Positions 1 through 64,000 of a stretch of 64,000 bases of DNA are shown one piece after another; position 1 is the first letter of the stretch; the number at the start of each line of letters is the position of its first letter. The position numbers and the translations under genes were made by a program. This DNA is from Janibacter corallicola NBRC 107790 (GTDB lineage: Bacteria; Actinomycetota; Actinomycetes; Actinomycetales; Dermatophilaceae): NCBI RefSeq assembly GCF_001570965.1, contig NZ_BCSR01000004.1, forward strand, positions 62,001-126,000, read 5' to 3'. The notes under the pieces are model-generated. The model was not told where the DNA came from, did not search any database, and worked only from the letters and a program-made list of their open reading frames with translations.

Positions 1-1001
1 TGGTAGATCCGCACCGCCTCCTCCCCCTCGCCGAGGACGGTCGTGGAGTGGATGACCGAGCGGGCCGGCGGGGCCACCCGCATCAGGTGCAGACCGAGGT
101 CCTTGGAGAGCCGCTCGAAGGCAGCGACCCCGCGCACGCTGTTGCCGTGCCGGTCCAGCCGCGGCGAGAAGGTCGAGATCCCGACCTGCCCGGGCAGCGC
201 GCCGATGATCCCGCCCCCGACGCCGCTCTTGGCCGGGATGCCGACCGAGGAGACCCAGTCGCCGGCGGAGTCGTACATGCCGCAGGTGAGCATGACCGAG
301 AGCAGGTGCCGGACCTGGTCCCCGTCGAAGACCCGCTTGCCCGTCACCGGCTGCACGCCCGCGTTGGCCAGCGTCGCCGCCATGACCGCGAGGTCGCGGG
401 CGGTGACGAGCACCGAACACTGCCGCGAGTAGGCGTCGACGACGTCCTCGGCGGAGTCGGTGATGATGCCGTGGCTGCGCAGCATGTGGGCGATGGCCAG
501 GTTGCGATCGCTCGCGGCCATCTCGGAGTGCCAGACCTGCTCGTCGACCGAGAGCTCGCGCCCGGCCAAGTCGGAGAGCAGCTGGATGATCTGCTCGACG
601 CGCCCCTGCGGGCTGGTCGTGTCATCGCCGACGAGGGTGTGGGCGGTGATCGCCCCGGCATTGATCATCGGGTTCAGCGGCCGTCCGGAGCCCTCCTCGA
701 GGGAGATCTCGTCGAAAGGCTCGCCGGAGGGCTCGACGTCGATCTTCTCCAGCACGTGGGAGAGGCCGCGCTCCCGCACCGCCAGCCCGTAGGCGAAGGC
801 CTTCGAGATGGACTGGATCGTGAACTCCCGCTCCGCGTCACCGACGGCGTAGACCTCGCCGTCCACGGTGGCCACCGCCAGGCCGAAGCGGTCCGGGTCG
901 ACCTTGGCCAGCTCGGGGATGTACGAGGCCGGCTCGCCCCGCAGGTTCGGTGCGCAGGCGGTCACGACCTCGTCGAGGTAGTCGGGGACCGGGTTCTCCA
1001 T
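1..1001 (-). CDS. glsA: Glutaminase A (3' end outside window)
   Basis: Hydrolyses L-glutamine to glutamate and ammonia in the cytoplasm. The translation begins MENPVPDYLDEVV and carries the serine beta-lactamase-like glutaminase signatures: the catalytic S-x-x-K in FTIQSISKAFAYG, then NPMINAGAI, then the glycine-rich AKSGVGGGIIGALPGQVG. At least 333 codons are present, and the stop lies before base 1, so this is a C-terminally incomplete copy because of the window edge, not decay. The ATG start is the only one near the expected N-terminus. It is the first of a minus-strand pair with no obvious functional link to the MerR gene upstream. Family assignment is firm; nothing seen indicates its regulation. 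Confidence 0.93.
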   Translation of the reverse strand, partial: MENPVPDYLDEVVTACAPNLRGEPASYIPELAKVDPDRFGLAVATVDGEVYAVGDAEREFTIQSISKAFAYGLAVRERGLSHVLEKIDVEPSGEPFDEISLEEGSGRPLNPMINAGAITAHTLVGDDTTSPQGRVEQIIQLLSDLAGRELSVDEQVWHSEMAASDRNLAIAHMLRSHGIITDSAEDVVDAYSRQCSVLVTARDLAVMAATLANAGVQPVTGKRVFDGDQVRHLLSVMLTCGMYDSAGDWVSSVGIPAKSGVGGGIIGALPGQVGISTFSPRLDRHGNSVRGVAAFERLSKDLGLHLMRVAPPARSVIHSTTVLGEGEEAVRIY

Positions 1002-1055
1002 GGCTGCGATCCTCGCATGCCGCCTCGCCGGCCGATCAGGACGAAGGGGGGACGC

Positions 1056-1895
1056 TCAGGCGAGCGGCATGCACACCTCGGTCACCAGGTCCTCCGGCGC
1101 GATCGTTGTCGGGTCGGAGAGGTACCGGTTGGAGCCGAGCACCTCGATCGGGTCATCGCGGCCGTTGCGGGGTGCCGGCGTGAGCCTCTTGTCTCGCACG
1201 AACTCGTCGATACGGGCGTGCGCCTCGGTGATCAGGCTGTAGGGCCCTTCGACCCGGGCCATGACGACCCGCTGCTCGGGGACCTCGTGGACCTCGACGG
1301 GCTCGGTCGCGGAGGTGCCGGTCGGCACCGGCACCCACACCGAGATGTCCGGGTCGGACTCGCGGTAGTCGGGGTCGTGCTCGAGCGCGCCGCCCGGGCC
1401 GATCGGGGCGATCCCCTGCTGACCGAGCAAGGGCATCAGTTGGCCCCACAGCACCCCTTCCTGGTCGTAGGCGGGGATCACTCCGCGGAGCGCGACGATG
1501 GTACGTGCGGGGACGACCTCGGCGGTGACGGTGATGGGCATGGCGGATCCTTCCTGATCCAGGAGCTGGTCGATGAGGGCCAGTCGCTCCCGGGCGGCAC
1601 GCAGCTCATTCCCGAGGGACTCCCGTTGCAGGACCAGGGCCTGCCGGTAGCTCTCGGTGCCGCGCGCGGAGAGGAGGACCGATATGGCCGAGACGGTGAA
1701 GCCGACGTCGCGCAGCCGTCGCACGTGCGCGGCCTCGGCGAGCTGCTCCTCGGCGTAGCGGCGGTAGCCACTCGTCGGGTCGACCTCGGCGGGCACGAGG
1801 ACGCCGTGCTCGCCGTAGTGGCGCAGCATCCGCACGCTGAGGCGACTCCTGGAGGAGAACTCCCCGATCGACATGAGCCTGACGGTCCCGGTCAT
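1056..1895 (-). CDS. MerR-family regulator with GyrI-like effector domain
   Basis: DNA-binding transcription regulator of about 279 residues. The N-terminal winged helix is typical MerR (IGEFSSRSRLSVRMLRHYGE, then GYRRYAEEQLAEA), followed by a coiled dimerisation helix (about residues 80-115). A C-terminal AraC-effector/GyrI-like domain (from about residue 120, TAEVVPARTIVALRG) is the fold that binds drugs or small aromatic ligands in BmrR-type regulators. I chose the ATG giving MTGTVRLMSIGEF; a GTG nine bases upstream and an ATG 21 bases downstream are also possible. It lies about 75 bases beyond the 3' end of the flavin reductase/IclR fusion, so it could contribute to control of the auxin locus, but this is inference. 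Confidence 0.85.
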   Translation of the reverse strand: MTGTVRLMSIGEFSSRSRLSVRMLRHYGEHGVLVPAEVDPTSGYRRYAEEQLAEAAHVRRLRDVGFTVSAISVLLSARGTESYRQALVLQRESLGNELRAARERLALIDQLLDQEGSAMPITVTAEVVPARTIVALRGVIPAYDQEGVLWGQLMPLLGQQGIAPIGPGGALEHDPDYRESDPDISVWVPVPTGTSATEPVEVHEVPEQRVVMARVEGPYSLITEAHARIDEFVRDKRLTPAPRNGRDDPIEVLGSNRYLSDPTTIAPEDLVTEVCMPLA

Positions 1896-1971
1896 GGGGA
1901 CCACCCTGTCGCCTCACACCGTGTGAGGGTCAATACGGGCCCTTCGTCTCGCCGAAGGGGGGCCCACCGGA

Positions 1972-3168
1972 TCAGGCGTGCGCCGCCTCCACGAAGAGGG
2001 TGGCCTCCAGCTCCTTGACCGCGGCGCGCAGGTCCTCGATCCACTCCAGCACCTTCGCGCCGCTGGTCCCGCGCGGCAGCTGGGCGAGCCTGAGCATGCG
2101 ACACGGCCGACCATCGGGGTCGTGGACGGTGGCGACGAGCATGCCGACGTCGTACTCCTGCTCGGCCACGATGTCCCGCATCCGATAGCTCACCGAGACC
2201 TCGGCGATGGACTGCTTGATCTCCCGCTGGGTCGTCGGGGTGACCCGGTCGTCCGCGTAGCGGTGTGTCGCGGCATGCAGCTCCCGGTACGGGTCGAGCT
2301 TGCCGGACGGCAGGAAGGACATGAGGTACCCGTGCTCGCGTGCGAACTCCAACCGGTCCCGGAAGGTGGCGCGGGTCTCGTCGTCGATGGCCCCCTTCGC
2401 CAGCCACTCCTCCTGGGCCTCCTTGGACAGCTCGGCGACCCACACGTCCGCGATCGGTGGGATGATCGGTACCCGGGTGCCCAGCCCGTCACGCGGGTTG
2501 ACACCGTCACCGACGGCGGTGGCGACCGCGGCGAGCTCGACCTGGTCGACGACCGTGAGCAGCGATGCCTCGCACCGGTGTTTCGTCGCGATCGAGGCGA
2601 GCAGGTGACGGCCGCGGCTCGCCTGCTGCACGGCCCCGATGATGTCGTTGTCGTGGTCGATGCGCGCCAGCAGCGGGGGGACCGCGAAACCGCCGTAGCC
2701 GCCCTGGAAGAAGATCAGCGGGGCCTTGGGATTGTTGACCGCCATGTCGTCGATGGCGCAGAGGGCGATGTAGTGGTCGCCCGCGTCGATGACCCGGTCC
2801 AGGTGCACGTCGAGCCAGGCGAGCGAGCCGTGCAGCATCGGCGCACCGGAGGAACAGGGGGACCAGTTGATCCCCGCGAGCTTGTCGTGCCGGCGACTGG
2901 CGATCGTGCGCCCGATCGCTTCCTGCTCGTCCGTGAGGACGTTGATGCACAGGCTCTCGCACTCGCGGAGCCTGGCGAAGGTGTACGAGGAACACATCGG
3001 GAGGAAGGCCACGAGTGGTGGCTCCATCGAGACCGACGTGAAGGTCCCGACGATCATCGCCAGGGCCTCGCCATCCGGATGCACGCCCGTCACGATGACG
3101 ACACCCGTCGGGTAGTGGCCCATGACCTCGCGAAACGTCGAGGGTTCAAAACAGGTGGCTGCAGCCAT
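1972..3168 (-). CDS. iacG: Flavin reductase fused to IclR-like effector domain (IacG-like)
   Basis: Predicted NAD(P)H:flavin reductase supplying reduced flavin to a two-component monooxygenase. Residues about 1-165 form the FMN-binding split barrel (HYPTGVVIVTG, TFTSVSMEPPLVAFLP, LCINVL). Residues about 175-398 resemble the effector-binding half of IclR regulators (AREHGYLMSF; a DVGMLVATVHD strand), without any helix-turn-helix. Proteobacterial IacG proteins are normally single-domain and under 200 residues, so this 398-residue fusion is unusual. By analogy with Acinetobacter p-hydroxyphenylacetate hydroxylase reductase C1, whose extra C-terminal domain makes flavin reduction substrate-responsive, the tail may sense indole-3-acetate (inference). 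The ATG has an AAGGAGG ribosome site nine bases upstream. It is divergent from the amidase gene. The iacG name rests on context. Confidence 0.82.
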   Translation of the reverse strand: MAAATCFEPSTFREVMGHYPTGVVIVTGVHPDGEALAMIVGTFTSVSMEPPLVAFLPMCSSYTFARLRECESLCINVLTDEQEAIGRTIASRRHDKLAGINWSPCSSGAPMLHGSLAWLDVHLDRVIDAGDHYIALCAIDDMAVNNPKAPLIFFQGGYGGFAVPPLLARIDHDNDIIGAVQQASRGRHLLASIATKHRCEASLLTVVDQVELAAVATAVGDGVNPRDGLGTRVPIIPPIADVWVAELSKEAQEEWLAKGAIDDETRATFRDRLEFAREHGYLMSFLPSGKLDPYRELHAATHRYADDRVTPTTQREIKQSIAEVSVSYRMRDIVAEQEYDVGMLVATVHDPDGRPCRMLRLAQLPRGTSGAKVLEWIEDLRAAVKELEATLFVEAAHA

Positions 3169-3339
3169 TGAGCCTGCCTCCTTCTCGTGGCTTCATTGCC
3201 CGTCCACGCCCCCTGCCGGCGCGGTGGATCGCCCAGAAACTAGGCAACAAAAGACTGCGTCGACAGTGGAGAAACCTTTACTTGATTGCGTGATGGTGAA
3301 GCGGCAATCTGAGGGCGATCGCAGAAGGAGGGTCCAACG
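3169..3339. promoter_or_regulatory. Divergent promoter region iacG / iacH
   Basis: 171 bases between two divergently transcribed starts, with noticeably lower GC than the flanks around positions 3237-3300 (GAAACTAGGCAACAAAAG and GAAACCTTTACTTGATTG). It must hold promoters for both the flavin reductase/IclR fusion and the amidase-iacI-response regulator transcript. An AAGGAGG site at about 3325-3332 serves the downstream GTG start. I see no long inverted repeat, and exact promoter elements cannot be assigned by eye. Confidence 0.5.
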
Positions 3340-4647
3340 GTGGACCGTGGCAGGACATGTGTCGGCGGGTTGCTGGACGACCTGGAGGAGGTCCATTCGG
3401 GACGACGGGGGGCGGGCGAGCTCGTCGCCGCCGCGCAGCAACGCATCGAGACGCACGACTCGCAGGTCCGGGCCTGGGCCCAGTTGTCGCAGAACGCGTC
3501 CCGTGACGCCGAGGCGGTGGACGCCCGGACCGACTCGCCACCGCTGAGGGGCGCCGTCGTCGGCGTCAAGGACATCATCGACGTCGCCGGCCTGCCGACC
3601 CGCTGCGGATCCCCCGCGACGACGTCGCCGGACCCCGCGGCGGCCAGCGCCACGATCGTCCGCCGGATCGAGGAGCTCGGTGCGGTGTCGCTCGGCAAGA
3701 CGGAGACGACCGAGTACGCGTACTTCGCTCCTGCACCGACCATCAACCCGGTCGCCCCGGACCGCACCCCCGGTGGGTCCTCCAGCGGCTCGGCTGCGGC
3801 CGTGGCCGCGGGGATGGTGCCGCTGGCCCTGGGGTCACAGACCGCGGGTTCGACGACGCGACCAGCGTCCTACTGCGGCGTGGTCGGGATGGTCCTCGCG
3901 CACGGCTCGGTCGACCTCGCAGGCATCGCCGGGCTGAGCCCCTCGCTGGACTCGCTGGGCCTGCTCACCCGCACCGTCTCCGACGTCGCCCACGTGCACC
4001 AGCTCCTGGTGGGGTCGGGAGCACCCGCCGACCCGTCCGGGCGCACCCCGGTCCACGTCTGGCGCGGCCACGACCTGGCGGTCGGGACGTCCATGTCCGC
4101 AGCGGTCGAGGCAGCGGCGGCGGGGCTCTCCGACGAGGGGTGTCCGGTCACCGAGCTGGACTGGGACGACCACGTCTTCACCCTCGTGCGGGACCACCCG
4201 ATCGTCATGGCCCACGAGGCCGCCGCATCCCGGCCCGACCTGCTCCAGCGCTCGTCGGACATCAGCCTCCAGCTCACCCAGCTGCTCGAGCAGGGACGCG
4301 GGATCGGCGAGGAGACCTACCAGCAGGCGCTCGTGCGCTGCGCCACGTCGCGGAGCCGCCTCGAGCAGTTCCTCGACGAGAACGGAGGAGTCATCATCGG
4401 GCCGGCTGCGCAGGGCCCGGCGCCCGAGAGGTCGACCGGCACCGGCTCCCCCGAGCTCAGTCGTCCCTGGCAGGCGATGGGCCTGCCCGTCGTCACCGTG
4501 CCGGGCGCCCGCACCGCCGAGGGACTGCCCCTTGGCATCCAGGTCGTCGGGATCCCCGGGCAGGAGTCCCGGATCTTCGCCGTCGCCCGGACACTCGAGC
4601 GCGTCCTGGCACAGACATCGACGACCACACCGTCGGGAAAGGCGTGA
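3340..4647 (+). CDS. iacH: Amidase signature enzyme (IacH-like)
   Basis: Amidase-signature hydrolase of 435 residues. The Ser-cisSer-Lys triad is visible as K77 (GVKDIIDVAG), S147 (TPGGSSSGSAAAVA) and S171 (QTAGSTTRPASYCG). The family hydrolyses carboxamides; in iac loci the IacH amidase is a conserved member, although its exact step is not settled and it is not always needed for growth on indole-3-acetate. The GTG start is supported by AAGGAGG eight bases upstream. It is followed after one base by the small iacI-like gene and then, with overlap, by a response regulator, so all three should be cotranscribed. Alternatives are indoleacetamide hydrolase or a general aryl-amidase. Confidence 0.83.
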   Translation: MDRGRTCVGGLLDDLEEVHSGRRGAGELVAAAQQRIETHDSQVRAWAQLSQNASRDAEAVDARTDSPPLRGAVVGVKDIIDVAGLPTRCGSPATTSPDPAAASATIVRRIEELGAVSLGKTETTEYAYFAPAPTINPVAPDRTPGGSSSGSAAAVAAGMVPLALGSQTAGSTTRPASYCGVVGMVLAHGSVDLAGIAGLSPSLDSLGLLTRTVSDVAHVHQLLVGSGAPADPSGRTPVHVWRGHDLAVGTSMSAAVEAAAAGLSDEGCPVTELDWDDHVFTLVRDHPIVMAHEAAASRPDLLQRSSDISLQLTQLLEQGRGIGEETYQQALVRCATSRSRLEQFLDENGGVIIGPAAQGPAPERSTGTGSPELSRPWQAMGLPVVTVPGARTAEGLPLGIQVVGIPGQESRIFAVARTLERVLAQTSTTTPSGKA

Positions 4648-4648
4648 C

Positions 4649-4921
4649 ATGGAGACCCTGATCGAGAACGACCACATGTTCCTCGTCTGCTACGAGGACA
4701 CCTTCGGCTACGGCTGGCGACACGTGGACCTCTTCGTCCACGACGAGCAGGGGCGCGAGGTCAACTGGGTCCACTGGGCTGTCGACGCCGACGGCCCGGA
4801 GGCGGCAGATGCCTCCATCGCCCGGGTGGAGCCCACCCTGCGCCGCACCACCGACTGGCAGCACGCCGTGAGCGCCGCTGGCATGAACTACTGGACGGCG
4901 GACGCCGCGTGGGCCACGTGA
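4649..4921 (+). CDS. iacI: Small IacI-like protein
   Basis: A 90-residue acidic protein, rich in aromatic residues and His (METLIENDHMFLVCYED, WRHVDLFVHDEQGREVNWVHW), with no signal peptide or membrane segment. Its size, its position directly behind the amidase and its company among iac homologues identify it as the IacI-type small protein of auxin-degradation loci; catalytic residues cannot be pointed out. The ATG lies one base after the amidase stop, indicating translational coupling, and its 3' end overlaps the response regulator start by 13 bases. The name is based mainly on context and general resemblance; a direct alignment with Pseudomonas putida 1290 IacI would decide it. Confidence 0.65.
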   Translation: METLIENDHMFLVCYEDTFGYGWRHVDLFVHDEQGREVNWVHWAVDADGPEAADASIARVEPTLRRTTDWQHAVSAAGMNYWTADAAWAT

Positions 4922-5568
4922 GCCCCGATGGGTCCGGCGACCCCGATCCCGATGACGTCCCCGACACCGTCGTGTACGTCATCGACGACGACGCGGCCGT
5001 GTGCGAGTCGGTCTCGTGGCTCCTGGGGAGCATCGACATCACGCCCGAGGTGCACCACCGGGCGGACACCTTCCTCGAGGCCTACGACGGGTCGCACCCG
5101 GCCTGCCTGATCCTCGACATGCGGATGCCGCGGATGAGCGGCGCCCGGCTGCAGACGGAGCTGAACGAGAGCGCCCCTCATGCGGCGATCATCTTCGTCT
5201 CCGCCCACGGGGACATCAAGATGTCGGTGACCGCGATGCAGGAGGGCGCGCTGCACTTCCTCGAGAAGCCCTACGAGCCCCAGCAGCTGCTCGACCTCGT
5301 GCAGGAGGGGATCGTCGTCGCGCGGGAGCAGTTCGTCGAGCACGCCACCCGCCTCGACGTCCAGCGGCGGATCGACTCCCTGACCCGGCGGGAGAAGGAG
5401 ATCCTGCAGCTGGTCATCGAGGGCCTGCCGAGCCAGAACATCGCTCGCCAGCTCGGGATGAGCGTGAAGACCGTCGACGTCCACCGGGCCCGCATCAAGG
5501 CCAAGACCGGCGCCGACAGCATCAACACCCTGGTCCGGGACGTCCTGCGGTACCACGCCACCGTCTGA
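4909..5568 (+). CDS. FixJ/StyR-type LuxR response regulator
   Basis: Two-component response regulator of 219 residues. The receiver domain spans about residues 20-140, with acidic pocket D26-D28, phosphoacceptor D70 (LILDMRMPRMSG), S98 and K120 (HFLEKP). The output domain is a LuxR/GerE helix-turn-helix (about 158-215, LTRREKEILQLVIEG and MSVKTVDVHRARIKAKTG). The receiver plus SAHGDIKMSV pattern is that of the FixJ/TodT/StyR group, which controls aromatic catabolism. The GTG start overlaps the end of iacI, so it is cotranscribed with iacH-iacI. Its probable partner is the PAS-containing kinase at the other end of the locus (start 10804), making a split FixL/FixJ-like pair around the catabolic operon (inference). 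Confidence 0.9.
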   Translation: MGHVSPDGSGDPDPDDVPDTVVYVIDDDAAVCESVSWLLGSIDITPEVHHRADTFLEAYDGSHPACLILDMRMPRMSGARLQTELNESAPHAAIIFVSAHGDIKMSVTAMQEGALHFLEKPYEPQQLLDLVQEGIVVAREQFVEHATRLDVQRRIDSLTRREKEILQLVIEGLPSQNIARQLGMSVKTVDVHRARIKAKTGADSINTLVRDVLRYHATV

Positions 5569-5585
5569 TGCCGGTGACGTGAGGC

Positions 5586-6536
5586 TCAGTAGTAGTCGAG
5601 CCGCAGCAGCGGCGAGGTGCACCGCGAGACGCAGACGGTGATCAGCTCACCGGACTCCTTCTCACTCTTGGTGAGCACGCTGTCGCGGTGGTCGACATCC
5701 CCTTCGAGGACCTCCATGATGCACGTGCCGCAGATTCCCTCCTGGCACGAGGTGTCGACGTCCGCGCCCCCTTCGCGCAGGACCTCGACGATGGTGCGGT
5801 CCGCGGGCACGTGGAAGGTCTCGCCCTCGAGCTCGACGTCGAAGGCGGAGTCCTCGCCGGTGGTCTCCTGCTCCGCAGGGCGGAAGTTCTCCTTGTGGAC
5901 GCGTTCCTCGTCCACGTACTCCAGGGCCACGTGCATGACCATGTCCATGAAGGGCTCGGGGCCACACATGTACAGGTGGGTGTCCTCCGGGAGGTCCGCG
6001 AGCGCCTCCCGCAGCAGGGCGTCGTGCTCCTCGAGTGGTGTCCCCAGGTGCGGGTGCAGCTTCTGCGGGCACTTCTCCTGCAGCAGTCCGAGGAAGGCGG
6101 CCTCCTCGGAGCTGCGCGCGAAGTAGTGCAGGTCGAAGTCGCCGTCGTGCACATCGAGGTACCTGGCGATGCTCAGCATCGGCGTGATCCCGATCCCGGC
6201 GGCCATGAGCACGTGGTGCTTGGCCTCGGGCACGATCTGCAGCAGGTTGCGCGGGCTGCTGATCTGGATGACGTCCCCGACCTGCAGTGCGTGCAGCGCC
6301 TCGGACCCACCGCGCGAGTGTGGCTCACACTTGACCGCGACCGTGTACGAGTCCGGGTCCTCGGGCCGGCTGCACAACGAGTACTGCCGCGTGATGGCCG
6401 TCGGGCCCACGACGTCGACGTGGGCCCCGGCCTCGTACACGCCGAGCGGCTCGCCGTCGACGCGCACGAGGCGCAGTGACTTCACCTGCGCCGACTCCTC
6501 GATGATCTCCGCGACGCGGACATCGATGAGACTCAT
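5586..6536 (-). CDS. iacF: Dioxygenase reductase, FMN/NAD/2Fe-2S (IacF-like)
   Basis: Phthalate-dioxygenase-reductase-type electron transfer protein of 316 residues. In order it has an FMN-binding beta barrel (RQYSLCSRPED), an NAD domain (LMAAGIGITPMLS; LYMCGPEPFMD) and a C-terminal plant-type [2Fe-2S] ferredoxin domain (DTSCQEGICGTCIMEV with the fourth Cys in VCVSRC). It passes electrons from NADH to the Rieske centre of the terminal oxygenase encoded just upstream in the same operon. It starts 27 bases after the SDR gene ends. In iac clusters this is IacF, reductase partner of IacC/IacD. VanB is a close family alternative, but there is no VanA-like enzyme here. Confidence 0.9.
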   Translation of the reverse strand: MSLIDVRVAEIIEESAQVKSLRLVRVDGEPLGVYEAGAHVDVVGPTAITRQYSLCSRPEDPDSYTVAVKCEPHSRGGSEALHALQVGDVIQISSPRNLLQIVPEAKHHVLMAAGIGITPMLSIARYLDVHDGDFDLHYFARSSEEAAFLGLLQEKCPQKLHPHLGTPLEEHDALLREALADLPEDTHLYMCGPEPFMDMVMHVALEYVDEERVHKENFRPAEQETTGEDSAFDVELEGETFHVPADRTIVEVLREGGADVDTSCQEGICGTCIMEVLEGDVDHRDSVLTKSEKESGELITVCVSRCTSPLLRLDYY

Positions 6537-6563
6537 GCCTATTCCCTCCCGAGGGTGCTGCGC

Positions 6564-7325
6564 TCAGCGCAGGTACAGACCACCGTTGATGTCCCAGCAG
6601 GCGCCGGTGACGAAGCCCGCGTTCTCCTGCGCGAACAACGACACCGTGTCCGCGATGAACGAGGCGTCACCGAGGCGGCCGACGGGGATCGAGGACACCA
6701 CGGCGGCCAGCTTGTCCTCGGGGACCGTGTCGTGCACGACCGGCAGGTCGTGCGGGCCCGGCGAGATCGCGTTGACCGTGACCCCGGAGGCGGCCAGCTG
6801 CCGCGCGAAGACCTTCGTCAGGGTGATGATCCCGCCCTTGGAGGTCGCGTAGTGGGCGCCGGTTGCCGTCCCACCGTTCTCCCCCGCGAGCGAGGCCATG
6901 TTGATGATGCGTCCGTGGCCCTGCTCTGCCATGGCGACGCCGAAGACCTGGCACCCGAAGAAGACGCTGCCGCTGTTGACGGACAGCACTCCGAGGAACT
7001 CCTCGGCGTCGAGGGTCATCGTGTCCGCGGCCCGGGTGAGGGCGGCGTTGTTGACGAGCACGGTCGGCTCGCCCCACGCGTCCCGCAGGTGCTCCAGTGC
7101 CGCCTCGAAGTCCGGCTTTCGGGAGACGTCGAGCCTGCGGAAGTCACTGGTGGTGCCGTCGGGCGAGAGGTCCTCGGCCAGCCGGTGGCCGGCCGCCTCG
7201 TCGACGTCGGTGACGAGCACGCGGAAGCCGTCGCGGTGCAGGCGCCGGCTGATCGCCTCACCCATGCCGCCCGCGGCGCCGGTCACGACGGCGACGGGCG
7301 CCCCCTTCGACACTGACTCGGTCAT
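6564..7325 (-). CDS. iacE: Short-chain dehydrogenase/reductase (IacE-like)
   Basis: Classical SDR of 253 residues: nucleotide-binding TGAAGGMG (residues 15-22), NNAA at 92-95, and catalytic S145, Y159 and K163 (GAHYATSKGG). In iac pathways IacE is an SDR reported to act on the hydroxylated indole-3-acetate intermediate on the way to dioxindole-3-acetate. I prefer the ATG giving MTESVSKG because AAGGGG lies five bases upstream; a GTG six bases earlier overlaps that ribosome site. It sits eleven bases after the dioxygenase small subunit in the iacABCDEF operon. Substrate is inferred from context; as a bare SDR it could also be a dihydrodiol dehydrogenase. Confidence 0.85.
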   Translation of the reverse strand: MTESVSKGAPVAVVTGAAGGMGEAISRRLHRDGFRVLVTDVDEAAGHRLAEDLSPDGTTSDFRRLDVSRKPDFEAALEHLRDAWGEPTVLVNNAALTRAADTMTLDAEEFLGVLSVNSGSVFFGCQVFGVAMAEQGHGRIINMASLAGENGGTATGAHYATSKGGIITLTKVFARQLAASGVTVNAISPGPHDLPVVHDTVPEDKLAAVVSSIPVGRLGDASFIADTVSLFAQENAGFVTGACWDINGGLYLR

Positions 7326-7335
7326 GGCCACCCCT

Positions 7336-7827
7336 TCAGAGCAGGAATCCCGCGGCGGGCACGTGCTCGTCGCTGTTGAGCAGGCGGACGACCTTCTCCG
7401 CGATCCGGTCGCCGGACTCGTCCAGCACGATGCGGTGGGTCACCGTCGCACCGAGCGTGAGGGTGTTGCCCCGCTTGTACGCCACGAGGACCTGGACCGA
7501 GCGAAGGGAGACGTGCGAGTCGTCGACGTCCGTCACCGTGAAGCGGGAGACGGTCCGGACAGTTCGGGCGGCCGCGACCGCCGACTGCGAGTAGCCCCCG
7601 ACCATGCGCTCCACGCGCATCCGGCGCATCCGCGCGTCGTCGTAGACCATGTTGAGCGAGGACGCGTGGTCATCACCCTCCTGGTCGATCGGGATGACGT
7701 ACATCGCGTCGTCGGTGTACAGCTTCTCCCACGTCTCGTACTGCTTGTCGTCGAGCAGCTCGGCCTCGTGCCAGACCAGCTCGATCGCCCGGGCGACCCG
7801 GGTGTCCGTCAGCACCGCCTCAGTCAT
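7336..7827 (-). CDS. iacD: Aromatic ring-hydroxylating dioxygenase small subunit (IacD-like)
   Basis: Beta subunit of a Rieske non-heme iron oxygenase, 163 residues, with the cone-shaped NTF2/SnoaL-like fold pattern of this family (LDDKQYETWEKLYTDDAMYV, then RMVGGYSQSAVAAARTVR). Beta subunits have a structural role in the alpha3beta3 hexamer. Its ATG lies inside the 3' end of the large-subunit gene (8-base overlap), so the two subunits are translationally coupled. Length is normal for the family. Assignment as IacD follows from pairing with IacC and the gene order. Confidence 0.9.
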   Translation of the reverse strand: MTEAVLTDTRVARAIELVWHEAELLDDKQYETWEKLYTDDAMYVIPIDQEGDDHASSLNMVYDDARMRRMRVERMVGGYSQSAVAAARTVRTVSRFTVTDVDDSHVSLRSVQVLVAYKRGNTLTLGATVTHRIVLDESGDRIAEKVVRLLNSDEHVPAAGFLL

Positions 7828-9094
7828 CGCTCATCATCTTCTTCCACATCGCGTAGGCACCGCGCATGCCCGTCTCGTCGGTGACCTGGGACGTGCGCTG
7901 CCCGTCCACGTCGGTCTCCCTCTCGAGCCCGCGGTTGAGCAGGATCGGCATGTCGGGGTCGCCGGCGGCACCCATCTGGACCCGCTCCCACCCCTCCGAG
8001 TCGTCCGGGCTCCCGAAACCGAAGGGCCCCTGGAAGTGCTCGTGGATGCGCAGCCGCTCCTGGTTGACCACCTCGGGGCCCCCGTCCATTCCGAGGGACA
8101 TGTGCCAGATCTCGGTCTCGTCGACGGAGATCGGAACGAGCACCCGCAGGAAGGAGATCGACATCGAGACATTGGGAAAGGTGTTGAGGTTGAACCCCGC
8201 ACCGTGGATCGAGCGGACGAAGCGCCGGATCTGCTCCTCGGAGTACTCCCCGCTCTCCCGCAGCTCGGCGACGACGTGGTCGAAGCGCGGCTGCAGCGGG
8301 GCGCCGTCGTCGACGTCCAGGTCCGAGTTGCCCGGCGCCATGATCGCGACCGCGTGACCGTTGCCCAGGTCGTGGGTCACGGCCTCCGGGTCGTTCATGA
8401 AGGACATCATGTCCGCGGTCTCGGCGTCGACGGAGGCCATCCACGACTTGTGCACCATCGGGAAGTGGTATCCGTCGGTGGTGTTCTCCAGCTGGATCTT
8501 CCAGTTGCCCCTGAAGCGGAACTTGTGGATCCCGGTGACCTTCGTCGGGTAACCGTTGCTCTGCTTGAAGAAGCGCTCCATCCACGGCTTCGCGTCACCG
8601 AGGAAGTCCTCGAGCGGTTCGGCGTCCTCGTTGAAGGTCGCGAAGATCATGCCCAGGTAGCTCTCCGTGCGCAGCCGGTGGAGCGGGAAGTCGCTCTTCT
8701 CGACGACACCCTCGTACCCCTCGGGGTAGGGGATCCCGCGCAGTCGGCCGTCCAGGGCGTAGGACCAGTTGTGGTATGGGCAGGTGAACCCGTTGGCCTT
8801 GCCCTTGGGCAGGTCGCACACCGTGGAGCCGCGGTGACGACACCGGTTGACCAGGGTGTGGAACTGGTGCTTGCGATCGCGAGAGACGATGACCGGCTGC
8901 TGCCCGACCCGGGTGGTCTTGAAGGATCCCTTCTCCGGCAGCTCGCTCTCGTGCGCGACCCACACCCAGGTGCGGTAGAAGATCTTCTCCATCTCCTCCG
9001 CGAAGATCTCCGGGTCCGTGTACGCACGACCGGCGATGCGGTCGCCCTCCAGCAGGCTCGCGTAGTCGCTCCTGGCGGTCTCGGCGATGGTCAT
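7820..9094 (-). CDS. iacC: Aromatic ring-hydroxylating dioxygenase large subunit (IacC-like)
   Basis: Catalytic alpha subunit, 424 residues. The Rieske [2Fe-2S] ligands are C85, H87, C105 and H108 (NRCRHRGSTVC and GFTCPYHNWSYALDG). The mononuclear iron site is D207-G-Y-H210 and H215 (ENTTDGYHFPMVHKSW), with D207 also serving as the electron bridge expected in this family. In the iac pathway IacC/IacD oxygenates the dioxindole-3-acetate-type intermediate, leading to catechol. Partners are the beta subunit (overlapping gene) and the IacF-like reductase two genes downstream. All key residues are present, so the enzyme should be active. No ring-cleavage dioxygenase for catechol lies in this window. 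Confidence 0.92.
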   Translation of the reverse strand: MTIAETARSDYASLLEGDRIAGRAYTDPEIFAEEMEKIFYRTWVWVAHESELPEKGSFKTTRVGQQPVIVSRDRKHQFHTLVNRCRHRGSTVCDLPKGKANGFTCPYHNWSYALDGRLRGIPYPEGYEGVVEKSDFPLHRLRTESYLGMIFATFNEDAEPLEDFLGDAKPWMERFFKQSNGYPTKVTGIHKFRFRGNWKIQLENTTDGYHFPMVHKSWMASVDAETADMMSFMNDPEAVTHDLGNGHAVAIMAPGNSDLDVDDGAPLQPRFDHVVAELRESGEYSEEQIRRFVRSIHGAGFNLNTFPNVSMSISFLRVLVPISVDETEIWHMSLGMDGGPEVVNQERLRIHEHFQGPFGFGSPDDSEGWERVQMGAAGDPDMPILLNRGLERETDVDGQRTSQVTDETGMRGAYAMWKKMMSDD

Positions 9095-9124
9095 GACTTC
9101 ACACTCCTTCTGTACGGCACCGGC

Positions 9125-9481
9125 TCAGACGTCGTCTCGGATCGTGAGGGCACGGCCCATGCGGGCCTCGATCTTGGCGTAACGCCACAGCGCGTGCTCC
9201 TCGTCGACCATCGTCGTGCGGAAGAGGTTGCAGGCGGCCTTGACCGTCTCCTGGTCGCGGACGTCGGCGAGGACGTAGCAGGTCCAGGGCCAGCCGTCGC
9301 TCGGGCCGACGACGTGGGCGTCGTCGTCCATGTTCCCGAGGACGGTGACGCCGTCCATGTCCTCCATGTCGCGCAGCATCCCGGCGAAGGCGGTCCAGAC
9401 GGTGCCGATCTGCGCCTTGGGCAGGTCGAAGAAGTTCTGGTTGATGCCCATGCAGAAGAGCACGCGCAGCGGGTCAGCCAT
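9125..9481 (-). CDS. iacB: Small conserved protein, IacB-like
   Basis: A 118-residue soluble protein of unknown biochemistry (MADPLRVLFCMGINQNFFDL; WPWTCYVLADVRDQETVKA), between the IacA-like oxygenase and the dioxygenase genes. Size and position are those of IacB in auxin-degradation clusters. The alternating beta/alpha pattern and DDDAHVVGP region suggest a ferredoxin-like (dimeric alpha-beta barrel) fold, as in small monooxygenases or muconolactone isomerases, but this is impression only. The intergenic gaps of about 30 bases on both sides place it firmly in the iacA-F operon. Confidence 0.7.
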   Translation of the reverse strand: MADPLRVLFCMGINQNFFDLPKAQIGTVWTAFAGMLRDMEDMDGVTVLGNMDDDAHVVGPSDGWPWTCYVLADVRDQETVKAACNLFRTTMVDEEHALWRYAKIEARMGRALTIRDDV

Positions 9482-9513
9482 GGTCAGTCCTTTCGTGCGA
9501 TCACGGTCAGTGG

Positions 9514-10668
9514 TCAGGGGAAGCTCGGGATGCCGGCCTCGGCGCCGAGGAGCAGGGCGCCGGAGGCCTCGTAGGTCCCGCCCTGGAGCATCGCGTGCTG
9601 CGGCGGCACGAGGGCGTCGCGCAGGTAGCGCTGCAACGGGTGCTTGTTGTAGATCGCCCCGGTCCCCGCGAGGTCGAAGGCGGCCAGCACGACCGCGCGG
9701 CTCTCGTGGGCCGCGTGGGACGTCGCGAGGCGGAGCAGCACCTTCTGCTCATCGCTCACCGCGTCGCCGGCGAGCACGGTCTGCCAGGCCTCGTCGGTCG
9801 TCTCGTAGAACCAGGCACGCGCCGAGCGCAGTCGGGCCTCGGCCCTGGCCAGACCGAGCTGGAAGGTGCCGGTCGTGCCCCGGCGGTTCCCGCCGGTGAT
9901 GCTCGTGCGCTGGCTGCCGACCTCACGGACGTAGTCGAGGGCGCCGCGGGCGGCACCGACGCCGGTGACCGCGAGCACCTGCGCCGCGTAGGCCAGGGCG
10001 GGGTACCGGTAGAGGGGCTCGTCCACGTTGGACTCACCGCCGCGGATGAAGGTGCGCTCGTGCGGGACGAAGACACCGTCGAGCTTGATGTCGTTCGAGC
10101 CCGTGGCACGCATCCCGGAGACGTCCCAGTTCTCGATGATCTCGGCCTCGTCCGGGAAGATCACCGCGTTGCGCGGCCGCGGATCGCTGGGGTCCTTCAG
10201 ACCGACCCCCAGGATGTCCGCGCCGGCGGAACCGCTGGCGAACTGCCACCGACCGGTGCAGCGGAAGCCCCCTTCGACGACCTCGGCCTCGAGCATGGGG
10301 AAGAGCGCACCGGCGTAGACGACGTCGGGGCCGTCGGCGTAGAGCTCGGCCTGGACCTCGAGCGGCAGCGCCGTGAGGTACGTGAGCGAGGACCCGAAGC
10401 TCGCGACCCACCCGGTGGCCGGATCGACCGCCGAGATCTGCTCGATGCGGTCCAGGAAGTCGGTCGGCGCCATCGGCTCGCCGCCGAATGTGCTCGGCGT
10501 CGATGCCCGGTAGATCCCCGCCCGCTTCAGGAGACGGACGTAGTCACGGGGAACATGACCCTGGTCGGTGAACTCGTCCCTGCGGTCCCGCAGGACGTCG
10601 AGTGCTTCCTGAAAGGCCTTCTCTCGCGCCGGGCCAGCGGGCTCGGCGAGCGCGTACTGTGCGGCCAC
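9514..10668 (-). CDS. iacA: Flavin-dependent indole-3-acetate monooxygenase (IacA-like)
   Basis: Protein of 384 residues with the acyl-CoA dehydrogenase/HpaB-HsaA fold: N-terminal helical domain, central barrel (GRWQFASGSAGADILGVG), C-terminal four-helix bundle (RSARAWFYETTDEAWQ; HPLQRYLRDALVP). This is the class D two-component flavin monooxygenase family to which IacA belongs. IacA performs the first hydroxylation of indole-3-acetate and also oxidises indole to indigo-forming products. It needs FADH2 or FMNH2, presumably from the fused flavin reductase at 1972-3168. It is the first gene of the minus-strand operon, divergent from the sensor kinase. A true acyl-CoA dehydrogenase is less likely given the neighbours. 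Confidence 0.86.
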   Translation of the reverse strand: MAAQYALAEPAGPAREKAFQEALDVLRDRRDEFTDQGHVPRDYVRLLKRAGIYRASTPSTFGGEPMAPTDFLDRIEQISAVDPATGWVASFGSSLTYLTALPLEVQAELYADGPDVVYAGALFPMLEAEVVEGGFRCTGRWQFASGSAGADILGVGLKDPSDPRPRNAVIFPDEAEIIENWDVSGMRATGSNDIKLDGVFVPHERTFIRGGESNVDEPLYRYPALAYAAQVLAVTGVGAARGALDYVREVGSQRTSITGGNRRGTTGTFQLGLARAEARLRSARAWFYETTDEAWQTVLAGDAVSDEQKVLLRLATSHAAHESRAVVLAAFDLAGTGAIYNKHPLQRYLRDALVPPQHAMLQGGTYEASGALLLGAEAGIPSFP

Positions 10669-10803
10669 CAGCGTCTCCGTTTCGTGTGCAACTTTGAACG
10701 AACACGCTCAACGTAGGTTCGGGCCGAACTCCGCCGCCATTGGTAGTTCCTCGGTTCCCGGTAAGGGAAACACCTAGGGACGTGGTGGCCCATCGGTGCA
10801 AGC
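10669..10803. promoter_or_regulatory. Divergent control region of iacA and the sensor kinase
   Basis: 135 bases separate the two starts. A 5-bp inverted repeat, TTCCC-GGTAA-GGGAA, occupies 10755-10769 and is the best visible operator candidate for the FixJ-like regulator of this locus. A related TTTCCCGAAAAC stretch lies upstream of the TRAP operon near 15969-15981. The AT-richer stretch at about 10680-10725 (CAACTTTGAACGAACACGCT) probably contains the iacA promoter. Assignment of sites is inference. Confidence 0.4.
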
Positions 10804-12318
10804 ATGTCGCCGACGAGTGAGGTGGCAACGGTGTTTCCGACCGGCAAGGACTTCGAGCAGATGACGCTGCACACCTCCACTGGTGTGCTCATCCACGAGG
10901 CGGTCTCGAAGAACATCCTGTGGGCCAACCCGTCCGCCTGCCGGATGTTCGGCTTCTCGCTCGAGGAGCTCAAGCCGCTCAAGGCCCACCACATGAGCGG
11001 CCAGGAGAAGCAGTACCGCCGGGCGCTGGGGGTCGCCTGGCTCGAGGACGCCGTCGTCCACGGCCGCAGTCGCCGGCAGTGGATGTACCGGCGACGTGAC
11101 GGGCAGGAGTTCCTCACCGACGCGGTCGCCGTGCGGATCGAGCTCGAGGACGGCCCGGCCGTCATGGTCCAGTTCCGCGAGATCGCCGAGGAGGTCGAGG
11201 TCCGCGAGGAGCTCCAGCGGGCCACGAGTTACCTGCAGCGCATCCTCACCTATGCCTCCGCGGGTGTCATCCTGCTGGACGAGGAGTGCCGCATCGTCGA
11301 CACCTCGCCGATGGCCGCCCGGCTCTTCGGGGCGCCCAAGGAGGCCGTGCTCGGCTGCCCCCTCGACGACGTCGTCACCGTGTCCCCGCCGCTGGACGAC
11401 TCCTCAGTCATCGCCGCGCTCACCGAGCACTCCCGCACGACCGAGCTGCGGTTGCGGCCCCGGGCCGGCGAGGAGCCGCCCTGGCTCTCGGGGCAGCTCG
11501 AGACGATTGCCCACGACGGCATCGAGTCCCGGGTCCTCGTGGTCCGGGACATCTCCGCCAAGGTCAGGATGGAGCAGGAGGCGGCCCGTCGGGACGCCGA
11601 GCTGCAGCGGGTGAGCCGGGAGAACGCCATGGGGGACATGGCGATGACGATCGCCCACGAGCTCGGGCAGCCCCTCGCCGCGAGCAACAACTTCCTCAAG
11701 GGCGCGGTCGCACGGATGGACGCACCGGAGCCGCAGGACGCCGCGGTCCGCTACGGGATCGACCACGCGCTGCTGCAGCTGACGCGCGCGTCCGAGATCG
11801 TCGCGAGCGTCAAGCGCTACGTGCAGCGGACCGAGACCCCCTCCGCGGCGGTGGACCTGACCGACATCGTCCGCGAGGGGCTGTACTTCGCCCAGATCTC
11901 CGCGACCGAGCAGAGCGTCGTCCTCGACGCCGACCTCGCCACGTCCCCGCTGCAGGTCACTGGCGAGCGCGTCCTCCTGGGCCAGGTCCTGCTCAATCTG
12001 CTGACCAACGCCATCCGGGAGGTCACGCCGCTCTCCGCCGACCGGCGGCGCATCCGCATTTTCACCCGTGAAGAGGACGGATACGCCTGCTGCAGCGTCG
12101 TGGACGAAGGGAGGGGGATGCCCACCGAGCCGGACGGCACCGCACCGAGTGGTTTCGTCCGCAGCTCCGGCGGTGCAGGCATCGGCCTGATGCTGTGCGA
12201 GCGGATCATCGAGCGTCATCGAGGGGAGATCGAGTTCGCGCCCAACTACCCCTTCGGGCCCGACCGGGAAGCCCGGGGGACGCGCGCCACGATCCGGATC
12301 CCGCTCGACCGCTCCTGA
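10804..12318 (+). CDS. PAS-domain sensor histidine kinase (FixL/StyS-like)
   Basis: Cytoplasmic sensor kinase, 504 residues, with no membrane segments. Two PAS domains (about residues 18-120, ILWANPSACRMFGFSLEEL, and about 140-250, GVILLDEECRIVDTSPMAA) precede a HisKA dimerisation helix with phosphoacceptor H285 (TIAHELGQPLAASNNF) and an ATPase domain with N-box LLNLLTNAIREV, G1 VVDEGRGMP and G2 GGAGIGLMLCERI. The HELGQPL signature is that of FixL-group kinases, whose partners are FixJ-type regulators, and one such regulator is encoded at 4909-5568. The soluble PAS domains suggest sensing of a cytoplasmic ligand such as indole-3-acetate or redox state (inference). The ATG used has only a weak ribosome site. 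Confidence 0.9.
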   Translation: MSPTSEVATVFPTGKDFEQMTLHTSTGVLIHEAVSKNILWANPSACRMFGFSLEELKPLKAHHMSGQEKQYRRALGVAWLEDAVVHGRSRRQWMYRRRDGQEFLTDAVAVRIELEDGPAVMVQFREIAEEVEVREELQRATSYLQRILTYASAGVILLDEECRIVDTSPMAARLFGAPKEAVLGCPLDDVVTVSPPLDDSSVIAALTEHSRTTELRLRPRAGEEPPWLSGQLETIAHDGIESRVLVVRDISAKVRMEQEAARRDAELQRVSRENAMGDMAMTIAHELGQPLAASNNFLKGAVARMDAPEPQDAAVRYGIDHALLQLTRASEIVASVKRYVQRTETPSAAVDLTDIVREGLYFAQISATEQSVVLDADLATSPLQVTGERVLLGQVLLNLLTNAIREVTPLSADRRRIRIFTREEDGYACCSVVDEGRGMPTEPDGTAPSGFVRSSGGAGIGLMLCERIIERHRGEIEFAPNYPFGPDREARGTRATIRIPLDRS

Positions 12319-12368
12319 CGGCGCGGGGAGCGCGCCGTCCGTCCTACGCTACGGTCCCGCCCTCGACC

Positions 12369-12935
12369 TCAGTCCTGCATGAGGACCGAGGTGGCGGGCA
12401 TGTCGTGGACGACCCCCTTCGGCAGCTCGGCGATGAGCACGTTCTCGGTCCGGGTGCGGGTGATCAGCCACCGATCGCCCTCGCGCCGGAAGGCGTTGTT
12501 CAGCCGGCTGGAGCGCACCCGGGTGGTGCCGTCCGCGAAGACCCAGGGCTGCATGTGGATCCACTGCCCCTCCGCGGTCTCCTCGTCGACATGGATCTGC
12601 TCGGCCGTCAGGTAGTGCGCGTTGAGCAGCAGCGCCGGGTCCTGCTTCTCACCCCAGAACCGCTCGAAGTGGGCCCGGATCGCCGAGGCTCCCTCGGCGC
12701 GGCCGAACTGGCCCTCGTAGTACTCGCCGACGCCCTCCCAGACCGCCTCGGGGGCGTACAGCTCCATGATGCGGTCGATCCGCTCGGAGTCGTCCGCGAT
12801 GCCCGGCTCGGGGCACGGCGTATCGCACAGGAACATGTACCGGGCCTGCACCCGCCGGATCTCGGCTTCGGCCTCGAGCACACCGATCCGGCGCTCGAGT
12901 GCGCCCACCCTGGCGGTCAGCTCGTCATCTCTCAT
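12369..12935 (-). CDS. SnoaL/NTF2-like protein
   Basis: Protein of 188 residues: a short N-terminal coiled helix (DDELTARVGALERRIGVLE) followed by an NTF2/SnoaL-like cone fold (RVQARYMFLCDT, RIMELYAPEAVWEG, GRAEGASAIRAHFERFWG). Such domains act as polyketide cyclases, steroid isomerases, lyases or dioxygenase beta subunits. Here it is last in a tight operon, 13 bases after the TRAP large permease, so it presumably acts on the imported compound or its first metabolite. No catalytic residues can be assigned with confidence. The HYLTAEQIHV region resembles the SnoaL_4-type subfamily found with aromatic catabolism. Confidence 0.78.
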   Translation of the reverse strand: MRDDELTARVGALERRIGVLEAEAEIRRVQARYMFLCDTPCPEPGIADDSERIDRIMELYAPEAVWEGVGEYYEGQFGRAEGASAIRAHFERFWGEKQDPALLLNAHYLTAEQIHVDEETAEGQWIHMQPWVFADGTTRVRSSRLNNAFRREGDRWLITRTRTENVLIAELPKGVVHDMPATSVLMQD

Positions 12936-12948
12936 GCGGCATCTCCTT

Positions 12949-14271
12949 TCACGAGCCCATGAAGCCGGGCAGGAACAGCACGACGTCCGGGAAGACGGCC
13001 AGGATCGTGATGACGACCAGGTCGGAGACGATCCAGGGCAGCACCGACCGGTAGAGCAGCGACATCTTCAGGTGCGGCGCCACTCCCTTCATGACGAACA
13101 GGCTCATCCCGAACGGCGGTGTCGTGTTGGCGATCTGCAGGTTGATCAGCAGCAGGACGCTGAACCACACCGGGTCCCACCCGAAGGCGGTGACGATGGG
13201 CATGAACAGCGGTGCGGTCACGAGCATGATCGAGACCTGGTCGATGAAGGCGCCGAGGACGAGCAGGACGACCATGATCACCAGGAGCATCAGGAAGGTG
13301 CCCGACACGGTGCCGGTCACGGCGCTCACGAGACCACTCGTGGCACCCGAGAAGCTCATCAGCTGCGCGTAGAGGGTCGACCCGAGGACGATCGCGAAGA
13401 TCATCGTGGTCGTGCGGACCGTACCGACGGCGGAGTCGTAGAGCCCCTGCCAGGTCAGCCTGCGGGTCACGACCCCGAGGAGCAACGCGGCCACTGCGCC
13501 GATGGCCGCGGCCTCGGTGGGTGTGGCGACCCCGAGGAAGATCGTGCCGAGCACCGCCACCACGATGACGCCGGGGCCGAGGGCCCGGCGCACCCCGGCG
13601 CCCAGCGCCGTGGCGAGACTGCGCTTGGGTGAGTCCTCGGCCTGGCCGTCGGCCCCGCGCCGGCTCCACACCCAGATGATGCACACGTAACCGACGGTCA
13701 TCATCAGGCCGGGGACGATCCCGGCGATGAGCAAGGGGCCGATCGGCACCTGGGCGACCCCACCCCAGAGGATCGCGAGCGCGCTCGGCGGGAGGACCAT
13801 CGCCAGGCCGCCCGCCGCCAGGATCGACCCGACGGCCAGCCGCTGGTCGTAGCCGCGCCGCTCCATGTCCGGCAGGAGGGTGCGCCCGAAGAGCGCGGTG
13901 TTGGCAAGTGTGGATCCCGAGAGCAGGCCGAATGCGGCACCCCCACCCACCGCGACCATGGCAAGCCGACCAGGCATGCGCCGCATGGCGATGGAGAGCT
14001 CGTCCAGCGCCTCCTGGGCCACCTGACTTCGGAACATGAGCTCACCCATGAGGATGAACAGCGGGATCGCGGTGAACGTGAAGGTCGTGACGCTGCCGAG
14101 GATGCTCAGGCCGATCTGGTTCAGGGCGGCGTTGACGTCGCCGTACACCACGAGCGCCCCCAACGCACCGGTCCCCAACATGGCGAAGGCCACCGGGACC
14201 CGCAGGATCAGCAGGATCAGCAGGACGGCCAGGAAGGAGCCGAGGAAGGCGTACCAGGACATGTCGAGCAT
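12949..14271 (-). CDS. dctM: TRAP transporter large permease (DctM)
   Basis: Integral membrane protein of 440 residues with about 12 hydrophobic segments, the M subunit of a tripartite ATP-independent periplasmic transporter. It drives solute uptake with a sodium gradient. Diagnostic DctM motifs include PLFILMGELMFRSQVAQEALDE, GGAAFGLLSGSTLANTALFG and LPPSALAILWGG (short stretches of longer conserved blocks). Its ATG overlaps the stop of the small permease (ATGA), the normal arrangement. The neighbouring P and Q genes are complete. Substrate cannot be read from the M subunit. Confidence 0.94.
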   Translation of the reverse strand: MLDMSWYAFLGSFLAVLLILLILRVPVAFAMLGTGALGALVVYGDVNAALNQIGLSILGSVTTFTFTAIPLFILMGELMFRSQVAQEALDELSIAMRRMPGRLAMVAVGGGAAFGLLSGSTLANTALFGRTLLPDMERRGYDQRLAVGSILAAGGLAMVLPPSALAILWGGVAQVPIGPLLIAGIVPGLMMTVGYVCIIWVWSRRGADGQAEDSPKRSLATALGAGVRRALGPGVIVVAVLGTIFLGVATPTEAAAIGAVAALLLGVVTRRLTWQGLYDSAVGTVRTTTMIFAIVLGSTLYAQLMSFSGATSGLVSAVTGTVSGTFLMLLVIMVVLLVLGAFIDQVSIMLVTAPLFMPIVTAFGWDPVWFSVLLLINLQIANTTPPFGMSLFVMKGVAPHLKMSLLYRSVLPWIVSDLVVITILAVFPDVVLFLPGFMGS

Positions 14272-14867
14272 CAGTCATTGCCCTTTCGGACGACACGGAC
14301 GTCGACGACGACCTTGCGGATGAGGACCACGAGGACGAGCAGGAAGCAGATGACGGCCACCCCGCTGACCCACTGGCGCGGGATGTCGAGCTCCCCGCTC
14401 AGGGTCGTGCCGGTCATCAGGTCCGTGCGGAAGACCTCCGACAGGGCGTAGATGACCATCACCGTCACGAGGATCTGCACGGCGTCGACGAAGAGCTCGA
14501 GGCGGCCCACCCGCTTCTCGCCCAAGGCGGAGTCGATGATCTCGAGGCGCACGTGCTCATCGCGGTAGGACAGCCCCGCCGCCCCGAGGACGACGACCAC
14601 GAGCATCGACAGCGAGGCCAGCTCGATGAGCCCGAGGACTCCGTGGCCGGTGTAGCGCAGGATCACACCCACGGCCACACCGACCATCAGGATGAGGACG
14701 ACGGCGGCACCGACAGCCTCGGGGATCTTCGCCGGCAGCCAGTCGGGATTGGCCAGTGCCTCCTGCTCCGCCTCCGAGTGGTGCAGGTGTGACGCCGCGA
14801 GGACGTCCTCCTCCCCCGCCTCGGGTCCGTCGTCGCGATCGGGGCCGGTGCGTTCAGAGTCGGCCAT
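14271..14867 (-). CDS. dctQ: TRAP transporter small permease (DctQ)
   Basis: Small TRAP membrane subunit of 198 residues. An unusually long, acidic cytoplasmic N-terminus (about 50 residues, ADSERTGPDRDDGPEAGEED) precedes four hydrophobic helices (VVLILMVGVAVGVILRYTG; LASLSMLVVVVLGAAGLSYR). The YRDEHVRLEIID motif after the second helix is typical of DctQ. It is coupled to DctM by a 4-base overlap and starts three bases after the binding-protein stop. Confidence 0.92.
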   Translation of the reverse strand: MADSERTGPDRDDGPEAGEEDVLAASHLHHSEAEQEALANPDWLPAKIPEAVGAAVVLILMVGVAVGVILRYTGHGVLGLIELASLSMLVVVVLGAAGLSYRDEHVRLEIIDSALGEKRVGRLELFVDAVQILVTVMVIYALSEVFRTDLMTGTTLSGELDIPRQWVSGVAVICFLLVLVVLIRKVVVDVRVVRKGND

Positions 14868-14870
14868 GGT

Positions 14871-15929
14871 TCACTTCTTGGGCTTGATGCTCGTCCCCCC
14901 GGGGACGACGCTGCTCAGGTCCTTGGCGTACTGCGCCTGGAACTTCTCGCGAATCTTCTCGGCCTCGGGACCCTTGGAGGAGATGCGCTTCCAGTCCAGC
15001 GCGTCCCATGCGTCGACATAGGCGATGGACAGGATCTTCTCCTCGTCCTTGCCCTTGAAGGTGATGGGCTCCACGCCTGCCTTCTGCCACTCCGCGGTCT
15101 CCTTGGCCGCCACGTCACCGAAGTGGTCGAAGATCTTCGGCTCGAGCTCGACCATCGTGTCGGTGATGGCCTGCTGGGTCTCCTCGTCGAGGGACTTCCA
15201 CTTCGCGTCGTTGATGACCGTGTTGGCCAGCGAGTCGTAGAAGCGCGGCTCGACGTAGTACTTGGCCACCTTGGGGATGCCCAGGTCCTTGGCCCCCACG
15301 GACGTCCAGGCGGATCCGTCGATGACCCCGCGCTCGAGGGCCGTGTAGATCTCCCCGCCCGGCAGGTCCACCGGCGTGCCACCGAGAGACTCGACCATGT
15401 TGGAGGTCGCCGACGAGGTTCGGATCGAGAGCCCCTTGAAGCTGGGGTTGGTCAGCTCCTTCTTCGTGAAGAGCACCTGCGGGATGCCCGAGATGCTGTG
15501 CCCGACGTAGTGCAGGCCGGCGTCCTCGTGGACCTGTTCCCACAGGTCGGAGATGCCCTCCTTGCGCTCCTCCTCCGGGGTGAAGGGGGAGAAGCGCTGC
15601 AGCTCGAGGGCGGGAACCTGCTGGACGTAGTAGTCCCCCGGCAGGGCCGCCCCGTCGATGGCGCCGGACTGGACCCCCTCGATCATCTGGTTGGGCTCCA
15701 TCGTCTCCGGACCGCCCTTGTACTTGATCGTGATCCAGGGCGCCTTCTTCTCCAGCTCGTCGGCGAACCTGAAGAATCCTGCGTTGAGCGGGTGGTCCTT
15801 CGCGAAGGACGTGACGAAGGACAACTCGACGTTCTGGTGACCGTTCGTGGAGCCGCCGGCTGATTCACCACACGCGGCGGCGGTGGTGGCGAGGGCGGCA
15901 ATACTGGTTACCGCGAGGATCCTCTTCAT
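14871..15929 (-). CDS. dctP: TRAP substrate-binding lipoprotein (DctP)
   Basis: Extracytoplasmic solute receptor, 352 residues, with a lipoprotein signal (MKRILAVTSIAALATTAAAC; lipid-modified Cys at residue 20). The DctP fold is supported by LSFVTSFAKDHPLNAGFFRF, the conserved ligand region DLPGGEIYTALERGVIDGSAWT and FKGLSIRTSS, where Arg normally pairs with the substrate carboxylate. Ligands of this family are therefore usually carboxylic acids. Lying next to an auxin-degradation locus, it could import indole-3-acetate or a related aromatic acid, but this is inference. The ATG has AAAGGAG six bases upstream; an upstream in-frame extension lacks a signal and was rejected. Confidence 0.93.
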   Translation of the reverse strand: MKRILAVTSIAALATTAAACGESAGGSTNGHQNVELSFVTSFAKDHPLNAGFFRFADELEKKAPWITIKYKGGPETMEPNQMIEGVQSGAIDGAALPGDYYVQQVPALELQRFSPFTPEEERKEGISDLWEQVHEDAGLHYVGHSISGIPQVLFTKKELTNPSFKGLSIRTSSATSNMVESLGGTPVDLPGGEIYTALERGVIDGSAWTSVGAKDLGIPKVAKYYVEPRFYDSLANTVINDAKWKSLDEETQQAITDTMVELEPKIFDHFGDVAAKETAEWQKAGVEPITFKGKDEEKILSIAYVDAWDALDWKRISSKGPEAEKIREKFQAQYAKDLSSVVPGGTSIKPKK

Positions 15930-16064
15930 GAGATACTCCTTTGTTCCCATTTCGTGCAGGAGGGGGCGTTTCCCGAAAACCCCGGCGTGCATGGATTCAG
16001 GGCACCGACTTGTGACTTTCGGGAGATTATCGACTGCCGAGTTTCCTCGGTATCAGGGATTCCT
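15930..16064 (-). promoter_or_regulatory. Upstream region of the TRAP operon
   Basis: 135 bases between the hydroxyacyl-CoA-dehydrogenase-like gene and dctP, with reduced GC. It contains a CCGAG-TTTC-CTCGG inverted repeat (about 16038-16051) and a GTTTCCCGAAAAC element (about 15969-15981) resembling the TTCCCG repeat upstream of iacA. It probably holds a separate promoter for dctPQM. Elements are tentative. Confidence 0.35.
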
Positions 16065-17066
16065 TTAGCGCTGCGCGGCCCGCGTCGCGATGCCGTCCGG
16101 CATCGCGGGACCGAGGAGCTCCTGCGCGCGCAGCAGGCGGATGAGGACGTCCGCCCGGTAGGTCTCGCGCTCCGCGGCCGGGTACTCGTGGAAGCCGCGT
16201 CCGTCCTGCAGTCCGTTGCGGCCGTCCAGGTTGCGCTCGACGATGTCCGGCACCGCGTACCGGTACTCGTCGACGTGCTCGGCGAGGTAACGGCCGGCGT
16301 GGTGCAGGGTGTCGTTGCCGCCGAAGTCGACGAACTCGAGCACGCCCATGCTCGCGAAGCGGAACCCGAGCCCGAAGCGGGTCGCGGTGTCGATGTCCTC
16401 AGGGGTCGCCACGCCTTCGTCCACGAGCCGGGCCGCCTCGTTCATGATGAGGGCCTGCAGCCGGGGGACGATGTAGCCCGGGGTGGGCCCGCAGACGACA
16501 GGGACCTTGCCGATGGCCTCCAGGTGCGCGCGGACGTCGGCGACGACCGCGGGGTCCGTGCCGGGGTGGACACTCAGCTCGACGAGCGGCACGACGAAGG
16601 CCGGGTTGAGCCAGTGGGCGTTGAGGAAGCGCCCTGGCGTCTGCAGCATCCCGGACAGCTCCGTGACGAGCATGGCCGAGGTCGTTGACCCGACCGGCGT
16701 GTGCGGGGTGGTGTGCTCGCTGATCAGGGCGAAGGCGGCCCGCTTGGCCTCCTCGGTCTCGGGGACGGCCTCGTAGACGAGTCCGGCCCGCGAGAGCACC
16801 TCGGGCGCCTGCTCCGGTCGGGCGACGGTGAGGAGGGAGGCGCAGTGCTCGAGGCACTCCGGGGCGAGGGCACCCAGATCCACGAGCCGGGCGAGGTCAC
16901 CCCGCACGTCGGCGGCGACGGCCGCGGCGAAGGCGGTCGCGCCGTCGGCGTCGCGCTCCTTGATGTCCAGGAGGGTCACCGGGACCTCGCCGAGCACGTG
17001 CGCGATGGCGATCCCCCGGCCCATGCGTCCGCCCCCGACGGAGACGACAGGCCCGAGGGTGCTCAT
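16065..17066 (-). CDS. 3-hydroxyacyl-CoA dehydrogenase-family enzyme
   Basis: NAD-dependent dehydrogenase of 333 residues with the single-copy HCDH architecture: N-terminal Rossmann fold (VVSVGGGRMGRGIAIAHVLG), NAD domain end at GSTTSAML, NAHWLNPAFVVPLVEL, and a C-terminal helical domain (GYIVPRLQALIMNEAARLVDEGVA, truncated here). The AHWLNP and PGYIVPRL patterns are closer to the L-carnitine/lambda-crystallin/gulonate dehydrogenase branch than to fatty-acid FadB, so the substrate may be a small hydroxy acid rather than an acyl-CoA. Its start overlaps the stop of the opine-dehydrogenase-like gene by four bases, so the two are cotranslated. Substrate unknown. Confidence 0.83.
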   Translation of the reverse strand: MSTLGPVVSVGGGRMGRGIAIAHVLGEVPVTLLDIKERDADGATAFAAAVAADVRGDLARLVDLGALAPECLEHCASLLTVARPEQAPEVLSRAGLVYEAVPETEEAKRAAFALISEHTTPHTPVGSTTSAMLVTELSGMLQTPGRFLNAHWLNPAFVVPLVELSVHPGTDPAVVADVRAHLEAIGKVPVVCGPTPGYIVPRLQALIMNEAARLVDEGVATPEDIDTATRFGLGFRFASMGVLEFVDFGGNDTLHHAGRYLAEHVDEYRYAVPDIVERNLDGRNGLQDGRGFHEYPAAERETYRADVLIRLLRAQELLGPAMPDGIATRAAQR

Positions 17067-18145
17067 CGCCGGCCCTCGGAGAGCAGGGAGGTCAGCTGAT
17101 CGCGCGTGAGCCCTGCCAGGCCGAGGGATCCCAGCGTCCGCCCGCTCTGACGCAGGTCCTCGCCGACAACCGCGCCGGCGAGCGCCAGCAGCCCGGACGC
17201 GACGGGGACGTCAACCCCTGCCCACGCGGCGACCGAGACGAGGAAGGCCAGGCCGAGTGCGGTGTCCTCGCGCATGTAACGGTGCTCGTGCAGGTCGATC
17301 TTCTCGCGCCAGTCGCCGCTGTCGACGAGCTTGGCGTGCGAAGAGGTGTCGCCGTACATCCACTGGTCGTTCTCGTAGTGGTCCGCCAGTGGGAAGTGCG
17401 GGGTGCCGTAGCCGAGCGCCTCACGAACCCGGATCCGCTCGTGGTCCAGGGCCGTCGTGACGGCCCGGATCGACGGCTGCGTGCCCTCGTTGTGGATGTC
17501 CCAGGCAGGGAAGTGCTCCAGCGGGCCGGCATTCATCAGGATCAGCGGTGGGTGGATGATCGGCCCGGCGTTCATCAGTGCCCCGGACAGCGCGTCCTCG
17601 CAGCGCTCGACCGAGGGGAAGGCCTTGCCGATGACCTCCAGCGCGCGGTCGGTGTCGGCCGCGGGGTAGACGCCAGTGGGCAGCCGGGTCGCACGCGCCG
17701 AGATGTTGATGACCGTGTCGCCGTGCTTGCGCGCCAGCCAGGGCAGGGTGCCGGTCTCGGCCCACGCCACCGTGGCAGTGTTCCCCGACTCGCGCACGAT
17801 CTCGCTCATGACCCAGGAGCCGAAGGTGCCCGGGGGAAGGAAGACGACCTGGCCGTCGACCAGGTGGGGAGCCATCTCGGCGGCGATGTCCCGCTGCGCC
17901 ACCGCCGGCGAGGGGATCAGGACGAGATCGGCACCGGCGAGCGCCTCGGCGATGTCGGTGCAGGCTCCGGCGATCGTGACCTCGCGGCTCCCGTCCTCGT
18001 CCTTGAGGGTGAGGACGGGCCTCTCCAGCAGTGCGCCGAACTGCTCGGCCGACCGGCGCCACAGCCGTACCTCATGGCCCTGCTCACCCAAGTCCGCAGC
18101 GGCCGCGTAGCAGCCGTGCCCACCACCCAGCACTGCAATTTTCAC
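17063..18145 (-). CDS. Opine (octopine/nopaline) dehydrogenase-family protein
   Basis: About 360 residues: N-terminal Rossmann fold (KIAVLGGGHGCYAAAADLG), a central linker (FLPPGTFGSWVMSEI) and a C-terminal helical domain with the NAD/NADP octopine/nopaline dehydrogenase features (NAGPIIHPPLILMNAG; HYENDQWMYG). The family oxidises or forms N-(carboxyalkyl) amino acids and related secondary amines. The conserved His in PIIHPP corresponds to the family's catalytic His. I chose the GTG that directly begins the Rossmann strand; a TTG 36 bases upstream is possible, and neither has a clear ribosome site, so the mRNA may be leaderless. It is first in a run leading to a hydroxy-acid dehydrogenase and a TRAP transporter. 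Confidence 0.8.
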   Translation of the reverse strand: MKIAVLGGGHGCYAAAADLGEQGHEVRLWRRSAEQFGALLERPVLTLKDEDGSREVTIAGACTDIAEALAGADLVLIPSPAVAQRDIAAEMAPHLVDGQVVFLPPGTFGSWVMSEIVRESGNTATVAWAETGTLPWLARKHGDTVINISARATRLPTGVYPAADTDRALEVIGKAFPSVERCEDALSGALMNAGPIIHPPLILMNAGPLEHFPAWDIHNEGTQPSIRAVTTALDHERIRVREALGYGTPHFPLADHYENDQWMYGDTSSHAKLVDSGDWREKIDLHEHRYMREDTALGLAFLVSVAAWAGVDVPVASGLLALAGAVVGEDLRQSGRTLGSLGLAGLTRDQLTSLLSEGRR

Positions 18146-18422
18146 GTCAATGTCCGATCTTCGGATGTCAGGTCGAAACAACGCTTTCGAGCCTATTCAG
18201 CGGAAAATGGACAATTCAACGGAAAAGGACTCATGATGTCCTTTATCGCAATAGGGGAAATCCTTATGAACGGGGTCCGGTCATCCCCGCTGGAACCCCA
18301 CTCGAAGTCCGCGAGCGCCGCTACGCGTGGGCCACTTCTGGACACTGAGCGAGGTTCGGCGAAGGGGGCCGCCGCCGAGTCCGTGGGCTAACCTCCCCAC
18401 GAGACCGACCACGGAGGAGATC
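18146..18422. promoter_or_regulatory. Low-GC divergent region with palindrome
   Basis: 277 bases between the opine-dehydrogenase-like gene and the lipoprotein gene. The first ~130 bases are distinctly AT-richer than anything nearby. A perfect inverted repeat TCCGA-TCT-TCGGA sits at 18153-18165, eight bases upstream of the chosen GTG start, so it is a candidate operator for the minus-strand operon. An AAAAGGACTCATGATGTCCTTT element with GGAC/GTCC arms lies at about 18222-18243. One copy of the CGAAGGGGG nonamer begins at 18360. Confidence 0.45.
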
Positions 18423-18818
18423 TTGGGACAGCGCACCGCCGCGGCCACCTGCTCACTGCTGGTCCTCACCGGCTGTGGCCTCGTCGGCGAACCCGACCCG
18501 GTCCCACTCACGATCGTCTCCAGCGACTGGAGCGGCTGGGTCGAGGGCCAGGGATCAAGCGAGGGCTCGCGCGACGTCGAGGCCACCGAGGGCGAGAGCA
18601 TCGACCTCGCCGACGACCTCGAGGTCACCTTCACCGAGGTCGAGGAGGACTCGGTGCGGATCCGGACCAGTCAGCACATGTCACCGACGAGCGAGGACGG
18701 CGGCCTCGACCTGAACTCCACGCAGACCGACTTCACCGTCGAGCGCGGGGAGACGCTCGAGATCGTCACGCCCACCATGGACTCCGGCACGACCTACGAG
18801 TTCAGCTTCACGGAGTGA
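18423..18818 (+). CDS. Small secreted lipoprotein
   Basis: A 131-residue protein of unknown function. A TTG start preceded by GGAGG (five-base spacing) gives MGQRTAAATCSLLVLTGC, a lipoprotein signal with the lipidated Cys at residue 18. The mature domain is acidic, Ser/Thr-rich and beta-strand-like (LEVTFTEVEEDSVRIRTS; YEFSFTE), so it should be displayed outside the membrane. A longer in-frame extension upstream would bury the signal and was not used. It is convergent with the endonuclease gene, with only four bases between stops. Confidence 0.68.
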   Translation: MGQRTAAATCSLLVLTGCGLVGEPDPVPLTIVSSDWSGWVEGQGSSEGSRDVEATEGESIDLADDLEVTFTEVEEDSVRIRTSQHMSPTSEDGGLDLNSTQTDFTVERGETLEIVTPTMDSGTTYEFSFTE

Positions 18819-18822
18819 GCCT

Positions 18823-20007
18823 TCAGAAGATCGACTCGACCCACTCCGGGTGGTCGACGAAGGGGTTCCGGTTGCCCTGCCAGTTCTCGAAGATCCGCTC
18901 GTTGCGCCGCTGCTCGAAGTCACTGGGCGGGTCCGCCTCGTTCCACTGCTTGAGCGTGGACAGCTTGCCGAGGTAGGGCTCCGAACCGTTGTCCACCTGG
19001 TCGTTGACCTCGAGGTCGGGGAAGCCGTCACCCCCTTCGTAGCGCACCGCCATGTAGAACACCATCCGCGCGACATCACCCTTGACCTCGTCCCGCGGCT
19101 CCCACGAGTCCTCGTCGTGGTAACTGCCGGTGGCCTCGTCGTGCGGCTCCCCGCCGTTGTCGAAGTCGAGGTTGCCCCGCGAGGAGTTGACCGTGGTGTC
19201 GGTGGGCCGCAGGTGGTGCAGGTCGGTGCCCGGCCCCATCGTCGTGCCGAAGTCGCCGTGACTCTTCGCCCAGACGTGCTCACGATTCCAGTTGTCCACT
19301 CCCCCACCGTTGTTCGACTTCGGCGAGGACTCACCGGAGTAGAGGAGGATGACGTCGTTCGTGCTCTGCGGGTCCTCGTCGACGTCCTTGATGCCCTCCC
19401 ACACCTCGTCGTAGGAGAGGACCGTCTGGTTGCTGATGATCGTGTGCAGCTCGTCGCGCAGCGCCTCCCCCGTGAGCCCCTCGGTGCCGTCGTAGTAGCT
19501 GCCCGGCTCGGGATCGCCCGGCTCGCCGGGGTCGCCCGGGTCGCTGCCGTCGGAGACCCGGGCGATCCCGGAGGTCCCGGTCAGCCCGCCGTGGGCGAAG
19601 TAGCTCGACAGCTCACCGGTGACCTCGACCTCCTGGCCGAGGAGGTCGGGATTGGTGCTGAGCCCCCACTGCTCCCGCAGCCCGTCGGGCACCTGCACGT
19701 AGAGCATCCGGGCGGTGTCGGTCTCGTCCGGGTCGGTCGCGATCGCGACGGCGTAGTCGCTCGGGAAGTCGCCGGTGACGACCCTCTCGCTCGAGACCGG
19801 CTGGCCGACGATGTACCCCCGCACCGCCTGAGTCGAACCGTCCTGCTGGTCCAGCGCCTCCGCGACGGTGAGCGGTGTCGCGGCGGAGGCCGATTGCACC
19901 GAGACCGAGCCGGTCGGCTGGTCGACGGCCTGCGAAGGGAGCGTCGGCAGGGCGAGGAGGCCGGCAGCGGCGGAGACGCCGATCAGTCGACGGAGGGTGC
20001 GGGACAT
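18823..20007 (-). CDS. Secreted endonuclease I with N-terminal OB-like domain
   Basis: Extracellular nuclease of 394 residues. A Sec signal peptide (MSRTLRRLIGVSAAAGLLAL, cleavage near SQA-VD) is followed by an OB-fold/DUF6359-type domain (about residues 45-150, TVAEALDQQDGSTQAVRGYI; EVTGELSSYF), a Gly-Asp-Pro linker, and an endonuclease I (EndA/NucM/BsnI) beta-beta-alpha metal domain with NWNREHVWAKSHG, TDLHHLRP and RGNLDF. The His in NREHVW and the metal ligands are present. The likely role is degradation of extracellular DNA or RNA for nutrients. Family identification is secure; the substrate preference is not visible. Confidence 0.9.
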   Translation of the reverse strand: MSRTLRRLIGVSAAAGLLALPTLPSQAVDQPTGSVSVQSASAATPLTVAEALDQQDGSTQAVRGYIVGQPVSSERVVTGDFPSDYAVAIATDPDETDTARMLYVQVPDGLREQWGLSTNPDLLGQEVEVTGELSSYFAHGGLTGTSGIARVSDGSDPGDPGEPGDPEPGSYYDGTEGLTGEALRDELHTIISNQTVLSYDEVWEGIKDVDEDPQSTNDVILLYSGESSPKSNNGGGVDNWNREHVWAKSHGDFGTTMGPGTDLHHLRPTDTTVNSSRGNLDFDNGGEPHDEATGSYHDEDSWEPRDEVKGDVARMVFYMAVRYEGGDGFPDLEVNDQVDNGSEPYLGKLSTLKQWNEADPPSDFEQRRNERIFENWQGNRNPFVDHPEWVESIF

Positions 20008-20138
20008 GGGTGGACCTCACAGGTGGACGACGGGGTTCACCCCCATGCTCGTGACCGCCGCCACCTCCCGGGTGAACTCCGGGTCAGGGGAGGGTCGGGA
20101 TTTCTCCCGCACTCCCCCTTCGCGCCACTGGACCGATC

Positions 20139-21176
20139 TCAGATCGTCGCGGCGTCGATGACGAAGCGGTACCGCACGTCGGAGGCGACGACGCGGTCCC
20201 AGGCCTCGTTGACCTTCTCCGCGGGGATGACCTCGACCTGGGCGCCGATGCCCTTCTCGGCGCAGAAGTCGAGCATCTCCTGGGTCGCGGGGATGCCGCC
20301 GATGTTGGACCCGGAGAGGGACTTGCCGCCCATGATCAGCGAGAACGCCGGCACCTCGAAGGGCTCGACCGGTGCACCGACGTTGACGAAGGTGCCCTCC
20401 GGGGCGAGCATCGCCATGTACTGCCGGATTGGTAGCTCCGCGCTGACGGTGGAGAGGATGAGGTCGAACTCTCCGCGCAGGTCGGTGAACGTCGACTCCT
20501 CGCTCGTCGCCCGGTACTCGCTGGCGCCGAGCGCGAGGCCGTCCTCCTGCTTCTTCAACGACTGGGACAGCACGGTGACCTCGGCGCCGAGGGCGACGGC
20601 CAGCTGGACGCCCATGTGCCCCAGGCCGCCGAGACCGACGACGGCGACCTTCGAGCCGGGACCGACCCCCCAGCGGCGCAGCGGCGACCACGTCGTGATG
20701 CCGGCGCACAGCAGCGGCGCGGCGACGTCGAGCCCGATCCCCTCCGGGATCCGCAGCACGAAGTCCGCGTCGACGACGACGTGGGTGGAGTAGCCGCCCT
20801 GGGTGATCGAGCCGTCGCGGTCCTTCGCCGCGTACGTGCCGATCTGGTCGGGGCAGTACTGCTCGTTCCCCGCACGGCACTGCTCGCACTCACCGCAGGA
20901 GTTCACGAGGCAACCGACGCCGACCCGGTCACCCACGGCGTGCGTGGTCACGGCGGAGCCGACCTCGGCGACGGTGCCGGCGATCTCGTGGCCCACGACG
21001 AGCGGGTAGGGCACGTCGCCCCACTCCGCACGCGCGGTGTGGATGTCGCTGTGGCACACCCCGGCATAGGCGATCTCGATGAGGACGTCGTTCTCGCCGA
21101 CGTCGCGACGCTCGATCGTCGTCGGGGTCAGGGGTTCGGTGGCGGCGGTGGCCGCCCAGGCCTTCACGGTGCGCAT
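20139..21176 (-). CDS. NAD(P)-dependent zinc alcohol dehydrogenase (CAD/YahK type)
   Basis: Medium-chain dehydrogenase of 345 residues. The catalytic zinc site is [11 protein letters not shown] and GHEIAG; the structural zinc Cys cluster is [15 protein letters not shown]; the cofactor fold has [13 protein letters not shown]. It belongs to the cinnamyl-alcohol/YahK group that reduces a broad range of aldehydes using NADPH. The ATG for MRTVKAWAA has an AGAGGAG ribosome site eight bases upstream; the longer upstream extension was rejected. It is monocistronic, flanked by a hairpin upstream and an intergenic region downstream. Confidence 0.91.
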
Positions 21177-21221
21177 GGGTGCGCTCCTCTCTCGCGGAGT
21201 CGACACCAGTCAACTCCGCCA

Positions 21222-21247
21222 CCCCCTTCGCCGCCAAACGAAGGGGG
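21222..21247 (-). terminator. Hairpin built from two inverted CGAAGGGGG copies
   Basis: Nine-base perfect stem (CCCCCTTCG / CGAAGGGGG) with an eight-base loop, 24 bases downstream of the stop of the DUF5602-like gene and upstream of the alcohol dehydrogenase start. It probably terminates minus-strand transcription, though no T-tract follows. Both arms are copies of the dispersed nonamer. Confidence 0.55.
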
Positions 21248-21271
21248 CCCGGGCGGCCACCGAACCGGCTC

Positions 21272-22348
21272 TCAAGCGGCCTGCCGGTACTCGAAGGCCT
21301 CGAGCGTCGTCGTCAGCTCCTTCCGGTTCTCCCGGTAGCGCATGCAGTACTCCGTCGGGTACCAGCCGGACTCCTGCCACGCGTCCGGCTGCTTGATCTC
21401 GTGACACCCCTCCTCGATGCTCCCGTCGACCAGACCGGCGTACCAGTCGTGGGTGACCATCGGCTCGTAGAAGGTCACCTCGTCGTCCCACACCCCGTAG
21501 ATGAATGTGTGGCTGAAGTCCCCGCCGTTGTGCTCGGGCGAGGTGAGGTCGGCCAGGTGGTTGCCCATGGCCGGCTCGACGGCATCGAGGTCCTCGAAGT
21601 CCGGGTGCAGGTAGCGTTCGGCCGGCAGGTCCTTGCCCTTCGGGTAGTCGTCGCAGTGCACGAGGACGTTGCACGGACCCGGCCGGATCGCCAGGCGCTC
21701 CTCGTTCGGCGTCATGTAGAAGTGCACGTCGAAGTGCGGCTTGTCGTAGACGCCGGGAGGCATGTGCCCCATGGGATTCCAGTTCGCCAGCACGTACTCG
21801 AGCGGGGTGTCGACGTTCGCACGGAAGTCCTCCCCGAGATGCAGAGCGTCTTCGTACCCGCCGGAGCACTCCTTCATCGGGTCCTGCGACCCGTCACCGT
21901 CCTTGTCGTAGCACCACAGCCCGTCCGTGGGCGGATCCTGCGGCAGGCCTTCGAGCGTCTCCTCCGACATCGCCAGGCCGACTGCGACGGGTGTGCCGTC
22001 CTCCTCGACGTGTGAGTACGCGGTCATGGTCCCGTCGCCGCGGACGGTGGACTCCCCGTACTCGGCACACGGCCCCCGGTAGGACAGGGTCGCGCGGATG
22101 ATGCCGTCGACGGCGACCCCGGGCACCCGAACGGTGTGCGCCCGGTCCGGCTCGTGCTTCGGCACGAGGCAGACCGGCACCTTCGCGCCCCCGCCGGCGG
22201 CCCCGCCCTCGTCAGGGGCGGCGCCACCCCCTTCGCTGCTGCCGGCGGACTCCTGCGCGGAGTCACCGGTGGTGAACAGTGTCGGCTGCGCGGTGGCCAC
22301 GGCCCCCACCGCGACCAGAGCCGTGCAGGACATGACGAGCTTCTTCAT
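21272..22348 (-). CDS. Secreted DUF5602/TTHB210-like protein
   Basis: Exported protein of 358 residues with a signal peptide (MKKLVMSCTALVAVGAVATA) and a Gly/Glu/Ala-rich linker. A domain rich in His, Asp and aromatic residues follows (NWNPMGHMPPGVYDKPHFDV, then HFYMTPNEERLAI), as in the TTHB210-like/DUF5602 family, whose members are extracytoplasmic and may bind metal. Four or more Cys pairs in the mature part suggest disulfides. Function is unknown. The start codon is embedded in a leader with two hairpins and an inverted repeat upstream (described separately), so expression is probably tightly controlled. Confidence 0.72.
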   Translation of the reverse strand: MKKLVMSCTALVAVGAVATAQPTLFTTGDSAQESAGSSEGGGAAPDEGGAAGGGAKVPVCLVPKHEPDRAHTVRVPGVAVDGIIRATLSYRGPCAEYGESTVRGDGTMTAYSHVEEDGTPVAVGLAMSEETLEGLPQDPPTDGLWCYDKDGDGSQDPMKECSGGYEDALHLGEDFRANVDTPLEYVLANWNPMGHMPPGVYDKPHFDVHFYMTPNEERLAIRPGPCNVLVHCDDYPKGKDLPAERYLHPDFEDLDAVEPAMGNHLADLTSPEHNGGDFSHTFIYGVWDDEVTFYEPMVTHDWYAGLVDGSIEEGCHEIKQPDAWQESGWYPTEYCMRYRENRKELTTTLEAFEYRQAA

Positions 22349-22409
22349 GGTTCCCCCCTGGAACCGGGGGGACCCCGTTGTCCCCCCGTAGACAATTCGA
22401 CCCTGTCTA
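22349..22409 (-). promoter_or_regulatory. Structured leader and operator of the DUF5602-like gene
   Basis: Reading toward the gene: an inverted repeat TAGACA-N9-TGTCTA (22389-22409), a nine-base stem hairpin CGGGGGGAC/GTCCCCCCG (22365-22388), then a six-base hairpin GGTTCC-N5-GGAACC (22349-22365). The last hairpin abuts the ATG and contains the purine-rich ribosome site. The first element looks like a dimeric repressor site over the promoter, and the last could mask the ribosome site. The geometry is seen directly; the function is inferred. Confidence 0.5.
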
Positions 22410-22451
22410 GTGCCTGCGAAGGGGACCGGCAAAGGCTTTTCTACTCAGGGA

Positions 22452-23804
22452 CTACAGCGAGGCGACCACCATCGTCGCGGCGAAGACGATCCCGGAGACG
22501 ATGAGGGTGACCGTCGTGAAGCCCATGACGTCACGGATCCGCAGCCGGGCGATCGCAAGCATCGGCAGCGCCCAGAAGGGCTGGATCATGTTCGTCCACT
22601 GGTCGCCGTACGAGACGCCCATGACGACGATCGCCGGGTCCACCCCGAGCTGCTTGGCGGCGTCGAGGAAGATCGGCGCCTGGATGGCGAACTGGCCTCC
22701 GCCGGAGGGCACGAAGACGTTGATGATGCCGCCCGCGAGGAATGCCCACAGCCCGAGAGTCGTCTCGTTCGAGATCGAGACGAAGAAGTCCGCGAGGATC
22801 GTGACCAGTCCGGTCGTGGTCATGATGCCCATGATCCCCGCATACAGCGGGAACTGGACGAGGATCTCGCCGACATTGGCCGCCGCCTTGCTGACGAGCG
22901 CGCCGAGCTCGCGGGTGTTGCGCACGAGGAGCAGCACGAGGCACAGGAAGGTCCAGTTGACGATGTCCAGCGTCACCGCCGCCCCTTCCTGCGCGAAGTA
23001 GATGACCAGGTAGGCGAGCAGCAGCAAGCCGGTGACGAGGGTGACGACCCGGGAGGTGTCGATCCGCTCGGCGGGTGTGGACTCGTCAGTGGTCTCGATC
23101 GGCTCGTTGCCCTGCGCGTCCTCGAGCGAGGCACCCTCGGGCAGCTCGATGACCCGGTCGTCCTTGCCCGGGGCCATGAGCATCATGGCGGTGACGACGA
23201 GCACCACCGTGACGGCCGCGCCGGCGATGTTCCACCACGAGAGCACGGTGTCGCTGAGCGGGATGGTCTGACCGATCTGCTTGTCCACGAAGCTGTCCGG
23301 CGTCGCCGCCGCCAGCGGCCCCGAGCCGGAGTAGCCCATGTGCCACACGACGAAGCCGGAGTAGCCGGCCGCGACGAGCAGGGGGTAGTGCAGTTTCATG
23401 CCGCGGTCCCGCCCCACCCGGGCCACCTCGATCGAGAGCAGTGCGGCGACGACGAGCCCCAGCCCCCAGGTGATGAGGGAGGCGATCGCGGCGCAGAGGG
23501 CGACGAAGCCGTAGGCCTGGGCAGGGCTCCTGGGCAGTCGGGCGAGCAGGTCCAGCAGCCGCCGCACCGGGCCGGTGTTGGCCAGCATGTATCCGAGCAG
23601 GAGCACGAGCGCCATCTGGGTCATGAAGGTCAGCAGCCCGGTCAGCCCGTCGCCCCAGGCACGCACCACCTCGACGGGCCCGCTGTCGGTGGCCAGCAGC
23701 GCGCCCACGCCGACGATGAGCGTGAGGGCCACCGCGAAGACGAAGGCGGTGGGCAGATAGCGTTCGGCCAGCCGCACGAGCGGCCGCGAGAGGGCCCTCA
23801 GCAT
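22452..23804 (-). CDS. Short-chain fatty acid transporter, AtoE family
   Basis: Polytopic membrane protein of 450 residues with about 11-12 hydrophobic helices. Conserved stretches such as GGIINVFVPSGGGQFAIQAP and YGDQWTNMIQPFWALPML mark the AtoE/TIGR00366 family, which takes up short-chain fatty acids such as butyrate or acetoacetate. The ATG giving MLRALSRP has AGGAGG six bases upstream; in-frame sequence further upstream is not membrane-like and was excluded. No thiolase or CoA-transferase genes lie beside it, so its physiological substrate here is open. Confidence 0.87.
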   Translation of the reverse strand: MLRALSRPLVRLAERYLPTAFVFAVALTLIVGVGALLATDSGPVEVVRAWGDGLTGLLTFMTQMALVLLLGYMLANTGPVRRLLDLLARLPRSPAQAYGFVALCAAIASLITWGLGLVVAALLSIEVARVGRDRGMKLHYPLLVAAGYSGFVVWHMGYSGSGPLAAATPDSFVDKQIGQTIPLSDTVLSWWNIAGAAVTVVLVVTAMMLMAPGKDDRVIELPEGASLEDAQGNEPIETTDESTPAERIDTSRVVTLVTGLLLLAYLVIYFAQEGAAVTLDIVNWTFLCLVLLLVRNTRELGALVSKAAANVGEILVQFPLYAGIMGIMTTTGLVTILADFFVSISNETTLGLWAFLAGGIINVFVPSGGGQFAIQAPIFLDAAKQLGVDPAIVVMGVSYGDQWTNMIQPFWALPMLAIARLRIRDVMGFTTVTLIVSGIVFAATMVVASL

Positions 23805-24020
23805 CGAAAGCCTCCTGGGTGGTGGGCGAGGGGACCCGCCACAGGGTAGAGCAGTGAGACCTGCCTCACCGGCAGCACGCCTTCGCGGTCCACGAAGGGA
23901 GTTCGCCTCGGCCCCGGCGAGGGGCGCGAGGGATTCCGCCACGCGGGGGGCCGCTTTACCGTTCTGTGACCTTCTGTATTACGGTCTACGGGCCGTCGCA
24001 TCCTGCGGCGGTCACCGCGA

Positions 24021-24200
24021 GGGCGCCGAACCCTGCCACTCTCGCGGCCGAAGACAAGATCTGGCAGGGGCGGGGGACCCAACCTCGGCCCACTCCTCTC
24101 GGGCCTTGGGGTGAAGTCCTCAGGTCGACGCGGACCGTCCGTGACGACCACCGGACGGGGTGGTCTCCATCCCAACCCGACAGCTAACCCCGCAGGCGCA
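24021..24200 (+). ncRNA. c-di-AMP riboswitch (ydaO/yuaA type), copy 1
   Basis: Leader RNA of the first NlpC/P60 gene. It contains the conserved blocks of the ydaO riboswitch: a 5' GCCGAACCCTGCC segment, the core GGCGGGGGACCCAACCTCGG, the GGGGTGAAGTCCTC block, and a final CCCAACCCGACAGCTAACCCC just before the ribosome site AGGAGAGAG. A second leader at 27275 shares nearly all of these blocks. This class binds cyclic di-AMP and usually switches expression off; in actinobacteria it typically precedes wall hydrolases of the Rpf and NlpC/P60 groups. Boundaries are approximate. Confidence 0.88.
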
Positions 24201-24210
24201 AGGAGAGAGA

Positions 24211-25086
24211 ATGACTCTGCACTACGCAGGCAAGCACCGGGCCCCGCGCCAGGCGGGTCCGGTCCGCCGCACCGGCACCGGGTTCGCAGCAGCAGCCGCC
24301 CTCGGTGTCAGCGCCCCCCTCGCCGTCACCGCCCTGACCGCGGCCCCGGCGATGGCCAACGGCGGCCCCACCGTCCCCCAGTCCAGCAGCACGAGCACGG
24401 AGTCCTCGGCCCCCGAGGCAGCTCCTGAGACCACGAGCAACGGCCTCCTGCAGGCCGGTGACACCGGCAGCGCGGTCGAGGAGCTCCAGAGCCAGCTCGG
24501 CGTCAGCGTCGACGGCGTCTTCGGCCCCGAGACCCAGGACGCGGTCGAGGATGTCCAGGCCGACAGCGGCATCGCCGTCGACGGCGTCGTCGGCCCCGAC
24601 ACCCGCGCGGCCCTCGCCGACGGCTCGCAGGCTGCCGGTGACGCCGAGAGCACCTCCACGGACTCCGGCGACAGCGGCGCCACGACGGCGTCCGCGGACT
24701 CCGGCGAGGCCGAGGTCTCCACCGCTTCGACCTCGACCGCGGGCAGCACGGCGGGCAGCAGCGTCGTCGACACCGCCGAGAGCCTGATCGGCACGGACTA
24801 CGAGATGGGTGGCAGCACCCCGTCGGAGGGCTTCGACTGCTCGGGCTTCACCCAGTACGTCTTCGGGCAGCACGGCATCGACCTGCCGCGCGAGACCGCG
24901 GACCAGCAGGATGCGGCCACCCCGGTCTCGGACCCGCAGCCGGGTGACCTGGTGTTCTTCGGCGATCCCGCCTACCACGTGGGCATCTACGCCGGTGACG
25001 GCATGATCGTCGACGCCGGCAACGAGAGCACCGACGTCAGCAAGCGTGCGATCTGGACCGACGACGTGACCTACGGGCGCTTCTGA
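24211..25086 (+). CDS. Secreted NlpC/P60 peptidoglycan endopeptidase with PG-binding domain
   Basis: Wall hydrolase of 291 residues. A long signal peptide (about residues 1-50) precedes a PG_binding_1 domain (about 75-135, GDTGSAVEELQSQLGVSVDG), a Ser/Thr/Ala-rich linker and a C-terminal NlpC/P60 domain with catalytic C210 (GFDCSGFTQYVF) and His in DPAYHVGIYAGDG. The third catalytic position, usually His or Glu, appears to be Asp (MIVDAGN). It cleaves stem-peptide bonds outside the membrane. It follows a c-di-AMP riboswitch and ends at a strong terminator, forming a stand-alone unit. The start is fixed by AGGAGAGAG just upstream of the ATG. Confidence 0.93.
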   Translation: MTLHYAGKHRAPRQAGPVRRTGTGFAAAAALGVSAPLAVTALTAAPAMANGGPTVPQSSSTSTESSAPEAAPETTSNGLLQAGDTGSAVEELQSQLGVSVDGVFGPETQDAVEDVQADSGIAVDGVVGPDTRAALADGSQAAGDAESTSTDSGDSGATTASADSGEAEVSTASTSTAGSTAGSSVVDTAESLIGTDYEMGGSTPSEGFDCSGFTQYVFGQHGIDLPRETADQQDAATPVSDPQPGDLVFFGDPAYHVGIYAGDGMIVDAGNESTDVSKRAIWTDDVTYGRF

Positions 25087-25103
25087 TCCACGTCGCGGAC
25101 AGC

Positions 25104-25135
25104 GAGGGGCCCCGACCGGTTGGTCGGGGCCCCTC
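25104..25135 (+). terminator. Strong intrinsic-type terminator hairpin
   Basis: Perfect 14-bp stem (GAGGGGCCCCGACC / GGTCGGGGCCCCTC) with a GGTT loop, 17 bases after the NlpC/P60 stop. There is no U-tract, as is common in high-GC actinobacteria. It may also serve the convergent zwf gene. Confidence 0.85.
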
Positions 25136-25233
25136 GTCTGTCCGCACCGATAGGAGGGGGTGCCACGACTCAGGGTCTGAGCCTGCGAAGACCCAAGTGG
25201 CGCCGCCTGCCCACCGTGCGGACGCACCCGAGG

Positions 25234-26610
25234 TCAGCGAGCGGCGGGCTGGCGCCAAGGGCCGGTGGTCCCGGCCGCATACTCCTGCAACGGCACCCGT
25301 CCGTCCGCGAAGGCCTCCAGCACCGGGGTGCAGATGCGCCAGCACTCCTCGGAGATGTCACCACGCACCGAGAGCAGCGGGTCGCCGTCCAGCACCTTGG
25401 CCAGGACCTCGCCGTAGGGCTCGACCGTGCTCGGGGCGATGGTCGCGGTCAGCGTCGTGGTCTCGAGCTCCAACTTGTCGCCGGCGGAGTTCGTCGTCAG
25501 CGAGACCTCGATCTCCCCGGTGAGCAGGTGGATCGTCACGTGGTTCGGCTCCGCGCGCCCGCCGAGGCCACCCGGCTGGTGCGGCACGGGCCGCAGCCAC
25601 AGGTCGATGCGCCAGTCGTCGGCGGCCATCGCCTTGCCGCTGCGCAGCCGGAAGGGCACCCCGGCCCACCGCTGGTTGTCCACGAAGACGTCCATCTCCG
25701 CGAGGGTCTCGGTCCCCCGGTCGGGGTCGACCCCGGGCTCGTCGACGTAGGACCGCACCGCCTGTCCCTCCACCGTTCCGGCCGTGTACCGCGCCCGGCG
25801 AGAGGCCACGGCGGGGTCACCGGCGACCCGGGTGGCGCGAAGGGCGTGGGCCATCAGGTCCCGCATCTCGAGGGCGTCGACGGTCGCGGGCGCCTCCATG
25901 ACGACGAGCGAGAGCACGAGGAGCAGGTGGCTCTGCAGCATGTCCCGCAACGCGCCCGCGGAGTCGTAGTAACCGGCCCGCCCGACGAGGGCGACGGTCT
26001 CGTCGGCCCGGATCTCGACCCGCTCGACGTGCTCGGCGGTCCACAGCGGCTCGAGCACCCGGTTCGCGAAGCGCAACCCGAGCAGCCCGAGGACCTGCGC
26101 CTCGCCGAGGAAGTGGTCCATCCGGAAGATCTGCTCCTCCGTGCGGAAGGTCGCGAGCAGCCGATTCAGTCGGCGGGCCGAGTCCAGGTCGGTGCCGAAG
26201 GGCTTCTCCAGCGCGAGGTGCAGCCCACCGAGGTCGCGCTCGGCGAGCAAACCGCAGGACTTCTCGGAGATCGCCGGTGGAAGCGCGAAGTAGAGCACCG
26301 TCGAGTCCGGGTCCGGGATCTCCTCGAGCAGCCGGTCCAGGTCCTGCCCGTCGGTCACGTCGAGGCGCAGGTAGCGCGTCCCGGAGGCGACCCGCTCGAC
26401 CGCCTCCGCGGGCGCACCGCCCTCGGCCAGGGCCTCGCGCAGCCGGTCCGGCCAGTCGGGCAGCTCGTCCATCGCACTGCCCCACACCTGCACCCGACGA
26501 TCCGGCTGGCTCGCGAGCAGCGTGCCCAGGCCGGGCAGCAGCAGGCGCCTGGTCAGGTCCCCCGAGGCACCGAGGATGACGAGGGTGGTGGGACTCGTGG
26601 ACTCGCTCAT
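25234..26610 (-). CDS. zwf: Glucose-6-phosphate dehydrogenase
   Basis: Oxidises glucose 6-phosphate to 6-phosphogluconolactone, making NADPH. The protein has 458 residues: N-terminal cofactor motif VILGASGDLTRRLLLPGL, then LALEKPFGTD, the substrate loop RMDHFLGE and GYYDSAGALRDMLQSHL with the catalytic His. The family consensus in the substrate loop is RIDHYLGKE; here the Lys is replaced by Glu-Ala (DHFLGEAQ), a change worth noting for catalytic efficiency, although the enzyme is otherwise full length. The ATG for MSESTSPTT is used; it has GGAG upstream. It is monocistronic, without the usual opcA/pgl/tal neighbours, so it may be a second, divergent copy. Confidence 0.9.
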   Translation of the reverse strand: MSESTSPTTLVILGASGDLTRRLLLPGLGTLLASQPDRRVQVWGSAMDELPDWPDRLREALAEGGAPAEAVERVASGTRYLRLDVTDGQDLDRLLEEIPDPDSTVLYFALPPAISEKSCGLLAERDLGGLHLALEKPFGTDLDSARRLNRLLATFRTEEQIFRMDHFLGEAQVLGLLGLRFANRVLEPLWTAEHVERVEIRADETVALVGRAGYYDSAGALRDMLQSHLLLVLSLVVMEAPATVDALEMRDLMAHALRATRVAGDPAVASRRARYTAGTVEGQAVRSYVDEPGVDPDRGTETLAEMDVFVDNQRWAGVPFRLRSGKAMAADDWRIDLWLRPVPHQPGGLGGRAEPNHVTIHLLTGEIEVSLTTNSAGDKLELETTTLTATIAPSTVEPYGEVLAKVLDGDPLLSVRGDISEECWRICTPVLEAFADGRVPLQEYAAGTTGPWRQPAAR

Positions 26611-26657
26611 GGGGATCTCCTGGTCGACGAAGGGGGACCCTCGGATCCTCCCACCCC

Positions 26658-27098
26658 TCACCCGCGGGGGTGGCCCCCGCGCACGACCAGGTGCAGCAGT
26701 GGCGCGGCGTCCGTCGGCAGCGGCTCCCGGGGGTCGAGCCAGCGCACCTCCTCGATCTCCGCGGCCGGGATGATCTCCGGGGCGCTGCTCCCGCGCAGGT
26801 GCGGGTGCTCGAAGACGAAGGCGACCAGCGTCCGACCGGCCTCGTTCGCGGCATCGGTGCGGTGGACCCCCTTCGGCTCCAGCTCCTCCGGGGAGAGGCC
26901 CAGGCCCAGCTCTTCGTGGACCTCGCGGAGTGCGCACGCGACGGCGGACTCGCCCCCTTCGGGCTTGCCACCGGGCTGCATGAACATGGAGGTGCCGCGC
27001 TTGCGTACGGTGAGGATCCGCCCGTCGGCGTCCCGGAGGGTGACGGCGCTGACCACGATCGGGTCACCGTCCGGGGACGGTGTCACGCGCTCCTCCAC
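26658..27098 (-). CDS. Nudix hydrolase
   Basis: Hydrolase of about 146 residues containing a complete Nudix box, GGKPEGGESAVACALREV followed by HEELGLG (consensus G-x5-E-x7-REUxEExGU), which binds the metal for pyrophosphate cleavage of nucleoside-diphosphate-linked substrates. The N-terminal VVSAVTLRDADGRILTVRKRG strand pair and the late RWLDP motif are typical of MutT-like sanitising enzymes. The start is uncertain: I use a GTG shortly before the domain; an upstream GTG would add 34 residues with little family resemblance. Substrate not determinable. Confidence 0.82.
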   Translation of the reverse strand: MEERVTPSPDGDPIVVSAVTLRDADGRILTVRKRGTSMFMQPGGKPEGGESAVACALREVHEELGLGLSPEELEPKGVHRTDAANEAGRTLVAFVFEHPHLRGSSAPEIIPAAEIEEVRWLDPREPLPTDAAPLLHLVVRGGHPRG

Positions 27099-27274
27099 GA
27101 TGGAAATGGACAGTCCACAGATGGCATTTGACCATGACCGAAACGCGGTTCCGTGGAGCGACACCTCCAAATTTTCTGGGTGTCTTCCAAGATTGTGCAC
27201 ACCCTAGCGTTACCTTTTCGCTATACATGCCCTAGTCTCCTATCCGGGTCCTGCACCTGGGACCCGCCGCCGGA

Positions 27275-27446
27275 GGCGCCGAGTCCTGCCAACTCCGACG
27301 GTTCCCCTGAGACATCGGTGGCAGGAGCGGGGGACCCAACCTCGGCCCACAGCGGGCCTCGGGGTGAAGTCCTCATCCGTGACGAGCGGGCGTGGACGGG
27401 GTGGTCTCCACCCCAACCCGACAGCTAACCCCGAAGGCGGCAGGAG
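27275..27446 (+). ncRNA. c-di-AMP riboswitch (ydaO/yuaA type), copy 2
   Basis: Second copy of the ydaO leader, upstream of the two-repeat NlpC/P60 gene. It has the same blocks as the first: GCCGAGTCCTGCC, GGAGCGGGGGACCCAACC, CGGGGTGAAGTCCTCATC, and the terminal CCCAACCCGACAGCTAACC ahead of GGCAGGAG. The segment between 27150 and 27250 is AT-richer and presumably contains the promoter. Boundaries are approximate. Paired with the copy at 24021 it implies coordinated c-di-AMP control of two wall hydrolases. Confidence 0.9.
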
Positions 27447-27452
27447 ACCCTC

Positions 27453-28511
27453 ATGTCCGAGTTCCACTCAGGCCGCCATCGCGGCGCGTGCCCCAAGTCC
27501 ACGACCAACCGGATGGGTAGCGCCCTGGCCATCGCCGCCCTCGGCGTCGGCACCTCCGCCTTCGCCGCCACCTCCGCGTCCGCGGCCCCGACCACCCCGG
27601 CGGCTCCGGCCGCACCGGCCGTACCCACCACCCCGGCAGTGAAGTCCGCCCCGACCCTGCCCGCGGCCCCGGCGACCTACTCCGGCTACGTCCGGTACGG
27701 CGACCGCGGCAGCGAGGTGCGTGCGGTCCAGCGCGTCGTCGGCGTCAACGTCGACGGCGTCTTCGGCCCGAAGACCCTCGCGGGCGTCAAGCGCTACCAG
27801 CGCAGCCACAACCTCGCCGTGGACGGCATCGTCGGCCCGAAGACCGGCACCAAGATGGGGCTGGGCGGCTCCGGGGGCTCGTCCGCCGGATCCACGGGCG
27901 GGTCGACCAGCAAGACCAACTTCACCGGCTACATCCGCTACGGCGACCGGGGCAGCGACGTGCGTCAGGTGCAGCGCGTCGTGGGCGTCTCCGCAGACGG
28001 CGTGTTCGGTCCGAACACCCTCTCCGCGGTCAAGCGCTGGCAGCGTAGCCACGGCCTGACCGCCGACGGCATCGTCGGCCCGAAGACCGGCAGCGCGATG
28101 GGCATCAGCGGCTCCGGTGGCTCCACCGGCGGATCGACCGGCGGGGGAGGCGGCTCCTCCGACCCCGGGTACTCCGCCAGCTCGGTGCTGAGCACGGCCG
28201 CCAGCTTGGTGGGCACCCCGTACACCTGGGGTGGGACCTCCCCGTCGACCGGCTTCGACTGCTCGGGATACATCCAGTACGTCTTCGCCCAGCACGGCAT
28301 CAGCCTGCCCCGCACCGCGGCCGCGCAGCAGGACGCCACCACTCGGGTGTCCAACCCGCGCCCCGGCGACCTCGTCTTCTTCGGCAACCCGGCGTACCAC
28401 GACGGCATCTACGCCGGCAACGGCATGATGTACGACGCCGGCAACTCCCGCGTCGACACCACCAAGCGAGCCATCTGGACCTCCGACGTCACGTACCACC
28501 GCGTGCGCTGA
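27453..28511 (+). CDS. Secreted NlpC/P60 endopeptidase with two PG-binding repeats
   Basis: Wall hydrolase of 352 residues: signal peptide to about residue 48, an Ala/Pro-rich stretch, two PG_binding_1 domains (about 72-130 and 155-210, each with Y-GDRGS-x-VR-VQR, DGVFGP and a terminal VGPKTG), a Gly/Ser linker, and an NlpC/P60 domain with C270 (GFDCSGYIQYVF) and His in NPAYHDGIYAGNG. As in its neighbour, the third catalytic position is Asp (MMYDAGN). It is a paralogue of the gene at 24211 with a duplicated binding module. It is controlled by its own c-di-AMP riboswitch and followed by a terminator. Confidence 0.93.
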   Translation: MSEFHSGRHRGACPKSTTNRMGSALAIAALGVGTSAFAATSASAAPTTPAAPAAPAVPTTPAVKSAPTLPAAPATYSGYVRYGDRGSEVRAVQRVVGVNVDGVFGPKTLAGVKRYQRSHNLAVDGIVGPKTGTKMGLGGSGGSSAGSTGGSTSKTNFTGYIRYGDRGSDVRQVQRVVGVSADGVFGPNTLSAVKRWQRSHGLTADGIVGPKTGSAMGISGSGGSTGGSTGGGGGSSDPGYSASSVLSTAASLVGTPYTWGGTSPSTGFDCSGYIQYVFAQHGISLPRTAAAQQDATTRVSNPRPGDLVFFGNPAYHDGIYAGNGMMYDAGNSRVDTTKRAIWTSDVTYHRVR

Positions 28512-28529
28512 GACGACCGCTCCTGCTGC

Positions 28530-28570
28530 CGAAGGGGGCTCCGACCACCGAAGGGTCGGGGCCCCCTTCG
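28530..28570 (+). terminator. Terminator hairpin after the second NlpC/P60 gene
   Basis: Long stem CGAAGGGGGC-T-CCGACC pairing with GGTCGG-G-GCCCCCTTCG around a seven-base loop. The outer arms are inverted copies of the CGAAGGGGG nonamer. It ends at the stop codon of the convergent DUF2269 gene, so it can terminate transcription from both sides. Confidence 0.8.
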
Positions 28571-29134
28571 TCATGCCTCCGGCACCCGGCCAGCACGCCG
28601 GCCACGGCCGATCCGCCGCCACGGTTTGAAGACGGACAGCACGGTCGCGACGGAGAGTGCGGTGACGGACACGATCGGCGGGAAGACGAGGTCCCCCACG
28701 TCACCCGTAGCGGCGGCGCCGGCCGCCAGCTGCTCGCCGTGGACCACCACCTCGGGCATCATCGGCGCGAGCGCGAGGACGATGAGGACGGTCAGCACGA
28801 GCGTGATGACGAGCTTGGCCAGCACCCACCAGTAGCGCACCAGGCCCCAGCGCGTGCCCCAGCCCAGGAGCAGGCCCGTCGCCAGGGTGGCCAGGGCGGC
28901 GGTGAGCATCGGTCCGACGACGAAGGTGCCGAGGGACCGGTACGCCAGCCCGGCCGTGGCCGGATCGGCGCTCATCCCGGTGACGACGAGGCCGGCCACG
29001 ACCACGTCGACACCGAACCACGTCGCCACGGACAGGATGTGGGCCACGAGCACCGCCTTGCGCAGGCGAGGACGCAGCGGCCGCCTGCGGTCCGGTGGAC
29101 GGGAGGTGGCGCGGGGCTCGGCTGTCGCGGTCAT
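28571..29134 (-). CDS. DUF2269-family membrane protein
   Basis: Integral membrane protein of 187 residues with four hydrophobic helices (AVLVAHILSVATWFGVDVVV; FVVGPMLTAALATLATGLLL; WWVLAKLVITLVLTVLIVLA; and one near the C-terminus). A conserved early His (LVAHILSVATWFG) and GTRWGLVRYWWVLAK are typical of the DUF2269/predicted integral membrane family. Function unknown. The start chosen (MTATAEPRATS) leaves a short basic cytoplasmic tail. It is divergent from the two-component system that follows. Confidence 0.75.
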   Translation of the reverse strand: MTATAEPRATSRPPDRRRPLRPRLRKAVLVAHILSVATWFGVDVVVAGLVVTGMSADPATAGLAYRSLGTFVVGPMLTAALATLATGLLLGWGTRWGLVRYWWVLAKLVITLVLTVLIVLALAPMMPEVVVHGEQLAAGAAATGDVGDLVFPPIVSVTALSVATVLSVFKPWRRIGRGRRAGRVPEA

Positions 29135-29319
29135 GCCCCCAGAGTCCTCGCGGGCGAGGCGCGGCACGTCCCCTTCGCAGCGCATCCCGAGCTACGTCGG
29201 GGGACGTACCCGCCGCTACGCCGTACGCGGGGTGACGACGGCTCCCACCTGGGTCAGAGTGGTCCGAGCGGCACACGACGTGGTGACCACGCCGTGCCAT
29301 CGGACGAAGGGAGGGACAC

Positions 29320-30504
29320 GTGACCGCAACCGGTGTCCGCGGGTGGCTCCGTCTGGGCGCCCTCCCGCTGGGTCTGGCGCTCCTCGGCCTGCTGACCCTG
29401 CCGGTCCTGGGGCACGGGCCCGGGGCCGGCGACCGCCCACCGTGGGTCGAGGACCGTTGGGGGCCTGCCCCGCCCACGGACACCGCCTTCGCAGAGCCGG
29501 GCGTCCTCGCCGCGGTGCTCGTCGTCGCCGCCGCGGCGGGCCTGCTGCTACGCCACCGCCGCCCGGAGGTGGCACTGGCGATCACCACCGTGGCGACCGG
29601 CACCTACCTCGCCCTCGGCCACCCGTCCGGCCCGATCCTGCTGACTCTCGCCGTCGCCGTCTACGGGGTCGGCCGGCACCTGCCGCTGCGGCCTGCCCTG
29701 CTCTGGGCGGGGACCGCACTCCTGCTGCTCCTCCTGCTGCTGCTCCTGCGCACCGAGGACCCCGGCGCGCTGCTGGCGGCGGTGCCGTGGTTCGCCCTTC
29801 CCCTCATGGTCGGCACGGTGCGACGGCAGAGTGCCGAGTCCCACGCCCACGCCCGCTCGGAGGCGGACCGGCGTCTCGTCGAGGCCGAGCGCCTGCGCGT
29901 CGCCCAGGAGGTGCACGACGTCGTCGGTCACGGGCTGGCCGCGATCCAGATGCAGGCGGACATCGCGCTGCACGTGCGCGAGCACGACCCGGACCAGCCG
30001 GTCCGGGCGCTGCAGGCGATCAGCACCGCCAGCGAGGAGGCCCTGACCGAGCTGCGTGCCACCCTCACCGGCGTGCGCTCGGGCGGGACCGCACCGACCC
30101 CGGGGCTGGCCGGGGTCGGCGCGCTGCGAGATCGCGTCCGCGCGAGCGGGGTCGAGGTCGACCTGGCGCTCGTCGGGGACGTCGCCGGGCTGCCCCGGCC
30201 GATCGACCTGGCGGCCTATCGCATCGTCCAGGAGGCACTGACCAATGTCGTGCGCCACTCCGAGGACCGCGCCGCGCGGGTCCGGATCGCCCGCGAACCG
30301 CAGGGCCTGCACATCACCGTGACCAACCGGCACGACCCCGCCGATCCGACCGCACACCGCGCTCGGCCCGGTCGCGACGTCCCCCCGCTGGGCATCGACG
30401 GGATGCGCCGACGCGCCCTGCAGCTCGGGGGCCGGCTCACCGCGGGCGAGCAGGAGGGGAGCTTCACCGTGCACGCCTTCCTACCGCTGGAGGAGAACCC
30501 ATGA
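29320..30504 (+). CDS. NarL-type sensor histidine kinase
   Basis: Membrane sensor kinase of 394 residues. The N-terminal half has about five hydrophobic segments (within residues 8-165), followed by a HisKA_3 helix with phosphoacceptor H199 (RVAQEVHDVVGHGLAAIQ) and a C-terminal ATPase domain (YRIVQEALTNVVRHSE; LGIDGMRRRALQLGG). The architecture is that of the DesK/LiaS family with only a short extracytoplasmic part, implying intramembrane or envelope-stress sensing. The GTG start follows GGGAGGG. The stop overlaps the start of the response regulator (ATGA), so the pair is coupled. Confidence 0.92.
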   Translation: MTATGVRGWLRLGALPLGLALLGLLTLPVLGHGPGAGDRPPWVEDRWGPAPPTDTAFAEPGVLAAVLVVAAAAGLLLRHRRPEVALAITTVATGTYLALGHPSGPILLTLAVAVYGVGRHLPLRPALLWAGTALLLLLLLLLLRTEDPGALLAAVPWFALPLMVGTVRRQSAESHAHARSEADRRLVEAERLRVAQEVHDVVGHGLAAIQMQADIALHVREHDPDQPVRALQAISTASEEALTELRATLTGVRSGGTAPTPGLAGVGALRDRVRASGVEVDLALVGDVAGLPRPIDLAAYRIVQEALTNVVRHSEDRAARVRIAREPQGLHITVTNRHDPADPTAHRARPGRDVPPLGIDGMRRRALQLGGRLTAGEQEGSFTVHAFLPLEENP

Positions 30505-31151
30505 CCTCGGTCCTGCTCGTCGACGACCAGGAGCTGGTCCGCATGGGCCTGCGCACACTCGTCGAGGCCACGCCCGGGCTCTGCGTCGCCGGCGAGGCGG
30601 CCGACGGGATCGCCGCGGTCCGCGAGGCCGCACGGAGCCGGCCCGACGTGGTGCTCATGGACATCCGCATGCCCGGCATCGACGGCCTCGAGGCCACCCG
30701 GCGGCTCCTCGCCGACCCGGACCTGACCGGCTCGAAGGTGATCGTGCTGACGACCTTCGAGCTCGACGAGTACGTATTCGAGGCGCTGCGGGCCGGGGCG
30801 AGCGGCTTCCTGCTGAAGAACACCCCTCCCGAAGATCTCGTGGAGGCGATCCGCACCGTCGCGCAGGGCGGTGCGCTCCTGGCGCCGTCGGTGACCCGCA
30901 CCCTCATCCGGGAGTTCGTCGAGCAGCCGCGGGGGAGGCTGACGCCGCACCCGCAGCTGGGCGACCTCACCGACCGCGAGCGCGAGGTGGTCGGTCTCGT
31001 CGGACAGGGCCTGAGCAACCAGGAGATCGCCGAGCGGCTCGTCGTGAGTCCGGCGACCGCCAGGACCCACGTGAGCCGCTCGATGATCAAGCTCGGCGCG
31101 CGCGACCGGGCCCAACTGGTGGTCTTCGCCTACCAGTCGGGCCTGGTCTGA
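30501..31151 (+). CDS. NarL/LuxR-type response regulator
   Basis: Response regulator of 216 residues: receiver domain with D8/D9, phosphoacceptor D54 (VVLMDIRMPGIDG), conserved Thr in VIVLTTF and Lys in FLLKNTP, then a LuxR helix-turn-helix (LTDREREVVGLVGQGLSNQE; VVSPATARTHVSRSMIKLG). It is the cognate of the kinase whose gene it overlaps by four bases. Regulated genes are unknown; the adjacent DUF2269 and SHOCT membrane genes are plausible targets (inference). Confidence 0.93.
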   Translation: MTSVLLVDDQELVRMGLRTLVEATPGLCVAGEAADGIAAVREAARSRPDVVLMDIRMPGIDGLEATRRLLADPDLTGSKVIVLTTFELDEYVFEALRAGASGFLLKNTPPEDLVEAIRTVAQGGALLAPSVTRTLIREFVEQPRGRLTPHPQLGDLTDREREVVGLVGQGLSNQEIAERLVVSPATARTHVSRSMIKLGARDRAQLVVFAYQSGLV

Positions 31152-31155
31152 GCGT

Positions 31156-31413
31156 TCACTTCTCCCGCAGCACGGCGCGGCGTGCCCGGAACTCCTGCTC
31201 CGTGATCGAGCCCTCGGCGAAGCGCTCGGCGAGCACCCGCTCACCGGCCCGCGCACCGTGCTCCGCGCGGCGACGGCGCCGTCCGAGCACCGCGAAGGTG
31301 AACACGGCGGCGAAGAGCAGCAGCCAGAAGAGCGGGATGAGGAAGAACGGGAAGGGCGGACCCTCGTGCCAGGGGCCGGCGTGGGTGACCAGGGTGGTCG
31401 CGACGGCGTTCAT
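31156..31413 (-). CDS. SHOCT-domain small membrane protein
   Basis: Protein of 85 residues with one transmembrane helix (FPFFLIPLFWLLLFAAVFTF), an arginine-rich stop-transfer stretch (GRRRRRAEHG) and a C-terminal SHOCT domain (AGERVLAERFAEGSITEQEF). SHOCT domains are short helical oligomerisation modules often found in phage-shock or membrane-stress proteins. The ATG has GGAGGAG close upstream. It converges on the response regulator, with four bases between stops. Confidence 0.83.
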   Translation of the reverse strand: MNAVATTLVTHAGPWHEGPPFPFFLIPLFWLLLFAAVFTFAVLGRRRRRAEHGARAGERVLAERFAEGSITEQEFRARRAVLREK

Positions 31414-31539
31414 GGTTCTCCTCCGGGAGAAGTTGGTATCGATGACACCGCCAAGACTGCCCCGCGCGACGGGGCGGGTCGTCGGCCCGCAGGCGACATC
31501 CCGGCTACGCATCCGGGCGTACCCGACCCGCCTCGACAC

Positions 31540-31556
31540 ATACCCCTTGGGGGTAT
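31540..31556 (+). promoter_or_regulatory. CsoR-type copper operator
   Basis: Perfect inverted repeat ATACCCC-TTG-GGGGTAT, matching the pseudo-palindromic G-tract operator bound by the copper-sensing repressor CsoR in actinobacteria and bacilli. It overlaps the putative promoter (GGGGTATAAAAT follows) 57 bases upstream of copZ. Copper binding releases CsoR and derepresses efflux. No csoR gene lies in this window, so the regulator must be encoded elsewhere. Confidence 0.82.
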
Positions 31557-31612
31557 AAAATGACGATCGTCGGGCAGCAGGAGCCGCCCCACCGATCAGA
31601 GAGGAACCCACG

Positions 31613-31819
31613 ATGAGCGCAACCACCACCTACACCGTCTCCGGCATGACCTGCCAGCACTGCGTCGCGTCCGTCACCGAGGAGGTCCAGGAGATCCAGG
31701 GCGTCGAGGACGTCTCGATCGAGCTCGAGTCCGGCGCCGTGACCGTGACCAGCACCGCCCCGCTCGAGGAGGCCACCGTCCGCGCGGCCGTCGAGGAGGC
31801 CGGCTACCAGCTGGCCTGA
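31613..31819 (+). CDS. copZ: Copper chaperone, HMA domain
   Basis: Cytoplasmic copper chaperone of 68 residues consisting of one heavy-metal-associated domain with the Cu(I) site [11 protein letters not shown] and the typical C-terminal [10 protein letters not shown]. It delivers Cu(I) to the P-type ATPase encoded 44 bases downstream. The operon is preceded by a CsoR operator. Full length, no anomalies. Confidence 0.94.
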
Positions 31820-31863
31820 CCCCCTTCGCCCGCCGTCCACCCACCGATGCACAGGAGCCAGCC

Positions 31864-34164
31864 GTGAGCACCTCCACCCAGACACCCGGCGACGCCGACC
31901 TGACCGATGTCGAGCTGGCGATCACGGGGATGACCTGCGCCTCCTGCGCGGGCCGTGTGGAGCGCAAGCTGAACAAGATCGACGGCGTCACGGCGAGCGT
32001 CAACTACGCGACGGAGAAGGCGAAGGTCAGCTACGGCTCCGGGGTCACCCCGGACCAACTGGTCGAGACCGTCGAGCACGCCGGCTATGGTGCCGTCCTC
32101 CCGACCCCCGAGGGTGCGAAGGGGGAGGCCCCCACCGCCCCCGACGAGGTGGACCTGCTGCGCCAGCGCCTCATCGTCTCGGCGGTCCTCACCGTCCCCG
32201 TCATCGCGATGGCGATGATCCCACCGCTGCAGTTCACCAACTGGCAGTGGCTCTCGCTCACCCTGGCCGCGCCGGTCGTCGTGTGGGGGGCGCTGCCCTT
32301 CCACAAGGCGGCGTGGACCAACCTCAAGCACGGCGCGACGACGATGGACACCCTCGTGTCCATGGGTACGCTCGCCGCGCTGTCCTGGTCGTTGTACGCG
32401 CTGTTCTTCGGCACCGCGGGCGAGCCGGGGATGACCCACCCCTTCGAGCTGACGGTCGCGCCCGGCGACGGCTCCGGCAACATCTACCTCGAGGCCGCTG
32501 CGGGGGTGACGACCTTCATCCTCGCGGGGCGCTGGTTCGAGAAGCGCTCCAAGCGCCAAGCCGGGGCCGCCCTGCGCGCCCTGCTCGAGATGGGCGCGAA
32601 GGAGGTCACCGTCCTCGACGGCACGACCGAGCGGACCATCCCCGTCGAGGACCTCGCCGCAGGCATGCACTTCGTCGTGCGTCCCGGCGAGAAGGTCGCC
32701 ACCGACGGCATCATCGAGCACGGCAACTCGGCGGTGGACACCTCGATGCTCACCGGTGAGTCGGTGCCCGTCGAGGTGGGCGTGGGCGACGAGGTCGTCG
32801 GTGCCACGGTCAACGCGGAGGGACGGCTCGTCGTGCGCGCCACGCGCGTCGGCTCCGACACCCAGCTGGCGCAGATGGCCCGCATGGTCGAGGACGCGCA
32901 GAACGGCAAGGCCGAGGCGCAGCGCCTCGCCGACCGGATCTCCGGGATCTTCGTGCCGATCGTGCTCGTGCTCTCGCTGCTGACCCTCCTGGGCTGGCTC
33001 GTCGCTGGCGCGGGTCCGTCGATGGCCTTCACCGCCGCGGTGGCGGTCCTGATCATCGCCTGCCCCTGCGCGCTCGGTCTGGCGACCCCGACGGCCCTGA
33101 TGGTCGGCACCGGCCGGGGCGCCCAGCTGGGCATCCTCATCAAGGGGCCGGAGGTCCTCGAGTCCACCCGCACCGTCGACACCGTCGTGCTCGACAAGAC
33201 GGGCACCGTCACGACCGGCTCGATGACGCTGCGCGAGGTGGTCGCGGCCGAGGGCGAGGACGAGGCCGAGGTGCTCCGCATGGCGGGTGCGCTCGAGGCG
33301 GCGTCCGAGCACCCCATCGCCCGCGCGATCGCCTCCGGCAGCAGGGAGCGGGTCGGTGACCTGCCGGCCGTGGACGGCTTCGCGAACGTCGAGGGGCTCG
33401 GCGTCCAGGGGACCGTCCTCGGGGACGGGCAGAGCACATCGGTCATCGTCGGCCGTCCGGCCCTGCTCGCCGACTGGTCGATGCCCCTGGACCCGGCACT
33501 GCAGGAGGCGATGACCCGCGCCCAGCGAGGCGGCGGCACCGCGGTGGCCGTCGGCTGGGACGGTGTCGCCCGCGGCATCGTGGTCGTCGCCGACGCCATC
33601 AAGGACACCTCCGCACAGGCGGTCGCCGAGCTGCGTGGCCTCGGGTTGCGACCGATCCTGCTCACCGGGGACAACGAGGTCGTGGCCCGCGCGGTGGCCG
33701 ACGAGGTCGGGATCGATCCCGCCGACGTCATCGCCGATGTCATGCCCGCCGACAAGGTCGCCGAGATCGAGCGGCTGCAGGGCGAGGGCGCGGTCGTCGC
33801 GATGGTCGGGGACGGCGTCAACGACGCCGCGGCCCTGGCCACCGCGGACCTCGGCCTGGCGATGGGCACCGGCACCGACGTCGCGATCGAGGCGAGCGAC
33901 CTGACCCTCGTGCGCGGCGACCTGCGCGCCGCCGTCGACGCGATCCGTCTCGCGCGGCGCACCCTCGGCACGATCAAGGGCAACCTCTTCTGGGCCTTCG
34001 CCTACAACGTCGCCGCGATCCCGCTCGCGATGGCGGGGATGCTGAACCCGATGGTCGCCGGTGCCGCGATGGCCTTCTCCTCGGTCTTCGTCGTGAGCAA
34101 CAGTCTCCGGTTGCGCGGCTTCCGCCCCCACTACGCTGGGGGCCATGGAGACGACGGGCGCTGA
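31864..34164 (+). CDS. copA: Copper-exporting P1B-type ATPase
   Basis: Membrane Cu(I) pump of 766 residues: N-terminal HMA domain with C25/C28 (GMTCASC), eight predicted membrane segments, transmembrane CPC motif C400-P-C402 ([13 protein letters not shown]), phosphorylation D444 (DKTGTVTTG), SEHPIA, TGDN and [10 protein letters not shown]. These are the hallmarks of class P1B-1 ATPases. A GTG start follows AGGAGCC. Its last 20 bases overlap the TusA-like gene, so downstream genes are cotranscribed under the CsoR-type operator. Confidence 0.96.
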
Positions 34165-34432
34165 CGGGGTCCTGACCATCGACGGGGGCGACCTCTCCTG
34201 CGCACGCCTGCTCGTCCTGCTGCGGTCCCGGGTGGCCGAGCTCGCCGAGGGCTCGATCGTCCACCTGAGCACGACCGACCCGGTCGCCCCGATCGACCTG
34301 CCCGCCTGGTGCCGGCTGACGGGGCACACCTACCTCGGGCCGGTCGCGCAGGGCCCGCCCCCGTCCTACGCCGTGCGCGTCACCGCCGCTCCCGTCCCGA
34401 CGAAGGAGGACCGGCCATGGCATCCGAGGTGA
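34145..34432 (+). CDS. TusA/SirA-like small protein lacking the CPxP motif
   Basis: Protein of 95 residues with the TusA-like two-layer alpha/beta pattern: [20 protein letters not shown], then [20 protein letters not shown] and a terminal VR strand. The sulfur-carrier Cys is retained at C19, but the CPxP proline positions are replaced (SCARLL). It may still carry sulfur or may have become a copper or thiol-handling adaptor. It overlaps copA at its 5' end and the alarmone synthetase at its 3' end, so all three are translationally linked. Confidence 0.75.
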
Positions 34433-35160
34433 GCCCCTCCTCCAACGGGCTGCCGGCGGAGATCGTCGACGGGATGCGGATGATCCGTGAGGACTTCACC
34501 CGATTCCTGCTCGGCTACCAGTTCGCCATGCAGGAGATCACCACGAAGCTGGAGATCCTGCGCGACGAGTTCGCCGAGCTGCACAGCGACAACCCGATCG
34601 AGCACATCTCCACCCGGCTGAAGAGCCCGGAGAGCATCGTCGCCAAGGCCAAGCGCCAGGACGTGGGGCTGACGACGGCCGCCATCGGTGAGCACGTCAC
34701 CGACATCGCAGGCATCCGGGTCGTGTGCCCCTTCGTCGCGGACGTCGAGCGGCTCGTCGAGGCCCTGACCAACCAGCCGGACATCACGGTGCGCACGCTC
34801 AAGGACTACATCCGCAACCCGAAGCCGAACGGCTACCGATCGCTGCACGCCATCCTCGAGGTCCCGGTCTACCTCTCCTCCGGGCCGGTCCGGGTGCCGG
34901 TGGAGGTGCAGTTCCGCACCGTCGCGATGGACTTCTGGGCGAGCACCGAGCACAAGATCTTCTACAAGTACGAAGGGGACGTGCCTCCCGACCTGCGCCG
35001 CAGGATCACCGAGGCGGCCGCGACCGCGGCCCAGCTGGACGAGGAGATGGCCGAGCTCTACCGCACCGTGCACGGGCGCCCCGCGGGGGCGGCCGACGGC
35101 CAGTACCCGGTCACGCCACCGATCTCGGACGACGTCCTGCGCCGCCTCACCGAGGACTGA
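34417..35160 (+). CDS. Small alarmone synthetase ((p)ppGpp synthetase)
   Basis: GTP pyrophosphokinase of 247 residues of the RelQ/YjbM class: only the RelA_SpoT synthetase domain is present, with no HD hydrolase, TGS or ACT domains. Visible motifs are SIVAKAKRQ, DIAGIRVVCPFVADV, DYIRNPKPNGYRSLHAI and VEVQFRTVAMDFWASTEHK, covering the ATP- and GTP-binding residues. It transfers pyrophosphate from ATP to GTP or GDP to make the stringent alarmone. The ATG has GAAGGAGGA upstream. It overlaps the TusA-like gene and so appears to be the last gene of the copper-efflux operon, an unusual link between copper stress and alarmone synthesis. Confidence 0.92.
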   Translation: MASEVSPSSNGLPAEIVDGMRMIREDFTRFLLGYQFAMQEITTKLEILRDEFAELHSDNPIEHISTRLKSPESIVAKAKRQDVGLTTAAIGEHVTDIAGIRVVCPFVADVERLVEALTNQPDITVRTLKDYIRNPKPNGYRSLHAILEVPVYLSSGPVRVPVEVQFRTVAMDFWASTEHKIFYKYEGDVPPDLRRRITEAAATAAQLDEEMAELYRTVHGRPAGAADGQYPVTPPISDDVLRRLTED

Positions 35161-35931
35161 TCAGGCCGGCCTCTGCCCGGTCTGCGCCTGCGCCCAGTCC
35201 CGCCACGTCGGCCCGCGCAGGTCGGCATCGGGACCGGGCAGCACGGAACCGCCCGACATGCTCGCGGCGGCGGGCACCGCGACGACGTGCACGTCGTCGC
35301 CGCGAAGCCGGCACCACTCCCGGACCAGCTCCACCAGTTGCTCGGGCTGGGGGCCACCGAGCCGGCGGTCGCCCCCTTCGGCCTCGGTGGCCATCTCCAG
35401 CAGGGTTCGCGCGACCTCCGCGGAGGCCACCGGCTGGGTGGGCATGTCCATGATGTCGGCGCGTCCGCCGCCGCGGGAACGCTCCAACACCTGCCCGGGG
35501 AACTCGTGGAACTGCGTCGCCCGCAGCACCCGCGGGCCCGGCGCCTGCGCCAGCGTCGCGCGCTCGTGGGCCAGTGTCGCGCGGTACCAGGGAAAGTCCT
35601 GGCTCTCCTCGATGCCGACTATCGAGAGCACCACGGTACGGGGCACCCCGGCCTCCCGCGCGGCTCGGGCCAGGGTGGTCGAGACGGTGGTGAAGAAGTC
35701 GGTCGCCGCGGCCTCGTCCATGCCATCGGGGCGGGTGACGTCGATGATCGTCGACACCCCGTCGAGCCGGTCGCCGATGCTGTCCGGGTCGGTGAGATCG
35801 ACTCCCGCGGAACGGTTCAGCGCGACCACCTCGTGGCCCGCCTCCCTCGCGAGCGACGCCACCTGCGATCCGATGAGGCCGCTCGCCCCGGCGACCGCCA
35901 GCCTGAGTCCCGCCGATCCGTCCATGGTCAT
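35161..35931 (-). CDS. NmrA-like/atypical SDR NAD(P)-binding protein
   Basis: Protein of 256 residues with an N-terminal Rossmann fold (LRLAVAGASGLIGSQVASLA) and the extended-SDR layout of NmrA/HSCARG-like proteins (VVLSIVGIEESQDFPWYRAT; VLRATQFHEFPG). These act as redox sensors or NAD(P)H-binding reductases. No Tyr-x3-Lys dyad of active SDRs is evident in the expected place, although YRATLAHE could substitute. The start is MTMDGSAG; upstream in-frame residues overlap the divergent methyltransferase promoter. Its stop is immediately adjacent to the alarmone synthetase stop. Confidence 0.78.
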   Translation of the reverse strand: MTMDGSAGLRLAVAGASGLIGSQVASLAREAGHEVVALNRSAGVDLTDPDSIGDRLDGVSTIIDVTRPDGMDEAAATDFFTTVSTTLARAAREAGVPRTVVLSIVGIEESQDFPWYRATLAHERATLAQAPGPRVLRATQFHEFPGQVLERSRGGGRADIMDMPTQPVASAEVARTLLEMATEAEGGDRRLGGPQPEQLVELVREWCRLRGDDVHVVAVPAAASMSGGSVLPGPDADLRGPTWRDWAQAQTGQRPA

Positions 35932-35969
35932 GACCGTACGCCCGGCCCCGGGGTGGCAGGCTGGCCCCC

Positions 35970-36593
35970 ATGGCAACGGAGCATTTCGACGAGAAGGCCG
36001 CGACGTGGGACGACGACGGCGACAAGGAGCGCCAGTCCGGCGAGATCGCGAGGGGCATCACCGCCGCCGCCTCACCTGCCGGCGGGGACCGGCTCCTGGA
36101 GTACGGGGCGGGGACCGGGCTGGTCACCCAGGCGCTGCTGGAGGCGACGCCCGGGCTGCTCGTGACGCTCGCGGACAACTCCACCGGGATGCGTGAGGCG
36201 ATCGGGAACAAGGTCGAGGCCGGTGCCCTGCCGCCCGACACCCGGGTCTGGGACCTGGACCTGGAGAGCGACCCGGTGCCGGAGGACCGCTTCGAGCTCA
36301 TCGTCACCTCGATGGTCATGCACCACGTCAAGGAGCTCGAGACCGTGCTGCGCGGTTTCGCCACGATGCTCGAGCCGGGTGGCCACCTGTGCATCGCCGA
36401 CCTGGACCACGAGGACGGCTCCTTCCACGACCACGACTTCGAGGGGCACCACGGCTTCCACCGCAGCGAGGTCGAGGCCTCCCTGACGGCCGCGGGCCTG
36501 GTCGAGGTGCACATCGGCGACGGCACCAGCATCGAGCGCGAGGACGGGACCTACCCGGTCTTCCTCGCCGTGGCGACCCGCCCGAGCGACTGA
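35970..36593 (+). CDS. Class I SAM-dependent methyltransferase
   Basis: Protein of 207 residues with the seven-strand SAM-binding fold: motif I LLEYGAGTGLVTQALLE, acidic residue in LVTLADNSTGM, motif post-II WDLDLESDPVPEDRFELIV, and CIADLDHEDGSFHDH. It resembles small UbiE/Tam-like enzymes. Substrate unknown. It is divergent from the NmrA-like gene and 10 bases upstream of a GntR regulator, with which it may be cotranscribed. Confidence 0.86.
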   Translation: MATEHFDEKAATWDDDGDKERQSGEIARGITAAASPAGGDRLLEYGAGTGLVTQALLEATPGLLVTLADNSTGMREAIGNKVEAGALPPDTRVWDLDLESDPVPEDRFELIVTSMVMHHVKELETVLRGFATMLEPGGHLCIADLDHEDGSFHDHDFEGHHGFHRSEVEASLTAAGLVEVHIGDGTSIEREDGTYPVFLAVATRPSD

Positions 36594-36603
36594 CGAGCGC
36601 CCC

Positions 36604-36969
36604 GTGCACATCGACCCGACCTCCGGCGACGCGCCCTTCGCGCAGCTGCGCAGCCAGATCCTCGCGGACATCTCCGGAGGCGCGCTGGCCCCGGGGGACC
36701 GGTTGCCCCCGGTCCGGCGGCTCGCCAGCGAGCTCGGCATCGCGGCGAACACCGTCGCCCGGGCCTACCGGGAGCTCGAGGAGGACGGGGTCCTCGAGGG
36801 ACGCGGTCGGTCCGGGACGTTCGTGCGCTCCACGGTCACCGCCGGCCGGGCGGCTCCCGCTGCCGCCTCCGCTCGCGAGGCCGCCCAGCGCTACGCGGAG
36901 ACGACCCGTTCCCTCGGCATCGGGCCCGAGGCCGCCCTGGCGCTCGTCCGCGAGGCGCTCGAGCCCTGA
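36604..36969 (+). CDS. GntR-family (YtrA-type) regulator
   Basis: Regulator of 121 residues with an N-terminal GntR winged helix (APFAQLRSQILADISGGALA; LPPVRRLASELGIAANTVAR; EEDGVLEGRGRSGTFV) and only a short helical tail, as in the YtrA subgroup. Such small regulators usually control adjacent transporters or membrane proteins, here possibly the tandem DUF4383 genes. A GTG start was used. Confidence 0.9.
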   Translation: MHIDPTSGDAPFAQLRSQILADISGGALAPGDRLPPVRRLASELGIAANTVARAYRELEEDGVLEGRGRSGTFVRSTVTAGRAAPAAASAREAAQRYAETTRSLGIGPEAALALVREALEP

Positions 36970-37043
36970 GCGGCCCGTGCATGAACCACCTCGCTCCGGG
37001 TAGGCATCCTTCAGGACCCCGGACGGACGAGGAGGCACGGCTC

Positions 37044-37559
37044 ATGCAACGGCGGCGGACGGTCCGCGTCACCGAGCACGTCCACCCGGTGCGGGAGCGC
37101 AGCGGGACCACCCGCACCAATGCGGTGGTCTTCGGCCTCCTGTTCGTCCTGTTCGGCGTGCTCGGCTTCGTCCCGGGCGCGGTCTCCGACTTCGGTGCCC
37201 TGCAGTTCGTCGGGAACCCGGGGGGCGTCGTGCTGCTGGGGCTCTTCGAGGTCTCGATCCTGCACAACCTGGTGCACGTGCTCATCGGGGCCTGCGGTCT
37301 GGTGATGTCCCGCAGGCCGCTCTCCGCGGCCGCCTTCCTGACCGGCACCGGCATCTTCCTCGTGGCGATGGGCGTCTACGGGTTCTGGGTCTCCTCACCG
37401 TTCGACGTCAACTTCATCCCGCTGAGCTCCGTCGACAGCACGCTGCACCTCCTCCTCGGCATCGTCTTGCTCGCCCTCGGCCTGTACGGCCGGTGGCACC
37501 TCCCGATCGGCGACGACCCGGCGCTGCCGCACGAGGCCTCCGAGGACCCCCGCGCCTGA
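37044..37559 (+). CDS. DUF4383 membrane protein (paralogue 1)
   Basis: Four-helix membrane protein of 171 residues. Hydrophobic segments alternate with conserved DUF4383 features: LFVLFGVLGFVPG, FEVSILHNLVHVLIGACGL, and the C-terminal DSTLHLLLGIVLLALGLYG. Function unknown; the family is common in actinobacteria. The ATG for MQRRRTVRV follows GAGGAGG. The next gene is a clear paralogue. Confidence 0.82.
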   Translation: MQRRRTVRVTEHVHPVRERSGTTRTNAVVFGLLFVLFGVLGFVPGAVSDFGALQFVGNPGGVVLLGLFEVSILHNLVHVLIGACGLVMSRRPLSAAAFLTGTGIFLVAMGVYGFWVSSPFDVNFIPLSSVDSTLHLLLGIVLLALGLYGRWHLPIGDDPALPHEASEDPRA

Positions 37560-37650
37560 TCACGGTCCGCCCGGCGCGGACCGGAGTAGCATGGGGTGTG
37601 CGCCCCGGGCCTCCCGGTGGAGGTCGCGGCAGACCTTGAGGAGGTCAACG

Positions 37651-38136
37651 ATGACCATCACAGAGCGTGTCGTTCCCGTGGTCGACCGCCGTGGGGCCAC
37701 CAAGTCCGTGGCCCTCTTCTTCAGCGTGGTCCTGCTTGCCGTCGGCGTCCTGGGGTTCGTCCCCGGAGCGACGGCCCATCTGGATCAGATCCAGTTCCTC
37801 GGCGACGCCAGCGGGGCGATGCTCTTCGGCGTCTTCCAGGTCTCGATCCTGCTGAACCTGATCCATGTGCTCCTCGGAGTCGCCGGCATCTTCGCCTCCC
37901 GGGCGGGGCTGGCCTCCGTGGTCCACCTCATCCTCGGCGGGATCGTGCTGCTCGCGATCTGCGCCTACGGGGTGATGATCCTGCCGAACACCTCGATCGA
38001 CGTCTTCGCGGTCAACGGCGCCGACGGATGGCTCCACCTCGTGCTCGGTCTCGGCATGCTGGTCTCCGGCCTGTACGGCCAGCGCCACCTGCCGATGGAC
38101 CAGGAGCGTCCGGTGGTGCCGCCGCTGGTCGAGTGA
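37651..38136 (+). CDS. DUF4383 membrane protein (paralogue 2)
   Basis: Paralogue of the preceding gene, 161 residues, with the same sequence landmarks: LLAVGVLGFVPGA, GVFQVSILLNLIHVLLGVAG and ADGWLHLVLGLGMLVSGLYG, and the same ending (YGQRHLP versus YGRWHLP). It arose by tandem duplication. Its RBS region TTGAGGAGG lies 9 bases before the ATG. Convergent with the FAD oxidoreductase gene. Confidence 0.82.
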   Translation: MTITERVVPVVDRRGATKSVALFFSVVLLAVGVLGFVPGATAHLDQIQFLGDASGAMLFGVFQVSILLNLIHVLLGVAGIFASRAGLASVVHLILGGIVLLAICAYGVMILPNTSIDVFAVNGADGWLHLVLGLGMLVSGLYGQRHLPMDQERPVVPPLVE

Positions 38137-38139
38137 CCT

Positions 38140-39357
38140 TCAGCCCAGGGAGTCGGCCAGCGAGATGCTCGTGTCGCGGGTCTTCTCGTTCGCACTGCGA
38201 CCGAGCCAGGCACGCAGCGAGTCCGTGGCGTCCCAGTCGTTGGTGTGCATGCCGGCGACGACGACGCCGTCCTTGATCCACAGCGCGTTCAGCACCCGGG
38301 ACCCACGGTCGCCCCGGATGACCACCTCGTCGAACCCGTCCGGGCCGACGTGGCCGACATACTCCATCCCGAGGTCGTACTGGTCGGTGAAGAAGTACGG
38401 CTGCCGCGTGTAGGCCTCCTCGCTGCCGAGCATGCTCCGGGCGGCGTGGCGGCCCTGCTGGATCGCGGTGTCCCAGTGCTCGATCCGGACCCGGCCGAGC
38501 GTCGGGTGGTCGTGGTTGGCGACGTCCCCCGCGGCGAAGACGTGCGGGTCGCTCGTGCGCAGGCGCGCGTCGACGAGGACTCCGTCGTCCACCTCCAGAC
38601 CAGCAGCCTGTGCGAGCGCTGTCTCGGGGACGGCGCCGATGGCGACGAGGACGATGTCCGCGACGACCTCGGTGCCGTCGGAGAGGGAGGCGCGGGCGCC
38701 CCCTTCGCTCCCGTGCTCGATGGACTCGACCGTCGTGCTCGTGCGCAGGTCGACCCCGTGCTCGCGGTGGAGCCCGACGAACACGTCGGACATCTCCTCC
38801 CCCATCGGTCCGGCGAGGGGCTTGGCCGCCGCCTCGACGACGGTGACCGTGCCACCGGCCTGTCGGGCGGCGGAGGCGACCTCGAGCCCGATCCAGCCGG
38901 CCCCGATGACCAGCATGCGGCCGGAGAGATTCTTCCGCAGCGCCTCGGACTCCTCGATCGTGCGCAGGTAGGCGAAGGGGGCCCCGGACGCATCGACCAT
39001 CGGCAGGTGGCGCGAGGTGGCACCGGTCGCGACCAGCAGCTGGTCGTAGGTGATGGCACGCCCGTCGACGGTGATGGTCCGCGCGCCGGTGTCGAGCCCG
39101 GTGACCTCCGTCCCGGTGATCAGCTCGACCCGCTGCTGCTCGTACCACTCGGCGTCCTTGACCGCTGCGTCCGCGGCGGTGGCGCTCCCCAGCAGGATGT
39201 CCTTGGACAGGGGCGGGCGCTCGTACGGTGCGTGGGGTTCGGCACCGACGAGGACGATGGCACCGTCATACCCCTGATCCCGCAGCTCGGCGGCGGCGCT
39301 GGCGCCGGCGAGCCCACCACCGATGATGACGATGTTCTGGGGGCTGTTCTGACTCAT
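38140..39357 (-). CDS. FAD-dependent ferredoxin reductase-like oxidoreductase
   Basis: Flavoprotein of 405 residues of the rubredoxin/rhodocoxin/putidaredoxin reductase family: FAD motif NIVIIGGGLAGASAAAELRD, YERPPLSKD, second Rossmann MLVIGAGWIGLEVASAAR, VLVAIGAVPET-like strand, HVFAAGDVAN and YFFTDQYDLGMEYVG. It transfers electrons from NAD(P)H to a ferredoxin or rubredoxin. A candidate partner is the ferredoxin encoded 1.2 kb away (40578-40922). No oxygenase partner is adjacent. Confidence 0.9.
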   Translation of the reverse strand: MSQNSPQNIVIIGGGLAGASAAAELRDQGYDGAIVLVGAEPHAPYERPPLSKDILLGSATAADAAVKDAEWYEQQRVELITGTEVTGLDTGARTITVDGRAITYDQLLVATGATSRHLPMVDASGAPFAYLRTIEESEALRKNLSGRMLVIGAGWIGLEVASAARQAGGTVTVVEAAAKPLAGPMGEEMSDVFVGLHREHGVDLRTSTTVESIEHGSEGGARASLSDGTEVVADIVLVAIGAVPETALAQAAGLEVDDGVLVDARLRTSDPHVFAAGDVANHDHPTLGRVRIEHWDTAIQQGRHAARSMLGSEEAYTRQPYFFTDQYDLGMEYVGHVGPDGFDEVVIRGDRGSRVLNALWIKDGVVVAGMHTNDWDATDSLRAWLGRSANEKTRDTSISLADSLG

Positions 39358-39521
39358 GGTGTGCTCCTTGTGAGGTCGAGGAACTCCGCCCGGCTGCGTG
39401 GACCGCTCCGCAGTGTCATGCCGGTGTGCTCCAGATCACGATACCGACGCCACGGGCCCCTGACCGCACCTCGCCTGATCGGTGACAGTTGTTGTCACCG
39501 GAGGGGGGCACGCTGGAGGGC

Positions 39522-40100
39522 ATGACACAGGTTCCAGACTTCCGATCCGACCTCGACACCGCCCAGGAGTGGGTGGCCGGCCTCATGGACGTCGTCCGGG
39601 CCGACCAGCTCGGTGACCCGACCCCGTGCACCGACTTCGACGTTCAGGCGCTGCTGGAGCACCAGAACGCCATCCCCGGCAAGATCGCCGCCGTCGCCGG
39701 TGGCGACAACCCCCGGGACCTACCCTTCCGGGTGGAGGTCGCCACCGACACCCTCGCCGAGGACTACCGTGCCCGCACCCGCGCGGCCATGACCGCCTGG
39801 GACGACGACGACCTGCTCACGGCGACCCTGACCGCGCCGTGGGGACCTGCCCCCGGGGGCATCGCCGTCGGGGGCTTCCTCATGGAGACCCTCGCGCACG
39901 GCTGGGACCTGGCCGTCGCCACCGGTCAGGACGCGGAGGCGGACCCGGCGCTCGTCGCGAAGGCACAGTCGGTCGCCGAGCAGGCCCTCACCGAGGACTC
40001 CCGCGGCTCGGGGATGCCCTTCGGCCACCGGGTGGAACCCCGCGAGGGGGCCGGGCCGACCGAGCGCTTCGCCGCCTTCCTCGGGCGCTCCCGTCCCTGA
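39522..40100 (+). CDS. TIGR03086-type metal-binding (mycothiol-dependent) protein
   Basis: Protein of 192 residues of the DinB-like/MDMPI fold: PTPCTDFDVQALLEHQNAI carries the first metal His, and LMETLAHGWDLAVATGQ the second conserved His and Trp-Asp. Relatives include mycothiol-dependent maleylpyruvate isomerase, which points to a mycothiol-producing actinobacterium. Enzymatic role unknown. The ATG giving MTQVPDF is used, with GGAGGGC just upstream. Confidence 0.83.
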   Translation: MTQVPDFRSDLDTAQEWVAGLMDVVRADQLGDPTPCTDFDVQALLEHQNAIPGKIAAVAGGDNPRDLPFRVEVATDTLAEDYRARTRAAMTAWDDDDLLTATLTAPWGPAPGGIAVGGFLMETLAHGWDLAVATGQDAEADPALVAKAQSVAEQALTEDSRGSGMPFGHRVEPREGAGPTERFAAFLGRSRP

Positions 40101-40108
40101 CCCCGGCG

Positions 40109-40573
40109 TCAGGGCGCGAGCTGGCAGCGCCACCTCGCGGGCATGGTCTCGTCCGCCAGCGCCATGGCCACCGACTCCTGGGTCTGCGGGTCCAGCTGCT
40201 CGACCGCGGCCCGGTAGATGATGGCCTCCTCCTTCTGGTTGTGCGCGTCCAGCTGCTCGCCGAGACGGCCACAGGCCTCACGCAGGGCGTCGAGGTCGGG
40301 TGACGCGGCGTCCAGCAGCCGGTCGATGGTCTCGAGCGTGCCCCAGAGCTCACCGTGCTCGCGGAGCATCACGAGCACCGGCGGGATGAGTCCGATCTCG
40401 CGCAACGGCGGGAAGAGCCACTGCTCCTCGAGGTAGATGTGCTGGCGCAACTCGCCGGCCGAGTCACGATAGGAGGTCGCGCGGACCTCCCCTGCCTCCA
40501 GGCTGGCGACGAAGTCGGCGAGCCGGGTGTCGATGCTGCGGTGCTCGACCTCGAGCTCCTCGGCGATGGTCAT
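40109..40573 (-). CDS. Hemerythrin-like domain protein
   Basis: Cytoplasmic four-helix protein of 154 residues with the hemerythrin HHE metal ligands: VEHRSIDTRL, LRQHIYLEEQWLFPPL, MLREHGELWG and LDAHNQKEEAIIY. Such proteins bind a di-iron centre and take part in oxygen or nitric-oxide handling or iron-sulfur repair. It starts four bases after the ferredoxin gene in the same operon, which suggests a redox or NO-stress role. Confidence 0.88.
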   Translation of the reverse strand: MTIAEELEVEHRSIDTRLADFVASLEAGEVRATSYRDSAGELRQHIYLEEQWLFPPLREIGLIPPVLVMLREHGELWGTLETIDRLLDAASPDLDALREACGRLGEQLDAHNQKEEAIIYRAAVEQLDPQTQESVAMALADETMPARWRCQLAP

Positions 40574-40577
40574 GCCG

Positions 40578-40922
40578 TCACCCCTCCTGCGCCGGATGGG
40601 ATGCGACGAGCGCGGTGTCGCCGTCGATGGTCCCCATCTTCGCCGCACCCCCGGGCGATCCGAGGGCTTCGTCCTTGCCGGGCAGGGCATCCTCGAAGAA
40701 GCGGGCGTTGTCGGCGAGGTAGGGAGTGAACTCCTCCGGGAGGTCGTCCTCGTAGTAGATCGCCTCGACGGGGCAGACCGGCTCACAGGCACCGCAGTCA
40801 ACGCACTCGTCCGGATGGATGTAGAGACTGCGCTTGCCCTCGTAGATGCAGTCGACGGGACACTCCTCCACGCAGGACAGGTCCTTGACGTCGATGCACG
40901 GCTCGGCAATGACGTAGGTCAT
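40578..40922 (-). CDS. fdxA: 7Fe ferredoxin
   Basis: Ferredoxin of 114 residues with one [3Fe-4S] and one [4Fe-4S] cluster: CIDVKDLSCVEECPVDCIY and CVDCGACEPVCPVEAIYYED, in the layout of actinobacterial FdxA/FdxC. The usual C-terminal extension follows. It donates electrons to oxygenases or P450s. The ATG follows GAGGAGG; a GTG three bases upstream is an alternative. Cotranscribed with the hemerythrin-like gene. Confidence 0.93.
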   Translation of the reverse strand: MTYVIAEPCIDVKDLSCVEECPVDCIYEGKRSLYIHPDECVDCGACEPVCPVEAIYYEDDLPEEFTPYLADNARFFEDALPGKDEALGSPGGAAKMGTIDGDTALVASHPAQEG

Positions 40923-41012
40923 CACGACCTCCTCATATTTATTACGGAACCTCTAGTAACAATATGGCAGGTCGGGTGCCGGGGCCAGCACGGGGCCCGG
41001 CGGATCCGGGGG
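40923..41012 (-). promoter_or_regulatory. AT-rich promoter/operator of the ferredoxin-hemerythrin operon
   Basis: A short AT-rich island (CATATTTATTACGGAACCTC and onward) contains an imperfect inverted repeat TTATTAC-N10-GTAACAA (about 40939-40962). It lies directly upstream of fdxA and is a likely site for a dimeric stress regulator. The identity of that regulator is not evident. Confidence 0.45.
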
Positions 41013-41852
41013 TCACTCCTTCGCGAGGAACTCCACCAGCGCGGAGTTGAACTCACCCGCGTGGCTGACGTTGCAGCCGTGCGGAGCGCCCTCGAGCAGG
41101 ATGAGCTCGCTCTGCGCGACGGCCTCGTGGGTGCGCTTGCCGGACCCCTCGAAGGGGACGGTCTCGTCGCTGTCCCCGTGCACCACCAGGGTCGGCACGG
41201 TGACCTCACGCAGGTCGTCCCGGAAGTCCGTGGTCCCGAAGGCCTCCATGCAGTCCACGGCCGCGGTCTCGCCGGACTGGTGGCAGAGCGCGACGGCCTC
41301 CTGCCGCTCCTGCTCGGTGACCTTGAGCGTGTCACCGACGGAGAAGAACCGGGTCATAAACTCGTCGAAGAAGGTGTCGCGGTCGTCCTTCAGGCCCGTC
41401 TCCATCTTCTGGGCCTCCACGAGCGGGAGGGGACCGTCGGGGTTGTCCTCGCTCTGCACCAGGTACGGCGGCACCGCCGCCGCGAAGACCACGCTCCGCA
41501 GCCGGTCCTCACCGTGACGGGAGACGTAGCGCGCGACCTCACCACCGCCCATGGAGAACCCGACGAGGGTGACGTCCCACAGGTCCAGCTCCGTGAGGAC
41601 CCCGTGGAGGTCGTCGGCGAGCGTGTCGTAGTCGTACCCCTTGTCCGGCTTGTCGCTGCGGCCGAACCCACGACGGTCGTAGGTGATCACCCGGTGCCCC
41701 GCGTCCCGCAACGGCGCCAGTTGCTCGCGCCATGCCTCCCCGGAGAGCGGCCAGCCGTGGATGAGCACCACCGGTGCCCCGGTGCCGCCGGAGTCCTCGA
41801 CGTGCAACGTGGTCGAACTGAACAGGCCCTTCTTCGCCTTCACCTCGGTCAT
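41013..41852 (-). CDS. Alpha/beta hydrolase (non-haem haloperoxidase-like)
   Basis: Hydrolase of 279 residues with a full catalytic triad: oxyanion motif VLIHGWPLSG, nucleophile S100 (LVGFSMGGGEVARY), Asp in LVVHGDSDETVP, and His in EGAPHGCNVSH. VITYDRRGFGRSDKP is typical of cofactor-free haloperoxidases/arylesterases. The natural substrate is probably an ester or lactone. The ATG lacks a clear ribosome site; a GTG six bases upstream is possible. Confidence 0.88.
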   Translation of the reverse strand: MTEVKAKKGLFSSTTLHVEDSGGTGAPVVLIHGWPLSGEAWREQLAPLRDAGHRVITYDRRGFGRSDKPDKGYDYDTLADDLHGVLTELDLWDVTLVGFSMGGGEVARYVSRHGEDRLRSVVFAAAVPPYLVQSEDNPDGPLPLVEAQKMETGLKDDRDTFFDEFMTRFFSVGDTLKVTEQERQEAVALCHQSGETAAVDCMEAFGTTDFRDDLREVTVPTLVVHGDSDETVPFEGSGKRTHEAVAQSELILLEGAPHGCNVSHAGEFNSALVEFLAKE

Positions 41853-41966
41853 GACCAAGCGCTACCCGCGGGCGAAGAAATCAATCATCAGCACATCCGG
41901 CGAGTGCGCCGACGCCACCCGGGTAGCGCACCAGTGGCAGTTCCCGCCGCGAGGAAGGGGATCGGG

Positions 41967-43683
41967 ATGTCCAGCGCATCGGGCGCACTCGCCAGGACCA
42001 CCGAAGAGCGGGTGGTCTCGGAACGAACGCTGGCACACCGGCGGAGCGCGGGAACCAAGTTCTTCAGCATCATCACCAGCACCGACCACAAGGTGGTCGG
42101 CAACCTCTACATGGTGACCACCTTCATCTGGTTCCTCCTCGCCGGGATGATGGCGCTGGTGATGCGTCTCGAGCTGTGGGAGCCGGGCCTGCAGGTGGTG
42201 GACAACCCCGAGCAGTACAACGAGATGTTCACCATGCACGGCACGATCATGCTGCTGCTCTTCGGGACCCCCTTCTTCAACGGGATCGCGAACGCCATCG
42301 TCCCGTTGCACATCGGGTCGCCGGATGTCGCCTTCCCCCCGGCTGAACATGTTCTCCTACTGGGTCTTCCTCTTCGGGGGGATCATCGCCGGGGCCGGGC
42401 TGCTCACCCCCGGAGGGGCGGCCTCCTTCGGCTGGACCTCCTACAGCCCGTTGTCCAGCACCACGTACAGCCCCGGCCTCGGTGGGGACCTGTGGGTCTG
42501 GGGTCTGGCCCTCGCGGGATTCGGCACCATCCTGGCCTCGGTCAACCTCATCACGACCATCCTGTGCATGCGGGCGCCCGGCATGACGATGTTCCGGATG
42601 CCGATCTTCACGTGGAACACGTTGATCACCTCGATCATGGTGCTCATCGCCTTCCCGGTGCTGGCCGCCGCGCTCATCGCCCTCGGCATCGACCGGCGCT
42701 TCGACGGGATGATCTTCGACCCGACCAGCGGGGGCGCCCTGCTGTGGCAGCACCTGTTCTGGTTCTTCGGGCACCCGGAGGTCTACATCCTCGCGCTGCC
42801 CTTCTTCGGGATCGTCTCCGAGATCTTCCCGGTCTTCTCGCGCAAGCCGATGTTCGGGTACAAGAGCCTGGTCTTCGCGACCATCGCCATCGCCCTGCTC
42901 TCGGTCTCGGTCTGGGCGCACCACATGTTCGCGACCGGTCAGGTCTTCCTGCCCTTCTTCGCGATCATGACGATGGCCATCGCGGTGCCCACGGGCGTGA
43001 AGTTCTTCAACTGGATCGGGACCATGTGGCGCGGCAAGCTCGTCTTCAGCACCCCCATGGTCTGGGCCCTCGGCTTCATCGTGACCTTCCTCTTCGGCGG
43101 TCTCACCGGCGTGATCCTGGCGAGCCCCGCCCTGGACTTCCACGTGCACGACACGTACTTCGTCGTGGCCCACTTCCACTACGTCCTCTTCGGCACGATC
43201 GTCTTCTCCTTCTTCGGCGGCACGTACTTCTGGTGGCCGAAGTGGACCGGGAAGATGCTCGACGAGCGACTCGGCTACGTCCACTTCGCCCTCGTGTTCG
43301 TCGGCTTCCACACGACCTTCCTCATCCAGCACTGGCTCGGGGTGCAGGGCATGCCGCGCCGGTATGCGGACTACCTGCCCGAGGACGGGTTCCAGCTGGC
43401 GAACCAGATCTCCACGGTCGGCTCGCTCATCCTCGCGGTGAGCTTCCTGCCCTTCTTCTACAACCTGTGGAAGACACACGTCAGCGCGCCGACGGTCGAC
43501 TCGAACGACCCGTGGGGCTACGGCAACACCCTCGAGTGGGCGACGAGCTGCCCACCTCCCCGGCACAACTTCCACTCGCTGCCACCGATCCGTTCCGAGC
43601 GGCCGGTCTTCGACATGAACCACCCGGAGTACGCACCCCAGGCGATCCGCGCGCGGCACGAGGCGGAGCGGCCGCTTCGCTGA
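41967..43683 (+). pseudogene. ctaD: Cytochrome c oxidase subunit I, frameshifted
   Basis: Catalytic subunit of the aa3-type terminal oxidase, about 571 residues if repaired. The first reading frame runs MSSASGALARTT to [15 protein letters not shown] and the next continues at [14 protein letters not shown]. The break is at a run of six C at 42335-42340, where five would keep the frame. Haem and CuB ligands are all present downstream ([30 protein letters not shown]) and [10 protein letters not shown] upstream, so nothing else is damaged. The usual explanation is a homopolymer indel in the sequence; a true recent mutation is possible. No other oxidase subunits are adjacent, as is common in actinobacteria. 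Confidence 0.9.
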
Positions 43684-43736
43684 TTCGTTAGGCGCAAAGG
43701 GTGGACCCGGGGACCGGCACCCAGTTACATGGGTGC

Positions 43737-45386
43737 ATGAAGAGCACGATGCAGGACTACCAGCTGACCATCGCCTCCCTCATGCGGCACGGGACGGGCG
43801 TCCATCCCGACTCCGAGGTGGTCACCGCCACCGCCGACGGGACCCGCTCGATCTCCTACGCCCAGCTCGGCACCCGCGTCGCACAGCTCGCCCACGGGCT
43901 GCGCTCCCTCGGGATCGAGGGCGACCAGCGGGTGGCGACCTTCCAGTGGAACAACGCCGAGCACCTCGAGGCCTACCTGGCGATCCCCTCGATGGGCGCG
44001 GTCCTGCACACCCTGAACATCCGCCTCTTCCCCGAACAGCTGGTCTACACGGCCAACCACGCCGAGGACCGGGTGGTCATCGTCGACGACTCCCTCGTCG
44101 GGCTGCTCGCGCCGCAGCTGCCGGCCATGGAGACCATCACCCACGTCCTCGTCGCCGGCCCGGACGCCGCCGACGCCGACCTGGACTCCCTTCGCTCCTC
44201 CGGCAAGGAGGTGCTCCTCTACGAGGACCTGCTCGCAGCGCAGGAGGAGACCTTCGACTGGCCGGAGCCGGACGAGCACGACGCCGCGGCCATGTGCTAC
44301 ACGAGCGGCACCACCGGCAACCCGAAGGGGGTCGTCTACAGCCACCGCTCCGCCTACCTGCACGCCTTCGCCTCGTGCACCGGCAACGTCGGCGGCCTGA
44401 CCTTCACCGACCGGGTGCTCCCGATCGTGCCGATGTTCCACGCCAACGCGTGGGGCCTGGCCTATGCCGCGATCATGAGCGGCGCCTCGCTGTGCATGCC
44501 CGACCGCTGGCTGCAGGCCGAGCCGCTCGTGCGCTTCATCACCGAGAGCCGACCGACGGTCTCCGGCGCGGTCCCGACGGTGTGGAACGACGTGCTCACC
44601 TACCTCGACGACCACCCCGACGTGGAGCTGGACTCCCTGCGCACGATCCTGTGCGGAGGATCGGCCGTGCCGGTCTCCCTGATGCAGGCCCTGCGCGAAC
44701 GCCACGGCCTCGAGATGGTCCAGGCCTGGGGCATGACCGAGACCTCACCGGTGGCCTCGGTGGCGAACGTCCCGCTCGGGGCCGAGGGCGATGATGCGTG
44801 GCGCTACAAGGGCACCGCCGGTCGGCTGCTCTGCGGCGTCGAGGGCCGCATCGTCGGGGACGACGGCACCGTCCTGCCGCGCGACGGGGAAGCGGTCGGC
44901 GAGCTCGAGGTCCGGGGCCCGTGGGTGACCGCCGGGTACTACAACACGAGCGATCCCGAGGCGGAGGAGAAGTTCGACGACGGCTGGCTGCGGACCGGCG
45001 ACGTCGGCACCCTCGACGACCTCGGGTACATCACCCTGACCGACCGCGCGAAGGACGTCATCAAGTCCGGCGGGGAGTGGATCTCCTCGGTCGACCTGGA
45101 GAACGCGCTCATGGGGCACGAGGCGGTGCTCGAGGCCGCCGTCGTCGGCATCCCGGACGAGAAGTGGCAGGAGCGCCCACTGGCGAACGTCGTCGTCAGG
45201 CAGGGAGCGAGCGTCACCGCCGCGGAGCTGCGCGAGCATCTGGCCAAGGACTTCGCGAAGTGGCAGCTGCCCGACGCCTTCGCCTTCATCGAGGAGGTCC
45301 CGCGCACCTCGGTCGGCAAGTTCGACAAAAAGGTGCTGCGTCAGCGGTATCGCGAAGGGGATCCGCGGGTAGAGCCCCGGGCATGA
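43737..45386 (+). CDS. AMP-dependent acyl-CoA synthetase
   Basis: Adenylate-forming ligase of about 549 residues that activates a fatty or aromatic acid to its CoA thioester. Motifs: P-loop YTSGTTGNPKGVVYSHRS, A4-like VPMFHANAWGLAY, A5 QAWGMTETSPVASV, A7 DDGWLRTGDVG, A8 hinge DRAKDVIKSGGEWIS, and the acetyl-Lys context PRTSVGKFDKK. It is closest in style to medium/long-chain fatty acyl-CoA synthetases (FadD/AlkK). The ATG used follows a TTACAT box at short distance, so the transcript may be leaderless. Its stop overlaps the start of the disulfide oxidoreductase. Confidence 0.91.
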   Translation: MKSTMQDYQLTIASLMRHGTGVHPDSEVVTATADGTRSISYAQLGTRVAQLAHGLRSLGIEGDQRVATFQWNNAEHLEAYLAIPSMGAVLHTLNIRLFPEQLVYTANHAEDRVVIVDDSLVGLLAPQLPAMETITHVLVAGPDAADADLDSLRSSGKEVLLYEDLLAAQEETFDWPEPDEHDAAAMCYTSGTTGNPKGVVYSHRSAYLHAFASCTGNVGGLTFTDRVLPIVPMFHANAWGLAYAAIMSGASLCMPDRWLQAEPLVRFITESRPTVSGAVPTVWNDVLTYLDDHPDVELDSLRTILCGGSAVPVSLMQALRERHGLEMVQAWGMTETSPVASVANVPLGAEGDDAWRYKGTAGRLLCGVEGRIVGDDGTVLPRDGEAVGELEVRGPWVTAGYYNTSDPEAEEKFDDGWLRTGDVGTLDDLGYITLTDRAKDVIKSGGEWISSVDLENALMGHEAVLEAAVVGIPDEKWQERPLANVVVRQGASVTAAELREHLAKDFAKWQLPDAFAFIEEVPRTSVGKFDKKVLRQRYREGDPRVEPRA

Positions 45387-46867
45387 CCATGCCAGCGGAA
45401 GGCATCGAGACCGCCGAGTTCGACGTCATCGTCCTCGGGGGCGGCCCCGTCGGGGAGAACCTCGCCCAGTATGCGATGGAGGACTCCGACGTCACCGCCG
45501 CGATCGTGGAGGGGGAGCGGTTCGGCGGCGAGTGCTCCTACTGGGCGTGCATCCCGAGCAAGGCGCTGCTGCGACCGGCGGCCGTGGCGGACACCAGCGC
45601 CCACCTGCAGGGGATGGACCCGGGCAGGCTCGAGCGCGACGACCTGCTCGCACGTCGGGACGCGTGGGTCTCCCACTACGACGACTCCGGGCAGTACGAC
45701 TGGGTCGAGGGGGCCGGGATCACGCCGGTCCGCGGACACGGGCGACTGGTCGGTGAGCGCGAGGTCGAGGTGGAGGGCGAAGGCGGTGCACTCGGGTCCC
45801 ACGCTCCGCGTGGGCGGCGCGACGAAGGAGCCTCGAAGGGGGGGACCCGTCGCCTGCGCGCCCGGCGCGCCGTGGTCATCGCGACCGGCAGCGAACCCGT
45901 CGTCCCCCCGCCGTACCGCGACGCCCACCCGTGGGGGTCGCGCGACGCCACCGCCGTGACGGAGGTCCCCGACCGGCTGGCGGTCATCGGCGGTGGGGTC
46001 GTCGCATGCGAGGCCGCGACGTGGATGGCCGCGCTCGGCGCACACGTGACGATGCTGGTCCGCGGGTCCGGCCTCCTCGCCGGGCAGGAGCCCTTCGTCG
46101 GGGAGGTGGTGGCCGACTCCCTTCGCGCGAAGGGGGTGGACGTGCGCCTGTCGACCGAGGCCACGGAGGTCACTCGGCCCGCCGGCGAGGACACCGGCGT
46201 CGGCCGGGTGCACGGCGGCCCGGTGACGCTCACGACCGCGGGCGGCACGGTCGAGGCGGACGAGCTGCTCGTCGCCACCGGCCGTCGCCCCCGCCTCGGT
46301 GACATCGGGCTCGAGGCGGTCGGGCTCTCCCCCGAGGACGTGACCGCCGGACGACGTCCGGAGTGGCTGCACCCGCTCGGTGACGCCGGGGGTGAGGCGC
46401 CACTGACGCACTGGGGCAAGTACCGCGCCCGGGTGCTCGGGGGAGGCATCGCGGCGGAGGAGACCGGCCGCCCGGTCGAGCCCGTCCCGACGGACGTGCC
46501 CGTGCCACAGGTCGTCTTCACCGACCCGCAGCTCGGGACGGTCGGGCTGACGGAGCAGGCGGCCCGGGACGCGGGCCACGACGTGGCGACGAACGAGGTG
46601 CCGTTCTCCGGCGCGGCCGGCGGTGCGCTGCTGCGCGACGACGTCACCGGTCGGGCGTCGATCGTCGTCGACCGGGCCGACGGCGTGCTGCTCGGGGCGA
46701 CCTTCGTCGGACCGGAGGCGGGTGAGCTCGTGCACGGCGCGACGATCGCGATCGTCGGCACGGTGCCGGTGCACCTGCTGCGGCACGCCGTGCCGTCCTT
46801 CCCGTCCGCCTCCGAGCTGTGGCTGCGGCTGCTCGAGGGCCTGTCGAAGGAACTTCGCCGCGCCTAG
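45383..46867 (+). CDS. Pyridine nucleotide-disulfide oxidoreductase
   Basis: Flavoprotein of 494 residues related to dihydrolipoamide dehydrogenase and mercuric reductase: FAD motif DVIVLGGGPVGENLAQYA, redox disulfide GGECSYWACIPSKALLRP (C-x4-C), NAD motif RLAVIGGGVVACEAATWM, and C-terminal PQVVFTDPQLGTVGLTE. The C-terminal His-x4-Glu of lipoamide dehydrogenase is replaced (HAVPSFPSASELW), as in the less characterised actinobacterial branch. An apparent extra basic/Gly segment (GALGSHAPRGRRDEG) sits in the FAD domain and its DNA contains a CGAAGGGGG nonamer. It overlaps the acyl-CoA ligase gene. Physiological disulfide substrate unknown. Confidence 0.87.
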   Translation: MTMPAEGIETAEFDVIVLGGGPVGENLAQYAMEDSDVTAAIVEGERFGGECSYWACIPSKALLRPAAVADTSAHLQGMDPGRLERDDLLARRDAWVSHYDDSGQYDWVEGAGITPVRGHGRLVGEREVEVEGEGGALGSHAPRGRRDEGASKGGTRRLRARRAVVIATGSEPVVPPPYRDAHPWGSRDATAVTEVPDRLAVIGGGVVACEAATWMAALGAHVTMLVRGSGLLAGQEPFVGEVVADSLRAKGVDVRLSTEATEVTRPAGEDTGVGRVHGGPVTLTTAGGTVEADELLVATGRRPRLGDIGLEAVGLSPEDVTAGRRPEWLHPLGDAGGEAPLTHWGKYRARVLGGGIAAEETGRPVEPVPTDVPVPQVVFTDPQLGTVGLTEQAARDAGHDVATNEVPFSGAAGGALLRDDVTGRASIVVDRADGVLLGATFVGPEAGELVHGATIAIVGTVPVHLLRHAVPSFPSASELWLRLLEGLSKELRRA

Positions 46868-46889
46868 GGTGGAGTCAGGAGGTGCACCA

Positions 46890-48833
46890 GTGGCACGCAA
46901 CGTCGCCCAGAAGCTCATCGCGAACCACCTGGTCGAGGGGGTGATGGAGCCGGGCACCGAGATCGGCCTGTCCGTGGACCAGACCCTCACCCAGGACGCG
47001 ACCGGCACGATGGTCATGCTCGAGCTGGAGTCCCTCGGCCTGGACCGGGTGCGCACCGAGCTGTCGGTGCAGTACGTCGACCACAACCTGCTGCAGACCG
47101 ACGAGAAGAACCCCGACGACCACGCCTTCCTGCAATCCGCCGCCGAGCGTTTCGGCGTGTGGTTCTCGAAGGCCGGCAACGGCGTCTCCCACCCCGTCCA
47201 CCAGGCCCACTTCGGCCGCCCCGGGACCACCCTCATCGGCTCGGACTCCCACACTTGCGCGGCCGGGGCCCTCGGCATGCTCGCCGTCGGCGTCGGTGGC
47301 CTCGAGGTGGCCATGGCGATGGCCGGTCAGCCGCTCTACGTCGCGATGCCGCAGGTGTGGGGCGTCGAGCTGACCGGTGAGCTGCCCGACTGGGTGTCGG
47401 CCAAGGACGTCGTCCTGGAGATGCTGCGCCGCCACGGCGTCACGGGTGGCGTCGGCCGGGTCATCGAGTACCACGGGCCGGGGCTGGAGCAGCTCACCGC
47501 GATGGACCGGCACGTCATCGCCAACATGGGCGCCGAGCTCGGCGCGACGGCCAGCGTCTTCCCTGCCGACGACGCCGCCCTGGACTACCTGGAGGCGGTC
47601 GGCCGCTCGAAGGACTTCACCCGACTCGTCGCGGACGAGGGCGCCGAGTACGACCTCACCGAGCACATCGACCTCTCCGGGCTGGAGCCGCTCATCGCCA
47701 TGCCGTCCTCCCCCGGCAACGTCGTGCCCGTCGCCGAGGCCGCCGGCGAGGAGGTCAGCCAGGTCGTCGTCGGCTCGTCCGCGAACCCGGGCCTGCGCGA
47801 CTTCGCCGTCGTCGCCGAGATCCTTCAGGGTCGGCAGTCCCACTCCGGCGTCTCGGTCGACATCAACCCCACCTCCCGGGAGGTCCTCGCCGACCTGATC
47901 TCCGGGGGGTGGCTCACCTCGCTCGTGGCCTCAGGGGCACGCATCCACCAGTCCGGCTGCCTGGGCTGCATCGGCATGGGGCAGGCGCCGGCGACCGGCC
48001 GGAGCTCCCTTCGAACGATGCCGCGCAACTTCCCCGGCCGCTCCGGGAGCGAGGAGGACTCGGTGTGGCTCTGCTCGCCGGAGACCGCCGCGGCCGCGGC
48101 ACTGACCGGGCGGATCACCGACCCGCGCACCCTGACCGAGAGCCACGACCTCACCTACCCGCGCCCGACCATGCCCGACCGCTACAGCACCGTCGCGGGG
48201 ATGCTCGAGGAGCCGCTGCCGCCGGAGGAGGCCGAGCGGGTCGAGCTGGTCAAGGGGCCGAACATCTCCACGTTGCCGCAGTTCGATCCGGTCGAGGACG
48301 ACCTGTCGGTGCCGGTCCTGCTCGTCATGGGCGACGACGTCTCCACCGACGAGATCATGCCGGCCGGCTCCCGGGTACTCCCCTTCCGCAGCAACATCCC
48401 GAAGATCTCGCAGTTCTCCTTCAGCCGGATCGACGGGTCCTACGCGCAGCGGACGAAGGGGGCCGAGCACGGCCACGTGGTCCTCGCCGGGGAGAACTAC
48501 GGGCAGGGGTCCTCCCGGGAGCACGCCGTCATCGGGCCGCGCTATCTCGGCCTGCGCGCGGTCATCGCGGTCTCCTTCGCCCGCATCCACTGGCAGAACC
48601 TCACGAACTTCGGGATCGTGCCGCTCGAGCTGGACGACCCCGAGGACCTGCAGGCCGTCTCCGTCGACGACGAGGTCGTCCTGGAGGGGCTGCACGACGC
48701 CCTTCGCTCCGGCCGGGGGCTCACCGCGACCATCGGCGGACGAGAGGTCGGCCTGCACCACACGCTCTCCGACCGGCAGGTCGACATGGTGCTCGCCGGT
48801 GGGCGCATCCCGTTGACCGCACAGTCGATCTGA
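46890..48833 (+). CDS. acn: Aconitate hydratase, Aquifex type
   Basis: Interconverts citrate and isocitrate with a [4Fe-4S] cluster. The 647 residues match the short monomeric Aquifex-type aconitase rather than the ~900-residue AcnA. Visible are GSDSHTCAAGALGMLAVG (first cluster Cys), HQSGCLGCIGMGQAP (other two Cys), the swivel-domain GENYGQGSSREHA and VSFARIHWQNLTNFGI. The GTG start follows AGGAGGTG. High-GC actinobacteria normally carry a long AcnA, so this may be a second isozyme or may act in a related dehydration. Downstream gene spacing (41 bases) suggests cotranscription with the DJ-1-like gene. Confidence 0.9.
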   Translation: MARNVAQKLIANHLVEGVMEPGTEIGLSVDQTLTQDATGTMVMLELESLGLDRVRTELSVQYVDHNLLQTDEKNPDDHAFLQSAAERFGVWFSKAGNGVSHPVHQAHFGRPGTTLIGSDSHTCAAGALGMLAVGVGGLEVAMAMAGQPLYVAMPQVWGVELTGELPDWVSAKDVVLEMLRRHGVTGGVGRVIEYHGPGLEQLTAMDRHVIANMGAELGATASVFPADDAALDYLEAVGRSKDFTRLVADEGAEYDLTEHIDLSGLEPLIAMPSSPGNVVPVAEAAGEEVSQVVVGSSANPGLRDFAVVAEILQGRQSHSGVSVDINPTSREVLADLISGGWLTSLVASGARIHQSGCLGCIGMGQAPATGRSSLRTMPRNFPGRSGSEEDSVWLCSPETAAAAALTGRITDPRTLTESHDLTYPRPTMPDRYSTVAGMLEEPLPPEEAERVELVKGPNISTLPQFDPVEDDLSVPVLLVMGDDVSTDEIMPAGSRVLPFRSNIPKISQFSFSRIDGSYAQRTKGAEHGHVVLAGENYGQGSSREHAVIGPRYLGLRAVIAVSFARIHWQNLTNFGIVPLELDDPEDLQAVSVDDEVVLEGLHDALRSGRGLTATIGGREVGLHHTLSDRQVDMVLAGGRIPLTAQSI

Positions 48834-48874
48834 GACCCGCACGAGCACTCCGACACCCAACAGGAGGAACAGTC

Positions 48875-49426
48875 ATGCAGGACCTCAGTGGCACGAAGGT
48901 GGCCGTCCTGCTCGCCAACTCCGGCGTGGAGCAGGTCGAGCTCACCACTCCGTGGCAGGCGCTCTCCGGCGCCGGCGCACGGATGACCCTCATCGCCCCC
49001 GAGGCGGGAACCGTCCAGGCCTTCACCAACGACGTCGAGAAGGCGGACACCTTCGAGACCGACGTCGTGCTCGGCGAGGCCGACCCCGACGACTACGACG
49101 CCCTCGTCCTGCCGGGTGGGACGACCAATGCCGACCGGCTGCGGCTGGAGTCCGACGCCGTCGGGTTCGTCCGGTCCGTCGCCGGAGCCGGCAAGCCGAT
49201 CGCGGCGATCTGCCACGGACCGTGGGCCCTCGTCGAGGCCGATGTCGTGCAGCGCAGGACACTGACCTCGTTCCCCTCGCTGCAGACCGACATCCGGAAC
49301 GCGGGCGGCACGTGGGTCGACGAGGAGGCCCACACCTGCACCGCGGGGAACTTCACCCTCGTCACCAGCCGCAACCCCGGAGACCTCGACGCCTTCGTCG
49401 ACGCCGCTGCGGAGGCCTTCGGCTGA
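48875..49426 (+). CDS. DJ-1/PfpI (YhbO-type) protein
   Basis: Protein of 183 residues of the class I glutamine-amidotransferase-like superfamily: KVAVLLANSGVEQVELTTPW, DYDALVLPGGTTNAD, and the nucleophile elbow PIAAICHGPWALVEADV with the reactive Cys. Members are linked to glyoxal/methylglyoxal defence and general stress. The ATG has AGGAGGAAC upstream. Family assignment is firm; the precise activity is not. Confidence 0.9.
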   Translation: MQDLSGTKVAVLLANSGVEQVELTTPWQALSGAGARMTLIAPEAGTVQAFTNDVEKADTFETDVVLGEADPDDYDALVLPGGTTNADRLRLESDAVGFVRSVAGAGKPIAAICHGPWALVEADVVQRRTLTSFPSLQTDIRNAGGTWVDEEAHTCTAGNFTLVTSRNPGDLDAFVDAAAEAFG

Positions 49427-49516
49427 GCCCGGCCCGGCCGCGCCGACGGAGCCATCGACGCTCGCATTTTTCACGGCTACATTGGGTGTAAATGTGAGAC
49501 GAGAGAAGGGATCAGC

Positions 49517-49963
49517 ATGAGCATCGCCGACCGCACCACCACGACGACCTGGGAGGGGCCGCTGGCCTCCGGGACCGGGACCCTGCGCGGCTCCAGCAGC
49601 GGGGCGCTGGACGACCAGCAGATCACGTGGGCCTCGCGCACCGAGGCCCCGGGCGGCAAGTCCAGCCCCGAGGAGCTGCTCGCGGCCGCCCACTCCTCGT
49701 GCTTCTCGATGGCCCTGTCCCTCTGTCTCGGGGAGAACCAGACGCCCCCGACGAAGCTCGACGTCGAGGCGACGGTCTCCCTCGAGGAGGTCGAGGGCAA
49801 GCCGACGGTGACCACCTCGAGGATCACCGTCACGGCGGTCGTGGAGGGCATCGACGAGGCAGGCTTCACCTCGGTCGTCGACGAGGCCGCCGCGCTCTGC
49901 CCGGTCTCCCGACTCTTCGCCGGGGCCAAGATCAGCGTGAGCGCTACGCTCGAGAAGGTGTGA
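49517..49963 (+). CDS. osmC: OsmC-family peroxiredoxin
   Basis: Thiol peroxidase of 148 residues reducing organic hydroperoxides. The two catalytic cysteines are C62 ([15 protein letters not shown]) and C128 ([15 protein letters not shown]). The N-terminal [12 protein letters not shown] and [13 protein letters not shown] segments mark the OsmC rather than Ohr branch. A lower-GC stretch at 49465-49500 with ACATT-N7-AATGT arms may be its promoter/operator. Full length. Confidence 0.92.
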
Positions 49964-49986
49964 TCCCCACCGGAAGGATGACCACG

Positions 49987-51714
49987 ATGTCCTCGCAGAC
50001 CGACCCGAGCACGGCCCTCCGCAACCGGATGAAACCCCGCTCGTGGGAGGTCACCGACGGTCTGGAGCGAACCGCCGCGCGCGGGATGCTGCGCGCGGTC
50101 GGGTTCGGGGAGGAGGACTTCGACAAGCCACAGATCGGCATCGGGTCCAGCTGGAACGAGATCACTCCCTGCAACCTCTCGCTGCAACGCCTCGCGGCCG
50201 CGGCCAAGGACGGGGTCCGCGAGGCCTCGGGGGTGCCGATGGAGTTCGGCACGATCTCGGTCTCGGACGGGATCTCCATGGGACACGACGGGATGCACTA
50301 CTCCCTCGTCTCCCGCGAGGTCATCGCCGACTCGGTCGAGACGGTGATGCAGGCCGAGCGCCTCGACGGCTCGGTGCTCTTCGCCGGCTGCGACAAGTCC
50401 CTGCCCGGGATGATGATGGCCGCCGCCCGGCTCGGCCTGGCCTCGGTCTTCGTCTACGCCGGCACCGCCATGCCGGGACTGGCCCGGATGCTCGACGGCT
50501 CGGACCGGGAGATCACGATCATCGACGCCTTCGAGGCGGTCGGCGCCTGCCAGGCCGGCCGGATCGAGCAGGAGGACGCCGACATCGTCGAGCGTTCCTT
50601 CTGCCCCGGTGAGGGCGCCTGCGCCGGCATGTACACCGCCAACACGATGGCGAGCATGGGCGAGGCGCTCGGGCTCTCGCTGCCGGGGAGCGCCTCGCCC
50701 CCTTCGGCGGACAAGCGCCGCACGGTCATCGCCCGCGACTCCGGTGCCGCGGTGGTCGAGATGCTGCGGGCCGGCATCACCGTGCGGGACGTGCTGACCA
50801 CGGCGGCCTTCGAGAACGCCATCACCGTGCTCATGTCGCTCGGCGGCTCGACCAACGCCGTGCTGCACCTGCTCGGCATCGCGAACGAGGCCGGCGTGCC
50901 GCTGACCCTCGACCGCTTCGCCGAGATCTCCGCCCGCACCCCGCTGCTGGCAGACGTCAAGCCCTTCGGGCAGCACGTGATGCGCGACGTGGACCACGTC
51001 GGCGGCATCCCGGTCGTCATGCGGGTGCTGCTGGACGCCGGTCTGCTGCACGGGGACGCGCTGACCGTCACCGGGCGCACGGTCGCCGAGAACCTCGCCC
51101 ACATCGACCCGCCGCTGCCGGACGGGCACGTGCTGTACGGCTCCGATCGCCCCTACCGGACCACCGGCGGACTGGCCGTGCTGCGCGGCAGCCTCGCCCC
51201 GGACGGCGCGGTGGCCAAGGCCCCCGGCTTCTCCTACCAGACCTTCCGCGGGCCCGCCCGCGTCTTCGAGGGGGAGCGCGCGGCGCTCGACGCGCTGGCC
51301 GCCGGCGACATCGAGGACGGGTGCGCCATCATCATCCGGCAGGAGGGACCGCGCGGCGGTCCGGGGATGCGGGAGATGCTCGCCATCACCGGAGCCGTGA
51401 AGGGTGCCGGCATCGGGGAATCGACCCTGCTCATCACGGACGGGCGCTTCTCCGGCGGGACGACCGGCAACTGCATCGCGCACGTGGCGCCGGAGTCGGT
51501 CGACGGCGGCCCGATCGCACTCGTGCGCGACGGCGACACGATCTCGCTCGACCTGGCCACCCACACCCTCGACCTCGAGGTGGCCGAGACGGAGCTGGAG
51601 TCGCGCCGCGCCCGGTGGGAGCGCCCGCCCGGCACGAGCGCCGGAGTCCTGGCCAAGTACGCCGCACTCGTCGGGTCCGCCTCGGAGGGCGCGGTCTGCC
51701 TCCCGGGGCGGTGA
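49987..51714 (+). CDS. ilvD: Dihydroxy-acid dehydratase
   Basis: Penultimate enzyme of branched-chain amino acid synthesis, converting 2,3-dihydroxy-isovalerate and its homologue to the 2-oxo acids. The 575 residues carry IlvD/Edd motifs: [40 protein letters not shown] with cluster Cys, [10 protein letters not shown], and [11 protein letters not shown] chose the second of two close ATGs (MSSQTDPST) because GGAAGG is correctly spaced for it. Other ilv genes are not adjacent. Confidence 0.94.
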
Positions 51715-51729
51715 CCCCACCAGCCGGTC

Positions 51730-51943
51730 GGTTGGCCTGCTCAGCCCCAGGTCGACGTGGTGCATCTCCACCTCCCGCAGCCGGTGCGCCGGGCAGCCGG
51801 GACCGGCGTGCTGCCTCCGCCCGTGAAGCCGGCGTTGGGCCAGCCCTCCGCCGGGAGCCCTCCTCGATCTCGGCGCCGCGCTGCTCGGCAGCGGCACAGA
51901 GTGCCACGGCGCGGCTCGTATCGGCCTCGAGGTCGACGCGCAT
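51730..51943 (-). pseudogene. Remnant of a maleylpyruvate isomerase-type gene
   Basis: Fragment on the minus strand. One frame reads MRVDLEADTSRAVALCAAAE then QRGAEIEEGSRR; a second frame reads LPAEGWPNAGFTGGGSTPVP; a third reads RLREVEMHHVDLGLS. These fit consecutive segments of the mycothiol-dependent maleylpyruvate isomerase family (its EQR-AEIE and REVE-HHVDLGLG blocks) but need two frame changes. The piece lacks both the N-terminal metal-binding part and the C-terminus, which would fall within ilvD. I read it as a decayed gene trapped between ilvD and the ankyrin gene. Identification by eye; moderate confidence. Confidence 0.45.
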
Positions 51944-51982
51944 GCCACGAGTATCCGCTCCGGGCGTCGACGAAGGGGGACT

Positions 51983-52004
51983 TCGCCCCCCTCGCGGGGG
52001 GCGA
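51983..52004 (+). terminator. Hairpin upstream of the ankyrin gene
   Basis: Nine-base stem TCGCCCCCC / GGGGGGCGA with a four-base loop, 22 bases before the ankyrin start. It is immediately preceded by a CGAAGGGGG copy at 51971. It could be a terminator for ilvD or part of the leader of the next gene. Confidence 0.5.
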
Positions 52005-52026
52005 GACCGTCGACCACACTGGGACC

Positions 52027-52431
52027 ATGACCGAGCACCCCGATCCTCCTGCGGACGGCCCCTCGGAGGAGACCCTCGAGCTGGCCCACCAGCTCTTCGA
52101 CTGGGCCCGCGAGGGGCAGGTCGATCGCCTGGCCGCCTACGTCGACGCCGGCGCGCCGGTCGACCTCGCCGACCCGGACGGCAACACCCTGCTCATGCTC
52201 GCCGCCTACCACGGGCACGCCGACCTCGTCCGTGCGCTCGCGCAGCGTGGCGCCGACGTGGACCGGCTCAACGACCGCGGCCAGGCGCCGGTTGCCGGCG
52301 CCGTCTTCAAGGGTGAGGGGGACGTCATCTCGGTGCTCCTGGAGCACCGGGCCGACCTCGACGCGGGCCACCCCACGGCCCGGGAGACCGCCGTGATGTT
52401 CGGGCGGACCGACCTGCTGCCCGACGAATGA
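52027..52431 (+). CDS. Ankyrin-repeat protein
   Basis: Small soluble protein of 134 residues with about three ankyrin repeats (VDLADPDGNTLLMLAAYHGH; VDRLNDRGQAPVAGAVFKGE; a terminal ETAVMFGRTDL repeat). Bacterial proteins of this size often accompany catalase (AnkB-type), but no catalase gene is present here. It is a protein-interaction scaffold; the partner is unknown. It is followed after about 40 bases by a membrane exporter. Confidence 0.87.
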   Translation: MTEHPDPPADGPSEETLELAHQLFDWAREGQVDRLAAYVDAGAPVDLADPDGNTLLMLAAYHGHADLVRALAQRGADVDRLNDRGQAPVAGAVFKGEGDVISVLLEHRADLDAGHPTARETAVMFGRTDLLPDE

Positions 52432-52474
52432 GCGGGACCCGGCACCCCGGCGGTGCAGGTCCCGCGCGGCTGAC

Positions 52475-53323
52475 GTGACCATCGGCATCCAGGGCGTCCT
52501 CCTGCTCGTGCTCGGCACCGCGGTGCTGCACGCGGCGTGGAACGCCATGGCCAAGTCGATCGGTGACCGGTGGGTGTCCTCCGCGCTGATCGGGACGGTC
52601 AACGGGGCCTTCGGACTCGTGCTGATCGGCCTCTTCGGCGTCCCCGCCCCCGCCTCGTGGCCCTACCTGGTCGCCTCCGCGCTGCTGCAGGCGACCTACC
52701 TCGTCCTGCTGACCCACTCCTACGCCCACGGAGACCTCTCGCGTCTCTACCCGATCCTGCGCGGGACCTCACCCGTGGTGGTGACGGCCGTCGCGGTAAC
52801 CGTCCTCGCGGAGCGCCTGAGTCCGCTCTCCTGGCTCGGGCTGGGCGTGCTGGTGGGCGGGATCGCGCTGCTCGCCTGCGCGCGCGGCCTCCCCCGGGCC
52901 GACACCGGCCTGGTGCTGGCGCTGTCCGCCGGCCTGGTCATCGCCTGCTACAGCCTCAGCGATGGCGTGGGCGTGCGGATCGCGGGCGACACGGGGGCGT
53001 ACATCGGCTGGATGTTCGCGCTGCAGGCGCCGACGCTCCTCCTCTTGTGCCGCTGGCAGGCCGGCAGGACCTTCTGGGGACGGATGTGGACGCACGCACC
53101 CGTCGGGCTGCTCGGTGGCGTCTTCTCGGTGATCTCCTACGGCACCACGGTGTGGGCCCAGAGCCGGGCACCACTGGCCCTGGTCGCGGCGCTGCGCGAG
53201 ACGAGCGTGGTCTGGGGGGCCCTCCTCGGCGGGCTGCTCCTGAAGGAGAAGCTGACAGCCACGGAACGGGCGGCCGTGCTGGCCGTCGCAGCCGGGGCCG
53301 TGGTCCTGCAGGTCGGCGCCTGA
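52475..53323 (+). CDS. EamA/DMT-family transporter
   Basis: Membrane protein of 282 residues with ten predicted helices in two EamA halves (VLGTAVLHAAWNAMAKSIGD; SYAHGDLSRLYPILRGTSPV; GYIGWMFAL-like second half; LALVAALRETSVVWGALLGG). Drug/metabolite transporters of this type export amino acids or small metabolites. The GTG start begins MTIGIQG. No neighbouring gene indicates the substrate. Confidence 0.87.
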   Translation: MTIGIQGVLLLVLGTAVLHAAWNAMAKSIGDRWVSSALIGTVNGAFGLVLIGLFGVPAPASWPYLVASALLQATYLVLLTHSYAHGDLSRLYPILRGTSPVVVTAVAVTVLAERLSPLSWLGLGVLVGGIALLACARGLPRADTGLVLALSAGLVIACYSLSDGVGVRIAGDTGAYIGWMFALQAPTLLLLCRWQAGRTFWGRMWTHAPVGLLGGVFSVISYGTTVWAQSRAPLALVAALRETSVVWGALLGGLLLKEKLTATERAAVLAVAAGAVVLQVGA

Positions 53324-53348
53324 CGGGCCGCCCGGCACGGCGCGCTCG

Positions 53349-54143
53349 TCAGCGACGGGTCGCGAGGAGGGCGTCCGCCAGGCCGCGGGGATCCTCCACG
53401 GCCGCGAAGTGGCCCACTCCGGGCAGGTCCCGGATGCGCGCGTCGGGGAGGGCCTCGACGATGATCTCGGCGGCCTTCCTCGGGCAGACGTCGTCCTCCT
53501 CGCCCACGAGCAGGTCCACCGGGACGGTGATGTCACCGAGTGCTGGGGTGATGGGCGCCGGCGCCATGGAAGCCATCGCGCGGGCGCCGTTGGCGTAACC
53601 GGCCCCGTCGCCCAAGGCGTCCAGACGCGCGGCCCGCCGCGCCGCCCAGTCCCGTGGTGGATGGTGCACGGCGGCCGTGAGGAGCCGGCCGGCCGCCTCC
53701 CGGGCCGCGGCGGCCCCCTTCGCCTCGATCGCGGTGGCGTCGGCGAGGAAGGACTCCGCCGCCCGGCGACCGACCACGCTGCTCGTCCCCAGACCGACCG
53801 CCCTGCGCACCAGGGGGTCACCGGACGTCGCCGCCGACAGGACCACGGCCCCGCCCATGGAGAAGCCGACGAGCACGCTCGGCCCGACCGCCTCCACGAA
53901 GCCGAGGACGTCACCGGCCAGCTGCGCCAGGCTGCCGTCGGCCGCGCCCAGCGGGCTCCTGCCGTGCCCGCGCACATCGATCGCGTAGCTGGTCACGTGC
54001 GGCCGGAGCAGGTCCTGGACCTCGGCCCACGACGAGCCGTCCTCCCCGATGCCGTGGACCAGCACCCATGCCGGGCCGCCGTGGTCACCGACCTTGCGGT
54101 AGTGGATGTCGATGTCTCCCGCGGGGACCACTCCCTGCTCCAT
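53349..54143 (-). CDS. Alpha/beta hydrolase
   Basis: Hydrolase of 264 residues: oxyanion motif VLVHGIGEDGSSW, VTSYAIDVRGHGRS, nucleophile elbow SVLVGFSMGGAVVLSAAT, Asp in DLLVGEEDDVCP and His in PGVGHFAAVEDP, i.e. a complete triad. It resembles esterases, 3-oxoadipate enol-lactonase-like or epoxide-hydrolase-like proteins; substrate not evident. Divergent from the quinone oxidoreductase gene. Confidence 0.87.
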   Translation of the reverse strand: MEQGVVPAGDIDIHYRKVGDHGGPAWVLVHGIGEDGSSWAEVQDLLRPHVTSYAIDVRGHGRSPLGAADGSLAQLAGDVLGFVEAVGPSVLVGFSMGGAVVLSAATSGDPLVRRAVGLGTSSVVGRRAAESFLADATAIEAKGAAAAREAAGRLLTAAVHHPPRDWAARRAARLDALGDGAGYANGARAMASMAPAPITPALGDITVPVDLLVGEEDDVCPRKAAEIIVEALPDARIRDLPGVGHFAAVEDPRGLADALLATRR

Positions 54144-54238
54144 GCCACGTCTCCTCGTCTCGTCGCGGTGGGCCCTGTCGCGGCCCGAACCGGCTGATCC
54201 ATCATGGGGAGACGCCAACGGAGAAGACAAGGAGCCCT

Positions 54239-55305
54239 GTGAAGCACGTGCCCGCCTCCTCCCTGATGCGCGCGGTCCGCCTGCCCCGGCACGGCGGCGC
54301 CGAGGTGCTGGAGCACGTGACGGTGCCGGTGCCGACACCCGGACCCGACGAGGTCCTCGTCGAGGTCGCGGCGGTTGGCGCTGAACAACACCGACGTGTG
54401 GACCCGCGAGGGCGCCTACGGCCTGCCCGGCGACCCGACGGCGCTGGCCGGGTGGCGCGGGCCGATCACCTTCCCCCGCATCCAGGGCGCGGACATCGCC
54501 GGGCGGGTGTGCGCCACGGGCCGCGGTGGCGACGAGTCCCTGCTGGGCCGACGCGTGCTGATCGACCCGGCCCTCTACGACGACGAGGGGGAGGACGCGA
54601 ACCCGATCGGTCTGCTCGGCAGCGAGCGCGACGGAGGGTACGCGCAGTACGTCGTGGCGGCGGCCGACCGCGTGCACCTCGTCGAGGGCACGCCCCTCAC
54701 GGACGAGCAGCTCGCCTGCCTGCCGACCGCGTACGGCACCGCGCTCGGGATGATGGAGCGGGGGCGCGTGCACGCCGACGAGACGGTCGTCGTCACCGGG
54801 GCCTCCGGCGGGGTCGGCCTGGCGCTGGTGCAGCTCGCGGCCGCCCGCGGCACCCGCACGATCGCGGTCACGAGCACCGCCAAGGTCGACCAGGTCGCGA
54901 GCGCCGGCGCCGACCACGTCGTCGACCGGGCCGGCGACGTCTGGGAGCAGGTCGGCCGCATCGCGCCCGAGGGGGTCGACGCGGTCCTCGACGTCGTCGC
55001 CGGGCCCGGCCTCGCCACCGGCGTGCCCACGGTTCGTCGGCGGCCGTTGGGTCGTCGCGGGCGCCCTCGGCGGGTACGCCGTGGACCTGGACATCCGTCG
55101 GCTGTACCTGCACAACATCGCCCTGATCGGGTCGAGCATGCACACGCCCGCGCACTTCCGGATGCTTGCCGAGGTCGCCCGTCGTGGTGACGTGCGGCCC
55201 GTCGTCGCCGCGACCTACCCGCTCGCCGAGGCGGGTGCGGCACAGGCCGACCTGGCGACTCGCCAGCACGTCGGCAAGCTGGTCATCACCCCCTCCGAGG
55301 ACTGA
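54239..55305 (+). pseudogene. Zinc-independent quinone oxidoreductase-like MDR, two frameshifts
   Basis: Medium-chain reductase/dehydrogenase of about 354 residues if repaired. The first frame gives VKHVPASSLMRAVRLPRHGG to VLVEVAAV; after an apparent one-base insertion near 54375 the second frame continues ALNNTDVWTREGAYG through VVVTGASGGVGLALVQLAA to DVVAGPG. A second extra base near 55030 shifts to FVGGRWVVAGALGGYAVDLD and IRRLYLHNIALIGSSMHTPA. Sequence on both sides of each break matches the family closely. The GTG start has AAGGAG five bases upstream. Either sequencing indels or a newly inactivated gene. The domain order (GroES-like, then NADPH-binding) is intact. Confidence 0.83.
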
Positions 55306-55318
55306 CCGAGGTCAACTC

Positions 55319-55361
55319 GTCAGCGTCCTGCTGCTCGAGCTCGGCGGCTGAGGACGCTGAC
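55319..55361 (+). terminator. Terminator-like hairpin
   Basis: Perfect 11-bp stem GTCAGCGTCCT / AGGACGCTGAC with a 21-base loop, just after the stop of the oxidoreductase gene and followed by GGTTTCCTG. Probable transcription terminator. Confidence 0.65.
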
Positions 55362-55503
55362 GGTTTCCTGACGGGGATTTCACCGGGCTCCACCCGGCCC
55401 GTCGCGTGCACCGGCGCCCGCGATCACGGCCGGTTCACATGCCGCCACCACGGTGGACGGCGGCCGCACCCCGCGGCCGTCACCACACATGGAGGACACA
55501 GGC

Positions 55504-57230
55504 ATGCCCCTGACGCCGACCAGGACCATCGCGCCGATCGCCACCGGCGCCCTCACCCTCTGCCTCGCAGCGATCCCCGTCGCCGCAGCGCCCACGCACG
55601 CGGCCCCCGCCAATGCCACATCCGCCCAGGCCGCGCCGGCCTCCCCTTCGCAGGGGAAGGGCGGGACCTACCAAGGGGAGGTGGAGGTCGTGCCCGGCCC
55701 CGACGCCGACCAGCAGACCCTCGACGGGGTCGTCTTCGAGGACCGCAACCAGAACGTGGCGAGCGCGGGATCAAGGGCGTGAGCGTCTCGAACGGCCGCG
55801 AGGTCGTCACGACCGACGCCAAGGGCCGCTACGAGCTGTCCGTCGACGAGAACACCAATGTCTTCGTCACCCAGCCGGCCGGCTACCAGGTGCCGGTGGA
55901 CGAGGACAACATCGCGCAGTTCTCCTACGTCCACCTGCCGACGGGTTCCCCCGACCTGAAGTACGGCGGCATCGAGCCGACCGGTGAGCTGCCCGACGCG
56001 GTGAACTTCCCGATGGCGCGCTCGCAGCAGACCAAGGTGCCGCAGCAGAACTGCATCATCGGCGGCGACGTGCAGACCTACACCCGGCAGGAGGTGGAGT
56101 ACGCGCGCACGGGGGCCTTCACCGACCTCGCGCAGCGCGACGACTACGCCGGCTGCGGGGCACTGTTCCTGGGTGACATCGTCGGCGACGACCTCTCGCT
56201 GTACGACCAGACCCGCGGGCTGACGAGCATGGTCAACGGCCCCGTCCGGATGCTGCCGGGCAACCACGACCTGGACTACGACGCCTCCAGCGAGCACCGC
56301 TTCGACACCTACCGCTCGCAGTTCGGCGCGGACTACTACTCCTACGACGTCGGCAACATGCACGTCGTCGCGCTCGACAGCGTGCAGTACGCGGCCGGCG
56401 CGGACTACTACGGCGGCCTCGGCGAGGATCAGCTGGAGTGGCTGCGCCAGGACATCGCCACGGTGCCGAAGCAGAAGACCGTCGTGCTCGCCGCGCACAT
56501 CCCGCTCGTGGACTACGTCGACCAGGCCGAGAGCACGCACCAGGTGCAGGAGACCAAGGAGGTCCACGAGATCGTCGCCGGCCACGAGGCGATCGCCCTC
56601 GGCGGGCACAGCCACATCACCGCCGGCGCGATCTCGGGTGACTGGTACTCCGGCCGGCTCGGCGAGGCGGGCGTGCCGACCGCGCTGCAGCGGGACGGCG
56701 CCCGGCCGGGCGTGCTGACCCTCCAGTCGCGACCGGACGGGCGCAGCGAGCGCTTCACCGTCACCGGTGGCGACGAGAGCACCCAGATGAACGTCGGGGT
56801 CAACACGCCGCGGTACCGCGAGTGGTTCGAGGCCCACCGCGAGGCGGACGGCGGCGCGCCGGAGCTGGCGGAGCCGAACCGCGTCTCGAGCGAGGACCTG
56901 GCGGAGGGCACGTACCTCACGGCGAACGTCTTCGCCGGCTCCACCGGCAGCGGCGTCACGATCGCCGTTGACGGCGGCGAGGCGAAGGAGGCGACCCGCA
57001 CCCAGCCGATGACGGGTGAGGCCCGCAGGGTCGGCGCCCTGTGGTCCGACCCGGTCGCGGTGCAGGAGCAGCTCGTCCACGGCGGCAGCGTGGCCGACAG
57101 CTCGATGCACCTGTGGCGGCTGCAGCTGCCGACCGACCTGGCCGCCGGCGAGCACACCGCCGAGGTGACGAGCACCGACCGCTACGGCAACACGAGCACC
57201 GAGACGATCGACTTCACCGTCACCGACTGA
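55504..57230 (+). pseudogene. Secreted calcineurin-like metallophosphoesterase, frameshifted
   Basis: Exported phosphoesterase of about 575 residues if repaired. A signal peptide (TIAPIATGALTLCLAAIPVA) and an N-terminal SdrD-like/Metallophos_N beta domain are followed by the catalytic domain with CIIGGDVQTYTR, LFLGDIVGDD, MLPGNHDLDY, AAHIPL and ALGGHSHIT, i.e. the usual metal ligands, and a C-terminal beta domain. The frame breaks near 55755 within the N-terminal domain: VVFEDRNQNVASA in one frame, GERGIKGVSVSNGREV in the next, best explained by one missing base. The catalytic part is intact and could be translated from the internal GTG or ATG. The ATG follows GGAGG. Confidence 0.84.
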
Positions 57231-57321
57231 GCACGGGCCACGGCCCCGGTGGCGCTCCGGGCATGACCGGTGCGCCACCGGGTAGTGCCGGTCTGACACC
57301 GAATGAAGGAGTGATCAGGCC

Positions 57322-57537
57322 ATGGCCGTGTGCGAGGTCTGTGGGAACGACTACGACAAGAGTTTCGACGTGGTGCTCGCAGGAGCGACGCACACCTTCG
57401 ACAGCTTCGAGTGCGCGATCCACGCGGTGGCCCCGCGCTGCGAGCACTGCGGGTGCGCCGTCATCGGGCACGGCACGGAGGCGGACGGGCGCTTCTACTG
57501 CTGCGCGCACTGCGCGCGCGAAGGGGGCGGGCGATGA
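57322..57537 (+). CDS. Prokaryotic metallothionein-family protein
   Basis: Small Cys/His-rich protein of 71 residues: CEVCGNDYDKSF, HTFDSFECAIHAVAP, RCEHCGCAVIGHG and FYCCAHCAREGG, with nine cysteines able to form zinc sites. This is the pattern of the prokaryotic metallothionein (SmtA-related) family of actinobacteria. It may store zinc or deliver it to the zinc dehydrogenase whose ATG overlaps its stop codon. The coupling of these two genes is the main clue to its role. Confidence 0.85.
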   Translation: MAVCEVCGNDYDKSFDVVLAGATHTFDSFECAIHAVAPRCEHCGCAVIGHGTEADGRFYCCAHCAREGGGR

Positions 57538-58685
57538 GGGCGGTCGTGTACCACGGGCCGTACGAGGTGGCCGTCGAGGACGTGGAGGACGCTCGCGTCG
57601 AGGACCCGACCGACGTCCTGGTCCGGGTGACCACGAGCGCGATCTGCGGATCCGACCTGCACATGTACGAGGGCCGTACCGATGCCGAGCCGGGCATGAC
57701 CTTCGGCCACGAGAACATGGGGATCGTCGAGGAGGTCGGGTCGGGGGTCGCCTCGGTCCGGAAGGGCGACCGGGTCGTCATGCCCTTCAACGTCGCCTGC
57801 GGGTTCTGCGAGAACTGCCGTGCCGGCAAGAGCGCCTTCTGCCTAACCGTGAACCCGCCGGGTGCCGGTGGAGCCTACGGGTACGTGGGCATGGGGCCGT
57901 TCGGGGGCGGTCAGGCCGAGTACCTGCGGGTGCCCTTCGCCGACTACAACTGCGTTCCGCTGCCGGAGGGTTCCGAGCACGAGCAGGACTTCGCGCTGCT
58001 CGCCGACATCTTCCCCACCGGCTACCACGGCACCGAGCTCGCGGGCGTTCGTCCCGGTGACACCGTGGCGGTCTACGGCGCCGGACCGGTGGGGCTGATG
58101 GCCGCCTACGCCGCCCGTCTCAAGGGCGCCAGCCGGATCTTGTGCGTCGACAAGATCCCCTCCCGCCTCGACCTCGCCGAGCAGATCGGGGCCGAGCCGA
58201 TCGACTTCTCGAAGGGGTCCCCGCCGGAGCAGATCGCCGATGCGCTCGGCGCCGACGGCGTCGACCGCGGCGTGGACGCCGTCGGGTACCAGGCCACGGC
58301 CGAAGGGGGCGAGGAGCAGCCGGCGCTCGTGCTCAACCAGCTCGTCGAGACGGTCCGGCCCACCGGGTCGATCGGCGTCGTCGGCCTCTACCTACCGTCC
58401 GACCCGGGTGCCCCCGACGAGCACTCCGCCAAGGGCGAGCTGCTCTTCAAGGTCGGGTCCTTCTTCGAGAAGGGGCAGCGGATGGGCACCGGCCAGGCCG
58501 ACGCCAAGCAGTACGCGCACTTCCTGCGGGACCTGATCATCGAGGGCCGCGCGGAGCCGAGCTTCGTCGTCTCCCAGGAGCGACCGCTCTCCGAGGCCCC
58601 GGACGCGTACCAGCGCTTCGACGATCGCGAGGAGGGCTACTCCAAGGTGCTGCTGCAGCCGGGCGGCCGGGATTCCGGGAAGTGA
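57534..58685 (+). CDS. Glutathione-independent formaldehyde dehydrogenase-like zinc dehydrogenase
   Basis: Zinc medium-chain dehydrogenase of 383 residues: catalytic zinc ligands in AICGSDLHMYEG and FGHENMGIVEEVG, structural zinc Cys set in CGFCENCRAGKSAFC, NAD fold VAVYGAGPVGLMAAYAARLKG, and the long family insert with PSDPGAPDEHSAKGELLF. It resembles the Pseudomonas formaldehyde dismutase/dehydrogenase branch, acting on aldehydes or thiol adducts. It overlaps the metallothionein-family gene (ATGA), implying cotranslation and perhaps zinc delivery. The 3' end lies in a bidirectional terminator. Confidence 0.9.
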   Translation: MRAVVYHGPYEVAVEDVEDARVEDPTDVLVRVTTSAICGSDLHMYEGRTDAEPGMTFGHENMGIVEEVGSGVASVRKGDRVVMPFNVACGFCENCRAGKSAFCLTVNPPGAGGAYGYVGMGPFGGGQAEYLRVPFADYNCVPLPEGSEHEQDFALLADIFPTGYHGTELAGVRPGDTVAVYGAGPVGLMAAYAARLKGASRILCVDKIPSRLDLAEQIGAEPIDFSKGSPPEQIADALGADGVDRGVDAVGYQATAEGGEEQPALVLNQLVETVRPTGSIGVVGLYLPSDPGAPDEHSAKGELLFKVGSFFEKGQRMGTGQADAKQYAHFLRDLIIEGRAEPSFVVSQERPLSEAPDAYQRFDDREEGYSKVLLQPGGRDSGK

Positions 58686-58710
58686 CGTCGGGTCGAGCCC
58701 CGCGTCACTT
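58680..58710. terminator. Bidirectional terminator between convergent genes
   Basis: Eight-base stem AAGTGACG / CGTCACTT with a 15-base loop that itself contains CGGG/CCCG. It overlaps the stop codons of both the dehydrogenase and the convergent cupin gene. Confidence 0.6.
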
Positions 58711-58989
58711 GACCTCGACCTCGACGAAGGCACACTCCGCGTCGGAGTCGTTGACGATGTCGTGGGTGCTCCCCCTGGGCCGGGTGTAGGACGCACCCAC
58801 CACGAGCTCGTTGTCAAACTCCTCGTCCGGCGTCACCACCCGGAGGGTGCCCGCGACCGTGGGGACCACGACGTAGTCGAGCTCATGGGTGTGCATCCCG
58901 GTCCTGGTGCCCGGTGGGAAGCGCCACTCGGTCACCCGCATCACCTCGGTGTCGATCTGGACCGTCGCGATGGCCGTCGTCTCGCCCAT
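58705..58989 (-). CDS. Cupin-domain protein
   Basis: Single-domain cupin of 94 residues with the two metal motifs: GTRTGMHTHELDYVVVPTVA (H-x-H and downstream acidic residue) and the late GASYTRPRGSTHDIVNDSD (third His). Such small beta-barrel proteins are isomerases, dioxygenases or sugar/ligand-binding proteins. Substrate unknown. Convergent with the zinc dehydrogenase. Confidence 0.83.
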   Translation of the reverse strand: MGETTAIATVQIDTEVMRVTEWRFPPGTRTGMHTHELDYVVVPTVAGTLRVVTPDEEFDNELVVGASYTRPRGSTHDIVNDSDAECAFVEVEVK

Positions 58990-59068
58990 GGCCTGAGGCT
59001 ACGACCCCGGCCCGCCCAACCGGACCTTCCGCACGCCCCGGCGACCGAGGGACTGGCAGGATCGGTGC

Positions 59069-59713
59069 ATGGACACGCCATCTGCGGACCGGGGCGAAGT
59101 GCGGCAGCCGCCTGCGGCGGCATGGGCCATCTTCGAGGAGGAGGTCCTCGGTGCGCCGTGGGGGTCGATCGCCAAGTCGGAGCTGGAGTTCAAGGTCTTC
59201 CGGCTGCTCATGGCCACCGGCTCGCTGGACGCCACGGCCGGTGACGGTCAGATCGCCGCACGGCTCAAGGTCCCGGTCTCACGAGTGCGCACCCTGCGCT
59301 ACCGCCTGGACCAGGAGTCGATCGGGGACGACTACCTCGCAGCCGTCATCAAATCCTTTGAAGTGCACCGGACCGAGCCGTCCACGGATGTGCACCTGGC
59401 CATCGACTCGCGGTACCTGCGGGAGCGCTTCGTCGAACGGCTGCGGGCGGAGCGGATCGCCGTGCGCCGTGAGCTGGCCGGTGAGCTGCTCCGTTTGGAG
59501 CTGACCGACCTCGTCTCCTTCGTCCTCATGGCCGACGACGTGCCACCTGCTGACCGGCAGGCCCTCATCGGCGATCTCGTGCCCGCGTGGCGTGAGCGCG
59601 AGGGATCGGCGTGGGAGACGTCCGTGCGCTCCGCCTCCGCGGTGCTCTCGGCCGCGTCCGACGCGCAGGACCTGGCCAAGGGGCTCCTCGCCGTGCTGGA
59701 CAAGGCCTTCTGA
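59069..59713 (+). CDS. Uncharacterised protein
   Basis: Soluble protein of 214 residues that I do not recognise. Residues about 60-85 (DGQIAARLKVPVSRVRTLRY) look like a DNA-binding helical segment that recognises a promoter-like or replication site, followed by charged helices (RERFVERLRAERIAVRREL) and a mostly alpha-helical C-terminus. The overall alternation resembles small regulatory or phage-related proteins. It lies directly before a 390-base region of palindromes and gene debris, which suggests an accessory location. Function not assigned. Confidence 0.65.
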   Translation: MDTPSADRGEVRQPPAAAWAIFEEEVLGAPWGSIAKSELEFKVFRLLMATGSLDATAGDGQIAARLKVPVSRVRTLRYRLDQESIGDDYLAAVIKSFEVHRTEPSTDVHLAIDSRYLRERFVERLRAERIAVRRELAGELLRLELTDLVSFVLMADDVPPADRQALIGDLVPAWREREGSAWETSVRSASAVLSAASDAQDLAKGLLAVLDKAF

Positions 59714-59762
59714 CGCGAGTGCGCGATCGGTCCCACTGGTGACGTGGTCGACGACGTCGTCA

Positions 59763-59809
59763 TGGCGCGCACGAGGAGGGCAGCCGCCCTACCCTCCTCG
59801 TGCGCGCCA
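59763..59809. repeat. Large perfect hairpin, 18-bp arms
   Basis: TGGCGCGCACGAGGAGGG pairs perfectly with its inverted copy at the other end around an 11-base loop. It lies 50 bases after the stop of the uncharacterised gene and could be its terminator or a boundary of the debris region that follows. Confidence 0.7.
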
Positions 59810-59950
59810 CCCGTGGACCTTCACCCACCAGCAGGCCACCACGAGGCGAAGGGGGTTGCCCGCCGGCGACTACCCCGTCGCCATCGGCGAGGACGTCGTC
59901 GCGTCGGAGCGCAAATCCCTCGCGGACCTCTCCTCCAGCCCCACCAGGGC
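59810..59950 (+). pseudogene. Remnant of an ERCC4-type (XPF-like) nuclease gene
   Basis: About 45 codons in one frame read HPWTFTHQQATTRRRGLPAG, DYPVAIGEDVVASERKSLAD and LSSS. This matches the ERCC4 nuclease domain of actinobacterial proteins, in which QQ-TERRALP-GDYAV precedes the metal-binding V-ERKSLADLVSSL. Here two residues before ERKS are missing, the sequence after LADLSSS diverges at once, and there is no start or further domain on either side. It is therefore a fragment of a lost gene, lying between an 18-bp hairpin and a 100-bp symmetric palindrome. Identification by motif recognition only. Confidence 0.55.
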
Positions 59951-59960
59951 AGGTACTACT

Positions 59961-60060
59961 CGCGGGTACGACGGGCACTCGTCAGGTCGAGCGGACGAAG
60001 AACCCCGGAATTCCGGGGTTCGGCATCGGAGCTCGTCGGTGAGTGCCCGTCGTACCCGCG
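59961..60060. repeat. 100-bp symmetric interrupted palindrome
   Basis: Outer arms of 20 bp (59961-59980 and 60041-60060) are perfect inverted copies. Exactly in the centre (60001-60020) is a perfect 20-base palindrome, AACCCCGGAATTCCGGGGTT. The two 20-base spacers between arms and centre are equal in length but not complementary. The 20-20-20-20-20 layout can form a cruciform. It could be a bidirectional terminator for the ROK gene, a protein-binding array, or the end structure of a lost element. Confidence 0.75.
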
Positions 60061-60105
60061 CGTAACCTGGGGGAAGACGCCCCCGGGAGGAGGGGCCCCC
60101 GCTTC

Positions 60106-61221
60106 TCACCGCTCGGCGATGACGAGCCGGCGCAGCTCCTCGACCGCGTGCGCGCGCACACCCGTGAGCACCGGATCGACCACCTGCGCGGCCCGGATCG
60201 GGACCGGCCGGTCCGACCCGGCGCACTCGCTCGCGACCGCGGCCAGCACGGCGGGGTGGCTCCCCCAGGGACCGCCGAGCAGGACCTCCCGCGGGTCGAG
60301 CAGACCGACGGCCGCGGCGATCACCCCGCCGACCGCGGCGCCGAGGTCCTCCAGCAGCTGCTCGGCCGTGGGGCCCCCGGCGTCCACCCGCTCCAGCAGC
60401 AGCTCGACGTCGACCGCGGTCGAACCAGCCTGCCGCAAGCCCAGCTCGGCGAGGACCCGGGTGAAGGGCATCGCCCTCCCGCCCGGACCGACCGTGACCA
60501 CGTGGGCGACCTCGCCGGCCAGCCCCTGGCCGCCGCGACGCACCTCGCCGTCGCTGACGACCGCCCCGCCGAGCCCCTCACCGAGATGCAGCAGCAGCAC
60601 GTCCCCGGCGGCGGGGGCGGCGGCGAGCTCTGCCCGCGCGGACCAGTTCACGTCGTTGTCGACGAGGACCTGCCCTGCGACGAAGGGGGACAGCACCGCC
60701 ACCGGGTCGAGGTCACCGACGAGGAAAGGCATCTCCGGCAGGTGGACGAGCCGGCCGCTCTCCCGGTCGACCGGGTCGGCGGCGCCGACCACGACGCTGC
60801 GGACCGGCCCCGCGAGGCCGGCGGTCACCCCCTTCGCCACCGTCGTGAGGGCCGTGGCGACGCTCTCCCGACTGGCCCCGGGCGAGAGCGTCTCCTCCGC
60901 ACGGGCCACCACGTCGCCGAAGGGGTCCACGGCCTCGGCGACCACCGCTGCGGGGTCGATGGTGACGGCAAGGGCGTGGCCGCACTCCGGGGAGAGCGAG
61001 TAGTAGGTCCCGACCCGACCACGACCGGTGGTGCGTTCGCCGGTGTCGCGCAGCAGGCCCGCCTCGGTCAGTCGGCGCACGCTCTCCGAGGCGGTCGGCT
61101 TGGACAGCCCGGTCTCGACGGCCAGCTCGGCGCGGGTGTGGGCCCCGCCGACCATGACGGCACGCAGGACGGTCTCGTCGGTCACCGAGCGCAGCAGCTC
61201 CGGGGAAGGTCGGGTGGGCAC
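60106..61221 (-). CDS. ROK-family transcriptional regulator
   Basis: Regulator of 371 residues: N-terminal winged helix (AHTRAELAVETGLSKPTASE SVRR, in two parts), then a ROK sugar-kinase-like domain (LHLGEGLGGAVVSDG; DPREVLLGGPWGSHP). The ATP-site pattern is degenerate and the zinc Cys cluster of true NagC/Mlc kinases is missing, so it should be a ligand-responsive repressor. A GTG start is used. It is divergent from the DUF1479 gene and symporter, which it probably controls through the repeat at 61269-61279. Confidence 0.88.
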   Translation of the reverse strand: MPTRPSPELLRSVTDETVLRAVMVGGAHTRAELAVETGLSKPTASESVRRLTEAGLLRDTGERTTGRGRVGTYYSLSPECGHALAVTIDPAAVVAEAVDPFGDVVARAEETLSPGASRESVATALTTVAKGVTAGLAGPVRSVVVGAADPVDRESGRLVHLPEMPFLVGDLDPVAVLSPFVAGQVLVDNDVNWSARAELAAAPAAGDVLLLHLGEGLGGAVVSDGEVRRGGQGLAGEVAHVVTVGPGGRAMPFTRVLAELGLRQAGSTAVDVELLLERVDAGGPTAEQLLEDLGAAVGGVIAAAVGLLDPREVLLGGPWGSHPAVLAAVASECAGSDRPVPIRAAQVVDPVLTGVRAHAVEELRRLVIAER

Positions 61222-61307
61222 GCGGTCATTCAGTCAGGACTCTTGCCCAAAGGTCAAGGCGCTGCTACCTTGATTCAAGTTAAGGACATTGACCAAAGGA
61301 GTTCGGC
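61222..61307. promoter_or_regulatory. Divergent ROK / DUF1479 promoter with operator
   Basis: 86 bases, AT-richer than the flanks. A palindrome CTTGA-T-TCAAG lies at 61269-61279, bracketed by related GCCCAAAGGTCAAGG and TTGACCAAAGG segments. This is the likely site for autoregulation by the ROK repressor. GGAG at about 61297-61300 serves the GTG start downstream. Confidence 0.6.
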
Positions 61308-62600
61308 GTGACCACCACCGCGAGCCGGCAGACCCTGCCCGCCCTGCCGCACTGGCAGACCGAGCCGGCGGACCTGGCCGCAGCGATCCGCGAGATCAAG
61401 CCGGCGCTCCGGGAGCGCATCGAGGCCTCGGGCCGCAGCGTCGAAGAGGCCTTCGCCGCCGTCGAGTCCCGTGTGCTCCCCCGGGTGCGTGAGGTGGTCG
61501 CCGCCCGCGAGGCCGGCGAGCCGGTCTGGCCCACGATCGACTACGACGACATCGCCGCCGGGACCGTCACCGACGAGCAGCGCGAGCTGGTCTCCCGCCG
61601 CGGCTGCCTCGTCGTGCGGGGCCACTTCGAGCGCGAGCAGGCGCTGGCCTGGGACGCGGGCGTCGTCGACTACGTCGAGCGCAACTCCTTCTTCGAGAAC
61701 TACCGCGGCCCCGGCGACGACTTCTTCGGCAGCGTCGGCTCGACGCCGGAGATCTACCCCATCTACTGGTCCGGGCCGCAGATGGAGGCCCGCCAGAGCG
61801 ATCGGATGGCGCGGGTCCAGTCCTTCCTCAACTCCTTCTGGCGCCACGAGTCCGAGGGCCGGCAGTGGTTCGACCCCGAGCGCGACGCGCTCTACCCCGA
61901 CCGCATCCGGCGTCGCCCCCCGGGCACCGACTCCGGCGGGCTCGGCACCCACTCCGATCCGGGCACCCTCGACCTGTGGATGACCTCGGAGTACCAGCAG
62001 GCCTTCCGGCACCTCTTCGACGGGGACGTCGAGGCCTACGACCCCTGGGACGCCGCGCACCGCACCACCGGTCCGCAGTACCCGGGTTCCACGATGTGCT
62101 CGGCCTTCCGGACCTTCCAGGGCTGGACCGCGCTCTCGGACATGGACCACGACCAGGGCGTGCTGCACACCGTGCCCGTCCCGGAGGTCATGGCCTACCT
62201 CATGCTGCGCCCGCTCCTGCACGACGTGCCCGAGGACGAGATGTGCGGCGTGACGACCGGGCAGGTCTTCCCCGCGAGCGAGCGCTGGCACGCTGACGTC
62301 CTCGAGGCCCTGACCGGCATCCCCGACGTGCGCGCCGGTGACTCGGTCTGGTGGCACTGCGACATGATCCACAGCGTCGCGCCCGTCACCGACCAGCGCG
62401 GCTGGGGCAACGTCATGTACATCCCCGCCGCGCCGTGGTGCCCGCGCAACGAGCGCTACGCGGAGTCGGTGCGCGAGGCCTTCCTCACCGGGTCCAGCCC
62501 GTCGGACTTCCCGGCGGAGCACTACGAGCGGGACTGGAGCGGTCGCTTCACCCGCGAGTCGCTCAACGAGACCGGGCGGCGGGGCCTCGACCTCGCCTGA
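61308..62600 (+). CDS. DUF1479 (YbiU-like) protein, probable Fe/2-oxoglutarate dioxygenase
   Basis: Protein of 430 residues of the DUF1479/YbiU family: GTHSDPGTLDLWM provides a His-x-Asp pair and WWHCDMIHSVAPV the distal His, consistent with the 2-His-1-carboxylate iron site of 2-oxoglutarate oxygenases. Other conserved parts are FGSVGSTPEIYPIYWS and NVMYIPAAPWCPRNERYA. The natural substrate is unknown. The GTG start follows AAAGGAG. Cotranscription with the following symporter under ROK control suggests oxidation of an imported sugar-like or nucleoside-like compound (inference). Confidence 0.85.
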   Translation: MTTTASRQTLPALPHWQTEPADLAAAIREIKPALRERIEASGRSVEEAFAAVESRVLPRVREVVAAREAGEPVWPTIDYDDIAAGTVTDEQRELVSRRGCLVVRGHFEREQALAWDAGVVDYVERNSFFENYRGPGDDFFGSVGSTPEIYPIYWSGPQMEARQSDRMARVQSFLNSFWRHESEGRQWFDPERDALYPDRIRRRPPGTDSGGLGTHSDPGTLDLWMTSEYQQAFRHLFDGDVEAYDPWDAAHRTTGPQYPGSTMCSAFRTFQGWTALSDMDHDQGVLHTVPVPEVMAYLMLRPLLHDVPEDEMCGVTTGQVFPASERWHADVLEALTGIPDVRAGDSVWWHCDMIHSVAPVTDQRGWGNVMYIPAAPWCPRNERYAESVREAFLTGSSPSDFPAEHYERDWSGRFTRESLNETGRRGLDLA

Positions 62601-62717
62601 GCCTGCTCCCCCTCGGGGCCCCCTTCGCAACACCGGGACGGCGTCCACCCACGAGCCCCGTTGTGGGAGTAACGTTCGGAGGTCACAAACGATCTGCTCC
62701 CGGGAAGGGATGAGCAC

Positions 62718-64000
62718 ATGATCATGGAGGCGAGCACACTGCGGCTCGACGCCAGCTGGGTGGACTACCTGCTGATCGCGATCTACTTCGCGTTCGTCCT
62801 GTCCATCGGCCTCGTCGCCCGCCGGTCGGTCTCGACCAGCCTGGACTTCTTCCTCTCGGGGCGATCCCTTCCCGCGTGGGTGACGGGTCTGGCCTTCATC
62901 TCGGCGAACCTCGGTGCCGTCGAGATCATGGGGATGTCCGCCTCCGGCGCGGACTTGGGCATGCCGACCTTCCACTACTACTGGATCGGCGCGATCCCGG
63001 CGATGCTCTTCCTCGCCGTGGTGATGATGCCCTTCTACTACGGCTCGAAGGTCCGCTCGGTCCCGGAGTTCATGCTCCGCCGTTTCGGACCCGGCGCGCA
63101 CCTGGTGAACTCCATCAGCTTCGCCATCGCGCAGGTGCTCATCGCGGGCGTGAACCTCTACCTGCTCGCGACGATCATCAACACCGTCCTCGGCTGGCCG
63201 ATCCTCGTCTCGACCGTCGTCGCGGCCGTCGTCGTCCTCTCCTACATCACCCTCGGCGGACTGTCGGCGGCGATCTACAACGAGGTGCTGCAGTTCTTCG
63301 TCATCGTCGCCGCGCTGACCCCGCTGACCGTCCTCGCGCTGAACAAGGTCGGGGGCTGGGACGGCCTCACGGCGAAGATGACCGCCGCCGGGAACGAGGG
63401 ACAGCTCAGCTCCTGGCCGGGCACCTCGCTCACGCAGTTCGACTCCCCCGTCTGGTCCGTCGTCGGGATCATCTTCGGGCTCGGCTTCGTGCTCTCCTTC
63501 GGCTACTGGACGACGAACTTCGTCGAGGTCCAGCGGGCCATGGCGAGCAAGGACATGAACGCCGCCCGCCGGGCGCCGATCATCGGTTCCTTCCCCAAGA
63601 TGTTCATCCCCTTCGTCATCATCCTGCCCGGCATGATCGCCGCGGTGATCGTGCCGGAGCTCTCGAAGTACAAGGCCAACGGCGGCACCGGCGGCAACGT
63701 CACGTACAACGACTCGCTGCTGCTGCTCATGCGCGACCTGCTGCCCAACGGCCTGCTCGGCGTCGCGATCGCCGGTCTCATGGCAGCCTTCATGGCGGGC
63801 ATGGCAGCGAACATCTCGGCCTTCAACACCGTGATGAGTTACGACATCTGGCAGACCTACGTGCAGAAGGACAAGCCGGACGAGTACTACACGTCCTTCG
63901 GGCGGTGGGCCACGGTGGTGGCGACGGTCATCGCCATCGGGACCTCGCTCTTCGCGGGTCAGTACAGCAACATCATGGACTACCTGCAGACCCTCTTCGG
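62718..64000 (+). CDS. Sodium:solute symporter, SSS family (3' end outside window)
   Basis: Membrane transporter with at least 427 codons; the gene runs past the window end. It has ten or more hydrophobic helices and SSS landmarks: YFAFVLSIGLVARRSVSTSL, FFLSGRSLPAWVTGLAFISA, TLGGLSAAIYNEVLQFFVIV and GFVLSFGYWTTNFVEVQRAM. It is closest in style to sodium/glucose-galactose (SglT) members. The ATG giving MIMEASTL has GGAAGGG upstream. Position behind the ROK-controlled DUF1479 gene suggests uptake of the same substrate. Confidence 0.9.
   Translation, partial: MIMEASTLRLDASWVDYLLIAIYFAFVLSIGLVARRSVSTSLDFFLSGRSLPAWVTGLAFISANLGAVEIMGMSASGADLGMPTFHYYWIGAIPAMLFLAVVMMPFYYGSKVRSVPEFMLRRFGPGAHLVNSISFAIAQVLIAGVNLYLLATIINTVLGWPILVSTVVAAVVVLSYITLGGLSAAIYNEVLQFFVIVAALTPLTVLALNKVGGWDGLTAKMTAAGNEGQLSSWPGTSLTQFDSPVWSVVGIIFGLGFVLSFGYWTTNFVEVQRAMASKDMNAARRAPIIGSFPKMFIPFVIILPGMIAAVIVPELSKYKANGGTGGNVTYNDSLLLLMRDLLPNGLLGVAIAGLMAAFMAGMAANISAFNTVMSYDIWQTYVQKDKPDEYYTSFGRWATVVATVIAIGTSLFAGQYSNIMDYLQTLF

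Follow-up and report, generated by a model that had tools for sequence, protein, structure and literature searches.

Two gene sets for the breakdown of the auxin indole-3-acetate (IAA) are the described systems closest to the locus reported here. The iac cluster (iacABCDEFGHI), known from Pseudomonas putida 1290, Paraburkholderia phytofirmans and Caballeronia glathei, leads to catechol, and the iad pathway leads to anthranilate (PMC9613470). The iad locus of Variovorax CL14 (PMC9613470, PMC10374108, PMC12633357) forms its product by other enzymes; the two pathways share IAA and at most also the first products of its oxidation. Among the iac proteins, IacI has a SnoaL fold (PMC7225977), and for the iac loci of Pseudomonas there is a report of a two-component system (PMC11630574). 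ODH-family genes, as described below, and the genes that accompany them in the present locus (a second dehydrogenase, HCDH, and a TRAP transporter) are absent from the iac gene lists that we found in the literature.

The DNA analyzed here (the window) is a stretch of 64,000 nucleotides from Janibacter corallicola NBRC 107790. It carries iac, without iad, and counterparts of all genes from iacA to iacI are present, among them the core genes iacA, B, C, D and E (Table 1). A first-pass annotation, made from the sequence, had described an operon next to an auxin locus, and that neighboring locus was indeed found at positions 1972 to 10668, where iacA to iacG lie with an iacH-like amidase. A PAS-domain histidine kinase and a LuxR-type regulator in the same region probably form a local two-component system. 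Compared with the iac cluster, iacI is detached in the window, where it ends the operon of ODH, HCDH and the TRAP transporter.

Table 1. Genes of the iac locus and of the adjoining operon in the window. Percentages are amino acid identities; Pfam scores are in bits, with cut-offs in parentheses.
Feature	Position	Strand	Evidence
iacG, flavin reductase	1972..3168	-	PF01613; homologous to reductase in L048 iac cluster
iacH-like amidase	3340..4647	+	PF01425; 46% to amidase of Streptomyces iac locus L119
LuxR-type response regulator	4909..5568	+	PF00072, PF00196
iacF, oxygenase reductase	5586..6536	-	PF00111; 58% to Rhodococcus
iacE, short-chain dehydrogenase	6564..7331	-	PF13561; 51-58% to IacE of other loci
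iacD, oxygenase beta subunit	7336..7827	-	PF00866
iacC, Rieske oxygenase alpha subunit	7820..9094	-	PF00355/PF00848; 74% to Rhodococcus sp. USK13
iacB	9125..9481	-	62% to IacB of L065; 66-68% to actinobacterial iac loci
iacA, flavin-dependent IAA monooxygenase	9514..10668	-	PF08028; 56% to a Rhodococcus iac locus
PAS-domain sensor histidine kinase, between iacA and operon	10804..12318	+	PF02518, PF13426
iacI, SnoaL-fold protein, last gene of operon	12369..12935	-	PF13577 (SnoaL_4) 60 (24); IacI identity
DctM, TRAP large permease	12949..14271	-	PF06808 274 (23.8); TIGR00786 over cut-off
DctQ, TRAP small permease	14271..14867	-	PF04290 59.5 (28.3)
DctP, TRAP solute-binding lipoprotein	14871..15929 (ORF open to 15992)	-	PF03480 104 (23.4)
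HCDH, 3-hydroxyacyl-CoA-dehydrogenase-family enzyme, PRK08269-like	16065..17066	-	PF02737/PF00725; 3HCDH_N 119 (22)
ODH, octopine/CENDH-family dehydrogenase, 360 aa, first gene of operon	17063..18145	-	PF02317 (Octopine_DH) 89.8 (30)

The operon itself is as first described: six collinear genes on the minus strand that combine two dehydrogenases of different families with a TRAP importer and a SnoaL protein, and all six products score far above the Pfam cut-offs. Four of the five junctions are tight, as had also been claimed. ODH and HCDH overlap by 4 bases and DctQ and DctM by 1, and the gaps are 3 bases between DctP and DctQ and 13 between DctM and the SnoaL gene. The exception is the interval between HCDH and DctP, whose length is 72 bases, increasing to 135 with a start of DctP at the ATG at 15929; this start is the more likely one, being preceded by AAAGGAG and giving a lipoprotein signal. 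ODH most likely starts at the GTG at 18145, because its homologues begin at the same residue.

Judged by sequence identity, the SnoaL gene is iacI, and this marker of an iac locus is thus found in the operon. The protein is 62% identical to IacI of a Bradyrhizobium iac locus and 68% to that of Paracoccus, and 30-36% identical to IacI of the Acinetobacter and Pseudomonas loci. The identification rules out the SnoaL protein as a partner enzyme of the dehydrogenases, so that the first-pass annotation was right about its presence in the set and wrong to count it as a member of the dehydrogenase unit. Because iacI closes the operon, the operon belongs to the iac locus in a sense that goes beyond mere adjacency.

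By its domain, its predicted fold and the presence of a His-Asp dyad and an arginine, ODH is assigned to the opine dehydrogenase (Octopine_DH/CENDH) family. The top structural match of its AlphaFold model (mean pLDDT, 88.9) is N-(1-D-carboxylethyl)-L-norvaline dehydrogenase (CENDH) of Arthrobacter 1C (1bg6; TM, 0.83/0.89), followed by octopine dehydrogenases, with ketopantoate reductases and D-mandelate dehydrogenase as weaker matches. H210, R301, E305 and D306 are invariant in 23 aligned sequences and align with H202, R292, E296 and D297 of CENDH, which we take to be its catalytic residues. ODH therefore has fold and active-site residues in common with CENDH, from which it differs in sequence, with only about 28% identity, and in having HCDH as its partner at every locus examined.

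The predicted structure of HCDH (pLDDT, 91.3) and its alignment are those of a 3-hydroxyacyl-CoA-dehydrogenase-family enzyme, in which S130, H151, E163 and N209 are invariant and correspond to the Ser-His-Glu-Asn active site of the family; the putative catalytic residues are thus intact in both dehydrogenases. Among the best matches in sequence and structure are lambda-crystallin/L-gulonate dehydrogenase (3ado), FHMPC dehydrogenase (4om8) and the 3-hydroxyacyl-CoA dehydrogenase AF2017 (1zej). These share an NPxxxPLVE-like motif with HCDH, which is 25-28% identical to them, and the first two are members of the family that do not require CoA. HCDH scores 397.7 bits against the NCBIfam equivalog PRK08269 (3-hydroxybutyryl-CoA dehydrogenase), below the cut-off of 427, so that this name is not warranted. 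We also dropped CoA-dependent beta-oxidation as the obvious reading, because a ligase, an acyl-CoA dehydrogenase and a thiolase are not beside the pair at most loci, although some of them do occur there in L066 and L068.

Homologous loci were found in three phyla, and in all 34 of them HCDH directly follows ODH on the same strand. Distances between ODH proteins are correlated with those between the HCDH proteins (r = 0.79; Mantel p = 0.001). Transporter genes adjoin the pair as well, and the conserved clustering of the dehydrogenases with a transporter is borne out, with the type of transporter varying. A TRAP system is found in the window and in L043, L044 and L047; an NMT1-type ABC transporter with a MarR regulator in Alcaligenes, Pusillimonas, Azoarcus and relatives, and an NMT1-type ABC transporter also in two Paracoccus; and an MFS transporter in Burkholderia, Acinetobacter, Bradyrhizobium and sphingomonads. 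A fixed ODH-HCDH-TRAP unit is thereby ruled out. What is conserved is the ODH-HCDH core, with the TRAP importer as one among several transporters that can replace each other.

In the window, the P, Q and M subunits of the TRAP system occur together and the arginine of the binding protein is kept (Arg191 of DctP, invariant among the aligned binding proteins). DctP shares only 26-30% identity with the TRAP binding proteins at three loci with the pair, and 17% with that of L075. Its best solved relative, a distant one at 103 bits, is 4mnc/4mni, presumably a Polaromonas protein with benzoylformate as ligand; a literature search on TRAP proteins and benzoylformate returned nothing relevant. In Alcaligenes, Azospirillum and one MAG, a separate ABC transporter of the aromatic-acid type also adjoins the module. 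The MarR regulator beside the ABC version is similar to the IAA-binding MarR_73 (7kfo, 57 bits), but this is a weak pointer, because the score of another MarR protein (3cjn, 63 bits) is slightly higher. The sphingomonad versions have additional genes, for a PQQ alcohol dehydrogenase, a GlcD-like FAD hydroxyacid oxidase, a cytochrome c, a phenylacetaldehyde-dehydrogenase-like enzyme and an amidase; the predicted activities appear suited to the production of arylacetates from precursors.

Genomes with the pair usually carry an IAA pathway. Among 34 pair-bearing genomes or records, iacC of at least 53% identity is present in 13 and an iad oxygenase of at least 64% identity in 15, which gives 27 with one or the other and a single one with both. 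When only whole genomes are counted, the figure is 23 of 28, or 24 if we include a genome (G707) that lacks both markers and has iacH, A, B and E. The four exceptions, in which neither iac nor iad was detected, are three MAGs and a Desulfobacterales outlier with an ODH of 42% identity and a TRAP DctP beside the pair; they leave room for an ancestral substrate range that may exceed indoles. Conservation of the gene set without iac genes, which the first-pass annotation had proposed to look for, therefore does occur, and such genomes usually carry iad instead.

Two taxonomic samples reveal the same association. In 200 genomes of the Alcaligenes family, 31 have ODH and 63 have the iad oxygenase, the latter being present in 30 of the 31 ODH carriers and in 33 of the 169 others (Fisher p = 5e-17). 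The remaining carrier, G886, has iacA, B, E and G near ODH. In the sphingomonad sample, iacC occurs in four of five genomes with ODH and in 4 of 195 others (p = 5e-6). The samples partly overlap and include relatives that do not count as independent genomes, so the p-values exaggerate the strength of the evidence and serve only as rankings. In a published survey, by comparison, the share of genomes with IAA operons ranged from 0.65% among marine MAGs to 12% among plant-root isolates (PMC11630574). The co-occurrence is nested: genomes with the module seldom lack an IAA pathway, and many IAA degraders do without the module, including 33 of the 63 iad genomes in the Alcaligenes-family sample. The earlier suggestion of an uncharacterized module tied to auxin breakdown gains support from this pattern.

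The genes are also often physically linked. In the window (8 kb) and in 15 other loci, less than 20 kb separates ODH from iac or iad genes. Distances to iac are 7.5 kb in Burkholderia cenocepacia, 7.4 kb in B. arboris, 12.5 kb in B. multivorans, 4.7 kb on an Acinetobacter plasmid, 5.8 kb in Pseudomonas, 13 kb in Bradyrhizobium, 6.4 kb in Paracoccus ravus, 15.5 kb in P. litorisediminis, 18 kb in Novosphingobium and 16 kb in Sphingomonas formosensis; iacA is 4.2 kb away in G886, and in G1073 and G1077 the distances to iac or iad are 6.2 and 17.8 kb. Distances to iad are 6.5 kb in Paracoccus saliphilus (L044), where the module directly follows the iad genes, and 2.1 kb in Tianweitania (L076), where it precedes them. 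In Alcaligenes, about 0.67 Mb separates ODH from the IAA-pathway genes, and the co-occurrence is therefore not explained by linkage alone.

Within its own lineage, the window ODH stands apart. No close relative was found among 297 sampled genomes of the host order, which have only proteins of about 30% identity, or among 396 of the host phylum, where the best other match is 44%. Homologues of 57-79% identity occur in Pseudomonadota, and two records with actinobacterial titles (L066 and L068) have ODH of about 60%. In the ODH tree, the window protein is sister to Alcaligenes (support 99/96), within an Alcaligenaceae group. Among the loci compared, iacA to iacF are closest to Rhodococcus and Streptomyces plasmid iac loci (for IacC, 74% and 68%), and no ODH was found within 13 kb of those loci. 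The locus thus looks like a mosaic of an actinobacterial iac core with ODH and IacI of proteobacterial affinity; base composition gave no sign of import.

We consider it quite probable that the ODH-HCDH module has some dedicated role in IAA catabolism. As to which role, we lean toward the view that the operon serves the IAA-degradation locus as an accessory module for uptake and oxidation, acting upstream as a feeder. In this scheme, the TRAP system would import an indolic (aryl) carboxylate, ODH and HCDH would use NAD to oxidize it, yielding IAA or a compound later converted to IAA, and the iac enzymes, including IacI from the same operon, would degrade the IAA to catechol. The module is portable: elsewhere, the enzyme pair comes with an NMT1-type ABC or MFS transporter and is placed atop either iac or iad. 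Because iac and iad share little beyond IAA, conversion of an indolic carboxylate toward IAA is the most likely task of the module, and delivery of IAA by a feeder best explains why it has its own transporter, accompanies either pathway and is absent from many degraders. We infer the direction (upstream of IAA), the role in import and the substrate from these considerations.

For the substrate, an aryl-2-hydroxy or 2-keto acid such as indole-3-lactate is a tentative candidate, which would fit a carboxylate importer, a dehydrogenase fold for 2-substituted acids and the sphingomonad gene set; the decarboxylating step is not obvious. No indolepyruvate decarboxylase was recognized among three of the TPP enzymes of the genome that were examined, which weakens a route from lactate through pyruvate to IAA, unless another enzyme or spontaneous chemistry takes part. 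The first-pass annotation had suggested that an N-substituted amino acid or an auxin conjugate might be the substrate. An N-substituted tryptophan, processed by opine-type chemistry, is our second and less likely choice; it would suit ODH as a member of the opine dehydrogenase family and would leave HCDH unexplained. Oxidation of indole-3-acetaldehyde by HCDH, which resembles FHMPC dehydrogenase, is a further candidate.

Other roles for the pair have to be weighed against that of a feeder. ODH and HCDH might work inside the degradation of IAA itself. They would then act on an intermediate or by-product that iac and iad have in common (an oxindole hydroxylated at an early step, the stereoisomer of such a compound, or a carboxylate fragment that has been released), and the transporter would import IAA itself or recover a leaked intermediate. 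Such a role would explain the nested co-occurrence with both pathways equally well, as it would iacI in the same operon, and yet we regard it as improbable: the 33 sampled iad genomes without the pair speak against it, as do published reconstitutions, in which steps of both pathways worked and intermediates were reached without the module (PMC7225977, PMC12633357). The separate aromatic-acid-type ABC transporter near the module in Alcaligenes, Azospirillum and a MAG likewise suggests that the module's own transporter serves something else. It is also improbable, in our estimate, that the module serves to break down some unrelated compound from plants or soil and travels with the IAA genes because rhizosphere bacteria need both. 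The breadth of the HCDH and ODH families would agree with this, as would the three MAGs and the distant anaerobe that have the pair and no detected IAA genes, but linkage within 20 kb in 15 loci besides the window, when fewer than one was expected among the iac genomes tested, argues the other way, and so does iacI as the last gene of the window operon.

A role for which we see very little chance is that of a racemizing pair, in which ODH and HCDH would act on the two opposite enantiomers of a single aryl hydroxy acid, by oxidation and renewed reduction, and so make either form usable. The constant company of two dehydrogenases of different families would be accounted for, and ketopantoate reductase and D-mandelate dehydrogenase are among the structural neighbors of ODH. 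However, in both sequence and structure ODH is closest to an opine dehydrogenase, CENDH, and enzymes of the HCDH family usually work on 3-hydroxy groups.

Under the feeder reading, what is new is probably an undescribed accessory module, and the IAA locus that carries the ODH-HCDH module is of a known kind. No opine-dehydrogenase-family gene tied to IAA catabolism was found in the literature covered, with subscription papers and preprints mostly outside it. It is conceivable, if somewhat short of an even chance, that bacteria of the Actinomycetota and Pseudomonadota share a portable route in which two dehydrogenases turn an imported indolic compound into IAA by chemistry of the opine or hydroxy-acid type; either known IAA pathway would then drain a store of auxin, or a pool of precursors, outside the cell. 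Auxin-degrading bacteria shape root growth, and the known gene sets begin at free IAA. That the module is almost confined to IAA degraders, occurs with either pathway and has its transporters swapped suggests that a second auxin-related compound is consumed. If the substrate were identified, the picture of how auxin turns over in the rhizosphere would gain an input that it now lacks, and an orphan branch of the opine dehydrogenases would acquire a function.

The auxin locus of the window looks like a mosaic when judged by the nearest relatives of its genes. Among the loci compared, iacA-F of the iac pathway for indole-3-acetate degradation are closest to plasmid loci of Rhodococcus and Streptomyces, whereas the octopine/CENDH-family dehydrogenase (ODH) is sister to that of Alcaligenes, and IacI is nearest to Paracoccus/Bradyrhizobium. 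These differing affinities suggest inter-phylum transfer. The TRAP binding protein DctP carries an apparent lipoprotein signal, in an actinobacterial host. A nuclease predicted in the window is probably secreted.

Features and their positions
Feature	Position	Remarks
Mosaic auxin locus	window 1972-18145	
DctP	window 14871-15929 (-)	
Predicted nuclease	window 18823-20007	domain matches: DUF6359 and Endonuclease I, joined
ODH (42%), HCDH (3-hydroxyacyl-CoA-dehydrogenase family), DctP in a row	L075:9986-13242	Desulfobacterales MAG

Two 21-kb loci, L066 and L068, are almost the same (ODH branches about 0.01), and their record titles name two actinobacterial families (Kitasatospora arboriphila and Williamsia muralis, respectively). 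This likeness may reflect either recent transfer or the contamination or mislabelling of one of the two assemblies. L102 (genome G886) and L117 (G707) are read as mixed arrangements of iac and the other indole-3-acetate pathway, iad: both have iacA, iacB and iacE, L102 additionally has an AMP ligase, and no iac-type iacC was found in the stretch read of either. No iac or iad genes were detected with the Desulfobacterales set, which is read as an older and perhaps anaerobic form of the ODH-HCDH module.
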